Source: an uncultured Phycisphaerales bacterium | Lineage (GTDB): Bacteria > Planctomycetota > Phycisphaerae > UBA1845 > Fen-1342 | Length of the DNA: 37,292 bases | Assembly (NCBI GenBank): GCA_903914415.1 | Contig: CAIWOY010000192.1 | Location: 1-37,292, forward strand | Reading direction: 5' to 3' | Part shown: positions 1-37,292 of the stretch, piece after piece | Numbering within the stretch: the stretch's first letter is position 1 | Layout: each line of letters opens with the position of its first letter | Position numbers and translations under genes: made by a program | Notes under the pieces: generated by a model | Databases searched by the model: none | What the model was told of the DNA's origin: nothing | What the model saw: the letters and a program-made list of their open reading frames with translations, nothing else

Positions 1-1240
1 CGTTGCGTTTGAAGGCGTAGTTGGCCGGGTCGTACTCCAGGAGCCGGTGGATCGTCTTGGCTGCGCAACCCGTCGTCTCGGCCATTCTCTTCGCGGCCCG
101 GCCCGTGGGGGCGCAGAGAACGCAGCGCAGCCGCTTAGCCTTGAAGATCTTCAGGATGCTGTTGACGATGGTCGTTTTACCGACGCCCGGCCCGCCCGTG
201 ATGATGAGAAGCTTGGATTTTGCTGCGAGCGCGACGGCCGCGAGTTGTGCCTGCGCCAGACGAAGACCCACCTGCTGTTCGACCCACACGAGCGCCCGTT
301 CGATGTCGATGACCGGCAGGGGATGCTTGCCCATCTGCAGGCGCTGAATGCGCGCGGCGAGTCCGGTTTCCGCGTAGTACAGGGCGGCCAGGTAGATGCA
401 GGTGTCGTCGCCGATCTGGTCCCGGATCAGCCTGCGTTCGGCGATCTCGTGGTCGATAGCGGCTCGGATGATGGCTTCGTCGATCTCCAACAGCTCGACG
501 GCCTTCTGGACCAACCCGTCCTCGGGGAAGGCGCAGTGTCCTTCCGTCGTCAGTTGTTGCAGGACGTAGCCCACGCCGGCCCGTGCCCGCAGGGGCGAGC
601 TTTTGTCCACGCCGAGCCGTCCCGCCAGCTCGTCGGCGGTCTTGAAGCCGATGCCGTGGATGTCGTACGCGAGGCGGTACGGGTTCTGCTTCACGAGGCC
701 GATGGCGTCGTCGCCGTAGGTCTTGTAGATGCGGACGGCCCGGGCCGTGCCCAGCCCGTGGCCCTGCAGGAAGACCATGATGTCCCGGATCACGCGCTGG
801 TCCCGCCAGCTTGCCGTGATGCGTTCCGCGCGGGTGGGACCGATGCCGTGAATCTCGGTCAGCCGGCCCGGGAGCGTCTCAATGATCTGAAAGACCTCCA
901 GCCCGAACGTCTCGACCAGCTTCTTGGCGTAGTGCGGACCGATCCCCTTGATCAGGCCGGAGCCGAGGTACTTCTCGATGCCCGCCGGGGTGTGCGGGTG
1001 CGTGGTGCGAATCGAGTCGGCCTTGAACTGGGCCCCGTGGTCCTTGTCGATCACCCAGCGTCCGGTGGCCTCCACGTCTTCGCCGGCCACCGCCGAAGCC
1101 AAGTGCCCGACCAGGGTGACCAACTCCCGGTGTCCCTTCGCCTGCACCCGCAGCACGGCGAAGCCGCTGTCCGGGTTGTGAAAGGTGACCCGCTCGACGT
1201 GGCCGGCGAGCGCTTCAGGATGGGCAGGTCCAGGATTCAC
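1..1240 (-). CDS. recD2: RecD2-type ATP-dependent DNA helicase, N-terminal 413 residues (partial)
   Basis: RecD2 is a 5'-3' superfamily 1B DNA helicase that acts in repair without RecBC. Reading from a GTG at 1240, the protein opens with the family's OB-fold signature (ERVTFHNPDSGFAVLRV at residues 12-28). Helix-hairpin-helix-like segments follow (GLIKGIGPHYAKKLVE, EIHGIGPTRAERI, DIHGIGFKTADELA). The Walker A motif GGPGVGKTT lies at about residues 349-357, and a motif Ia-like CAPTGRAAKRM comes soon after. Full-length RecD2 is about 720-850 residues, so the C-terminal helicase motifs lie outside the window. GTG 1240 is chosen because homology begins a few residues after it; no strong ribosome-binding site is visible. 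The plus strand also carries long open frames here, but these are antisense shadows. The family call is firm. Confidence 0.93.
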   Translation of the reverse strand, partial: MNPGPAHPEALAGHVERVTFHNPDSGFAVLRVQAKGHRELVTLVGHLASAVAGEDVEATGRWVIDKDHGAQFKADSIRTTHPHTPAGIEKYLGSGLIKGIGPHYAKKLVETFGLEVFQIIETLPGRLTEIHGIGPTRAERITASWRDQRVIRDIMVFLQGHGLGTARAVRIYKTYGDDAIGLVKQNPYRLAYDIHGIGFKTADELAGRLGVDKSSPLRARAGVGYVLQQLTTEGHCAFPEDGLVQKAVELLEIDEAIIRAAIDHEIAERRLIRDQIGDDTCIYLAALYYAETGLAARIQRLQMGKHPLPVIDIERALVWVEQQVGLRLAQAQLAAVALAAKSKLLIITGGPGVGKTTIVNSILKIFKAKRLRCVLCAPTGRAAKRMAETTGCAAKTIHRLLEYDPANYAFKRN

Positions 1241-1396
1241 GCGGCAATTATACGATCGCGATGGTCCGCCGGCCGCGCACCGGCAGCCCGACCCGAGGTG
1301 CGGGGAGCAGGATCACTCCTCTGCTCTTCTTCAGGCCTGTGCCGCCAGTATCACAACCGCGCCGCCATTGCCCCAGTGCCACCCGCCTCGTCGCGC

Positions 1397-2152
1397 TCAT
1401 TTCGGGCACCCCTTGTGCAGCCGCTTCTCCTCGGGGGCGGTCTTGTACTTCACGAGGTTCTCGGGCTTGATCTTCTTCACGTCCGCACAGTTTGGATAGC
1501 CGCATCCGTCGTCTGGCTGGGCATGGTTGGCGAGCGCAAGGACCTTCTTGGAATCTCTCCCAAAGTAGTAGCGCGCCCAGAAGGCGACAATATCTTCGAC
1601 CGCAGACGCGGACTCTGGAATGAGTCCCGTTCCGTACCGTGGGTTGTACCGCTCGGCATACTGCCTCGCCGCCTGGTAGCCCCAATACGCTGACTCCCGC
1701 GGACGTGCCGCGCAGCGAAGCGCATGCTCCGCCAGCAGAGCCGCCTTGCAGTGGATGGTCCGCACACGTCCCCAGCGCGTGTCCCTGATCTCGTTCTGCG
1801 AGTCTTCCAGCTCCCGCAATGCGTGCCAGAGAGGCTCGGGAGTTTGGTCACTGGGACTTGCCAGGCACTTCTTCAGCTGCCGAAGCGCATTGGCGATCAA
1901 CGGCTTGTACTTCTTGGTCGCCCGGCCCTTCGAGCGCTCGGTGAGATGCAGCGCGAACCGCCCAGCAGCGCTGGGATCTGCACACCAACTTTTCAATGTG
2001 GTCAAACGAGTGATCTCGAAGTGCTCACCGCCGCGGAGTTCGTGCGCCAGCAGCGCGAGTTTCCTGAGCTTGGCAGCGACCGGTTCGGCGACCTGCTTCT
2101 TCATGGGGCGCGCCCGCATGTAATCTCCGAAAGGGACGGATCGCATCGTCAT
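1397..2152 (-). CDS. Hypothetical protein, 251 aa, second gene of a coupled pair
   Basis: I do not recognise a family. The start is set at ATG 2152 because it forms an ATGA overlap with the stop of the upstream gene (2149-2556); the frame remains open to 2191 but has no better signal. The protein is soluble, with no signal peptide or membrane segment. It is mostly helical and rich in Ala, Arg and Lys, with an aromatic-rich stretch in the last third (YWGYQAARQYAERYNPRYG) followed by VEDIVAFWARYYFGRD. The C-terminal tail has a short Cys pair, CGYPNC, and is Lys-rich. Coupling to the smaller upstream partner suggests that the two act together. The pair lies between recD2 and a disrupted tRNA locus, so it could be accessory cargo, but no catalytic motif supports a particular role. 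Confidence 0.75.
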   Translation of the reverse strand: MTMRSVPFGDYMRARPMKKQVAEPVAAKLRKLALLAHELRGGEHFEITRLTTLKSWCADPSAAGRFALHLTERSKGRATKKYKPLIANALRQLKKCLASPSDQTPEPLWHALRELEDSQNEIRDTRWGRVRTIHCKAALLAEHALRCAARPRESAYWGYQAARQYAERYNPRYGTGLIPESASAVEDIVAFWARYYFGRDSKKVLALANHAQPDDGCGYPNCADVKKIKPENLVKYKTAPEEKRLHKGCPK

Positions 2153-2556
2153 CCGGTGACGGAGCCAGATTGATCGATGCAATCCAGCCACTCCTTGAAC
2201 TCGTCCCGTGAGTATGCCAGCAGACGGTCGTCGAGGTCGTTGTCGTTCGCCAGCGCCAGCATGTTGTTGAGGGCGAGGTGGCCGACGATAGCCGAGCGGA
2301 ACGCGTACAGGGCCGCGGGAAGCAAGTACTCCTCCGGGGTGGACACGGGTGGCCCCGACGATGGTGCCGCTGCGGACGGATCCTGGGCCCCGCGTTGCCG
2401 GATCTCATGGATCAGACTGTGGAGCGCTTCGAGAGTGTGCCGAACCTTCTCGGCCACGTACGCGAGTGGCGGGCCGGTGCGAACCTCGTCGGTTTCGTAG
2501 GCGTTGTCGTTGGGTGGTCGGAAGAAATCGTTGGGATCGTCAGGGGTCATGGTCAT
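2149..2556 (-). CDS. Hypothetical protein, about 135 aa, first gene of a coupled pair
   Basis: A small acidic protein of no recognised family. Two ATG codons, at 2556 and 2550, are possible. A GAGG sequence lies about six bases before the second, so 2550 may be the true start (133 aa). The N-terminal 30 residues are Asp/Pro/Asn-rich and probably disordered. They are followed by a helix (VAEKVRHTLEALHSLIHEIRQ), a low-complexity Ala/Ser/Pro linker and a helical C-terminal half (LYAFRSAIVGHLALNNMLAL). The stop overlaps the ATG of the downstream 251-aa gene (ATGA), indicating translational coupling. The frame extends upstream to 2802, but that part is Arg/Pro-rich, lacks a ribosome-binding site and looks non-coding. 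Confidence 0.7.
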   Translation of the reverse strand: MTMTPDDPNDFFRPPNDNAYETDEVRTGPPLAYVAEKVRHTLEALHSLIHEIRQRGAQDPSAAAPSSGPPVSTPEEYLLPAALYAFRSAIVGHLALNNMLALANDNDLDDRLLAYSRDEFKEWLDCIDQSGSVTG

Positions 2557-3149
2557 CCTCGAACGGCGCCTTGGAGCCGACGCGGGAATCGAAAGCAGCA
2601 TATACCGCCCGGGCCGGGCTTTCGAGCAGCCCTGATTCCCCTCGTCACGAGCTGAATTCGGTGCGGCCTGAGGGTGCCCCCGCTGCAACGGATTGGACGG
2701 ACGCCATGCAGGCCCCGAATACCCTCCCGGCTGCGCACCTGGGACCAGCGATTGAAGAGCGCAGTGCCGCTGGCTGGTTCGGCGGCGCCTCGGCCAGAAC
2801 ACTCAACGTGGTCATGGGCGATGTCTCCGCGCAAACGGAGAGCCGCCCGTCGAGGGCGCCTCCTCCGTCACCCAGGTGGGTGAGAACCGAGCCGCCCCGC
2901 ACAGGGGGCAGCAGAAAAAGAACGGCCACCGCCGGCGCCGATCCGTCGGGCATCGTCACTCGTTGGGGGCTTGGCTAAACGCAGACCTTCGGGGTTGGGG
3001 GGGCTGGTCAGCGACGTGGCAAGCGTGATGGGGACGCGCGGGTCAGCGATGCCTCGGAACCGGTTTCGGGTGAATTTGTTGGGGTTTTGAGGACGAAGAT
3101 GGAAATCGCTGGGACGCAGGGCCTAGAAATGAGTACCTCCTCCTGTAGA

Positions 3150-3175
3150 GGGTCCGCTGATCACGGCCCCTTTTT
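3150..3175 (+). terminator. Possible rho-independent terminator
   Basis: GGGTCCG (3150-3156) and CGGCCCC (3164-3170) pair over seven positions with one mismatch around a 7-nt loop, and five Ts follow directly at 3171-3175. This is the form of an intrinsic terminator reading on the plus strand. No plus-strand gene is seen upstream, so what it would terminate is unknown. Confidence 0.35.
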
Positions 3176-3228
3176 CATTCTTCACGGATCCCCGGGGATA
3201 TGCAGCGTCCGACGGAAGCGCTGCTTAT

Positions 3229-3253
3229 CTTGAGGTTGGGAAAAGACCTCAAG
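3229..3253. repeat. Perfect 8-bp inverted repeat
   Basis: CTTGAGGT (3229-3236) and ACCTCAAG (3246-3253) are exact reverse complements separated by nine bases. No T-run follows. It could be an operator, an RNA hairpin or a recombination-site arm; the sequence does not decide. Confidence 0.4.
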
Positions 3254-3313
3254 GAGCAGGAGGCTGCCGCTGGACAACAAGGAGCTTAGTAGCTGCTAAC
3301 GGCGGTAGCGTTT

Positions 3314-3340
3314 ACGGGCGAGGGCGGGATTCGAACCCGC
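3314..3340 (-). pseudogene. tRNA 3'-half-like sequence (T-arm and acceptor remnant)
   Basis: On the minus strand a perfect T-arm is present: stem GCGGG, loop TTCGAAT, stem CCCGC (3340-3324). The T-loop keeps the invariant TTC and A. It is followed by CCT and then CGCCCGT (3320-3314), which could pair with the acceptor GCGGGCG of the tRNA-Gly half at 3782-3776 (one G-U). Three extra bases separate T-stem and acceptor, so a simple split of one gene does not fit exactly. No D-arm or anticodon arm of its own lies just upstream. It is best read as a tRNA 3' remnant such as integrating elements leave. Confidence 0.45.
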
Positions 3341-3735
3341 CCGCCTTTGCAAGCTCTTCACGCAGCTCACTTTATGCGCTAATGCCTTGGATGGCAGGGA
3401 CTTCACGCGTCTCGTTGATGTTCTGTTCCTCCACGGTTTTTTACTATCCCGAGATGCCTGGTGAGGGCAGTTGCCGTCGTGCACATCGGCGAGCGCGCGC
3501 ACCCGACCGGGCTGGCCAGGGGCGCCGCACTTTTCAACCGCCATTCACACGGCCTTCGTCGGCTCGCTCTCGGGCTGGCTGAGGCCGAACCGCTTCACGA
3601 ACTCGACTGACCCAGTTCTGACCCACAAACCACGCGCGCCGGGGGATCTGCGAGATCATCGCGCGTGCGCGCTTCTCTGTAAGTCACGCGCCAGCCAAAT
3701 CTTGCCGCAGGATAGCCGTTTCCACGTTCTCACAA

Positions 3736-3782
<47 letters not shown>

Positions 3783-4290
3783 AACAACTTACAAATCAAT
3801 GACTTACGAACATGGGGGCGACTTGCTTAAGTAGAGCTGTTTGCTCTACTTAAGCCCATCCATCGCGGATCATACCTAGTTTAAGACGCTTGGGAAGGGG
3901 TCGTGAGGATGAAAACAGCTCCGAAAGCTGGCGCGCTTGTTTCCGCCGATTTGTCGACCAGCTCACGGCCTCGACCATGCGGTCGCTCCAATGCCACGGA
4001 AAGCAGCGGAACCCTCCCGCCACCCGGCGGCGAAAGCCTGTGTTCGTTCCTTACGCAATTACTACAGTAGTCGCCGGGAAGAGCGCGCCCCGCCCAAAGA
4101 CGGCGCCGACGTAACCCGATTTTACCGGCACGGCCGGCCGGCGCGGCCGCTGCGAGCCGTTGCGGGCCGTGATCCCAGCCAGGCTAGGGCAAAGGCTTAC
4201 CGCCCAACGGATCTGGCAGGACCTGACGGGCGAGCATGGCTTCACCAACTGCCACTACGAATCATGCGTTCTGCATGGGGAAAGTCGCTA
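3783..4290. other. Intergenic region upstream of the tRNA-Gly half
   Basis: About 500 bases between the tRNA half and the end of the histidine kinase gene. Apart from the perfect inverted repeat at 3826-3854 I see no gene. The open frames are short, Arg-rich and run into the antisense of the kinase. Confidence 0.5.
3826..3854. repeat. Perfect 12-bp inverted repeat with 5-nt loop
   Basis: CTTAAGTAGAGC (3826-3837) and GCTCTACTTAAG (3843-3854) are exact reverse complements around TGTTT. The arms are AT-richer than the surroundings and no T-run follows. It sits 44 bp from the 5' end of the tRNA-Gly half, so it may be the terminator or boundary of something transcribed from either side, or part of an element end. 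Confidence 0.6.
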
Positions 4291-5700
4291 TTACAAGTTG
4301 GCCGAGCCGGCTCGCGTCGCCAACCCCGGTTCATACGGCAGTTCAATCCGAACGATCAGGCCGCCATCCGGCGCGTTGGCGGCGGATACCTTGCCGCCGT
4401 GAAATCGGATGGCCTGTTCGGTGATCGCCAGCCCCAGCCCGGTTCCACCAGTCTCGCGATCACGCGCATCACTGACGCGATAGAACGGTTCGAAAATGCG
4501 CTCCAGCGCTGCGTCAGGCACACCGGGGCCGTGGTCACGGATCTCCAACATGGCGCAAGCGGAGGTTTCGTCTGTTATCTGCCGCAACGAGGCCTCCACG
4601 TCCGTGCCGGTTGCCGTGTGTCGCACCGCGTTCCGCATGACGTTCTCAAGGGCGCTTCTTAAAAGCGCCACGGACCCATCCACAGTACATTTGTCACAAT
4701 GGTCGATACGCACGCGCTGGTTGTGTCCGGCGGCTTCGAAGTCGGCATCCGCGGCGACCTCCCGCACCAGTTGGTCCAAAGCAACTGCAGTGCGCGCCGG
4801 CTCCTGGCCCCCGCCTTCCAGCCGCGCGAGCACGAGCAATTGACCAATGAGTTCGTCCAGGCGTTCTGCTTCTTCTTCGATTCGGTCCAGGGAAACGGGC
4901 GTTCCGGTTGTCTGTTGCTCACGGCCAAGCTCCAGCGCGACATTCAGGCGGGCGAGTGGCGAACGGAGCTCGTGCGAGATGTCGCGCAGCAGGCGTCGTT
5001 GCGTCGCCACGAGCGACTCGAGACGCTCGGCCATGAAGTCGAAGTCGCAGCCCAGCTCTCCCAATTCATCACGCCGGTGACCGGCCAGCGGGCCCACCCG
5101 CACAGCGAGATCGCCCTGCGCCAAACGACGCGTCGCAGCGCGCAGCCGTCGGATGGGGGCAGCGAGATAGCGCGCCAGCGCGTAGCACACCACCGCCGCT
5201 GTCAATACGACCGCCCCCAGCCGCCGCAACAACCCGCTGGGGTCGGCCAACAGCTCGCCAAGTGGACCACCGGTTGGCACCACGACGAACGCATACCGGC
5301 GTCCGGCCGAATCGCAAACCGGGGCTGCAATCAGCGGTCCGTCTGCGACGCGCTGAGTGTCTGCCTGGCCGGAGTCCAGGACACGGGCGGCCATTTCCGC
5401 TGCCCCGGCCGGGGCCGGCCGCCCCGATAACTCTACACGGCCGCTGTCGAACAGCACGCTATCAAGGCGCAGCTTCTGCTCCAACTCTGCGCAGTACGTG
5501 GCGAGCGCCGCACGACCGCCGCGCTCCCAGCGGTCGACGGCGCTCTGGCCGTGCAGGCCGATGCTGTTCACCAGAAAGTCCAGCGGGCCCGCGCGCGTGC
5601 CCCGCGCCCGGTCCCAGAGGTCCAGGCCGATGAACACCGCCGCGACCAAGATGGTGGCCAGCCAGAACCACAAGAAGATCTTAAGAAACAGACTTCGCAT
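4291..5700 (-). CDS. CpxA-type sensor histidine kinase
   Basis: An inner-membrane sensor kinase that autophosphorylates on His and passes phosphate to the regulator encoded just upstream. From ATG 5700 (469 aa) there is a membrane segment at residues 6-27, an extracytoplasmic domain of about 130 residues, and a second membrane segment near 160-180. Next come a HAMP-like region (RRLAQGDLAVRV), the H box RDISHELRSPLARL with His at about 243, an N box ENVMRNAVRH, and G boxes GHGPGVPD and GGTGLGLAI. H box and layout resemble CpxA. ATG 5718 is possible, but the hydrophobic start fits 5700 better. It lies 114 bp downstream of the regulator on the same strand. The CpxP-like lipoprotein divergent from the pair suggests an envelope-stress role by analogy; the real signal is unknown. 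Confidence 0.9.
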   Translation of the reverse strand: MRSLFLKIFLWFWLATILVAAVFIGLDLWDRARGTRAGPLDFLVNSIGLHGQSAVDRWERGGRAALATYCAELEQKLRLDSVLFDSGRVELSGRPAPAGAAEMAARVLDSGQADTQRVADGPLIAAPVCDSAGRRYAFVVVPTGGPLGELLADPSGLLRRLGAVVLTAAVVCYALARYLAAPIRRLRAATRRLAQGDLAVRVGPLAGHRRDELGELGCDFDFMAERLESLVATQRRLLRDISHELRSPLARLNVALELGREQQTTGTPVSLDRIEEEAERLDELIGQLLVLARLEGGGQEPARTAVALDQLVREVAADADFEAAGHNQRVRIDHCDKCTVDGSVALLRSALENVMRNAVRHTATGTDVEASLRQITDETSACAMLEIRDHGPGVPDAALERIFEPFYRVSDARDRETGGTGLGLAITEQAIRFHGGKVSAANAPDGGLIVRIELPYEPGLATRAGSANL

Positions 5701-5770
5701 CGGATACGTTCCATGCAATAGACGAAGATTCAGCTGACTGTGGAACGCGCCACAAAGTCCCGCTTGTAGC

Positions 5771-5786
5771 GCGAGCGTCCGCTCGC
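5771..5786. repeat. Short perfect hairpin between regulator and kinase genes
   Basis: GCGAGCG (5771-5777) and CGCTCGC (5780-5786) pair perfectly around a 2-nt turn, in the 114-bp gap between the two genes. It has no T-run, so it may attenuate, process or stabilise the message, or be an interspersed GC-rich repeat. Confidence 0.45.
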
Positions 5787-5814
5787 GGGCGCAAACGAGC
5801 GCGCGGCCGCAGCG

Positions 5815-6603
5815 CTAGCCAGACCCGGTGTTTCGCTCGGTGTCACGCCCTACGGGCCAGCGCCTCGGGCCAGCATACATGTATCCCAGCCCGCGCACGG
5901 CTTTGATCCGATCGGCGCCTTCCGGTGTCGCTTCGAGCTTGCGTCGCAGGTTGCTCACGTGCATGTCCACGCTGCGATCGAGCGGCGTGAACCGGCGGCC
6001 CAGCGCCTTTCTCGCCAATTCATCACGGTCAACCACACTCCCGGCATCCCGCAGGAGCATTTCAAGCAGCAAAGCTTCTGTTTCGGTCAGAGTGATCCGC
6101 TGCTTACCGCACCGCACGAAACGGGCAGCTACATCAAGCTCCAGGTCGCCGACGCTGAGCCTTTCGCCAGCTCGCGTGGTCGCTTCGCCCCCACGGGCGC
6201 GACGCAGAATCGCATGCACCCGGGCGAGCAGCTCCCGCGCGTTGAAGGGTTTGGGCAAGTAGTCGTCCGCGCCCATTTCGAGGCCGACAATCCGGTCAAC
6301 ATCGTCGCCCCGTGCCGTGAGCATCAGAACCGGGACGGCCGATTGCGCGCGAATGCGCCGCAGGACTTCGAAGCCGTCGCTGGGAGGCAGCATGACATCC
6401 AGAATGACGACCCCGTAGTCGCCGCTGAGCGCGCCCCGCACGCCTTCCTCGCCATCATGGACGGCATGCACGACAAAGCCGTTGGCACCGAGGTATTCCG
6501 TCAACAGCTTGCACAGCTTGACGTCGTCATCGACGATCAGCAGATGCGCAGCCGGGCCTGCTTCGGAATTGTCCGGCGCGGGCGTCAGCTCCGACGGGCT
6601 CAT
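5815..6603 (-). CDS. OmpR/CpxR-family response regulator
   Basis: A DNA-binding response regulator, probable partner of the kinase at 4291-5700. From ATG 6603 (262 aa) the receiver domain spans about residues 20-135, with acidic pocket VDDD, phospho-acceptor Asp at about 69 (VVILDVMLP) and LTARGDD / KPFNARELLARV. A linker leads to an OmpR-type winged helix (LTETEALLLEMLLR, DRSVDMHVSNLRRKL, IKAVRGLGYMY). The frame extends to a TTG at 6654. ATG 6603 is preferred because the conserved domain begins 20 residues after it, although neither start has a clear ribosome-binding site. A palindrome resembling a CpxR half-site pair lies just upstream (6660-6676), which suggests autoregulation. The region up to 6946 is shared with the divergent lipoprotein gene. 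Confidence 0.92.
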   Translation of the reverse strand: MSPSELTPAPDNSEAGPAAHLLIVDDDVKLCKLLTEYLGANGFVVHAVHDGEEGVRGALSGDYGVVILDVMLPPSDGFEVLRRIRAQSAVPVLMLTARGDDVDRIVGLEMGADDYLPKPFNARELLARVHAILRRARGGEATTRAGERLSVGDLELDVAARFVRCGKQRITLTETEALLLEMLLRDAGSVVDRDELARKALGRRFTPLDRSVDMHVSNLRRKLEATPEGADRIKAVRGLGYMYAGPRRWPVGRDTERNTGSG

Positions 6604-6659
6604 GCCGTAGTATATCGACGATCCAATCTGGGGCGCTGGCTCCCTGTCGGTCAACCATT

Positions 6660-6676
6660 GTAAAGGAGTTCTTTAC
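6660..6676. promoter_or_regulatory. Candidate regulator operator GTAAAG-N5-CTTTAC
   Basis: GTAAAG (6660-6665) and CTTTAC (6671-6676) form a perfect inverted repeat with a 5-bp spacer, immediately upstream of the regulator gene and in the intergenic region shared with the CpxP-like gene. The known E. coli CpxR box is two GTAAA motifs spaced by about five bases in direct orientation. Here the same half-site is inverted. Its position and half-site make it a candidate operator; binding is an inference. Confidence 0.4.
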
Positions 6677-6854
6677 GAAGCTTGACCGTCGTTGACTGAC
6701 TGGCCACGCGGGGGCCGCGATAATTACCGAGAGGCGCGGGCTGGTACGCGAAGCCCGAGCGTGTCGGCGACGCGACGTGCCGGAGCAGGCGCCCAGGAGC
6801 AAGAACCCATGCAGCAGAAACGACGCAAGCGGCGGCGCACGACATTTCCTTTGA

Positions 6855-6880
6855 GCGGCGCGCGGTGCGCCGCATGAGGG
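6855..6880 (+). promoter_or_regulatory. GC hairpin in the leader of the CpxP-like gene, copy 1
   Basis: GCGGCGC (6855-6861) and GCGCCGC (6867-6873) pair around GCGGT and are followed by TGAGGGA...GCCCTTT. The same arrangement is found at 15719-15742, at a similar distance before the paralogous lipoprotein gene. A shared upstream structure points to common control or to a duplication that included the leader. Confidence 0.45.
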
Positions 6881-6945
6881 AATAGCCCTTTCCAGCCAGT
6901 TTTGAGTGTGGTGATCGTGTGCGAAGTCATGCAAAGGAGATCAAC

Positions 6946-7875
6946 ATGAGTGGAGCATTCCGACTTGGAACGATGATTGTGGGCTTGGTTGGATTGGCCG
7001 GGTTCCTAACCGGTTGCGGTACGACCATCACCGGTGACACCACGTTGTCGAAGGCCCTGAGCAGCCTGGCCCAGACTGTGACAGCGGACCCGAACCTGGG
7101 CCAACTAACCGTAGGCGACCTGGTGCAGGGCTTCGCGGCGTACGCCAGCCAGCTTGCCCCCAGCAGCGGGACCGAGGGGATGGGCGGCATGATGATGCCG
7201 TCAGCGCCCGCAGTGCAACTGACGGCCGACCAACAGGCCCAGCTCGAGGACTTGCAGGGGCAGCTCGACCGCGGTGAGATCACTCAGGACCAGTTTGCCG
7301 AGCAGGTACACGCTCTGATCGGTGACATAGCGCCTGGGCAAGCGTTTGCCGGCATGGGGATGATGGGTGGACCGTTCCAAGAGCCGCCCGGGACAAATCT
7401 CGCAGATCAGCTTCAACTCACCGACGCGCAGCGCCAGCAGGCTCAGGACATCTTCCAACGGCTGCACGATGACATCACCACGCTGCGGCAGAATGCCGAG
7501 GACCAAATCAAGGCCTTGCTGACTGCCGACCAACTCGCCAAGCTAGCCGAACTGCACACGCAGTTACCGCGCGGCGGTCCTGGCTTCGGACACATGGGGC
7601 CACCGCCGATGGCGGCGGGTCACAATCCGCCGCCGCTGGATCCGAACCAGGATCCGAACGCGGCGCCGGTCCCTGGCCTGGGCGCTTTCACCGCCCTGGC
7701 AGACGAGCTGCAACTGACGAGCGACCAGCAGGCTGCGATCGAGCAGATTCACACCGACTTGCAGGCCGCCGTGAAGGCCCGCCACCAGCTGGCTCGCGAC
7801 GAATTCCGGGCGATTCTGACGGCGGACCAATTGGCGACGCTCGATGAGATCGAAGCCCAGCACGCCGCCCCGTAA
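6946..7875 (+). CDS. CpxP/Spy-like LTxxQ lipoprotein, copy 1
   Basis: A predicted lipoprotein of 309 aa. The N-terminus has a hydrophobic core and lipobox FLTGC, with Cys at 24. ATG 6946 is chosen for the AGGAG at a good distance; an upstream ATG at 6919 has no such signal. The mature part has repeated LTxxQ-type motifs known from the periplasmic chaperones CpxP and Spy: LTADQQAQLEDL, LTDAQRQQAQ, LLTADQLAKL, LTSDQQAAIEQI, ILTADQLATL. These are separated by Gly/Met/Pro-rich linkers (GMGGMMMP, GMGMMGGP). Helical pairs around each motif resemble the CpxP fold repeated two or three times, so it is longer than the usual 150-170 aa. It is divergent from a CpxR/CpxA-like pair, as in enterobacterial cpxP. 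A role in sensing misfolded envelope protein or metal is inferred by analogy. Confidence 0.85.
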   Translation: MSGAFRLGTMIVGLVGLAGFLTGCGTTITGDTTLSKALSSLAQTVTADPNLGQLTVGDLVQGFAAYASQLAPSSGTEGMGGMMMPSAPAVQLTADQQAQLEDLQGQLDRGEITQDQFAEQVHALIGDIAPGQAFAGMGMMGGPFQEPPGTNLADQLQLTDAQRQQAQDIFQRLHDDITTLRQNAEDQIKALLTADQLAKLAELHTQLPRGGPGFGHMGPPPMAAGHNPPPLDPNQDPNAAPVPGLGAFTALADELQLTSDQQAAIEQIHTDLQAAVKARHQLARDEFRAILTADQLATLDEIEAQHAAP

Positions 7876-7893
7876 CAGCTCGCGGACGGCTCG

Positions 7894-8210
7894 CTATCCG
7901 AAGTTCAAGAAGCCGCCGTGGGTGCCGGCGCGGCGCTCGTAGCGGACGCGCAAGCGCCGGAACTGGTACAACCAGCTCAGCCTGCGTTCGATGACGCAGC
8001 GGTACTTCCCCAATCCGCTCCCGTGTGGCTCGCGGGGCTTGGCCAGGAACGGCTCGATGCCGCGCAGGTACAACAGCCTCCGGCGCAGGTGTGAGCAGTA
8101 CGCCCGGCGGCGCAGATGGCCGCCGGGCGGCGCCGCGGCGCGCCCGGCTTGCGCTTCGCCGCCAGAATGGCGTCCACCAGCGGGAGCAAACTATCAAGCC
8201 TGGTAGTGAC
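7894..8210 (-). pseudogene. IS5-family transposase remnant
   Basis: The minus strand holds pieces of an IS5-type DDE transposase in two frames. Near 8210-8110 the piece VTTRLDSLLPLVDAI, followed by KRKPGAPRRRPA, matches the spacer before the second catalytic region. From about 8085 to the stop at 7894 a different frame gives LRGIEPFLAKPREPHGSG, then LGKYRCVIERRLSWLYQF and RRLRVRYERRAGTH, typical of the C-terminal catalytic region with the final Glu. The N-terminal half is missing and a frameshift or small deletion separates the two parts, so it is not functional. No clear terminal inverted repeats are visible. Confidence 0.8.
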
Positions 8211-8240
8211 CCTACAGGGTGTCAATACCATGACAATCTG

Positions 8241-8360
8241 ATGGACAGAGTCCCGGAGGCAGACCGGCCACAAGGATTCAATCAGCACATGATGTCAGGG
8301 TCTTTGAACTTGGATTGCACCACATGCCATGGAAAGGATGTGCCGGCGCTTGACCAATAA
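8241..8360 (+). pseudogene. Possible c-type cytochrome C-terminal fragment with CTTCH motif
   Basis: A 39-codon frame ends in a sequence with a haem-binding CxxCH motif (LNLDCTTCHGKDVPALDQ). It directly abuts the IS5 remnant and has no start signal of its own. It may be the last piece of a cytochrome c-like gene truncated by the insertion. One CxxCH in a short frame can occur by chance, so this is tentative. Confidence 0.3.
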
Positions 8361-8560
8361 ACCAATCGGCGTGTGCCGCAGCCGCTCGGGCATGCACGTA
8401 TCGGCTGACCTGTGAACCCGGCGGCGGTCACACCTCCGATTGGACTAAACGCTCAGGACCCCAAGAACCAGCGGCTGTCGGACGGGCGCGAACAAAGCGG
8501 CGGCCGTAATTGGAGAGAATCGAAACAACCACCCTAAGCGCGTACCACAAGGAGCTTGAA

Positions 8561-8755
8561 ATGAGCACAACCAGACGATGGCGCCATGCCGTAGCCTTGT
8601 TCCTGGCATCGGCATTGTTTTTCGCCAGTGGCTGCACAGACAACCAAATGACGCTGGCGTACTACTTTTTTTCCACCGTGAGTACCGTTTTGCAGTCCTC
8701 GCTGACGTCGACATCCACGACCGACACCAGCACGAGCACTGCGACGACGAGCTGA
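8561..8755 (+). CDS. Small lipoprotein, 64 aa
   Basis: ATG 8561 is preceded by AAGGAG at good spacing. The protein has a basic N-terminus (TTRRWRH), a hydrophobic core and a lipobox FASGC with Cys at about 27. The mature chain is about 38 residues and ends in a Ser/Thr-only tail (STSTTDTSTSTATTS). It resembles the composition of the exported protein at 16758-17660. No function is recognisable. The tail may be a flexible or glycosylated anchor, which would fit the glycosyltransferases just downstream, but that link is speculative. Confidence 0.65.
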   Translation: MSTTRRWRHAVALFLASALFFASGCTDNQMTLAYYFFSTVSTVLQSSLTSTSTTDTSTSTATTS

Positions 8756-9127
8756 GGCCGGTTGCTGACGCTACGCGGCCGCTCGGTTGCCCAGCCGCGC
8801 GGGTTTGCGGGACGGACCTTGTGTGCACCGGCAGTGGGCAGTACGGCTACCGCGTCCCGGCGGGAGGTGGCGCATGAAGAGGGTCGAGACCAGGAGCCTG
8901 GTGCCGCTTCAGCACTGCCGGAAGGGCCTCAAGCTGTCCACGATGCTCAGCGAGGCTCCGAAGCTCGGCGCCTGCTGTGCCCGGGACAACGTGGATCCCC
9001 TGGGGTTCGTTCTCCAGCACTGTAAGCTGAAGCTCCCGGATCGTGTGAAGGGGGCGACACGCCGTTGTTTCGCCGCGCTGGCCTCCGTATGACTCCCGCT
9101 TGCACTCGCCCACCTGGGACGACCTGA
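8756..9127. other. Intergenic region with one weak small frame
   Basis: About 370 bases between the small lipoprotein and the first glycosyltransferase. The only frame with a plausible signal begins at 8874, listed separately. No hairpin or repeat stood out. Confidence 0.4.
8874..9092 (+). CDS. Doubtful small ORF, 72 aa
   Basis: ATG 8874 follows GGAGGTGGC at about the right spacing, and the frame encodes 72 residues beginning MKRVETRSLVPLQHCRKG, with six Cys and many Lys/Arg. There is no signal peptide or known motif. The ribosome-binding site is the main support; composition is not distinctive, so it may be spurious. Confidence 0.22.
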   Translation: MKRVETRSLVPLQHCRKGLKLSTMLSEAPKLGACCARDNVDPLGFVLQHCKLKLPDRVKGATRRCFAALASV

Positions 9128-10984
9128 ATGCAGGACGCAACAACGATCGTCGCGCTAGAACGCCCGCGGCGCTGGTCCGGGCTGCTTCTCAGCGTGGGGC
9201 TGGTGGCGCTCGTCGTCGTGGCGCATCGGGGCGCGCTGTCCGACGGCGTCGATTTCGATGATTACATGCATCGCGCCAATCTGCGCGCCTGCGGCTGGAG
9301 CTGGCACGACCTGATTGAGGCGACGACCTTCGACTTTCCCGACCGCACCATGGACTATTGGTGGCAGGCCCACCCCACGCAGTGCCGCTACCCCCGGCCC
9401 GTATTCATGCTCGTGCTGAAGCTCGAGTACACGCTGGCCGGCGGCAATCCTGTCATCATCCACGCCTTTGGCATGGCTTGGCACGCGCTCGCGGTTCTCC
9501 TCATCTTCCACCTCGCACGCCGGCTGCTGGCGTCGTCGGGCTGGGCCGCGCTCGCGGCCGCGACGTTTGCGCTGGGGGCGCCAAGCGTGCTCAGCGTGAG
9601 TTGGACGGCGGCGCGTAATGCGGTGCTGGGTACGCTACTCCTCGTGGCGGCGACGGACGCATACCTGGCGGCCTCCTTCGACAACGAGCGCCGGCCCCGC
9701 GCCCTGCAGCCCGCGCTGCTCTTGTTGGCCATCCTGTGCTGGGCCCTGTCAACCTTCAGCCGCGAGACGGGCATCGTCTTCCCCGCGCTGGCGCTGGCAC
9801 TCGACCTGTTTTGGGGCGGCTGGTCGCACGTGCGCCGTCGGCTGGGCGTGCACGCTCTGCTGATCGTTCTGGCGCTGCTCTACGTTGGATGGCGGCTGTA
9901 TATCTTCCCTACCGGCGCGTTCCCCGCCGGGTACCTGGAAACGCCCCACGGACTGGCGTACCTGCTCTGGGCTGGCAGCAAGCTCCTGCAGTTGACCTTC
10001 CAATTGCTGCTGCAACTCCCGCTCTTCGCGCTGGCCAATCCGGCGGACACCGGGATGCGGACCATCGCCGTGGCGCGGGTATTCATGTTGGTGGTCGTCC
10101 TCACGATCGTTGGCCTGTACCTGCGACTCACGCGCGGGCAGACAGGCCGCTTGCTTGGTCCCCTATGGATGTTGCTCGGGCTGGCGGCAACCCTCCCCGT
10201 TTCTACGTTGCCGCACTTCGGGTACTTGCCCTTCGTCGGATACGCGCTGGCGGTACCGGCGTTTCTGAGAGGGCTGCCACGCCGTTGGCGCGGTGCGCTG
10301 ACCAGCTTGGACGTGCTGCTGCTCGTTGGGGCGTTCGCGGCGCAACGCGTGCTGTGGCGCGCGGGTTTTCGCTCCGAGCAGCTCATCTACGCAGACATCG
10401 TCACACACACCGCTCTCCCGCCGCCCCCGGACAGTCAGCTATTCTTCATCAACCTGCCGCCTACCAGCACGTTCATAATTTTCGCGCTCGAGGAGACATG
10501 GGGACCGCGCAACCTCAAGGGCCACATGCTGACCATCGACACACGCGGCCCCGGGCAAAACCAGCCGACGCATGTCGAGCGTTGCGGCGAAAACGAGTTG
10601 ATCGTTGAGACGGCGGCGCCGAGTTACTTCGCGAGTTCGGCTGAACGTTTGTTCCTGCGCATGACCGCCGGCCCGCAGGCCTTTCACGAGGGCCAGGTCT
10701 TCCATCACGAGTTGTTCGACGTGACGGTGCTGGCCGTGCGCGACGACGGCGTACGACGTCTGAAGTTCACCTTCCACAAGCCTGTGGATACGCCGGGCTA
10801 CTACTTTTACGTCTCGACCGCCGAGCGCCCGGCGTACTGGCTGCGCTTTGACGCGACGTTCACGCCGGAAACGCTCGCCCGCGAGACGGCGGCGTGGGAG
10901 ACGTCGCACGCACGCCTGCTGGAAGAGCGCGACCGCGTCGTGCGCTTGCAGCGCTGGTGGCGGCACAAACGCGGCTGGGATTGA
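9128..10984 (+). CDS. Polytopic membrane protein, GT-C-type glycosyltransferase-like
   Basis: A 618-aa protein with about ten predicted membrane segments over residues 18-420, then a soluble C-terminal domain of about 190 residues. After the first segment an extracytoplasmic loop carries acidic residues (SDGVDFDDYMHRANLRA), a position where GT-C enzymes keep catalytic Asp. The sequence SWTAARNAVLGTLLLVAA and a SRETGIVFPALA segment resemble the PMT/ArnT-like group of lipid-phosphate-sugar transferases. The C-terminal part is beta-rich by appearance and may bind acceptor or glycan. No exact family is recognised. It is followed by a second, clearer GT39-type enzyme (11300-13549), suggesting a surface glycan or protein glycosylation function. 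The ribosome-binding site before ATG 9128 is weak. Confidence 0.75.
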   Translation: MQDATTIVALERPRRWSGLLLSVGLVALVVVAHRGALSDGVDFDDYMHRANLRACGWSWHDLIEATTFDFPDRTMDYWWQAHPTQCRYPRPVFMLVLKLEYTLAGGNPVIIHAFGMAWHALAVLLIFHLARRLLASSGWAALAAATFALGAPSVLSVSWTAARNAVLGTLLLVAATDAYLAASFDNERRPRALQPALLLLAILCWALSTFSRETGIVFPALALALDLFWGGWSHVRRRLGVHALLIVLALLYVGWRLYIFPTGAFPAGYLETPHGLAYLLWAGSKLLQLTFQLLLQLPLFALANPADTGMRTIAVARVFMLVVVLTIVGLYLRLTRGQTGRLLGPLWMLLGLAATLPVSTLPHFGYLPFVGYALAVPAFLRGLPRRWRGALTSLDVLLLVGAFAAQRVLWRAGFRSEQLIYADIVTHTALPPPPDSQLFFINLPPTSTFIIFALEETWGPRNLKGHMLTIDTRGPGQNQPTHVERCGENELIVETAAPSYFASSAERLFLRMTAGPQAFHEGQVFHHELFDVTVLAVRDDGVRRLKFTFHKPVDTPGYYFYVSTAERPAYWLRFDATFTPETLARETAAWETSHARLLEERDRVVRLQRWWRHKRGWD

Positions 10985-11299
10985 GTATGCCCGTGCGGTT
11001 CGCCTATCGGTGTGCCATTCCGCGACGGGCGCCTTATGGACCTTCGTATATGTGTTGGAGATTGTGTCCCAAGTGCTCGATGCGTACCTGGGGACGAGCT
11101 CCAGCACGACGTGATCGTGGAGCACGACTACGACAACCTGCGGGACTACGCTCTGACCGACATGTTTCTCACGTGACTCGACAGCCCCGGCGGCCAAGCA
11201 CGAAGCCACCGGCAGGCGCTTCACCGCTGAGCACCGCGCAGCCGACCCCATGATCCTGCTGGCCCGAGCCGGCTGGGCTTAACCTTGTTTGGCACAAGT
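10985..11299. other. Gap between the glycosyltransferase genes
   Basis: About 315 bases. They hold one short frame (11036-11176) and a 27-bp stretch (11024-11052) that recurs in diverged form after the next glycosyltransferase (13548-13576). No promoter or terminator is recognised. Confidence 0.4.
11036..11176 (+). CDS. Doubtful small ORF or gene fragment, 46 aa
   Basis: An ATG frame of 46 residues beginning MDLRICVGDCVPSARC and ending in an acidic stretch (HDVIVEHDYDNLRDYALTDM) that looks more protein-like than the surroundings. No ribosome-binding site is visible. The first five codons (MDLRI) recur as MDLRV-stop after the next glycosyltransferase, so it could be a decayed gene with a truncated second copy. 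Confidence 0.25.
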   Translation: MDLRICVGDCVPSARCVPGDELQHDVIVEHDYDNLRDYALTDMFLT

Positions 11300-13549
11300 A
11301 TGGACTATCCACACCCGATAGAATCCACGCCCGAAACACCGCCCGTGCGCGCGTCTGATCCACAGTCCGACCAGGTACGGCGGCCGGGCGCGACCGCGGA
11401 CGTGCCGTGCGGCGGCCGCGGAGCGGCGAAATACGCCTGGGTCGCCTTTCTCTTCGCTGTTGGGTTGGCCGCGGGGCTGCGGCTTTGGGGGCTAAGCCAG
11501 AATGGCTACGGCAACCCGTATTACGCCGCCGCGGTCCGCAGCATGCTCGCGAGTTGGCACAACTTCTTCTTCGCGGCCTTCGATCCTGCGGGGTTCGTCG
11601 CGGTGGACAAGCCCCCGGTGGCCCTGTGGCTCCAGACGCTCAGCGCCAAGCTGCTGGGCTACCGCGGCATCATGCTGTTGGTTCCACAAGCGCTAGCCGG
11701 CGTGGCGACGGTGGCTCTGGTTTTTGGGCTCGTGAGGCGCCTCGACGGTAGCGGGGCAGCGCTACTGGCCGCCGTCGTGCTGGCCCTGACCCCCATCGCC
11801 GTGGCGGTGGATCGCACCAACAACCTCGACAGTTTGTTGGTATTGGTCCTCGTTCTTGCGGCCGGGGCGGTGCTGCGCGCCGCGACTACCGGCTCCGTGC
11901 TGTACCTGCTGCTGAGCGCCGTGCTGTTCGGCATCGGTTTCAACGTCAAGATGGTGGCGGCGTTCATTGTGCTGCCGGCCTGCTGGGCGTTGTATCTGCT
12001 TGGTGGGCCGGGGCGGTGGCCAGTGCGCTGCCTGCGTCTGCTCGGCGCGACCGGCGTGCTCGCCGTCGTAGCCAGTTCGTGGGCCGTGGCGGTTGATCTG
12101 ACGCCGCCCGCCGAACGTCCCTTCGTTGGTGGCAGCCAGAACAACACTGTGCGGGATCTCGTGTTTGGCTACAACGGTTTCGGACGTGTTGCCGGTGGAC
12201 AACCGGTACCCGGCGGTGGACTCCCCATTGGCCCCGGCGCGGCGAGCCGACGACCGTTTCCCGGCGGCGCAGGACCAGGGCCAGTGGCGCCACCTGGCTT
12301 TCCGCCACCGCCCGGCGGCATGCCGTTTCCACTCCCTGGCGCCATGCCATTTCCACCCGGCGGAGGTCCGTTTGGCGGCGGCGTGCCAGGCCCGCTCCGT
12401 CTGGCCGGTCCCGGGCTCGCCGACCAGGTAAGCTGGCTGTTTCCGCTGGCGATCGTGGGCGCAATAGCTGTGTTGCTGCCCGGTTCTTCAACGGCCCCGC
12501 GCGGCAGTTCACGGCGTGCGACCTGGCTCTGGCTGGGATGGTTGATTGCGTGCGCGGCCGTTTTCAGCTTTGCGCGCGGTATCTTTCATCCGTATTACTT
12601 GGTCATGCTCGCTCCGCCGCTCGCAGCGTTGAGCGGTGCCGGAACCCGGGCCGCTTGGGACCACTTTCAGAAGGGTGGATGGCGCACGGGGCTGTTGCCT
12701 GTGGCGCTCATGCTGACGGCGGTGTGGCAAGCCTATGTTTTGAGAAGCTACGCAGAATGGGCCCGCTGGCTGCTGCCAATTCTCTGGGGCGGGACCGGCG
12801 TGGCCGTGGCGGGGCTGGTCGTGGCCAGACTTTTCGCCGTTCGTTTCAGGGGCACTTCAGGGTGGCAGATCGGCCTGATGACTCTTGGACTCGGCGCGCT
12901 GCTCGTCAGCCCGACAGCGTGGGCGCTCACTTCGGTAATCGGAGTCGGGGTTGGGCTAATGCCGGCGGCGGGCCCCGGACTTCTGGCCCGCAGCGCTCCG
13001 TTCGGTCGGCCCGGCACACAGGAACGCGGTTCCGCTCCACGTCCATTCGGGCCGCCCAGCTTGTCAACGCGGCAAGCACACAAGCTGATCTCGTTCCTGG
13101 AGTCGCAGCGTGCGACCAAGCGCTACCTGCTCGTGACGTCCGCCGCGATGTCCGCCGCGCCCATGATCATCGAGACCGCGGCACCCGTGATTGCGTTAGG
13201 GGGTTTCATGGGCGCGGATCCGATCGTGAGTCTGCCGCGTTTTGAACAGATGATTGCCGACAAGCAGGTGCGCTTCGTGCTGTTGACTCCGATGGATGGA
13301 ATGGCCGGCGGAGACAACGCGAGTATCTTCAGTTGGGTACGCGATCATGGGGAGCTGGTGGATCCTCCACTGTGGCAGGAAAACGAAGCGGCGCCCGAAG
13401 CGCCGCCGACGCGCGGGCCGACAGATTCCGCTGCAAGCCATCCCGCTGAACCACGGGGAGGATTCTTCTCGTTCTTGAGGAGCGGCTCGGGTACAGGTCT
13501 GCCTTTGCAACTCTACGATTGCGCGCAGCAGAACCTCACCCACCGGTGA
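11300..13549 (+). CDS. ArnT/PMT-like glycosyltransferase (family 39 type)
   Basis: An integral membrane sugar transferase of the GT-C superfamily, expected to use a polyprenyl-phosphate sugar on the outer face of the cytoplasmic membrane. ATG 11300 gives 749 aa; a TTG at 11285 is possible. After a Pro-rich N-tail the first membrane segment leads into LWGLSQNGYGNPYYAAAVRS and DPAGFVAVDKPPVALWLQ, the first-loop signature of bacterial GT39 enzymes of the YkcB type. DRTNNLDSLLVLVLVLAA and NNTVRDLVFGYNGFGR are also typical. About 70 residues around 305-375 are Gly/Pro-rich (GGMPFPLPGAMPFPPGGG), a low-complexity loop that this subgroup often carries. Further membrane segments and a soluble C-terminal domain follow. 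It is probably in the same unit as the gene at 9128. Confidence 0.85.
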   Translation: MDYPHPIESTPETPPVRASDPQSDQVRRPGATADVPCGGRGAAKYAWVAFLFAVGLAAGLRLWGLSQNGYGNPYYAAAVRSMLASWHNFFFAAFDPAGFVAVDKPPVALWLQTLSAKLLGYRGIMLLVPQALAGVATVALVFGLVRRLDGSGAALLAAVVLALTPIAVAVDRTNNLDSLLVLVLVLAAGAVLRAATTGSVLYLLLSAVLFGIGFNVKMVAAFIVLPACWALYLLGGPGRWPVRCLRLLGATGVLAVVASSWAVAVDLTPPAERPFVGGSQNNTVRDLVFGYNGFGRVAGGQPVPGGGLPIGPGAASRRPFPGGAGPGPVAPPGFPPPPGGMPFPLPGAMPFPPGGGPFGGGVPGPLRLAGPGLADQVSWLFPLAIVGAIAVLLPGSSTAPRGSSRRATWLWLGWLIACAAVFSFARGIFHPYYLVMLAPPLAALSGAGTRAAWDHFQKGGWRTGLLPVALMLTAVWQAYVLRSYAEWARWLLPILWGGTGVAVAGLVVARLFAVRFRGTSGWQIGLMTLGLGALLVSPTAWALTSVIGVGVGLMPAAGPGLLARSAPFGRPGTQERGSAPRPFGPPSLSTRQAHKLISFLESQRATKRYLLVTSAAMSAAPMIIETAAPVIALGGFMGADPIVSLPRFEQMIADKQVRFVLLTPMDGMAGGDNASIFSWVRDHGELVDPPLWQENEAAPEAPPTRGPTDSAASHPAEPRGGFFSFLRSGSGTGLPLQLYDCAQQNLTHR

Positions 13550-13674
13550 CCGGCGCCTCATGGATCTTCGTGTGTGAACAGTCATAACGATAGAAACTGC
13601 CGGACCCGTATGAGGAGCTCGAAACCCGCGAACAAATTCGACTCACAGGCCGCGAACGTCCTCGGGGCTAGGTT

Positions 13675-14766
13675 GTGACACCCGCACCTCGATATCTGGA
13701 CGGCCGAACTGATCGTGCACCGCAGGCTGCGGCCAAGGCGGATCCCTTATCTGATGCGCTCGAATGCCTTGGCCTTTGCAGCTGGATCCCTGGACGATTC
13801 GAGTTGACCGCGCCGTGGGGGCTTCAGGTGGCGACCGGCTTGGGGTGGTTCTACCTGATCGTGCGGAACGCCTGCCTGTTGGGGGTCGAGGGCAGCGACG
13901 CTCCCGTGAGCGCCGCGGCGGGCGACCTGATCATCGTATTCCAGGGGCGAGAACACTACTTGCGGGACCGGGCCGACAGTCCAATGGTCCCGATCCGGAA
14001 TCTGCTGGAGCCGCGTCACTTTGAGCGGCGAGAGCCGCTTGTGCACGGTGGGGGCGGGGAATCCACAAGGTTACTTTGTGGGTGCTTCCTGGTGGACGGA
14101 CTCGAACAGAGTTCCTTGCACGCCGCACTCCCCACCTTAATTCGTGTCAAAGGGGAAAGAGGACACGCGTTGCCATACGTGAGTCACATCGCGCGCCTGC
14201 TGGAAATGGAGGCGGGAGCCGAGGAATCGGGCGGCCAGAGCATCATCAACCGCCTCGTGCGCATTCTCCTGATCAAGGCGCTCCAGCGCTATGCGGCGGA
14301 GTTGCCCGAAGGTAGCGTAAACTGGCTGAGAGCTCTGGCGGACCCCGACATCGGCCAGGCCCTCAGGCTCATGCATGCTCAGCCGAACGCTCACTGGACG
14401 GTCGCCGCGCTGGCCGAGCGGGTAACCATGGCCCGCTCCACATTTGCGGCGCGCTTTGCGAAAATGGTGGGCAAGCCGCCCCTGCAATATCTGACCCGCT
14501 GGCGGATGCAAAAGGCCTGCCTTCTATTCCGCACGACCCGCGCCGAGCTGAAACAGGTGGCCGCACAGGTCGGGTACGAATCCGCGTCGGCCTTCAGCAA
14601 GGTGTTCGCGCACTGGATCGGCACGGCGCCCGGTGCTTACCGTCGCGCGGGCGACCGGGCAGCAAGTTCGCTGCCTGCGGGCATGCCCCCGTTGTCGTGC
14701 GACGGACGTCGCACCGAGACATCCGCCACCGTTCCGACTGGACCGGGACCAATCCGCGGCGCCTAG
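13675..14766 (+). CDS. AraC-family transcriptional regulator with cupin-type sensor
   Basis: A 363-aa activator-type regulator. Residues about 25-205 form a cupin-like ligand domain (ELTAPWGLQVATGLGWFYLI, AAGDLIIVFQGREHYLRD, LLCGCFLVDG), as in the AraC cupin_6 group. Residues about 225-330 carry two helix-turn-helix motifs: WTVAALAERVTMARSTFAAR and ELKQVAAQVGYESASAFSKV, followed by the usual FAHWIGTAPGAYRR. The start is GTG 13675; no ATG occurs before the conserved domain. It converges on the minus-strand gene at 14763, with a 4-base overlap of the two ends. Targets are unknown. Confidence 0.9.
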   Translation: MTPAPRYLDGRTDRAPQAAAKADPLSDALECLGLCSWIPGRFELTAPWGLQVATGLGWFYLIVRNACLLGVEGSDAPVSAAAGDLIIVFQGREHYLRDRADSPMVPIRNLLEPRHFERREPLVHGGGGESTRLLCGCFLVDGLEQSSLHAALPTLIRVKGERGHALPYVSHIARLLEMEAGAEESGGQSIINRLVRILLIKALQRYAAELPEGSVNWLRALADPDIGQALRLMHAQPNAHWTVAALAERVTMARSTFAARFAKMVGKPPLQYLTRWRMQKACLLFRTTRAELKQVAAQVGYESASAFSKVFAHWIGTAPGAYRRAGDRAASSLPAGMPPLSCDGRRTETSATVPTGPGPIRGA

Positions 14767-15440
14767 GCTTGCTCATCCACCAGCGGGATGGTGCCTTGCG
14801 ACGTGCCGGTTAACAGTTGAAGCTGGCTCTTGAACTTGCTCAAGTTGACGCCGTGATTCTTGAGCAGGCTGTCAAGCGCGTCTTGGATGGTCTGCCGCGG
14901 ATCGGTCTGACTATCGGCTTTTGCGAGCACTTGCTCGATCGCGGACTTCATCTCATCCTGCAACCCGTCCGCCGATTTGGAGTCCAGGCCGGCCGCCAAC
15001 GCCGCCTGCGTGAACTTGGCCTCGAAGTCGCCCCGACGGGAGTCACCTAGCGGCTCTCCCTGGGGCGGTCGGCCGCTTGCGCCGCCCATTGCCGACTGCA
15101 TCTGGCTGTGGAACTTGTCGAGGTCGACGCCGTGTGACTGGAGGACTCCATCAATCGCGCTCTGGACGACCTGCCGGCGGTCGGTCGTGCTGTCAGCCTT
15201 CTGAGTGGCAGCGGCAATCGCCGCTTTGATCTCGTCCTGCAAGCCATCGGCGGCCTTCGGATCCAACCCCGTCGTCAGCGCCGCCTCTTTGAACCTGGCG
15301 TCGAAGTCGGCACGTCGTGAATCGTTCGCTCCACCGGCACCAATCGGGAACGAGCTGTTGGCAGCTCCTCCTTGACGAGCGAGCCGTTGGAACAGCTGCG
15401 AGAGCTCCAGACCCGTGTTCATGTTTCCGATGCTCGACAT
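14763..15440 (-). CDS. Two-repeat helical protein, 225 aa, unknown function
   Basis: ATG 15440 has AAGGA at good spacing, so it is preferred to 15506. The first 55 residues are Gly/Ser/Asn-rich. The rest is an internal duplication of about 80 residues. Unit 1 has RRADFDARFKEAALTTGLDP, unit 2 RRGDFEAKFTQAALAAGLDS. Each continues KxADGLQDE(I/M)K(A/S)AI, then a DxRQ(V/T)(V/I)Q(S/D)A(I/L)D turn and SHGVDLDKFHSQMQ / NHGVNLSKFKSQLQ. The LDxxxADGLQDE and GV(D/N)L(D/S)KF segments recall loops of calcium-binding-like repeats, but a canonical EF-hand is not evident. No signal peptide is seen. It is divergent from the second CpxP-like lipoprotein gene. Confidence 0.8.
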   Translation of the reverse strand: MSSIGNMNTGLELSQLFQRLARQGGAANSSFPIGAGGANDSRRADFDARFKEAALTTGLDPKAADGLQDEIKAAIAAATQKADSTTDRRQVVQSAIDGVLQSHGVDLDKFHSQMQSAMGGASGRPPQGEPLGDSRRGDFEAKFTQAALAAGLDSKSADGLQDEMKSAIEQVLAKADSQTDPRQTIQDALDSLLKNHGVNLSKFKSQLQLLTGTSQGTIPLVDEQA

Positions 15441-15797
15441 ACTTGGTCCTTTCGTTGTCGGCGAGCCGCGGGCTGCATCCCACAGTCCCGCGACTTGCCC
15501 GCGCACCTGCTATCGGCTTGCCAAGTGGGGGCGTAGATGTTCGCGGGTCGGTATCTTGTGCTCAATCGTCTCGCTTACCACATTGATCGTAGCCAGACAG
15601 CTTGGTTGCCCGTATACATGGGCAGGGACGGCTCGACCCCGTGGTTCGTGCGAGCTTCCCGGAGATACCCGATGATCGTGAATAGATTGTCCGGCGGGCC
15701 GTTTCCTTGGATGTTCCACGGCGCACGGTGCGCCGCGTGAGGGATTGGCCCTTTCGATTCAGCCTGTCGTGTGCGAAGGCAAGCAAGGAAGGTCAAC
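15441..15797. other. Divergent intergenic region
   Basis: A 357-bp region between the two-repeat protein gene (leftward) and the second CpxP-like gene (rightward). It must hold both promoters, but no clear -35/-10 pair is evident. The GC hairpin at 15719-15742 shared with the first CpxP-like gene is the only distinct element. Confidence 0.5.
15719..15742 (+). promoter_or_regulatory. GC hairpin in the leader of the CpxP-like gene, copy 2
   Basis: GGCGCAC (15720-15726) and GTGCGCC (15728-15734) are exact reverse complements around one base and are followed by GCGTGAGGGATTGGCCCTTT. Copy 1 at 6855-6880 has the same order of hairpin, TGAGGGA and GCCCTTT at a similar distance from its start codon. 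Conservation outside the coding region supports a regulatory role or a recent duplication. Confidence 0.45.
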
Positions 15798-16727
15798 ATG
15801 AGCAGAACATTCCGACGCGGGACGACGATTGTGTGCTTGGTTGGACTGGCCGGGTTTCTAACCGGTTGCGGTACGACCATCACCGGTGACACCACGTTGT
15901 CGGACGCGCTGAGCAGTCTGGCCCAGACCGTGGCAGCGGACCCGACCCTGAGCAAGCTGACCGTCAGCGACGTGGTGCAGGGCTTCGCGGCGTATGCCGG
16001 CCAGCTTACCGGCAGCAGTGGAACGTCGGGGACGGGCGGCATGATGATGCCGTCGGCGCCCGCGGTGCAACTGACGACCGACCAACAGGCCCAGCTCGAG
16101 GATTTGCAGAGCCAACTTGACAGCGGCGCAATTACTCAGGAACAGTTTGCCCAACAGGTGCAGGCTTTGATCGGCGATATCGCCCCCGGCTTCGCGTTTG
16201 CGGGGATGGGCATGATGGGCGGGCCGTTCCGCGGCGACCCCGTCATGGGGCTGGCCGACCAGCTTCAGCTTACCGATGCGGAGCAGCAGCAGGCTGCAGA
16301 CGTTTTCCAACGGCTGCACGATGACATCACCACGCTGCGGCAGAATGCCGAGGACCAAATCAAGGCGTTGCTGACTGCCGACCAACTCGCCAAGCTAGCC
16401 GAGCTGCAAGCGCAGTCACCGCGTGGCGGTCCTGGCTTTGGACACATGGGGCCGCCGCCGATGGGGGGCGGTGACAATCCGTCGCCGTGGGGTCCGAACG
16501 GCGATCCGAACACGGCGCCGGTCGCCGGCCGGGGCACCTTCACCGATCTGGCGGACGAGCTGCAACTGACGGACGACCAGCAGGTCGCGATCGAGCAGAT
16601 TCGGACGGATCTGCAGGACGCCGTGCAAGCGCGGCATCAGCAGGCCCGCGACGAGTTCCGGGCGATCCTGACATCCGATCAGTTGACCCGGCTGGATCAA
16701 GCGGAGGCTCAGGTTGAGCCGCAGTAG
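15798..16727 (+). CDS. CpxP/Spy-like LTxxQ lipoprotein, copy 2
   Basis: A 309-aa paralogue of the lipoprotein at 6946-7875, of exactly the same length. ATG 15798 follows GGAAGG. The lipobox FLTGC has Cys at 24, and the next residues (GTTITGDTTLS) are identical in both copies. LTxxQ-type motifs are present: LTTDQQAQLEDL, LTDAEQQQAADV, LLTADQLAKL, LTDDQQVAIEQI, ILTSDQLTRL. The stretch QRLHDDITTLRQNAEDQIKA is unchanged between copies, while linkers differ. No two-component genes adjoin this copy. Instead it heads a probable operon with two exported proteins (16758-18529). It may be a specialised envelope chaperone or sensor derived from copy 1. Confidence 0.85.
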   Translation: MSRTFRRGTTIVCLVGLAGFLTGCGTTITGDTTLSDALSSLAQTVAADPTLSKLTVSDVVQGFAAYAGQLTGSSGTSGTGGMMMPSAPAVQLTTDQQAQLEDLQSQLDSGAITQEQFAQQVQALIGDIAPGFAFAGMGMMGGPFRGDPVMGLADQLQLTDAEQQQAADVFQRLHDDITTLRQNAEDQIKALLTADQLAKLAELQAQSPRGGPGFGHMGPPPMGGGDNPSPWGPNGDPNTAPVAGRGTFTDLADELQLTDDQQVAIEQIRTDLQDAVQARHQQARDEFRAILTSDQLTRLDQAEAQVEPQ

Positions 16728-16757
16728 GAGTCGGGCCGGCGGCGCAGGAGAATGCCC

Positions 16758-17660
16758 ATGAACTCGGGATCACCAACAAGCACGGTCAGGTTGCCGCCGG
16801 TAGTGCGGAAGGGCGCGCGGATCGCCAACCTTGTGCTCGCCTTCGCGCCGGCGCTCTTGCTAACGCTGCCGGTACGAGCCCGAGCCGCCAGCGATACCAC
16901 CACGGACCCAAATCAGACCAGCACGGTTGCCACCACGTTTAGCGCCAGCGGCGGTACGCCCGGAAGCTGGGTGCAAGCGGCCATTGCGCGGCACAACGCC
17001 CTCATCGTGGCACGCGTGGACGCGGCCCAGAACGGACAGACGCCCGGCGTGCGGTCGAGCGGCAGCAGCACGACTGATACGACCACCGCGACTACGACGA
17101 CTGCGACCACGAGCGACACCTCGAACGCGCTCGCCAGCCTGAGCACGCTGCTGAGCCAGTACTCAAGCTCGCTCAGCTCGCTCGACTCGCTTAGCAGCCT
17201 GCTCAGCAGCCTGACCGGCACTTCCGTCACCAGCACGGCTACCAGCAAGTCGATTGCTGCGCAGAAAAGCACCACCAGCGCGGACACCACGAGTTCGACC
17301 AGCACCACCACAGACTCCACTACCGACACTACCTCCAGCAGCGGGTCGAGCGCCGCTACCAGCTCGGGCGGCGCGATCGCACGCCTTCCGACGGCGAGCG
17401 AGCTCTACTCAACGTCGACGACGGCGGCCGACGACCAGCCCAAGTTCGCGGTCCGCTTGGCTGAGAGCCTCATCGAGACATTCTCGAACCAACTTTCGTC
17501 GATGTTCCAATCCACGGACTTCATCGACCTTCTGAAAGCACAGTTGGAGCCGTTCCTCCTCCCGCTTACACAAGACCAGAGCGCTGACTCGACCGCGGCC
17601 GACAGTGGGACCGACTCCAGCAGCACCAGCGACTCCAGTTCGACGAACGCGGCCCAGTGA
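16758..17660 (+). CDS. Ser/Thr-rich exported protein, 300 aa
   Basis: ATG 16758 has GGAG eight bases upstream; an ATG at 16752 is too close to it. A hydrophobic segment (IANLVLAFAPALLLTLPV) followed by ARAAS looks like a signal peptide with a type I cleavage site. The mature protein contains long Ser/Thr runs (TTATTTTATTSDTSNA, SSLSSLDSLSSLLSSL, STSTTTDSTTDTTSSSG), a short conserved-looking helical domain (FAVRLAESLIETFSNQLSSM, DFIDLLKAQLEPFLLPL) and a Ser/Thr/Asp tail. Such runs are typical of surface proteins and possible O-glycosylation sites. The gene starts 30 bp after the CpxP-like gene and is probably co-transcribed. No family is recognised. Confidence 0.75.
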   Translation: MNSGSPTSTVRLPPVVRKGARIANLVLAFAPALLLTLPVRARAASDTTTDPNQTSTVATTFSASGGTPGSWVQAAIARHNALIVARVDAAQNGQTPGVRSSGSSTTDTTTATTTTATTSDTSNALASLSTLLSQYSSSLSSLDSLSSLLSSLTGTSVTSTATSKSIAAQKSTTSADTTSSTSTTTDSTTDTTSSSGSSAATSSGGAIARLPTASELYSTSTTAADDQPKFAVRLAESLIETFSNQLSSMFQSTDFIDLLKAQLEPFLLPLTQDQSADSTAADSGTDSSSTSDSSSTNAAQ

Positions 17661-17752
17661 GCGGCGACGGCCGCCGTGGGACAGGCTGGCGCGACGTCCA
17701 TGCTCGGCCGCGCGGAGTGCGTGCCGGGAAGAAAGAAAGGAGAGGACACGGT

Positions 17753-18529
17753 ATGGATAGCCAAGGTGCGTACCGAACGATCGTCGGGATCGTCGTGCTT
17801 CCCCTGCTCCTGGTGGCGGGCTGCCCGTTGAGCTCAGACAGCGTCGATTTGTCCGCGCGCGGAAACCTCACACTCGTGGTCAGCCGCACCTCCGAATCGG
17901 CCATCGCGACGGCCACGGCGCAGGTCGCCGACAACAGCATCCTGTCGCTGACACACCGGAAGATCACGCTGGCGGACGATCAGATTCTCTCCGTGAACGA
18001 CGTACCGCTGGCGGCCACGACGTTGACCGATCTGGGACTGGACGCGACCGTCAGCGCCACAATTGAGGCCGTGGAGGCGCCGTACAAGTACACCCTCAGC
18101 TTCGACAACCAGGGCGTGACCACCACATTCAAGGTCGCGCCGCCGGACGATTTCTCCGACGTCACGCCCGCGGCGTCGACGGTGGTCTCACGCAGTGGAT
18201 TCGACCTGACCTGGGAACCGGTTGACGACGACGCGACCGTCAGCATCACGATCGCCGGGCAGGTCGTCTCGTATGCGAGCGACGGAAGCGCACGTGTCGG
18301 CGCCGGCACTGTGTCCCTCGCGGACCTTGCCGACGACGGGGGCATCTCGATCGGGTCGGCGCAGCTCAGCGGGTTCGTCGCCGGCGACATCACGGTCACG
18401 CTGACGCGCGCCAAAACGGCCTCGCAGAAGCTCGGGTTCTCCGCGGGAACGATCCGTTTGGAGATTGTGCGCACGATCCCCCTCACCCTGACGGTCTCCA
18501 CCGTCCAGACCACGACGGACGGCAATTGA
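17753..18529 (+). CDS. Lipoprotein, 258 aa, unknown function
   Basis: ATG 17753 follows AAGGAGAGG, so it is preferred to an upstream start at 17657. The signal peptide ends in lipobox LLVAGC with Cys at about 23. The mature part is Thr/Val/Asp-rich and beta-strand-like (LTLVVSRTSESAIATATAQV, VTPAASTVVSRSGFDLTWEP, GDITVTLTRAKTASQKLGF), consistent with one or two beta-sandwich domains. No catalytic motif is seen. It is third in a probable operon with a CpxP-like lipoprotein and a Ser/Thr-rich exported protein, so it likely works in the envelope or at the surface. Confidence 0.8.
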   Translation: MDSQGAYRTIVGIVVLPLLLVAGCPLSSDSVDLSARGNLTLVVSRTSESAIATATAQVADNSILSLTHRKITLADDQILSVNDVPLAATTLTDLGLDATVSATIEAVEAPYKYTLSFDNQGVTTTFKVAPPDDFSDVTPAASTVVSRSGFDLTWEPVDDDATVSITIAGQVVSYASDGSARVGAGTVSLADLADDGGISIGSAQLSGFVAGDITVTLTRAKTASQKLGFSAGTIRLEIVRTIPLTLTVSTVQTTTDGN

Positions 18530-18832
18530 GGGATCCGGCGGCTGCGCCGCGCAGACGCGCTTGACGGTGAGGGTCTCCAATTCTGGACGTGTGCGTTTCC
18601 GTGTGCCCTCGTTGCGTGCGGGGAGACATCGACAGTCAGGACATCGTCTCATAGTCAGCCGGGGGATATCGTGGGGGCAGCGTGGGCCTTCCGTCCGCGC
18701 GAGCCGCCTCCAACCAAGCCTGTACCTCCCGAAAGCTCCGTCCTCGTTGATTCGCAAGGACGTGCGCACTTCGCCCTGGTCGGACTCCCTCGCTACGATT
18801 CGCCCTGACGCAGACCGAACGGAGGCAGGTCG
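18530..18832. other. Intergenic region with a possible gene fragment
   Basis: About 300 bases after the lipoprotein gene. On the minus strand, ending at 18636, a frame reads NQRGRSFREVQAWLEAARAD and looks protein-like, but it has no start, merges upstream into Arg/Pro-rich non-coding frame and may be a remnant. Nothing else is evident. Confidence 0.3.
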
Positions 18833-19085
18833 ATGGGCGTGATAGGGCTAATCTTCGACTTTGTCCGCGCATTCGTTTTCGCCCGCAAGGCCCTGGTAGC
18901 CGAGAACCTGGCGCTCCGCCAGCAACTGGCCATGTTACGCGTGTCGGTGAAGCGCCTGAAGTTGCGGAAGCGTGAACGGCGTCTCTGGGTCTGGCTGTCT
19001 GGCCTCTGGTCCGGCTGGCGCCCGGGCCGGGGATCGTCAAACCGGAGACGATCATCCATTTGTCCGGCAGCCGGTACTTGAGCCT
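18833..19085 (+). pseudogene. 5' fragment of an rve-type (DDE) transposase/integrase
   Basis: ATG 18833 follows GGAGG. The protein opens with KALVAENLALRQQLAMLRVS, then RLKLRKRERRLWVWLSGLWS, the conserved N-terminal region of a common group of rve-domain IS integrases. After GW a frameshift moves the expected sequence (IVKPETIIH) to another frame, and the DDE catalytic domain is absent. The remnant ends at a large hairpin (19063-19119). It is a dead insertion-sequence fragment. Confidence 0.75.
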
Positions 19086-19119
19086 ATCGTCCTGATGATA
19101 GGCGCAAGTACCCGCCGGA
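19063..19119. repeat. Long imperfect hairpin at the end of the transposase fragment
   Basis: TCCGGC...GGTACTTGAGCCTATC (19063-19088) pairs with GATAGGCGCAAGTACC...GCCGGA (19097-19119), with single mismatches and a 3-nt bulge. An outer GAGAC (19045) / GTCTC (19124) may extend it. It could be an element end, a REP-like repeat or a bidirectional terminator. Confidence 0.55.
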
Positions 19120-19360
19120 TTAAGTCTCGCGATTTCACGCACTTGCGATTCGTGCTGTTTCCGGGAGCGCGTACGGACCGGCCGCGCCGGCGGGTGGGAG
19201 TGACGCGCGGAGAGCCAGGGCGCTCCAGCGTCGCCACCCGCAACGCATGGCTCGATTCAGTCGGCACCCGCAACTGCTCGCCAACCCGGCACCTTCGAAA
19301 CGGCGCTTCGCGGAATCGGCAGCGGGGCTTGAACTGAGTCCGCCCACTTACAATGGGCCC

Positions 19361-20233
19361 ATGCGCTACGTGGAACCTGTCTTTCGCCCGCCTAGCGAAG
19401 CCGCGTCGTTTCTGCTTCAGGCCACCGTCGGCTGCTCGTGGAATCACTGCACCTACTGCGCCATGTACCGCGACAAGCAGTACCGGGTGCGCCCGCTGTC
19501 CGAGACCCTGGAGGACATCGCGATGGCCGGACGCACGTTCGGCGATCAGGTTCGCAAGGTATTCGTCCTGGACGGCGACGCGTTGGCGATGGATCTCGAC
19601 GTATGGGAGCCGATCCTCCGGACGCTCAGTGCCACCTTTCCCAAGCTGCGCCGCGTAAGCTGCTACGCGACGGCGTTGAATCTCCTGGCCAAGTCCCAGC
19701 AGGAGCTGGAGCGTTTGCGTGCCCTGGGGCTGAAGCTGCTGTACATCGGCCCGGAGTCCGGGGACGACGTCACGCTGAAACGCATCGCCAAAGGTGCCAC
19801 CTCGGCCGATCATGTGGAGGCCGCGGCCAAGGCCCGGGCCGCCGGCCTGAAGCAGTCAGTGATCTTCCTGCTCGGCGCCGGTGGCGCCGAGCGCAGCGTC
19901 GAGCATGCGACCGCCTCTGCCCGGCTGGCGACCGCCATGGACCCCGAGTACCTGTCCGCCTTGACCCTGATGCTCATCCCCACCACACCCATTTGCCGGC
20001 TAGCTGAGCGCGAGGAATTCGCGCTGCCGAGTGTCGACGCTCTTCTGCGCGAGTTGCGCATTCTCGTCGCGGAAGCGAGCCCCAGCGATGCCATCTTCCG
20101 ATCCAATCACGCCTCCAACTACCTGCCGATCAGAGGCCGATTGCCGCGCGACCGCGAGGTCATCCTCCACGAGATCGACGCGGCACTCTCCGGCGAGGCG
20201 CCTGTCCGAGCGGAATGGTCCCGAGGACTCTAG
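19361..20233 (+). CDS. Radical SAM protein, 290 aa
   Basis: A member of the radical SAM superfamily, which uses a [4Fe-4S] cluster to cleave S-adenosylmethionine. ATG 19361 lies just before the conserved region; the frame opens further upstream (19247) without recognisable domain. The cluster motif is GCSWNHCTYCAMY, with Cys at 25, 30 and 33 (Cx4Cx2C), a variant found in the group with CSHNxCxFC. VRKVFVLDGDALAMDL and LKLLYIGPESGDDVTLKRI are the usual second-strand and SAM-binding signatures of a partial TIM barrel, followed by a GxGG-like LLGAGGAER. The substrate is unknown. There is no additional Cys-rich domain for auxiliary clusters. It stands alone, between IS debris and the R-M island. 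Confidence 0.9.
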   Translation: MRYVEPVFRPPSEAASFLLQATVGCSWNHCTYCAMYRDKQYRVRPLSETLEDIAMAGRTFGDQVRKVFVLDGDALAMDLDVWEPILRTLSATFPKLRRVSCYATALNLLAKSQQELERLRALGLKLLYIGPESGDDVTLKRIAKGATSADHVEAAAKARAAGLKQSVIFLLGAGGAERSVEHATASARLATAMDPEYLSALTLMLIPTTPICRLAEREEFALPSVDALLRELRILVAEASPSDAIFRSNHASNYLPIRGRLPRDREVILHEIDAALSGEAPVRAEWSRGL

Positions 20234-20664
20234 GGAGGGCGTCCAGGCGCGAAGTCCGAGCGACCCGCCGCGACGGCGACCGCCGGGTATGGGCCCCGGA
20301 GGTCGAGCGGTACACTGCACGCGATCGCGAGCATTTCGCCTTCGTCCCGAGGAGCGCCGCTGGCCCCTCGGCGACCGCAATTGCCCTTCGGACCAAACTC
20401 GGCTGTTGGACTTCGTGGGACATGGGGTGCGGTCTGACCGACTGAACCGAGTTGGCGTCCTCACCACTGCGCAGGCGCCGATGTGACGGCACGCCAGCCG
20501 TCGGCGGCTTCGGGATCGCTACCAGGCGATGCCGCGAAGACTTATGATGAGAGGCGAAGCCCGTCAGGGTCGGGTAACTGGCGGCGCGACGGCTGCCTCC
20601 GACGAACGCCACCGGCCAAGCCTGCGAGCGCGCAGGGAGTTACTGTTTCCGAGGGTCGCCGACC
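20234..20664. other. Intergenic region before the restriction-modification island
   Basis: About 430 bases with no convincing gene on either strand. It should contain the promoter for hsdR and the genes after it; a TTATGAT-like -10 near 20549 is possible but lacks an obvious -35. GAGGGT precedes the GTG start of hsdR. Confidence 0.4.
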
Positions 20665-23424
20665 GTGCCGAAACGCACGCCCGAGGACGAAGCCCGAGAC
20701 CTGATCGACGAGCAGCTTGCCGCCTGCGGCTGGCTTGTGCAGGATCGTGACGAAGCCGACATCCACGCCGGCATCGGGGTCGCCATCCGCGAGTTCCCGC
20801 TCGAAGGCGGCGACGAGGCGGATTACCTGCTCTACGCCGACGGCAAGGCGATTGGCGTCGTCGAGGCGAAGCCGAAGGGCACCACGCTGACGGGGGTCGA
20901 GACGCAGTCCGCCAAGTACGTCCGGGGGCTGCCCACGAGCCTGCCCACGTATCATCGCCCGCTGCCCTTCAGCTACGAAAGCACCGGCGTCGAAGCGCGC
21001 TTCACGAACCGGCTCGATCCGGATCATCGCAGCCGCGAGGTCTTCGCGTTCCACCGGCCCGAGACCCTGATCGAGTGGGCCACGCGCCCCGCGCAGGTTC
21101 GCGACGCGCTGCGGACGCTGCCGCCCCTGATGCCCGGCAGCCTGTGGGACGTACAGCAGCGGGCGATCAAGAACCTCGAAGAATCGCTCGCTGAGAACCG
21201 CCCGCGTGCTCTGATCCAGATGAGCACCGGCAGCGGCAAGACCTTCGCGGCCGTCAACTTCGTCTACCGGCTGATTAAGCACGCCGACGCCCGGCGCGTC
21301 CTCTTCCTGGTCGATCGGACCAACCTGGCGGAGCAGGCGCTCGACGAGTTCCAGCAGTTCGACACGCCGGACGACGGTCGGAAGTTCACGGAGCTGTACA
21401 ACGTCCAACATCTGCAAAGCAGCACGATCGACCGCGTCAGCCGGGTCTGCATCACGACCATTCAGCGCCTCTACGCCGCCCTGCAAGGTGAAGACCTCGA
21501 TCCCGAGTTGGAGGAAGGGTCGATCTTCGAGTCCGCCAGCCCGCTGCTGAAGCCGCCCGCGCCGGTCGCGTACAACCCCGCCATCCCGATCGAGACCTTC
21601 GACTTCATCATCGCGGACGAATGCCACCGATCCATCTACAACCTCTGGCGGCAGGTGCTTGACTACTTCGACGCCTTCCTGATCGGGCTGACGGCGACCC
21701 CCTCGAAGCAGACCATCGGCTTCTTCAATCAGAACCTCGTCATGGAGTACGCCCACGAGCAAGCGGTCGCCGACCAAGTCAACGTGGGCTTCGACGTTTA
21801 CCGCATCCGCACGCGCATCACCGAGCAGGGCTCAAAGGTCGATAAGGGCTTCTACATCGACAAACGCGATCGCGAGACCCGCGCTCGGCGTTGGCAGCAA
21901 CTCGACGACGACCTGATCTACGACGAGAAAAAGCTCGATCGTGATGTCGTCACGCCCGACCAGATCAGGACGGTCATCCGCGCGTTCAAGGACGCCCTCT
22001 TCACCGAGCTATTCCCCGGCCGCACCCACGTCCCCAAGACGCTGATCTTCGCCAAGGACGACAGCCACGCCGACGACATCGTCCAGATCGTCCGCGAGGA
22101 ATTCGGCAAGGGTAACGAGTTCTGCCAGAAAATCACGTACAAGACGACCGGCGCACCTCCCAAGACGCTGATTCGCGAGTTCCGCAACAGCTACTTCCCC
22201 CGCATCGCCGTCACCGTGGACATGATCGCCACCGGCACGGACATCAAGCCGCTCGAAATCGTCTTCTTCATGCGCTCCGTCAAGAGCCGCCTGTTCTTCG
22301 AGCAGATGAAAGGCCGCGGCGTCCGGGTCATCGGCGATACCGACTTCCAGGCGGTCACGCCCGATGGCGGAGCCAAGACGCACTTTTTCATCGTCGATGC
22401 CGTCGGCGTCTGCGAAGCCGCCAAGACCGACACGAGGCCCCTGGAGCGCAAGCCGCAGGTCTCCTTCGAGAAGCTGATGGAGGCGGTCGCCTTCGGCAAC
22501 GTGGACGAGGATGTCATCTCGTCCGTTGCCGGCCGTCTCGCCCGGCTGGATCACCGGCTCAGCCACGAGCAGCGGCAGGAGATCGCCGAAGTCACCGGCG
22601 GCCAGTCCCTGACCCAGATCGTGGGGACGCTCGTCAAGGCCCTCGACGCCGATCAGCAGGTCGAACGAGCCAAGGTCGAGTTCAAGACCGACAATCCGAC
22701 CGACGAGCAGGTCGAGAAGGCAGCGGTCAAGCTGCTGACGGAAGCCACTAAGCCCCTGCGGACTGCCAAGGCGCGCAACAAGATCGTCGAGATCAAGCAG
22801 TCCTTCGAGCAGACCATCGACACAATCAGCGCCGACGAGTTGCTCGAAACCGGCTTTAGTGCCAAATCGCTGGATCGAGCGAAATCGGTCGTCGCCAGCT
22901 TCGAGAAGTTCATCGCCGAGCACAAGGACGAGATCACCGCCCTCCAGGTGCTCTACAGCCAGCCCTACCGGCGCCGGCTGAAGTTCGCGGACATCAAGGA
23001 GCTGGCGGCCGCCATCGCCAAACCGCCGCTCGGCCTGACTACGGAGACCCTCTGGCGGGCGTATCAGGCGCTCGAAAAGTCGAAGGTCCACGGCAGCGGC
23101 GGAAAGCAACTCACCGACATCGTCTCGGTCGTCCGCTACGCCCTGCATCAGGACCAGACGCTCGCGCCCTTTGCCGAGTCGGTGAGCGAGCGTTTTACGC
23201 GCTGGGTGGCGACCCAGCAGGCTCAGGGGCGATCCTTCACGCCGGAGCAGATGCGCTGGCTGGAGCTGATCCGGGACCACATCGCCGCGAGCATGACGAT
23301 GACGGTGGACGACTTCGAGTACACGCCATTCAACGAGGAGGGCGGCATCGGCAAGGTCTATCAGGTCTTCGGCAACGAGTTCAACAAGCTGCTAGATGAG
23401 TTGAATGAGGTGCTGGCGGCATGA
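20665..23424 (+). CDS. hsdR: Type I restriction enzyme R subunit (EcoEI-like)
   Basis: The motor and nuclease subunit of a type I restriction complex, which translocates DNA and cuts unmodified DNA with HsdM2S. GTG 20665 has GAGGGT upstream; length is 919 aa. The PD-(D/E)xK nuclease is near the N-terminus (Asp53 in EADYLL, Glu67/Lys69 in GVVEAK). The SF2 helicase follows with Walker A STGSGKT (187-193), DECH box (318-321), LTATPS, and motif VI QMKGRGVRV. The C-terminal part (about 600-919) is the EcoEI R C-terminal domain that contacts the methylase. The last 39 residues (from VDDFEYTPFNEEGGIGK to the stop) are repeated downstream at 25173-25292, and a partial copy at 27211-27303. The stop forms ATGA with a 14-codon mini-frame. 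Confidence 0.96.
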   Translation: MPKRTPEDEARDLIDEQLAACGWLVQDRDEADIHAGIGVAIREFPLEGGDEADYLLYADGKAIGVVEAKPKGTTLTGVETQSAKYVRGLPTSLPTYHRPLPFSYESTGVEARFTNRLDPDHRSREVFAFHRPETLIEWATRPAQVRDALRTLPPLMPGSLWDVQQRAIKNLEESLAENRPRALIQMSTGSGKTFAAVNFVYRLIKHADARRVLFLVDRTNLAEQALDEFQQFDTPDDGRKFTELYNVQHLQSSTIDRVSRVCITTIQRLYAALQGEDLDPELEEGSIFESASPLLKPPAPVAYNPAIPIETFDFIIADECHRSIYNLWRQVLDYFDAFLIGLTATPSKQTIGFFNQNLVMEYAHEQAVADQVNVGFDVYRIRTRITEQGSKVDKGFYIDKRDRETRARRWQQLDDDLIYDEKKLDRDVVTPDQIRTVIRAFKDALFTELFPGRTHVPKTLIFAKDDSHADDIVQIVREEFGKGNEFCQKITYKTTGAPPKTLIREFRNSYFPRIAVTVDMIATGTDIKPLEIVFFMRSVKSRLFFEQMKGRGVRVIGDTDFQAVTPDGGAKTHFFIVDAVGVCEAAKTDTRPLERKPQVSFEKLMEAVAFGNVDEDVISSVAGRLARLDHRLSHEQRQEIAEVTGGQSLTQIVGTLVKALDADQQVERAKVEFKTDNPTDEQVEKAAVKLLTEATKPLRTAKARNKIVEIKQSFEQTIDTISADELLETGFSAKSLDRAKSVVASFEKFIAEHKDEITALQVLYSQPYRRRLKFADIKELAAAIAKPPLGLTTETLWRAYQALEKSKVHGSGGKQLTDIVSVVRYALHQDQTLAPFAESVSERFTRWVATQQAQGRSFTPEQMRWLELIRDHIAASMTMTVDDFEYTPFNEEGGIGKVYQVFGNEFNKLLDELNEVLAA
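23305..23424 (+). repeat. hsdR tail repeat, copy A
   Basis: The final 120 bases of hsdR (39 codons plus stop). Copy B at 25173-25292 differs at 7 of 120 positions, all silent third-base changes. Copy C at 27211-27303 matches its last 93 bases at about 87%. The unit covers VDDFEYT to LNEVLAA and its stop. It marks the edges of the added cargo genes. Confidence 0.9.
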
Positions 23425-23465
23425 CAAGTACGCAACTCCTGGTCGTCACACTCACGCAAGGGTGA
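23421..23465 (+). CDS. Possible 14-codon coupling mini-ORF
   Basis: ATG 23421 overlaps the hsdR stop (ATGA) and encodes MTSTQLLVVTLTQG before a stop at 23463-23465, eight bases ahead of the ATG of the next gene (23473). It may carry ribosomes from hsdR to the membrane-protein gene. It could equally be the decayed start of a former downstream gene. Confidence 0.25.
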   Translation: MTSTQLLVVTLTQG

Positions 23466-23472
23466 TTCTCGC

Positions 23473-25125
23473 ATGAAGCTCCGACACGTGATGGTGTTTC
23501 TTTCACTCGGCTGCGTCGCGCTGTTGGCAGCTCAAATCGATCAGCTATCGCGCCCCCTTGTCGCCCTCTTGGGCACGGTCGCTGGAGCATGTGCCTCGGT
23601 CGCAGCGTCCGCATACGTCGAGAGTATCTCGCGGCGACGCGATATAGCCCGACTGGTTGACCAGGCACTCTCCCTCGGTGCTTCGCGCCCAGCGTATGAC
23701 ATCGCCACCGCGCGATTGAGCCTGGCGGAGGCCGATTCGGCGCTCGCCTTTCGGCAGTCCGCCGGCCGCTATGCTCCGCCTGCCTTGGCCCTCGTGGCCT
23801 TCGAGCGCGTTAGGAACGCGATGCGCGAGTTCGATTGGAACGGCGCGCTAACAAGCGCCAGCGGGCTTGACCTCGCGTTCATGGGGGCGGAGAGCGCCTT
23901 GCCCGCAGGAAAGCGAGGCGCGTGCGCCAGGCTGACGGGGCGTCTTTGTGACAACGTGCTTGCGTCGGCAATAGTCTCCGGGCGTACTCTCAGTGAGGTG
24001 GACTCCACTTTCCCCGGGTGCACTGCGCGCGCCCTGACATCCCAATGCGGTCCATATCTCACGTCGATTCTGCGCGGTCAGGACTGGCGGAACTTCGGCA
24101 TGATGAAACGACTCCAGACCATCGCGGACGCGGTGAGCCGGATCGCAAACGCCGAGGGAGTTCATCCCATTGAGATATTCGATCCGGTGATTGCAGCGCT
24201 CGACGCCAGGGACGAGCTGGTCCATGCGGATGCCCTAGACTCCGGTCCTTATCTTCAGCGAGACGGCTGCCTTGTGGACCTTCTCCTGCTTGGGATTCTG
24301 GGGGTTGGAAGACAGTACGGGCCACAGGTTGTATTGGAGCCGGCGCACGTCACCTGCATAACCAATGTCCTTGCGAGGCTAGGGATTCGAGTATCCGACC
24401 CAACCGATCTGACTGTTTCCGGGGCGCTGTTCCAGTATGTGTGCCACCGCCTGGGCGTACCGTCATTGAGCCTTGCGGACGCGCTCTATCAGTTATCCGA
24501 GCGGTGGATTGTCAGCTCAACGGTGCCGAGTATGCGCGTGCTTGTCTTGATCAATCGAGAGCTGCTCATGCCCGCCGAGCCAAAGCGGTTGTTCGAGGCT
24601 CTGGTGGAGCAGCAGCCTTTCCGGTCGCTTGCGAGGGATCGCTACGATGTGGCATCGCTGGCCGTGTTGAGCACCGTTATCAGCCGACGCCTCGTTCACT
24701 TGTATGCGGATGATTGTCGCCGGATCATTGCGGAACTTCTCGACTGCCGGCGCGATGCAGCCTATTTCCCGGGCGTGCAACTGGCAAATGCTCTCCTCCA
24801 GATCATGGGCGACGCCGAGCAAGTCGGGCGCAAGGGCTTGCGGGACCTCGCCGAGTCGAGCCACGTGTATTCGGTCAAGATGCGCGCGACAAGGAATCTG
24901 ATGATCTTGTCTGCCCGGGACGAGGACGGTCTTGCATACCAGCAGTACAGCCGTCTGCTGTCGGAGATTCTGAGCCACAAAGGTATTGCGCGCGGCGAGG
25001 AGGAGATGGACGCGGTCGCGAGAGAGCCGCTCCAGGCGTGCGACTGGTACTATATCAACGTACCGTTTGCGCAACCATTCATCCCGCGGTGGAATGGACT
25101 CGGCGACCCGCTGCCGATATGGTAA
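23473..25125 (+). CDS. Membrane-anchored protein of unknown function within the R-M island, 550 aa
   Basis: No family is recognised. The N-terminus has two hydrophobic segments (VMVFLSLGCVALLAAQI at residues 6-22 and PLVALLGTVAGACASVAASA at about 28-47). A basic stretch (ESISRRRDIARLV) then places about 500 residues on the cytoplasmic side. The large domain is helical and Leu/Ala-rich, with repeated helix pairs suggestive of a HEAT/TPR-like solenoid, but no exact repeat and no nuclease, ATPase or protease motif. The C-terminal YYINVPFAQPFIPRWNGLGD is distinctive. ATG 23473 has AAGGGTGA about ten bases upstream. GC content looks slightly lower than in hsdR. It is bracketed by hsdR tail copies A and B, which suggests insertion. 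A phage-sensing or accessory defence role is only a contextual guess. Confidence 0.85.
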   Translation: MKLRHVMVFLSLGCVALLAAQIDQLSRPLVALLGTVAGACASVAASAYVESISRRRDIARLVDQALSLGASRPAYDIATARLSLAEADSALAFRQSAGRYAPPALALVAFERVRNAMREFDWNGALTSASGLDLAFMGAESALPAGKRGACARLTGRLCDNVLASAIVSGRTLSEVDSTFPGCTARALTSQCGPYLTSILRGQDWRNFGMMKRLQTIADAVSRIANAEGVHPIEIFDPVIAALDARDELVHADALDSGPYLQRDGCLVDLLLLGILGVGRQYGPQVVLEPAHVTCITNVLARLGIRVSDPTDLTVSGALFQYVCHRLGVPSLSLADALYQLSERWIVSSTVPSMRVLVLINRELLMPAEPKRLFEALVEQQPFRSLARDRYDVASLAVLSTVISRRLVHLYADDCRRIIAELLDCRRDAAYFPGVQLANALLQIMGDAEQVGRKGLRDLAESSHVYSVKMRATRNLMILSARDEDGLAYQQYSRLLSEILSHKGIARGEEEMDAVAREPLQACDWYYINVPFAQPFIPRWNGLGDPLPIW

Positions 25126-25133
25126 GGACAACG

Positions 25134-25292
25134 ATGGCACTGGCCCCTTCCGCTGGCGAGCATGCATTTACCGTGGACGACTTTGAGTACACGCCCTTCA
25201 ACGAGGAGGGCGGGATCGGCAAGGTCTATCAGGTCTTCGGCAACGAGTTCAACAAGCTACTGGATGAGTTAAACGAGGTGCTGGCGGCATGA
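25134..25292 (+). CDS. HsdR-tail mini-protein, 52 aa (copy B)
   Basis: ATG 25134 has AGGA five bases upstream and lies eight bases after the stop of the membrane gene. Thirteen unique residues (MALAPSAGEHAFT) are followed by 39 residues identical to the HsdR C-terminus. All seven base differences from hsdR in this stretch are synonymous, which suggests that the copy is translated and under selection, or was recently converted. The stop overlaps the start of the AlbA_2 gene (ATGA at 25289). It may serve as a coupling leader for that gene, or as a free peptide that mimics the HsdR surface contacting HsdM/HsdS. Confidence 0.6.
   Translation: MALAPSAGEHAFTVDDFEYTPFNEEGGIGKVYQVFGNEFNKLLDELNEVLAA
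25173..25292 (+). repeat. hsdR tail repeat, copy B
   Basis: 120 bases equal to the hsdR 3' end except for seven silent third-position changes (for example ttc/ttt, cca/ccc, ggc/ggg, ttg/tta, aat/aac). It is placed between the membrane-protein gene and the AlbA_2 gene. Confidence 0.9.
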
Positions 25293-27154
25293 GCCTCCCG
25301 ACCTTTGACGAGTTGTGGCAAAAACTCTGTTCCGGCGACGAGTCGGTGGAGATCGAGGCCAAGCGCGCGGACGAGGTCGGCAAGAGTGTCTTGAGCACGG
25401 TTTCGGCGTTCGCAAACGAGCCCGACCGCGGCGGCGGTTATCTGTTGCTAGGCGCGGCGCGGCAGGAAAACTCGTTGTTTCCCGAGTACGAGATCGTCGG
25501 CGTCCGGGACCCCGATAAGGTCCAGGCTGATTTGGCCACGCAGTGCCGCGAGGTGTTCAGCGTTCCGATCCGGCCGGACATCCAAGTCGAGCAGCACAAC
25601 CACAGAAACGTCATCGTCGTGCACATTCCCGAGGCCGCCGACCACGACAAGCCCGTTTTCATCAAGAGCAGAGGGTTGCCGAGGGGCGCATTCCGCCGCG
25701 TGGGCTCGACGGATCAGGTCTGCACGGACGACGACATCGCCATGTTCTATCAGGCGCGTGGCCAGCGCTCTCACGATGAGACCGCGTTGCCCGACACGTC
25801 GCTCGACGACGTTGACGCGCGCGCGCTGCAGGAATACCGTCGGCTTCGCGTCGAGACGGGCACGGAGAGCGAACTGGTTGGCTACTCCGACGAGGATCTG
25901 CTGTACGCGCTCGGTGCCACTGCGCAAGTTGACGGCCGTGTCTGCTTGACCGTCGCGGGCCTCGTCGTGCTCGGCAAGGCAATGGCTCTGCGCCGGCACC
26001 TGCCCATGACGCGCGTCGACTACATCCGGGTGGAGGGACGCGAATGGGTGCCCGATCCGGATAAGCGTTACCAGTCGATCGAGAAGCTCGGTCCGCTCAT
26101 CCTGACGATCCCCACGCTGATCGGCCAAGTCCTGGAGGACATCCCGAAGGCGTTCACGCTGGCCGAAGACGGCGTTCGCCGGCGCGACGTGCCCCTGATC
26201 CCGCGCAAGGTCATCCGCGAGGCGCTGGTCAACTCCGTGATGCACCGCAGCTATCAGCGGCACCAGCCGGTCCAGATCATCCGCTACGCCAACCGCATCG
26301 AGATTAAGAACCCCGGCTACTCGCTCGTGCCGGATGATCGCCTCGGCGATCCCGGCTCGAAGACCCGCAACCCGAAGATCGCCGCCATCCTGCACGACGT
26401 TGGTTTTGCCGAGACGAAGGGCACCGGCATCCGTGCCATGCGCGAAGCGATGGAGCAGGCCAACCTGTCCCATCCGCTGTTCGAGTCGGACCGAGAGCGG
26501 GATGAGTTCACCGTCCGTTTGCTAGTCGTCCACCTGCTCAGCCCCGCCGACTGGCAGTGGCTCTCTCAATTCAAGGACTGCAACCTCGACAATGACGATG
26601 CCCGCTCCTTGATCGTTATTCGCGAATTGGGGGCCATCGACAACGCCGCCTACCGCTCGATTAACCACGTGGACACCCTCACGGCCAGCGGCCGCCTCCG
26701 CCGACTGCGAGATGCCGGGTTGCTGGAGCAGCGCGGCAAGGGTGCCGCCACGTACTACCGGCCCGGCGGCCGGCTCCTGGCCGCCCTCGGCACCCCAACG
26801 CCGCCCGAACCCTTGCGCACGGACACAACGGCGCTGCGCTCGGAGTCCGCGCCCTTGCGCTCGGAGTTCGACGGCTTGCGCTCGGAGTTACCGGACCCAG
26901 TCCGCTCTCAGTTGGCGAATCTGGGCCGTCGAGCGACGCCCGAGGAACTCGACGCCGTTCTGATCGCGCTTGCGTGCTGGAAGCCGCTTAGCCTCGAAGA
27001 GCTGTCCGCATTGACCGGCCGAGCAACAACGCACCTCCGGATGCGAAACATCAAGCGGCTCCTGACGGCGGGTCGGCTGCGCTATCTCTATCCGGAGGAG
27101 CCGAATCACCCGGATCAGAAGTACGTCGCGGCAGACCAAGGGGGTGCTGCGTGA
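25289..27154 (+). CDS. AlbA_2 (Schlafen-like) and HATPase-type putative DNA-binding protein
   Basis: A 621-aa protein of a type often seen inside type I R-M loci. The N-terminal 150 residues are an AlbA_2/divergent-AAA-4-type domain (ESVEIEAKRADEVGKSVLS, SAFANEPDRGGGYLLLGA). A GHKL ATPase-like C-terminal module of the HATPase_c_4 kind spans about residues 300-400 (VIREALVNSVMHRSYQRHQP, NRIEIKNPGYSL, ETKGTGIRAM). A winged helix and then a heptad-like linker follow (ALRSESAPLRSEFDGLRSEL), with a second HTH-like domain at the C-terminus (LSLEELSALTGRATTHLRMR). It starts at ATG 25289, overlapping the 52-aa mini-protein. The stop overlaps the next mini-ORF (GTGA). A regulatory or accessory role in the R-M system is inferred from position. 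Confidence 0.88.
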   Translation: MSLPTFDELWQKLCSGDESVEIEAKRADEVGKSVLSTVSAFANEPDRGGGYLLLGAARQENSLFPEYEIVGVRDPDKVQADLATQCREVFSVPIRPDIQVEQHNHRNVIVVHIPEAADHDKPVFIKSRGLPRGAFRRVGSTDQVCTDDDIAMFYQARGQRSHDETALPDTSLDDVDARALQEYRRLRVETGTESELVGYSDEDLLYALGATAQVDGRVCLTVAGLVVLGKAMALRRHLPMTRVDYIRVEGREWVPDPDKRYQSIEKLGPLILTIPTLIGQVLEDIPKAFTLAEDGVRRRDVPLIPRKVIREALVNSVMHRSYQRHQPVQIIRYANRIEIKNPGYSLVPDDRLGDPGSKTRNPKIAAILHDVGFAETKGTGIRAMREAMEQANLSHPLFESDRERDEFTVRLLVVHLLSPADWQWLSQFKDCNLDNDDARSLIVIRELGAIDNAAYRSINHVDTLTASGRLRRLRDAGLLEQRGKGAATYYRPGGRLLAALGTPTPPEPLRTDTTALRSESAPLRSEFDGLRSELPDPVRSQLANLGRRATPEELDAVLIALACWKPLSLEELSALTGRATTHLRMRNIKRLLTAGRLRYLYPEEPNHPDQKYVAADQGGAA

Positions 27155-27303
27155 GCGAAGCGTGCTCCGAACGGCTGCCCGCCGGGACCGCACGATCGGC
27201 CGAGCACCGAAACGAGGAGGGCGACATCGGCAAGGTCTATCGAGTCTTCGGCGACGAGTTCAACACGCTGCTGGATGAGTTGAATGAAGCCCTCGCAGCC
27301 TGA
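27151..27303 (+). CDS. HsdR-tail mini-protein, 50 aa (copy C, diverged)
   Basis: GTG 27151 overlaps the stop of the AlbA_2 gene (GTGA). Twenty unique residues are followed by NEEGDIGKVYRVFGDEFNTL and LDELNEALAA, a diverged copy of the HsdR C-terminus with seven residue changes. The end overlaps the start of hsdS (ATG 27284) in another frame, so it is embedded in a chain of overlaps. Its retained open frame despite about 13% base divergence supports translation. It is either a coupling leader for hsdS or a small HsdR-like peptide. Confidence 0.55.
   Translation: MSEACSERLPAGTARSAEHRNEEGDIGKVYRVFGDEFNTLLDELNEALAA
27211..27303 (+). repeat. hsdR tail repeat, copy C (partial, diverged)
   Basis: 93 bases aligning without gaps to 23332-23424 with 12 differences, several of them changing the residue. 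It is the oldest or least constrained of the three copies and lies immediately before hsdS. Confidence 0.8.
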
Positions 27304-28915
27304 GCAAAAGCACGGCGGCTCGAAACTGCCCGCCGGGTGGGTGGAGTGCTGCCTTGGCGACATACTCCGAGTCATCCGAGGCGTCACGTACAAGAAGGAA
27401 AACGCTGCCGCACAAGAAAAGGACGGGTTCGTCCCCATTCTTCGTGCAACGAACATCAACGACGGTCTCACCTTCGCCGACTTGGTGTACGTTCCGCCAA
27501 CCTGCGTGAGCCAGGACCAGATGCTGCAAGCAGGTGATGTCGTCATTGCGGCTTCGAGCGGCAGCAAGAGCGTCGTCGGCAAAGCCGCCTTGTTCAAAGG
27601 CGAGTGGCGCGGCAGCTTCGGAGCATTCTGCTACGGTCTTCGTCCCGCCCCTGAAATGGACGCCGGCTACATTGCAGACTTCCTGCGGACCGCGCAGTAT
27701 CGCAATTACGTCTCGACCGTCGCTGCCGGCGTCAATATCAACAACCTGCGTCGAGAACACATAGAGCGCTTCACGTTTCCGCTTGCTCCCCGACCCGAGC
27801 AGTCACGCATCGTCAGCGAGATCGAGAAGCACTTTTCCCGGCTCGACGCCGGCGTGGCGGCGTTGAAGCGGGTCGGGGCGAATCTGCGGCGGTACAAGGC
27901 GTCGGTCCTGAAGGCGGCCTGCGAGGGACGCCTCACCGCCGCCTGGCGCGCCGCCCATCCGAACGTGGAACCGGCGTCCGAGCTGCTCAAACGCATCCTC
28001 CGCGACCGCCGCCGCCGCTGGGAGGAATCCGAACTCGCCAAGCTGCGCGCCAGGGGCAAGCCACCCAAGGACGACCGGTGGAAGGAGCGGTACGAGGAGC
28101 CCCGACTTCCACGACCGGATGCCCTGCCGGAATTGCCAACCGGTTGGGCTTACTCTCCTCTCGACCCGCTTGTGGCCGCCACGAACAACGCGATCAAGAG
28201 AGGGCCATTCGGAAGCGCGATTAAGAAGGAGCTGTTTGTCTCGGTGGGCTTCAAAGTGTATGAGCAGAAGCACGCCATATACGGTGATTTCACTCTTGGC
28301 GAGTACTACATCGATCAGCACAAGTTCGATGAGCTGCGAGCATTTGAGGTAAGGCCCGGCGATCTCATCATAAGCTGCTCGGGGACGGTCGGCAGGACAG
28401 CAATTGTCCCCTTGGGTGCACAACCGGGCATTATCAATCAGGCACTCCTCAAGCTGACATTCGACGCGGATGTCATTCTGGCACGTTACTTTGAGATCGT
28501 GTTCGCAGCCATGCTTGATACTCTTCTCCGTCAGAATGTACGCGGGTCGGCGATGGCCAATATCACCGGAGTCAAGGAACTGAAACAGATTGCATGGCCG
28601 CTTCCGCCGCTGGATGAACAGCGCGAGATCATCAAAGAGGTTGACCGCTTGTTCTCGCTGGGGGACGAGGTTGCAAACGACCTTGGCCGAGTTCGTCGGC
28701 GCGCTACTCATCTCCGTCAGTCGATCCTGCGTAACGCCTTCGAGGGCAAGCTGGTCGAGCAAGACCCGCACGACGAGCCGGCGTCGGTACTCCTGGAGCG
28801 CATCCGAGCCTTGCGAACACCCGATGCCATGCAACAAGTTCATGCCTCGCACCAGGCAGCGCGGCACAAGGACCCACTCCGGCCGTCACGGACGCCGAGG
28901 AGTACTAGAAGATGA
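27284..28915 (+). CDS. hsdS: Type I restriction-modification specificity subunit
   Basis: The DNA-recognition subunit, which directs both methylation and cleavage. ATG 27284 lies within the tail copy C; length is 543 aa. It has the usual two target-recognition domains. TRD1 starts at LPAGWVECCLGDI and ends near NINNLRREHIERFTFPLAP. A central conserved helix follows (RPEQSRIVSEIEKHFSRLDA, VLKAACEGRLTAAWR). TRD2 starts at LPTGWAYSPLDPLV and ends near MANITGVKELKQIAWPLPPL, with the second conserved helix (DEQREIIKEVDRLFSLGDEV, LRQSILRNAFEGKLV). The half around TRD2 looks less GC-rich than TRD1, consistent with TRD exchange. The stop overlaps the next gene (ATGA at 28912). The target sequence cannot be read from this. 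Confidence 0.95.
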   Translation: MKPSQPEQKHGGSKLPAGWVECCLGDILRVIRGVTYKKENAAAQEKDGFVPILRATNINDGLTFADLVYVPPTCVSQDQMLQAGDVVIAASSGSKSVVGKAALFKGEWRGSFGAFCYGLRPAPEMDAGYIADFLRTAQYRNYVSTVAAGVNINNLRREHIERFTFPLAPRPEQSRIVSEIEKHFSRLDAGVAALKRVGANLRRYKASVLKAACEGRLTAAWRAAHPNVEPASELLKRILRDRRRRWEESELAKLRARGKPPKDDRWKERYEEPRLPRPDALPELPTGWAYSPLDPLVAATNNAIKRGPFGSAIKKELFVSVGFKVYEQKHAIYGDFTLGEYYIDQHKFDELRAFEVRPGDLIISCSGTVGRTAIVPLGAQPGIINQALLKLTFDADVILARYFEIVFAAMLDTLLRQNVRGSAMANITGVKELKQIAWPLPPLDEQREIIKEVDRLFSLGDEVANDLGRVRRRATHLRQSILRNAFEGKLVEQDPHDEPASVLLERIRALRTPDAMQQVHASHQAARHKDPLRPSRTPRSTRR

Positions 28916-29805
28916 ACATCTTTGTGAGTACGTATAACGCTGACGCGAACTTCGATACGACTATTAGGGAGGGTGTATTCGGCGCACCGACCCGTGACGG
29001 CAAGATGAAAAACAAATTCATGAAGCTAGAACCCGGGGACATCATTGCGATCCGACGCCGGGGTGCGGGGCCGCTCCGCTTCTTCGATCATTGTCGAGTC
29101 ATGGACGATCCCTATGATGAGAAGGACGCGCGGATACCACGGCTCCTGTGGCCCGATGAAATCGCACAGGGACAGTGTCTGTATCCCTTTCGAGCCAAGG
29201 TGGATTTCCAGGGTGTGCCACGCTTGCCCGGGCTCTACACCTCCGACTGGGAGGACTGGCTATCACTGAAGTGGACGACCGAGAGTGGTCACCCATACAA
29301 ACAGGGCAATCTCCGAGCCCTGTTTACCGGCAATTTCGTACCGCCACTGCATCTCGGTGACCGCCGCACGCTTCGAAAGTTGTTGCGTTTTCTTGAAACG
29401 CCCCGCCCGCTAAAGCCCGACCGTCGAGACCGGACGGGGTACGTCGGGGAGCAGTGTGTGTACGGGGAGCTTCAGCGCGAGTTTGTGCCGCCGGAGTTCG
29501 CTGTCATTTGGACTGCGAAGAACAATCGCTACGCCCCCTGGGACATAGAGGTGACGCGGAACAACGCACGTCATGTCATCGTGGAAGTCAAAAGTACCAC
29601 CCGTAGGGATGCCGTATCGATCGGGTTCATGTCTCAAGATGAGAAGTTGCTGCTGGAAGACCCGAAAACACTGTATCGACTGTACCATGTCACGCTAGAC
29701 GCTGCATTGAGCCCCAAAACGGCGCGAATCCGCCCGTTAAGTATAGCGGACCTGACATTTACGCCGGTGAAATATCGCGTCGACGTGCGCGGACAGAGAC
29801 AATGA
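28912..29805 (+). CDS. EVE/PUA-like domain fused to DUF3883-like PD-(D/E)xK nuclease
   Basis: A 297-aa protein between hsdS and hsdM. Residues 1-140 resemble an EVE/PUA-type fold that reads modified bases (MNIFVSTYNADANFDTTIRE, KNKFMKLEPGDIIAIRRRG, RFFDHCRVMDDPYDEKDAR). The C-terminal half fits DUF3883 (NOV C-terminal): GYVGEQCVYGELQREF, then DIEV with Asp211 and HVIVEVKSTT with Glu225 and Lys227, and a final SQDEKLLLEDPKTLYRLYHV. Asp...ExK is the nuclease core pattern. The combination suggests a modification-dependent nuclease, complementary to the host R-M enzyme. It is coupled by ATGA at both ends (28912 and 29802). Domain assignment is by eye: the C-terminal half is more certain than the N-terminal half. 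Confidence 0.82.
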   Translation: MNIFVSTYNADANFDTTIREGVFGAPTRDGKMKNKFMKLEPGDIIAIRRRGAGPLRFFDHCRVMDDPYDEKDARIPRLLWPDEIAQGQCLYPFRAKVDFQGVPRLPGLYTSDWEDWLSLKWTTESGHPYKQGNLRALFTGNFVPPLHLGDRRTLRKLLRFLETPRPLKPDRRDRTGYVGEQCVYGELQREFVPPEFAVIWTAKNNRYAPWDIEVTRNNARHVIVEVKSTTRRDAVSIGFMSQDEKLLLEDPKTLYRLYHVTLDAALSPKTARIRPLSIADLTFTPVKYRVDVRGQRQ

Positions 29806-31301
29806 ACCACGCCCAGCAAATCGTCCAGAAGCTCTGGAACTACTGCAACGTCCTCCGCGACGACGGGCTCAGCTACGGCGATTACGTCGAGCAGCTCACG
29901 TTCCTGCTGTTCCTGAAGATGGCGGACGAGCGGACCCAGCCGCCCTTCAACAAGCCGAGCAGCATCCCGGACCGGTTTTCGTGGCAGCAGCTCCTCAAGA
30001 AGGACGGCGACGCGCTGGAGGTCCAGTACCGCCGGACGCTCGAAGGCCTCGGCAAAGAGCCCGGTATGCTGGGCATCATCTTCCGCAAGGCGCAGAACAA
30101 GATTCAGGACCCCGCCAACTTGCGCCGCCTGATCGTGGACCTCATCGACCGCGAAAGCTGGCTGACGCTCGACGCCGACGTGAAGGGTGACGCCTACGAG
30201 GGGCTGCTTCAGAAGAACGCCGAGGACGTGAAGGGCGGTGCCGGGCAGTATTTCACGCCGCGCCCGCTGATCCAGGCCATCGTGGACTGTGTGCGCCCCG
30301 GCCCGGCCGAGACGATCTGCGACCCGGCCTGTGGTACGGGCGGGTTCCTGCTGGCCGCGTACGACTTTATTTCGCGCAGCCACAAGCTGAACCCCGATCA
30401 AAAGCGCCACCTGAAGCACAAGGCGCTGCGCGGCTGGGAGATCGTGGACGCCACCGCCCGGCTGTGCGTCATGAACCTGTATCTCCACGGCATCGACCCC
30501 GACGACAGCCCGATCCGCGTGACGGATTCGCTGCGGAGCGACGGCGGCGAGCGCTTCTCGATGGTCCTGACCAATCCGCCGTTCGGGAAGAAAAGCAGCG
30601 TGGCGGTGATAAACGAGGAGGGCGACGCCGAAACGCAGGAGCAGGTCATCGTCCGCGACGACTTCTGGGCGTCCACCAAGAACAAGCAGCTTAACTTCCT
30701 GCAACACGTCAAGACGCAGCTTCAGATCAACGGGCGCGCCGCCATCGTCGTCCCCGACAACGTCCTTTTCGAGGGTGGCGCGGGCGAGACGATCCGCCGG
30801 AAGCTGCTGCATGAATGCGAGGTCCACACCCTGCTGCGCCTGCCCACCGGCATCTTCTATGCCCAGGGTGTCAAGGCGAACGTCCTGTTCTTCGACCGCA
30901 AGCCCGCCAGCGAGACGCCGTGGACCAAGCAGCTTTGGATTTACGACCTGCGGACGAACATGAACTTCACGCTCAAGACGAATCCGCTGAAGCGCGGCGA
31001 CCTCGACGAGTTCGTGGCGTGCTTCCGCCCCGACAATCGGCACGAGCGCAAATCGACGTGGAGCGAGAAGCGCAAGCCGGACGGCCGTTGGCGGGGGTTC
31101 TCCTACGACGAGCTGGTCAAACGCGACAAGGCCAACCTGGACATCTTCTGGCTCAGGGACGAGAGCCTCGAAGACTCCCAGAACCTGCCGGAGCCCGGTG
31201 TAATCGCCGCGGAGATCGTCGAAGACCTGCAAGCGGCGCTCGACCAGTTCTCCGAGATCACGGCAGACCTCGGGCAGGTGAAGACACCGACCGCCGGGTA
31301 G
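29802..31301 (+). CDS. hsdM: Type I restriction-modification methyltransferase subunit
   Basis: N6-adenine DNA methylase of the complex, 499 aa. The N-terminal HsdM helical domain (LWNYCNVLRDDGLSYGDYVE, QLTFLLFLKMADE) is followed by GQYFTPRPL (148-156), SAM-binding motif I DPACGTGGF (174-182) and catalytic motif IV NPPF (258-261). The C-terminal part has LRLPTGIFYAQGVKANVLFF and ends in a helix that contacts HsdS. ATG 29802 overlaps the stop of the EVE/nuclease gene. The last position in the locus is unusual, since hsdM normally precedes hsdS. The stop is followed by the convergent minus-strand cluster from 31394. Confidence 0.96.
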   Translation: MNHAQQIVQKLWNYCNVLRDDGLSYGDYVEQLTFLLFLKMADERTQPPFNKPSSIPDRFSWQQLLKKDGDALEVQYRRTLEGLGKEPGMLGIIFRKAQNKIQDPANLRRLIVDLIDRESWLTLDADVKGDAYEGLLQKNAEDVKGGAGQYFTPRPLIQAIVDCVRPGPAETICDPACGTGGFLLAAYDFISRSHKLNPDQKRHLKHKALRGWEIVDATARLCVMNLYLHGIDPDDSPIRVTDSLRSDGGERFSMVLTNPPFGKKSSVAVINEEGDAETQEQVIVRDDFWASTKNKQLNFLQHVKTQLQINGRAAIVVPDNVLFEGGAGETIRRKLLHECEVHTLLRLPTGIFYAQGVKANVLFFDRKPASETPWTKQLWIYDLRTNMNFTLKTNPLKRGDLDEFVACFRPDNRHERKSTWSEKRKPDGRWRGFSYDELVKRDKANLDIFWLRDESLEDSQNLPEPGVIAAEIVEDLQAALDQFSEITADLGQVKTPTAG

Positions 31302-31393
31302 CCAAGCCGAAGGTCGAGCTCCCCGGGGTTCTTTACGACCCGATCCGGCTTCCGCACGTCGGGCAGTACCGCCCGGGACGGGATAGCGGGCTG

Positions 31394-31792
31394 TCACAGA
31401 TTGGGCACTGGCGCGTGCCGACGTGCTCCCGCCATCCGTGATGAACGCTTCTTGCCGTTCATGCGTTTCCAGCCTGGCCCATCAGGCGCGAAGTGTCGCG
31501 CCTCCCAGTGCAGCGCTTGCTCGCGCGAGGGTGCCGCGTGCAGCGTGCGCCCCAGCGGCCGGCCGAGCAGGGCCTGTAGCAGGCGCCGCAGCCAGCTTGC
31601 CGGCCGCGCTTCGCGGACGCACCAGCACTGGCGGTGCATGGTGAATTCGACATAGCTCACGCGCTGCACGATGCAGCGCCCGAGCTGGGGCAGGCCGAGC
31701 GCGTCGTTCCAGAGCCCGCGGATGCAGCCGTCGGGCGTGATTTCGAGCATGATCTCTGGCGCGTTTTCCCGTTGTGCGACTCGTCGTTTCAT
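31394..31792 (-). CDS. Conserved-looking small protein, 132 aa
   Basis: ATG 31792 overlaps the stop of the DUF2997 gene (ATGA), so it is translationally coupled. The N-terminal part reads IMLEITPDGCIRGLWNDALG and SYVEFTMHRQCWCVREA, a small beta-rich domain. It continues with an Arg/Leu-rich helix (SWLRRLLQALLGRPLGRTLH) and an aromatic segment (ALHWEARHFAPDGPGW). No family name is recognised. Coupling to DUF2997 and DUF1257 genes suggests a role in the same complex. Confidence 0.65.
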   Translation of the reverse strand: MKRRVAQRENAPEIMLEITPDGCIRGLWNDALGLPQLGRCIVQRVSYVEFTMHRQCWCVREARPASWLRRLLQALLGRPLGRTLHAAPSREQALHWEARHFAPDGPGWKRMNGKKRSSRMAGARRHAPVPNL

Positions 31793-32001
31793 CGTGCGGC
31801 TTCCTTACGCTCGCTCGCCAGCGGCGGCCGAATCGCTGCCTCGGGCTTGAGCCGCTCGGTCACGATTTGCCCACCGAGGGCGGCGGCGAGTTGCTGCGTA
31901 ACCTGCGTGCAGCTCGCGTCCGGGAAGTTGACGGCATCAATCGTGCAGCCGCCGTCGGGCGCGACGACGACCTCGACATGCTTGTGCGGGAACGTGTTCA
32001 T
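31789..32001 (-). CDS. DUF2997-family protein, 70 aa
   Basis: ATG 32001 follows AGGAG. The sequence HKHVEVVVAPDGGCTIDAVN followed by FPDASCTQVTQQLAAALG has the DUF2997 layout: a strand with a DPDG-like turn, GF-like/NF, a Cys and a helix ending LEEALG-like. These small proteins are usually found beside DUF1257 genes, as here. The biochemical role is unknown. The stop overlaps the 132-aa gene. It is 57 bp downstream of the DUF1257 gene on the same strand. Confidence 0.65.
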   Translation of the reverse strand: MNTFPHKHVEVVVAPDGGCTIDAVNFPDASCTQVTQQLAAALGGQIVTERLKPEAAIRPPLASERKEAAR

Positions 32002-32058
32002 GTTGTGGATCTCCTGCGTGAGTTGACTGGTTCTGGCGACGTGACACGTGCCGGCCCA

Positions 32059-32472
32059 TCAGCGGTAGCCCGCGATCCGGAGCACGATGGCGCCGTCCTC
32101 GCGCTGGCGGCGGTCGACCGTACGTCCGGTGGCCCGCGCCTGCCGGGTCACGGCAGCGACCGCGTACTCCTGCTTGATGCGGTCTTGCAGCGCCGGGTCA
32201 AACCGGTGCCGCGCGTCGTATTCGCTGATCCAGGCCCGGTATGTGCCGTCTGGCAGGCGTTCCCAACCGACATCGTTCGCGGCCGGACCGACATGCTCCC
32301 GGCGAATGACGATGTGCGCCCGTTGCGGGCGCTCGTCGCCGCGATAGCCGTACAGCGGTGCGGCCTGTTCGTATACCTCGATCTGATCGCGGCCGAAGCC
32401 GACGGCGACCAGCGCTTCGATGAGGGCTTCGCGGTCCTTGAAGCCCGGCTTGCATTCCACGTAGTGCGACAT
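32059..32472 (-). CDS. DUF1257 (Ycf35-like) protein, 137 aa
   Basis: ATG 32472 has AAGGAGAA upstream; earlier frame extending to 32775 is antisense to the thioesterase and is excluded. MSHYVECKPGFKDREALIEA and LVAVGFGRDQIEVYEQAAPL match the DUF1257 opening, where a central domain holds a G(Y/F)xGD-like turn (YGYRGDERPQRAHIVIRR). It continues with DVGWERLPDGTYRAWISEYD and ends with a helical KQEYAVAAVTRQARATGRTV. The chloroplast/cyanobacterial relative is Ycf35, often found with the AAA protein Ycf46. Function is unknown. Confidence 0.72.
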   Translation of the reverse strand: MSHYVECKPGFKDREALIEALVAVGFGRDQIEVYEQAAPLYGYRGDERPQRAHIVIRREHVGPAANDVGWERLPDGTYRAWISEYDARHRFDPALQDRIKQEYAVAAVTRQARATGRTVDRRQREDGAIVLRIAGYR

Positions 32473-32638
32473 GGCGTGACTTCTCCTTGTGCGATGTTGA
32501 CCGGGGGTGTTGAACACGGGACGATGCAGGCGAGCAGGGCGTACCCATGCCCCGCTCGCCCGCATCACAGTGTGTCGTCGGGCCCGGAAGCTGCGCCACG
32601 GCTGGTCCAGCCCGACGCGTCGCGCTGCGAGGATCGCT

Positions 32639-33049
32639 ATGGCCCAGCCCAAGCCCCCGATGCACGAGCCCTGCATTCGCGTGATCATGCGGCCCCGCGA
32701 CCTGAACCACCAGGGCGTGGTGTTTGGCGGGGTGGTGCTGTCGTACATCGACGAGGCCGGTTTCGTCGAGGCCAAGCGGCAGGTCTATCACCGCTATGTA
32801 ACGGCCTCCATTGGCCGGGTGGATTTCAAAGCCCCGATTCACTGCGGCGACGTGGTTTCGTTTTACGCGCAGACGCTGAAAATCGGCACGACCTCGATCA
32901 CCGTCCAGGTGGACGTGTACGCCGAATACGTCGAGGAGAACAACAAGCGCGTGCCGGTCACGGTCGCCGAGTTGACCTACGTGGCGCTGGACCGCAACGG
33001 CAAGCCCACGCCGGTTTTCGGGCCCCGTGGCCCAAACGAGGACCATTGA
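32639..33049 (+). CDS. Hotdog-fold acyl-CoA thioesterase (YciA-like), 136 aa
   Basis: Predicted to hydrolyse acyl-CoA. ATG 32639 follows GAGG; the longer frame to 32507 lacks support. RDLNHQGVVFGGVVLSYIDEAG is the family's loop and helix (usual N-xx-G-x-xFGG-x-ll-xx-D), with Asn, Gly and the acidic pair D/E in place. IGRVDFKAPIHCGDVVSFYAQ and VTVAELTYVALD complete the fold. It is transcribed against its neighbours, between the DUF1257 gene and the coiled-coil gene, and is probably an independent unit. Confidence 0.88.
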   Translation: MAQPKPPMHEPCIRVIMRPRDLNHQGVVFGGVVLSYIDEAGFVEAKRQVYHRYVTASIGRVDFKAPIHCGDVVSFYAQTLKIGTTSITVQVDVYAEYVEENNKRVPVTVAELTYVALDRNGKPTPVFGPRGPNEDH

Positions 33050-33094
33050 CGGGGCCGATGTGCATCGTCCGCGGCGCAGTGCGAATTGCGGGGG

Positions 33095-34069
33095 CTAATC
33101 CAGCACGACCCGCCGCTTGAGCCGACCCGTGAGCGCCGACACGCTGCTCGGGTCAAGCACCTCCTGCTTCAGCAGCGCGCAAGCCTGGCTGAGTTGCGTG
33201 GCCAGCGCCGGTTGCTGGGCCAGGTCCTCGCCGGTGACGCCGTGGATCTGGGCCTTGAGCTTCTGGAGTTGGGCGGCGGTGTCGGCGTCGCCGAAGATGT
33301 TCATGGCGTGGAAGTGGTCGATCTTGCGGCGGATCGCCTGCAGCGTCTTGCCGTGCACCTGGCCGCCGGCCGTGATGACCTGGTCGCAGAAGGCGGCCAC
33401 CTCCTGGCGGAACGCCAGCACGTACCCCTGCACGAACTGCCGGCACTCGGCGGCCAGGTTGGCCTTCATGGTGGCCAGTTGCTCGACCTGGACCTCCCGG
33501 CGCTGCACTTCCGCCGCAATGTCCTCCACCTCGGCGGCACTGGCGCCCGACACCTTGAACGAGTGCCAGCCCAGCGCGAACCGCTTGCGCAGCTCCCAAG
33601 CGGACGGGTAGGCCGAGTCGGGCACGTCGGGGTGGGCGGTCTGCCAGGCCGCCTTCAGCGTGGGATAGTCGGCGATGAACTTCTCGACCGCAGCGTCGAA
33701 CTCGGCCCGGAGCGCGTCGAGCGTCGCGACCAGCTGGCCGGCGTGCGGCCAGGGCACGAAGTGCGCCCCCGCGGCCGGGAACGGCTGGCTGACCCGGGCC
33801 AGGGCGTGGCGGGCCTTCTGCTCGAGGAAGCTGAATATCTTGCGGCCCTTTTCGGGGTCGATCAGGTCCTTGGTGCCGAAGCTGGCGATGGCCTGGCGTT
33901 GGATGCGGTCGGTCGTGAGGTTCAGCTCGGCGGGCTCATTGCCGGCCCGGCAGGGCCAGGACGAGACGCGGATGACGAACAGGACGCCGAGCTGGAACAG
34001 GTTGATGGGCTCGTGGTCGGTCTGCGGGTGGGCCTGCGGGGTGGGCGCAGGTGCGGTGAGCGTAGTCAT
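33095..34069 (-). CDS. Coiled-coil protein, 324 aa, possibly DUF3150-like
   Basis: ATG 34069 has GGAG at -13; ATG 34084 is possible. After a Pro/Thr-rich tail and a short region (INLFQLGVLFVIRVSSW) the protein is almost wholly helical (EKGRKIFSFLEQKARHAL, LDALRAEFDAAVEKFIADYP, ASAAEVEDIAAEVQRREVQV). Conserved-looking points are the trio of PFPAAGAHFVPWPHAG and the KTLQAIRRKIDHFHAMN helix. This resembles DUF3150 proteins, which occur next to MoxR-type or other AAA ATPases. The AAA gene lies just upstream (34133-35701) on the same strand, so they likely form a complex. Family call is tentative. Confidence 0.65.
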   Translation of the reverse strand: MTTLTAPAPTPQAHPQTDHEPINLFQLGVLFVIRVSSWPCRAGNEPAELNLTTDRIQRQAIASFGTKDLIDPEKGRKIFSFLEQKARHALARVSQPFPAAGAHFVPWPHAGQLVATLDALRAEFDAAVEKFIADYPTLKAAWQTAHPDVPDSAYPSAWELRKRFALGWHSFKVSGASAAEVEDIAAEVQRREVQVEQLATMKANLAAECRQFVQGYVLAFRQEVAAFCDQVITAGGQVHGKTLQAIRRKIDHFHAMNIFGDADTAAQLQKLKAQIHGVTGEDLAQQPALATQLSQACALLKQEVLDPSSVSALTGRLKRRVVLD

Positions 34070-34132
34070 GGGTTGTGGCTCCATTCAAAGGGAAGCAGCG
34101 AAGTTGTGAATCGGGATTAAGCTGCGTGCGAC

Positions 34133-35701
34133 TCAGACGGTCACCCGCCGCTTGCGCGGCTGGCCGTTGAGCGGCGTGCTGGTGGGTTGGCCGTTGCCGG
34201 CTGGTTTCGTGTGGCCGTCGAGCCAGTGGGTCATCTCGGTAACGGCCTCGGGGTCCGTTTTCGACAGCGGCCGAATCTCGGGAACCGCGGCCAGCAGGTG
34301 GTCGTTGGTGAGCTGCTCGCCGGCGTGGAACGCCAGCTTGAGCCCCATCTGCACGACTTCCTTGATGTCCGCGCCCGTGTAGGCCTCACTTTGCTTCGCG
34401 AGCTGATCCAGGTCGAACTGCTGCGGGTCATGGCCGCGGAGCTTGAGGTGGATCCCGAAGATCTCCTGCCGCTCCGCGTGCGTGGGCAGGTAGACGCCGT
34501 ACAGCTCGTCGAAACGCCCTTTGCGCGTGAACTCGACGGGCAGGGCCTTGATGTTGTTCGCCGTCGCGACGATGTACACCGGGCACGACCGATCGCTCAG
34601 CCACTTCAGGAAGATCCCGAAGCTGCGCTGCGCGGCGCCGCCATCGTGCTCGCCGCCCACACCGCCGAAGCCCTTCTCGATCTCGTCGAGCTGCAGCACG
34701 CAGGAACCCAGGCCTTCCAGCAAGCGGATCGCCTCGCGCATATTGCGCTCCGACTCGCCGACCCACTTGGACATGAGGCTGCCGACGTCGAGCTGGATCA
34801 GCGGCAGGCCCAGGTAGCTGGCGATGCACAGGCTCATCTGGGTCTTGCCGCCGCCTGAGATGCCAGCCAGCAGCAGGCCCCGTGGGAACTCGATGCCGAA
34901 CTTCCGGGCTTCGGTGCCGAAGCACGGCTTGTCGAGCTGGACGTGGCGCTTGACGTTGTCCCAGCCGCCGATGAGGTCCAGACCGCCGGCGGGCGGGTCC
35001 CGATACTCCAACAGCCCGGTCCGGCGGATGACCTCGGCCTTCTCGCGGAGGATCAGTCGGGCGGCCGCCCCGCTGAGTTTCTTGAACTTGCGCAAGGCCA
35101 GGGCCGTGCGGTCCTCGACCTGTTGCTGCGTCATGCCCCGGCAGGCGGTGATGATCGCCGGCAGCGCCTTTTCATCCAGCGGATGGTCTTCGGCCACGTA
35201 CTTGACGGCTTTCTCGATCGCCGTATCGTCCGGCAGCTTGAAGTCGATGCTGGTAATCTCGTGCTGGAGCACCGGCGGAATCTCAAAGTCGACCCCGACG
35301 AAGATCACCGTCCGGCCGCTGTGGGCCAGCACATCCCGGATCTCGGACAGCCAGGCGGTCACCAGGTCGCTGTACGCGAACGTGCGCTGGTTGAGGTAAT
35401 ACCCGAAGTTCTTCAGCACGAAGATGGCCTCTTCGGGCAGCTCCAGGATCTGCTGCGGCGCCGTTTGGGGCTGGGGCGGACCCAGCTCCGCGCCGGCGGC
35501 GGTCTTGGCTGGCTTGCCTTCCGCGTCCTGCCAGCCGGTGGCCGGCGACCAGACGAACACGGGACGGCCATCCGGCGGCAGGCCGGCGGCGATGTCTTTC
35601 AGCTCTTGCAGGAAACGCGCCTTCTCCGGCGTGTGGGCGTGCAGGTACGCATGCCCACTCAGGATGTAATCGGTCAGGCTGTCACGGAATGTGTTGCTCA
35701 T
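34133..35701 (-). CDS. Ycf46-like AAA+ ATPase, 522 aa
   Basis: ATG 35701 has CTGGAG upstream. The N-terminal domain of about 230 residues (EEAIFVLKNFGYYLNQRT, IRDVLAHSGRTVIFVGVDFE) and the linker EYRDPPAGGLDLIGGWDNVK match Ycf46. The AAA domain has Walker A GISGGGKT (280-287), KWVGESERNMREA pore/second motif, Walker B SCVLQLDEIEKG (333-344), sensor 1 IVATANNI and arginine-finger region RKGRFDELYGVYLP. The lid EAYTGADIKEVVQMGLKLAF is usual. First in a minus-strand cluster with a coiled-coil protein, DUF1257 and DUF2997 genes. In cyanobacteria the two relatives Ycf46 and Ycf35 are also known; a joint function is inferred. Confidence 0.9.
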   Translation of the reverse strand: MSNTFRDSLTDYILSGHAYLHAHTPEKARFLQELKDIAAGLPPDGRPVFVWSPATGWQDAEGKPAKTAAGAELGPPQPQTAPQQILELPEEAIFVLKNFGYYLNQRTFAYSDLVTAWLSEIRDVLAHSGRTVIFVGVDFEIPPVLQHEITSIDFKLPDDTAIEKAVKYVAEDHPLDEKALPAIITACRGMTQQQVEDRTALALRKFKKLSGAAARLILREKAEVIRRTGLLEYRDPPAGGLDLIGGWDNVKRHVQLDKPCFGTEARKFGIEFPRGLLLAGISGGGKTQMSLCIASYLGLPLIQLDVGSLMSKWVGESERNMREAIRLLEGLGSCVLQLDEIEKGFGGVGGEHDGGAAQRSFGIFLKWLSDRSCPVYIVATANNIKALPVEFTRKGRFDELYGVYLPTHAERQEIFGIHLKLRGHDPQQFDLDQLAKQSEAYTGADIKEVVQMGLKLAFHAGEQLTNDHLLAAVPEIRPLSKTDPEAVTEMTHWLDGHTKPAGNGQPTSTPLNGQPRKRRVTV

Positions 35702-35855
35702 GGCTGCTCCAGTGACTTTCACAAAGAGGGATCACGTACGTCATGCCAACCCGAACTGCGCGGCGCATCCTCCGGCTGGACGGGCGCGCGCCGGATCGAT
35801 GCCGCCCGGCTGGGCCGGCTGCGAATAGAATCAGCCGGGCCGGCGGAGTGGGAAC

Positions 35856-36653
35856 ATGCACGCGATCCGGATCGGCACTTCGGGTTGGAGCTACAAGGAC
35901 TGGGTCGGCCCGTTCTACGAACCGGGCACGAAGGCGGCGGAGTATCTCGCGCGCTACGGCCGGCACTTCGGGATCGTGGAGGTGGACAGCACCTTCTACC
36001 GGCCGCCCACGGCCGCCATGGTGCGTGGCTGGGCGGCGCGCACGCCCGACCACTTTCGCTTCGCCCTGAAGGCGCCCCGGCAGATCACGCACGAGCACGT
36101 GCTCGACGACTGCGAGTCTGAGATGGAGGAGCTGATCACCGCGGTCGGCCTGCTGGGGGCCAAGCTGAAGTCGGTGCTGCTGCAGTTCGGGTACTTCAAC
36201 CGGGCCGCGTTCGCCGGACCAAAGCCGTTCTTCGAACGCCTAGCGGCGTTCTTGGGGCGCTATGCGACCCGCCTGCCGCTCGCCTGCGAGATCCGCAACC
36301 GTACCTGGCTGACGCCCGAGTACTTCGCCTTGCTCCGGCAGCACGGCGTGGCCGCCGCCTTGGTGGAGCACGCCTGGTTGCCGCCGATCGAGCAGTTGAT
36401 CGATCAGCAGGACGTCGTGACCGGACCGTATGTCTACGTCCGGCTGATCGGGGATCGCGAAGGCATCGAAAAGGTCACGACGACTTGGGATCGGGTTGTT
36501 GTGGACCGAGCCGCGGACCTGCGGCGTGTGGCGGGGGCGCTGCGCCGGATCGCCCAGCGGGCCGAGGTGCTGGTCTTCGTCAACAACCACTACGCCGGGC
36601 ATGGCCCCGGCACCTGCCGCTCGTTGCAGGCCGTGCTTGATGAGCCGGCCTGA
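35856..36653 (+). CDS. DUF72 (YecE-like) TIM-barrel protein, 265 aa
   Basis: RIGTSGWSYKDWVGPFYEPG at the N-terminus, then FGIVEVDSTFYRPPTAAM and HFRFALKAPRQITHEHVL are hallmarks of DUF72. YVYVRLIGDREGIEK and VFVNNHYAGHGPGTCRSLQ complete it. The fold is a TIM barrel; the reaction is not established. It is divergent from the AAA gene (gap about 155 bp). Its 3' end overlaps by 64 bases the 3' end of the convergent gene at 36590. Confidence 0.92.
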   Translation: MHAIRIGTSGWSYKDWVGPFYEPGTKAAEYLARYGRHFGIVEVDSTFYRPPTAAMVRGWAARTPDHFRFALKAPRQITHEHVLDDCESEMEELITAVGLLGAKLKSVLLQFGYFNRAAFAGPKPFFERLAAFLGRYATRLPLACEIRNRTWLTPEYFALLRQHGVAAALVEHAWLPPIEQLIDQQDVVTGPYVYVRLIGDREGIEKVTTTWDRVVVDRAADLRRVAGALRRIAQRAEVLVFVNNHYAGHGPGTCRSLQAVLDEPA

Positions 36654-37292
36654 GCGGTCATGCGCAGGGCGCGGGCCGTGCGCTGGACCGCCGCGTGCAT
36701 CTCGGGGAAGTCCGCCGCGAGCTTCTCGACCGTGAACTGCTCGTAGTCGGGATGGTGCTCGATGGCGGTCTCCACCCTGTGCCCCGCGGGCACCGCCTGC
36801 TTGAGGAGCTTCGCAAAGGCGCCGATCAACGCGTTGTAGCCGTTCAGCTCGTGCGCCAGCACATCCAGCCGGCGCGTGCGCCAGTACCCGCCCTCGTCGT
36901 TGACCCGCCACAGCAGGCCCAGCTCCCGGGCCCGGTCCAGTACGGCGATGACCAGCAGGTGACAGCGCAGGAAGTGCGGCAGACCCTTCTCGCTGGCGTA
37001 CTGGGTCTTGCAGAACGCGCCCCAGCGCCAGTGATGGCCGAGACGTGTCCAGAGCGTACGGCGCCGGCTGCGCCGGGAGTACCGGTAGTCCCAGAAGCTG
37101 ATCCGGTCGGGATAGCGCGCCAGGCCGAGCTCGAGGCTCTCACAGCCTTCCCCGGGCCATGCCGAAAAGGCGATGATCTCGACCGGCTTGACGTCGTAGT
37201 GGATCTCGCAACGCGACCCGACGTCGTACCCGCACCGGAGGTCGTTGTCGTCCGGGTGGTAGAGCGTCTCGCGGCGCCGCAGCGACTCACGC
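36590..37292 (-). CDS. Hypothetical protein, C-terminal 234 residues (partial)
   Basis: The frame is open to the right edge, so the start is missing. It opens RESLRRRETLYHPDDNDLRC, then GSRCEIHYDVKPVEIIAFSA and YSRRSRRRTLWTRLGHHWRW, a basic, aromatic-rich domain. It continues as LLWRVNDEGGYWRTRRLDVL and a helical tail (AHELNGYNALIGAFAKLLKQ, FTVEKLAADFPEMHAAVQRT). No family is recognised. It shares the strand of the AAA/DUF1257 cluster and may belong to it. Its last 64 bases are antisense to the end of the DUF72 gene. Confidence 0.7.
   Translation of the reverse strand, partial: RESLRRRETLYHPDDNDLRCGYDVGSRCEIHYDVKPVEIIAFSAWPGEGCESLELGLARYPDRISFWDYRYSRRSRRRTLWTRLGHHWRWGAFCKTQYASEKGLPHFLRCHLLVIAVLDRARELGLLWRVNDEGGYWRTRRLDVLAHELNGYNALIGAFAKLLKQAVPAGHRVETAIEHHPDYEQFTVEKLAADFPEMHAAVQRTARALRMTAQAGSSSTACNERQVPGPCPA

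Follow-up and report, generated by a model that had tools for sequence, protein, structure and literature searches.

How genes come to be embedded in a tightly coupled operon without wrecking it is a question to which we found no answer in the literature that we searched. It is raised by the window analysed here, the whole stretch of 37,292 nucleotides of contig CAIWOY010000192.1 from an uncultured Phycisphaerales bacterium. Its hsdR, hsdS and hsdM genes lie on one strand, all three are matched by Pfam and PADLOC, and they constitute a type I restriction-modification (R-M) system. On the same strand, between hsdR and hsdS of this one defence system, lies the orphan gene ORF550. The features concerned are the following:

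20665..23424, plus strand: hsdR, type I restriction subunit of 919 aa (HSDR_N, ResIII/SNF2 helicase and EcoEI_R_C; Pfam and PADLOC)
23302..23424, plus strand: hsdR tail copy 1, the final 40 codons and stop, with an ATGA end and GAGG upstream (repeat search, reference copy)
23473..25125, plus strand: ORF550, orphan protein (open frame and codon periodicity; family matches absent)
25134..25292, plus strand: mini-ORF of 52 aa with hsdR tail copy 2 at 25170-25292 (repeat search; inspection of Shine-Dalgarno (SD) sequence and overlap)
25289..27154, plus strand: second cargo gene, 621 aa, SLFN_AlbA_2 and HATPase_c_4 (Pfam, E = 1e-10 and 5e-19)
27151..27303, plus strand: mini-ORF of 50 aa with hsdR tail copy 3 at 27181-27303, homology from about 27208 (repeat search)
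27284..28915, plus strand: hsdS, specificity subunit (PADLOC Specificity_I, E = 6e-111)
28912..29805, plus strand: NOV_C protein of 297 aa between hsdS and hsdM (Pfam PF13020, E = 1.3e-6)
29802..31301, plus strand: hsdM, methyltransferase subunit (PADLOC MTase_I, E = 1e-199)

The order is hsdR tail 1, ORF550, tail 2, the SLFN_AlbA_2 protein, tail 3, hsdS, NOV_C and hsdM, with two cargo genes in the slot between hsdR and hsdS (ORF550 and the AlbA_2 gene) and a tail copy after each. The NOV_C gene (28912-29805) overlaps hsdS and hsdM by 4 nt each, and its product gave weak PADLOC matches to TmtA and PDC-S36; several related operons hold other accessory ORFs between hsdS and hsdM. Downstream of the R-M operon, a DUF3150 protein is encoded beside an AAA+ ATPase on the minus strand (33095-35722).

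The ORF550 frame runs for 550 codons (ATG at 23473, TAA at 25123-25125); given the local base composition, an open stretch this long would arise by chance with a probability of about 6e-8. GC contents at its three codon positions are.66/.47/.71. When a codon table was built from the other genes of the window, this frame scored best among all six, at a level comparable to that of the accepted 297-aa gene. The open frame, the codon score and the coordinates bear out the preliminary description, made from the letters of the window, which had placed a 550-aa protein inside the R-M operon. Its GC3 of.71 is clearly lower than the values for hsdR and hsdM (.88 and.90), which fits a later acquisition. 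A search for a promoter of its own yielded no convincing candidate (1 found vs 1.4 expected), and internal repeats did not rise above those in shuffled sequences.

Hydropathy of the product peaks at residues ~1-26 and ~27-49, with a short loop between the peaks and the residues RRR directly after the second. This fits a membrane hairpin with both ends in the cytoplasm, a prediction in line with the two N-terminal membrane helices described earlier. In the large helical cytoplasmic domain of that description, said to lack recognised motifs, we too found no motif. AlphaFold2 (AF2) runs without an alignment returned unusable models (pLDDT 38 and 39), and the helical character predicted for the remaining ~500 aa comes from the very low-confidence pLDDT 38 model.

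Homology searches with ORF550 gave noise only in Pfam, NCBIfam, PADLOC, PHROGs and the PDB sequences. No relative was found by peptide scans of GTDB and IMG/VR, which reach close relatives, by tblastn against plasmids and phages, or in ~700 sampled genomes of relatives, phylum and class and of hsdR-bearing organisms. We dismissed five matches within the phylum (E 0.003-0.008 per genome) as chance hits, given that 392 genomes were searched. The ORFs of the other surveyed loci included no distant relative, and the searches made found no homologue that would make the family a recurrent member of defence loci. Of the checks that the preliminary description had proposed, the profile searches came back empty (family libraries and PDB without a match), structure prediction gave an unusable model (AF2 at pLDDT 38), and no other hsdR locus surveyed had ORF550 beside hsdR. 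Since it has neither a homologue nor a recognised domain, nothing in the protein itself ties it to defence; no catalytic site is apparent in it either, and ORF550 is an embedded defence candidate by its position only.

It is the hsdR tail repeats, a side remark in the preliminary description, that are the most informative feature of the locus. That they bracket ORF550 was confirmed at 23302-23424 and 25170-25292; the third copy, after the AlbA_2 gene, had been missed. Copies 1 and 2 are 93% identical over 123 nt, whereas copy 3 matches the hsdR 3' end at 87% over the last 93 nt. The mini-ORF of copy 2 has its own SD sequence and start (TAAGGA upstream, start 8 nt past the ORF550 stop), and its stop overlaps the start of the AlbA_2 gene (ATGA). 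That of copy 3 begins with a GTG overlapping the AlbA_2 stop and runs into the hsdS start at 27284. At 27284-27303, the NTGA overlap is missing from copy 3 (GCCTGA); the apparent hsdS start lies 20 nt further upstream, within the tail copy and in a different frame. What the insert has left behind is a copy of the hsdR 3' end, open and with a stop that overlaps the start of the next gene.

To place this arrangement among related operons, hsdR/hsdS junctions were collected by a GTDB scan with HsdR, which gave 48 loci, and by a profile search for the 52-aa tail in three sets of genomes (392 from the same phylum, 380 in a set centred on Chloroflexota and 398 in a proteobacterial set), the regions being retrieved. 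In 57 of the 101 loci with a recognisable HsdR tail, hsdS starts less than 100 nt from the hsdR stop, typically with a 4-nt overlap (NTGA), and an SD-like tetramer lies inside the hsdR end in 42 of the 56 hsdR genes that end in NTGA. Same-strand cargo separates hsdR from hsdS in about 16 of the 101 loci. Seven of these cargo loci carry an hsdR-tail scar before the next gene (8 scars, three phyla): the window with two scars and L089, L090 and L091 in the same phylum, L132 in the Chloroflexota-centred set, and L133 and L134 in the proteobacterial set. Loci were chosen for the similarity of their tails and scar loci were fetched on purpose, which makes the sample non-random, so 7/101 is not an estimate of prevalence. 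The aligned scars span 24-46 codons, and longer remnants can be detected with the same tail profile. When the last 123 nt of genes were searched by blastn for a repeat within 6 kb downstream, 5/95 hsdR genes gave a hit vs 1/414 other ORFs (Fisher p = 0.001); hsdS, which has internal repeats, gave 3/80 in the same background test. The hsdR/hsdS junction is a recurrent insertion slot, and the repeated-tail architecture recurs in other phyla. The scar is not required, since nine cargo loci have none; in most of these the cargo ends within ~25 nt of hsdS or overlaps it.

Three further loci resembled scar loci. At L035 (8972-12500), the tail and small toxin-antitoxin-like genes are repeated together 2.6 kb downstream, transposase fragments lie between, and hsdR is frameshifted; we regard it as a decaying segmental duplication and did not count it among the scars. 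At L096 and L108, the profile match past a short hsdR ORF is the sole tail of a frameshifted hsdR.

In all eight scars the frame is already open ahead of the cargo stop and stays open up to the start of the next gene. Five of them (copy 3, L089, L090, L133 and L134) have a start codon that overlaps the cargo stop; for the rest, the closest usable start is 9-69 nt past it. Spanning the distance from the cargo stop to the overlap with the next start, the scar ORFs look like translational relays, and we infer that the scar is a putative relay cistron. What scarred and most scarless cargo loci have in common is that a ribosome would stop at the hsdS start, as expected for termination-reinitiation. 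If hsdS and the other downstream genes are translated in this way from the hsdR end, inserts would have to hand ribosomes on, from the hsdR stop through cargo and mini-ORF to the next start, and the scar would persist. A 14-codon ORF at 23421-23465 may be the ribosome relay to ORF550 itself: it begins in the ATGA at the hsdR stop, and 7 nt separate its end from the start of ORF550.

Elsewhere the slot mostly holds toxin-antitoxin pairs and genes that are known anti-phage genes or candidates for this role. Pfam and PADLOC identified AAA_14-DUF4143 ATPases (PDC-S01) in L089, L134 and L096, a DUF1016/YhcG protein (PDC-S02) in L090 and a DUF3800 protein in L091. The L133 cargo consists of a HigB-type toxin and an HTH/M78 protein that matches PD-Lambda-2_B (E = 2e-150), a model also matched by the L095 cargo (2e-49). 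These PD-Lambda-2-like genes (L133 3965-5461, L095 4006-5436) occur in two phyla, one with an hsdR-tail scar and one without. HicA/HicB and an aspartyl-protease-like protein are found in L132. Several further cargo genes match no named family, and AlbA_2, DUF3800 and the 23S rRNA intervening-sequence protein in L111 are without an established defence role.

Repeats other than the tail flank the cargo at two loci. In L089 (reverse-complement coordinates), near-identical palindromes (GGGGCGTATTGC.ATACGCCCC) at 4080-4101 and 5984-6005 enclose the PDC-S01 cargo, and upstream of the scar lies a fragment similar to a REP-type transposase; together they are a possible clue to the arrival of the cassette. 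In L090 (reverse-complement coordinates), an 87-nt direct repeat (78%) at 4350-4436 and 5777-5863 flanks the DUF1016 cargo. Its second copy replaces the 3' half of the tail scar, with the frame still open and an ATGA end at the hsdS start.

An operon of the same family, its HsdR 79% identical, has an uninterrupted hsdR/hsdS junction and no ORF550. Its flanks are unrelated to those in the window, and such an empty site in other surroundings suggests that the whole operon moves. The reading that we prefer, and to which we give an even chance, is that ORF550 reached a mobile R-S-M type I operon by horizontal transfer, sits as cargo at its hsdR/hsdS junction and encodes a membrane-anchored candidate anti-phage effector, not an R-M subunit or tether; that it is a defence gene at all we likewise put at about one half. 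It would be expressed with hsdR and act independently of the R-M system, adding a second layer of defence, its hairpin in the inner membrane and its cytoplasmic helical domain either detecting infection or acting on the membrane. This final step, which draws on company and topology, is the weakest part of the proposal. An infection-sensing effector had been suggested in the preliminary description, and this idea gained indirect support: other phyla fill the slot with PD-Lambda-2, PDC-S01 and PDC-S02, and unrelated embedded systems have been published.

A bolder version, which we hold only tentatively, makes the hsdR 3' end a reusable docking module. Defence cassettes would enter between hsdR and hsdS with a copy of the tail, which would then serve as translated relay cistron, and could be stacked (two here) while subunit stoichiometry is preserved; ORF550 would represent a new defence family acquired by this route. 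The nested order tail1-ORF550-tail2-AlbA_2-tail3 suggests that the AlbA_2 cassette was inserted before ORF550.

All 8 differences between copies 1 and 2 are synonymous (neutral probability ~4e-6), and the L133 scar differs from its tail by 6 synonymous codons to 1 nonsynonymous. One explanation is that these tails diverged at the ends of functional hsdR alleles before recombination brought them together; the other is that copy 2 is itself under constraint. In the older scars (copy 3, with a change from GG to GD, and L089, L091 and L134), residues conserved or invariant among true tails have been lost, which favours recombined hsdR alleles over a constrained copy 2. Similar traces would be left by an element that integrates at the hsdR 3' end and supplies a replacement for the tail, the tail copies being attachment-site scars and ORF550 element cargo of unrelated function. 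The precedent is e14 at icd, where 3'-end insertion leaves a partial gene copy beyond the insert with mostly silent differences (PMC11148124). As there, a partial duplicate of the end of the target gene lies beyond the insert here, the 165-bp icd duplicate with its 12 exchanges and 2 amino acid changes (PMC11148124) comes close to the 123 bp and 8 exchanges in the window, and the nested order of tails and cargo fits serial integration. Unlike e14, however, the scars each accompany one gene, are unequal in length and have a frame that overlaps the next start. Scans of both cargo genes in the window and of the principal cargo proteins at other loci showed no integrase or other recombinase, though supply in trans is possible. 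The scars begin at differing tail positions between loci (24-46 aligned codons), and we rejected a constant attachment or crossover core on account of these differing lengths. We consider an e14-like element unlikely.

As to the function of ORF550, a guardian comparable to PrrC would stay silent while the restriction complex is intact and be triggered when a phage inhibits it. PrrC is a published type I-embedded effector that senses enzyme inhibition (PMC12707154), and co-translation with hsdR would suit a guard. But Pfam, NCBIfam and PADLOC revealed no PrrC-like ATPase or anticodon nuclease domain in ORF550, its pairing with HsdR is not conserved across other loci and a guard has no need of a membrane anchor; this role seems unlikely.

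The tail copies might instead act as micro-proteins, unattached HsdR docking tails that vie with HsdR itself for the methyltransferase and in this way adjust restriction. The synonymous bias of copy 2 and of the L133 scar would agree with this, as would the SD sequence and start that copy 2 possesses. The bias would also fit an allele donated by another hsdR, however, and both the older scars (copy 3, L091, L134), with conserved or invariant residues gone, and L090, which lost the 3' half of the tail, have kept an open frame; we judge micro-proteins very improbable. A tether for the restriction complex, the alternative in the preliminary description, would hold the complex at the membrane for restriction at the DNA entry site. 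The predicted N-terminal hairpin and the position adjoining hsdR speak for it, but the idea deserves hardly any credence, since ORF550 is absent from the 79%-identical operon and the other surveyed hsdR loci, shares no domain with the R-M subunits and has its slot filled elsewhere by unrelated proteins.

As embedded cargo, ORF550 is a candidate for a known class, defence genes embedded in other defence operons having already been published. The anti-phage system TgvAB (PMC11411939) and RloF (PMC4619093) lie between hsdR and hsdS, the anti-phage system DarTG2 between hsdS and hsdR (PMC12255303), and PDC families, modelled in PADLOC, have been catalogued from guilt by embedding (PMC10855318, PMC12988326). 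Like ORF550, all of these are unrelated same-strand genes between hsd genes; unlike the PDC families, ORF550 matches no PADLOC model. The PrrC anticodon nuclease is likewise embedded in a type I locus, EcoprrI (PMC12707154), but ORF550 differs from it in lacking the PrrC domain and in its predicted membrane hairpin. In what we could see of them, the TgvAB, RloF and DarTG2 reports do not describe a repeated hsdR tail such as is present here, and the searchable papers, which leave aside most subscription journals and bioRxiv preprints, gave no account of a tail-scar architecture. The repeated tail is a physical trace of cargo insertion events, and a downstream copy of the hsdR end offers a DNA signature by which embedded candidates, orphans like ORF550 included, can be discovered independently of homology. 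A known parallel to the proposed relay is translational coupling at ATGA overlaps, where 13 of 14 tested overlapping gene pairs showed strict termination-reinitiation (PMC6728339). Both have the stop/start overlap and the SD sequence within the upstream gene, but here a duplicated end of the upstream gene bridges an inserted gene.
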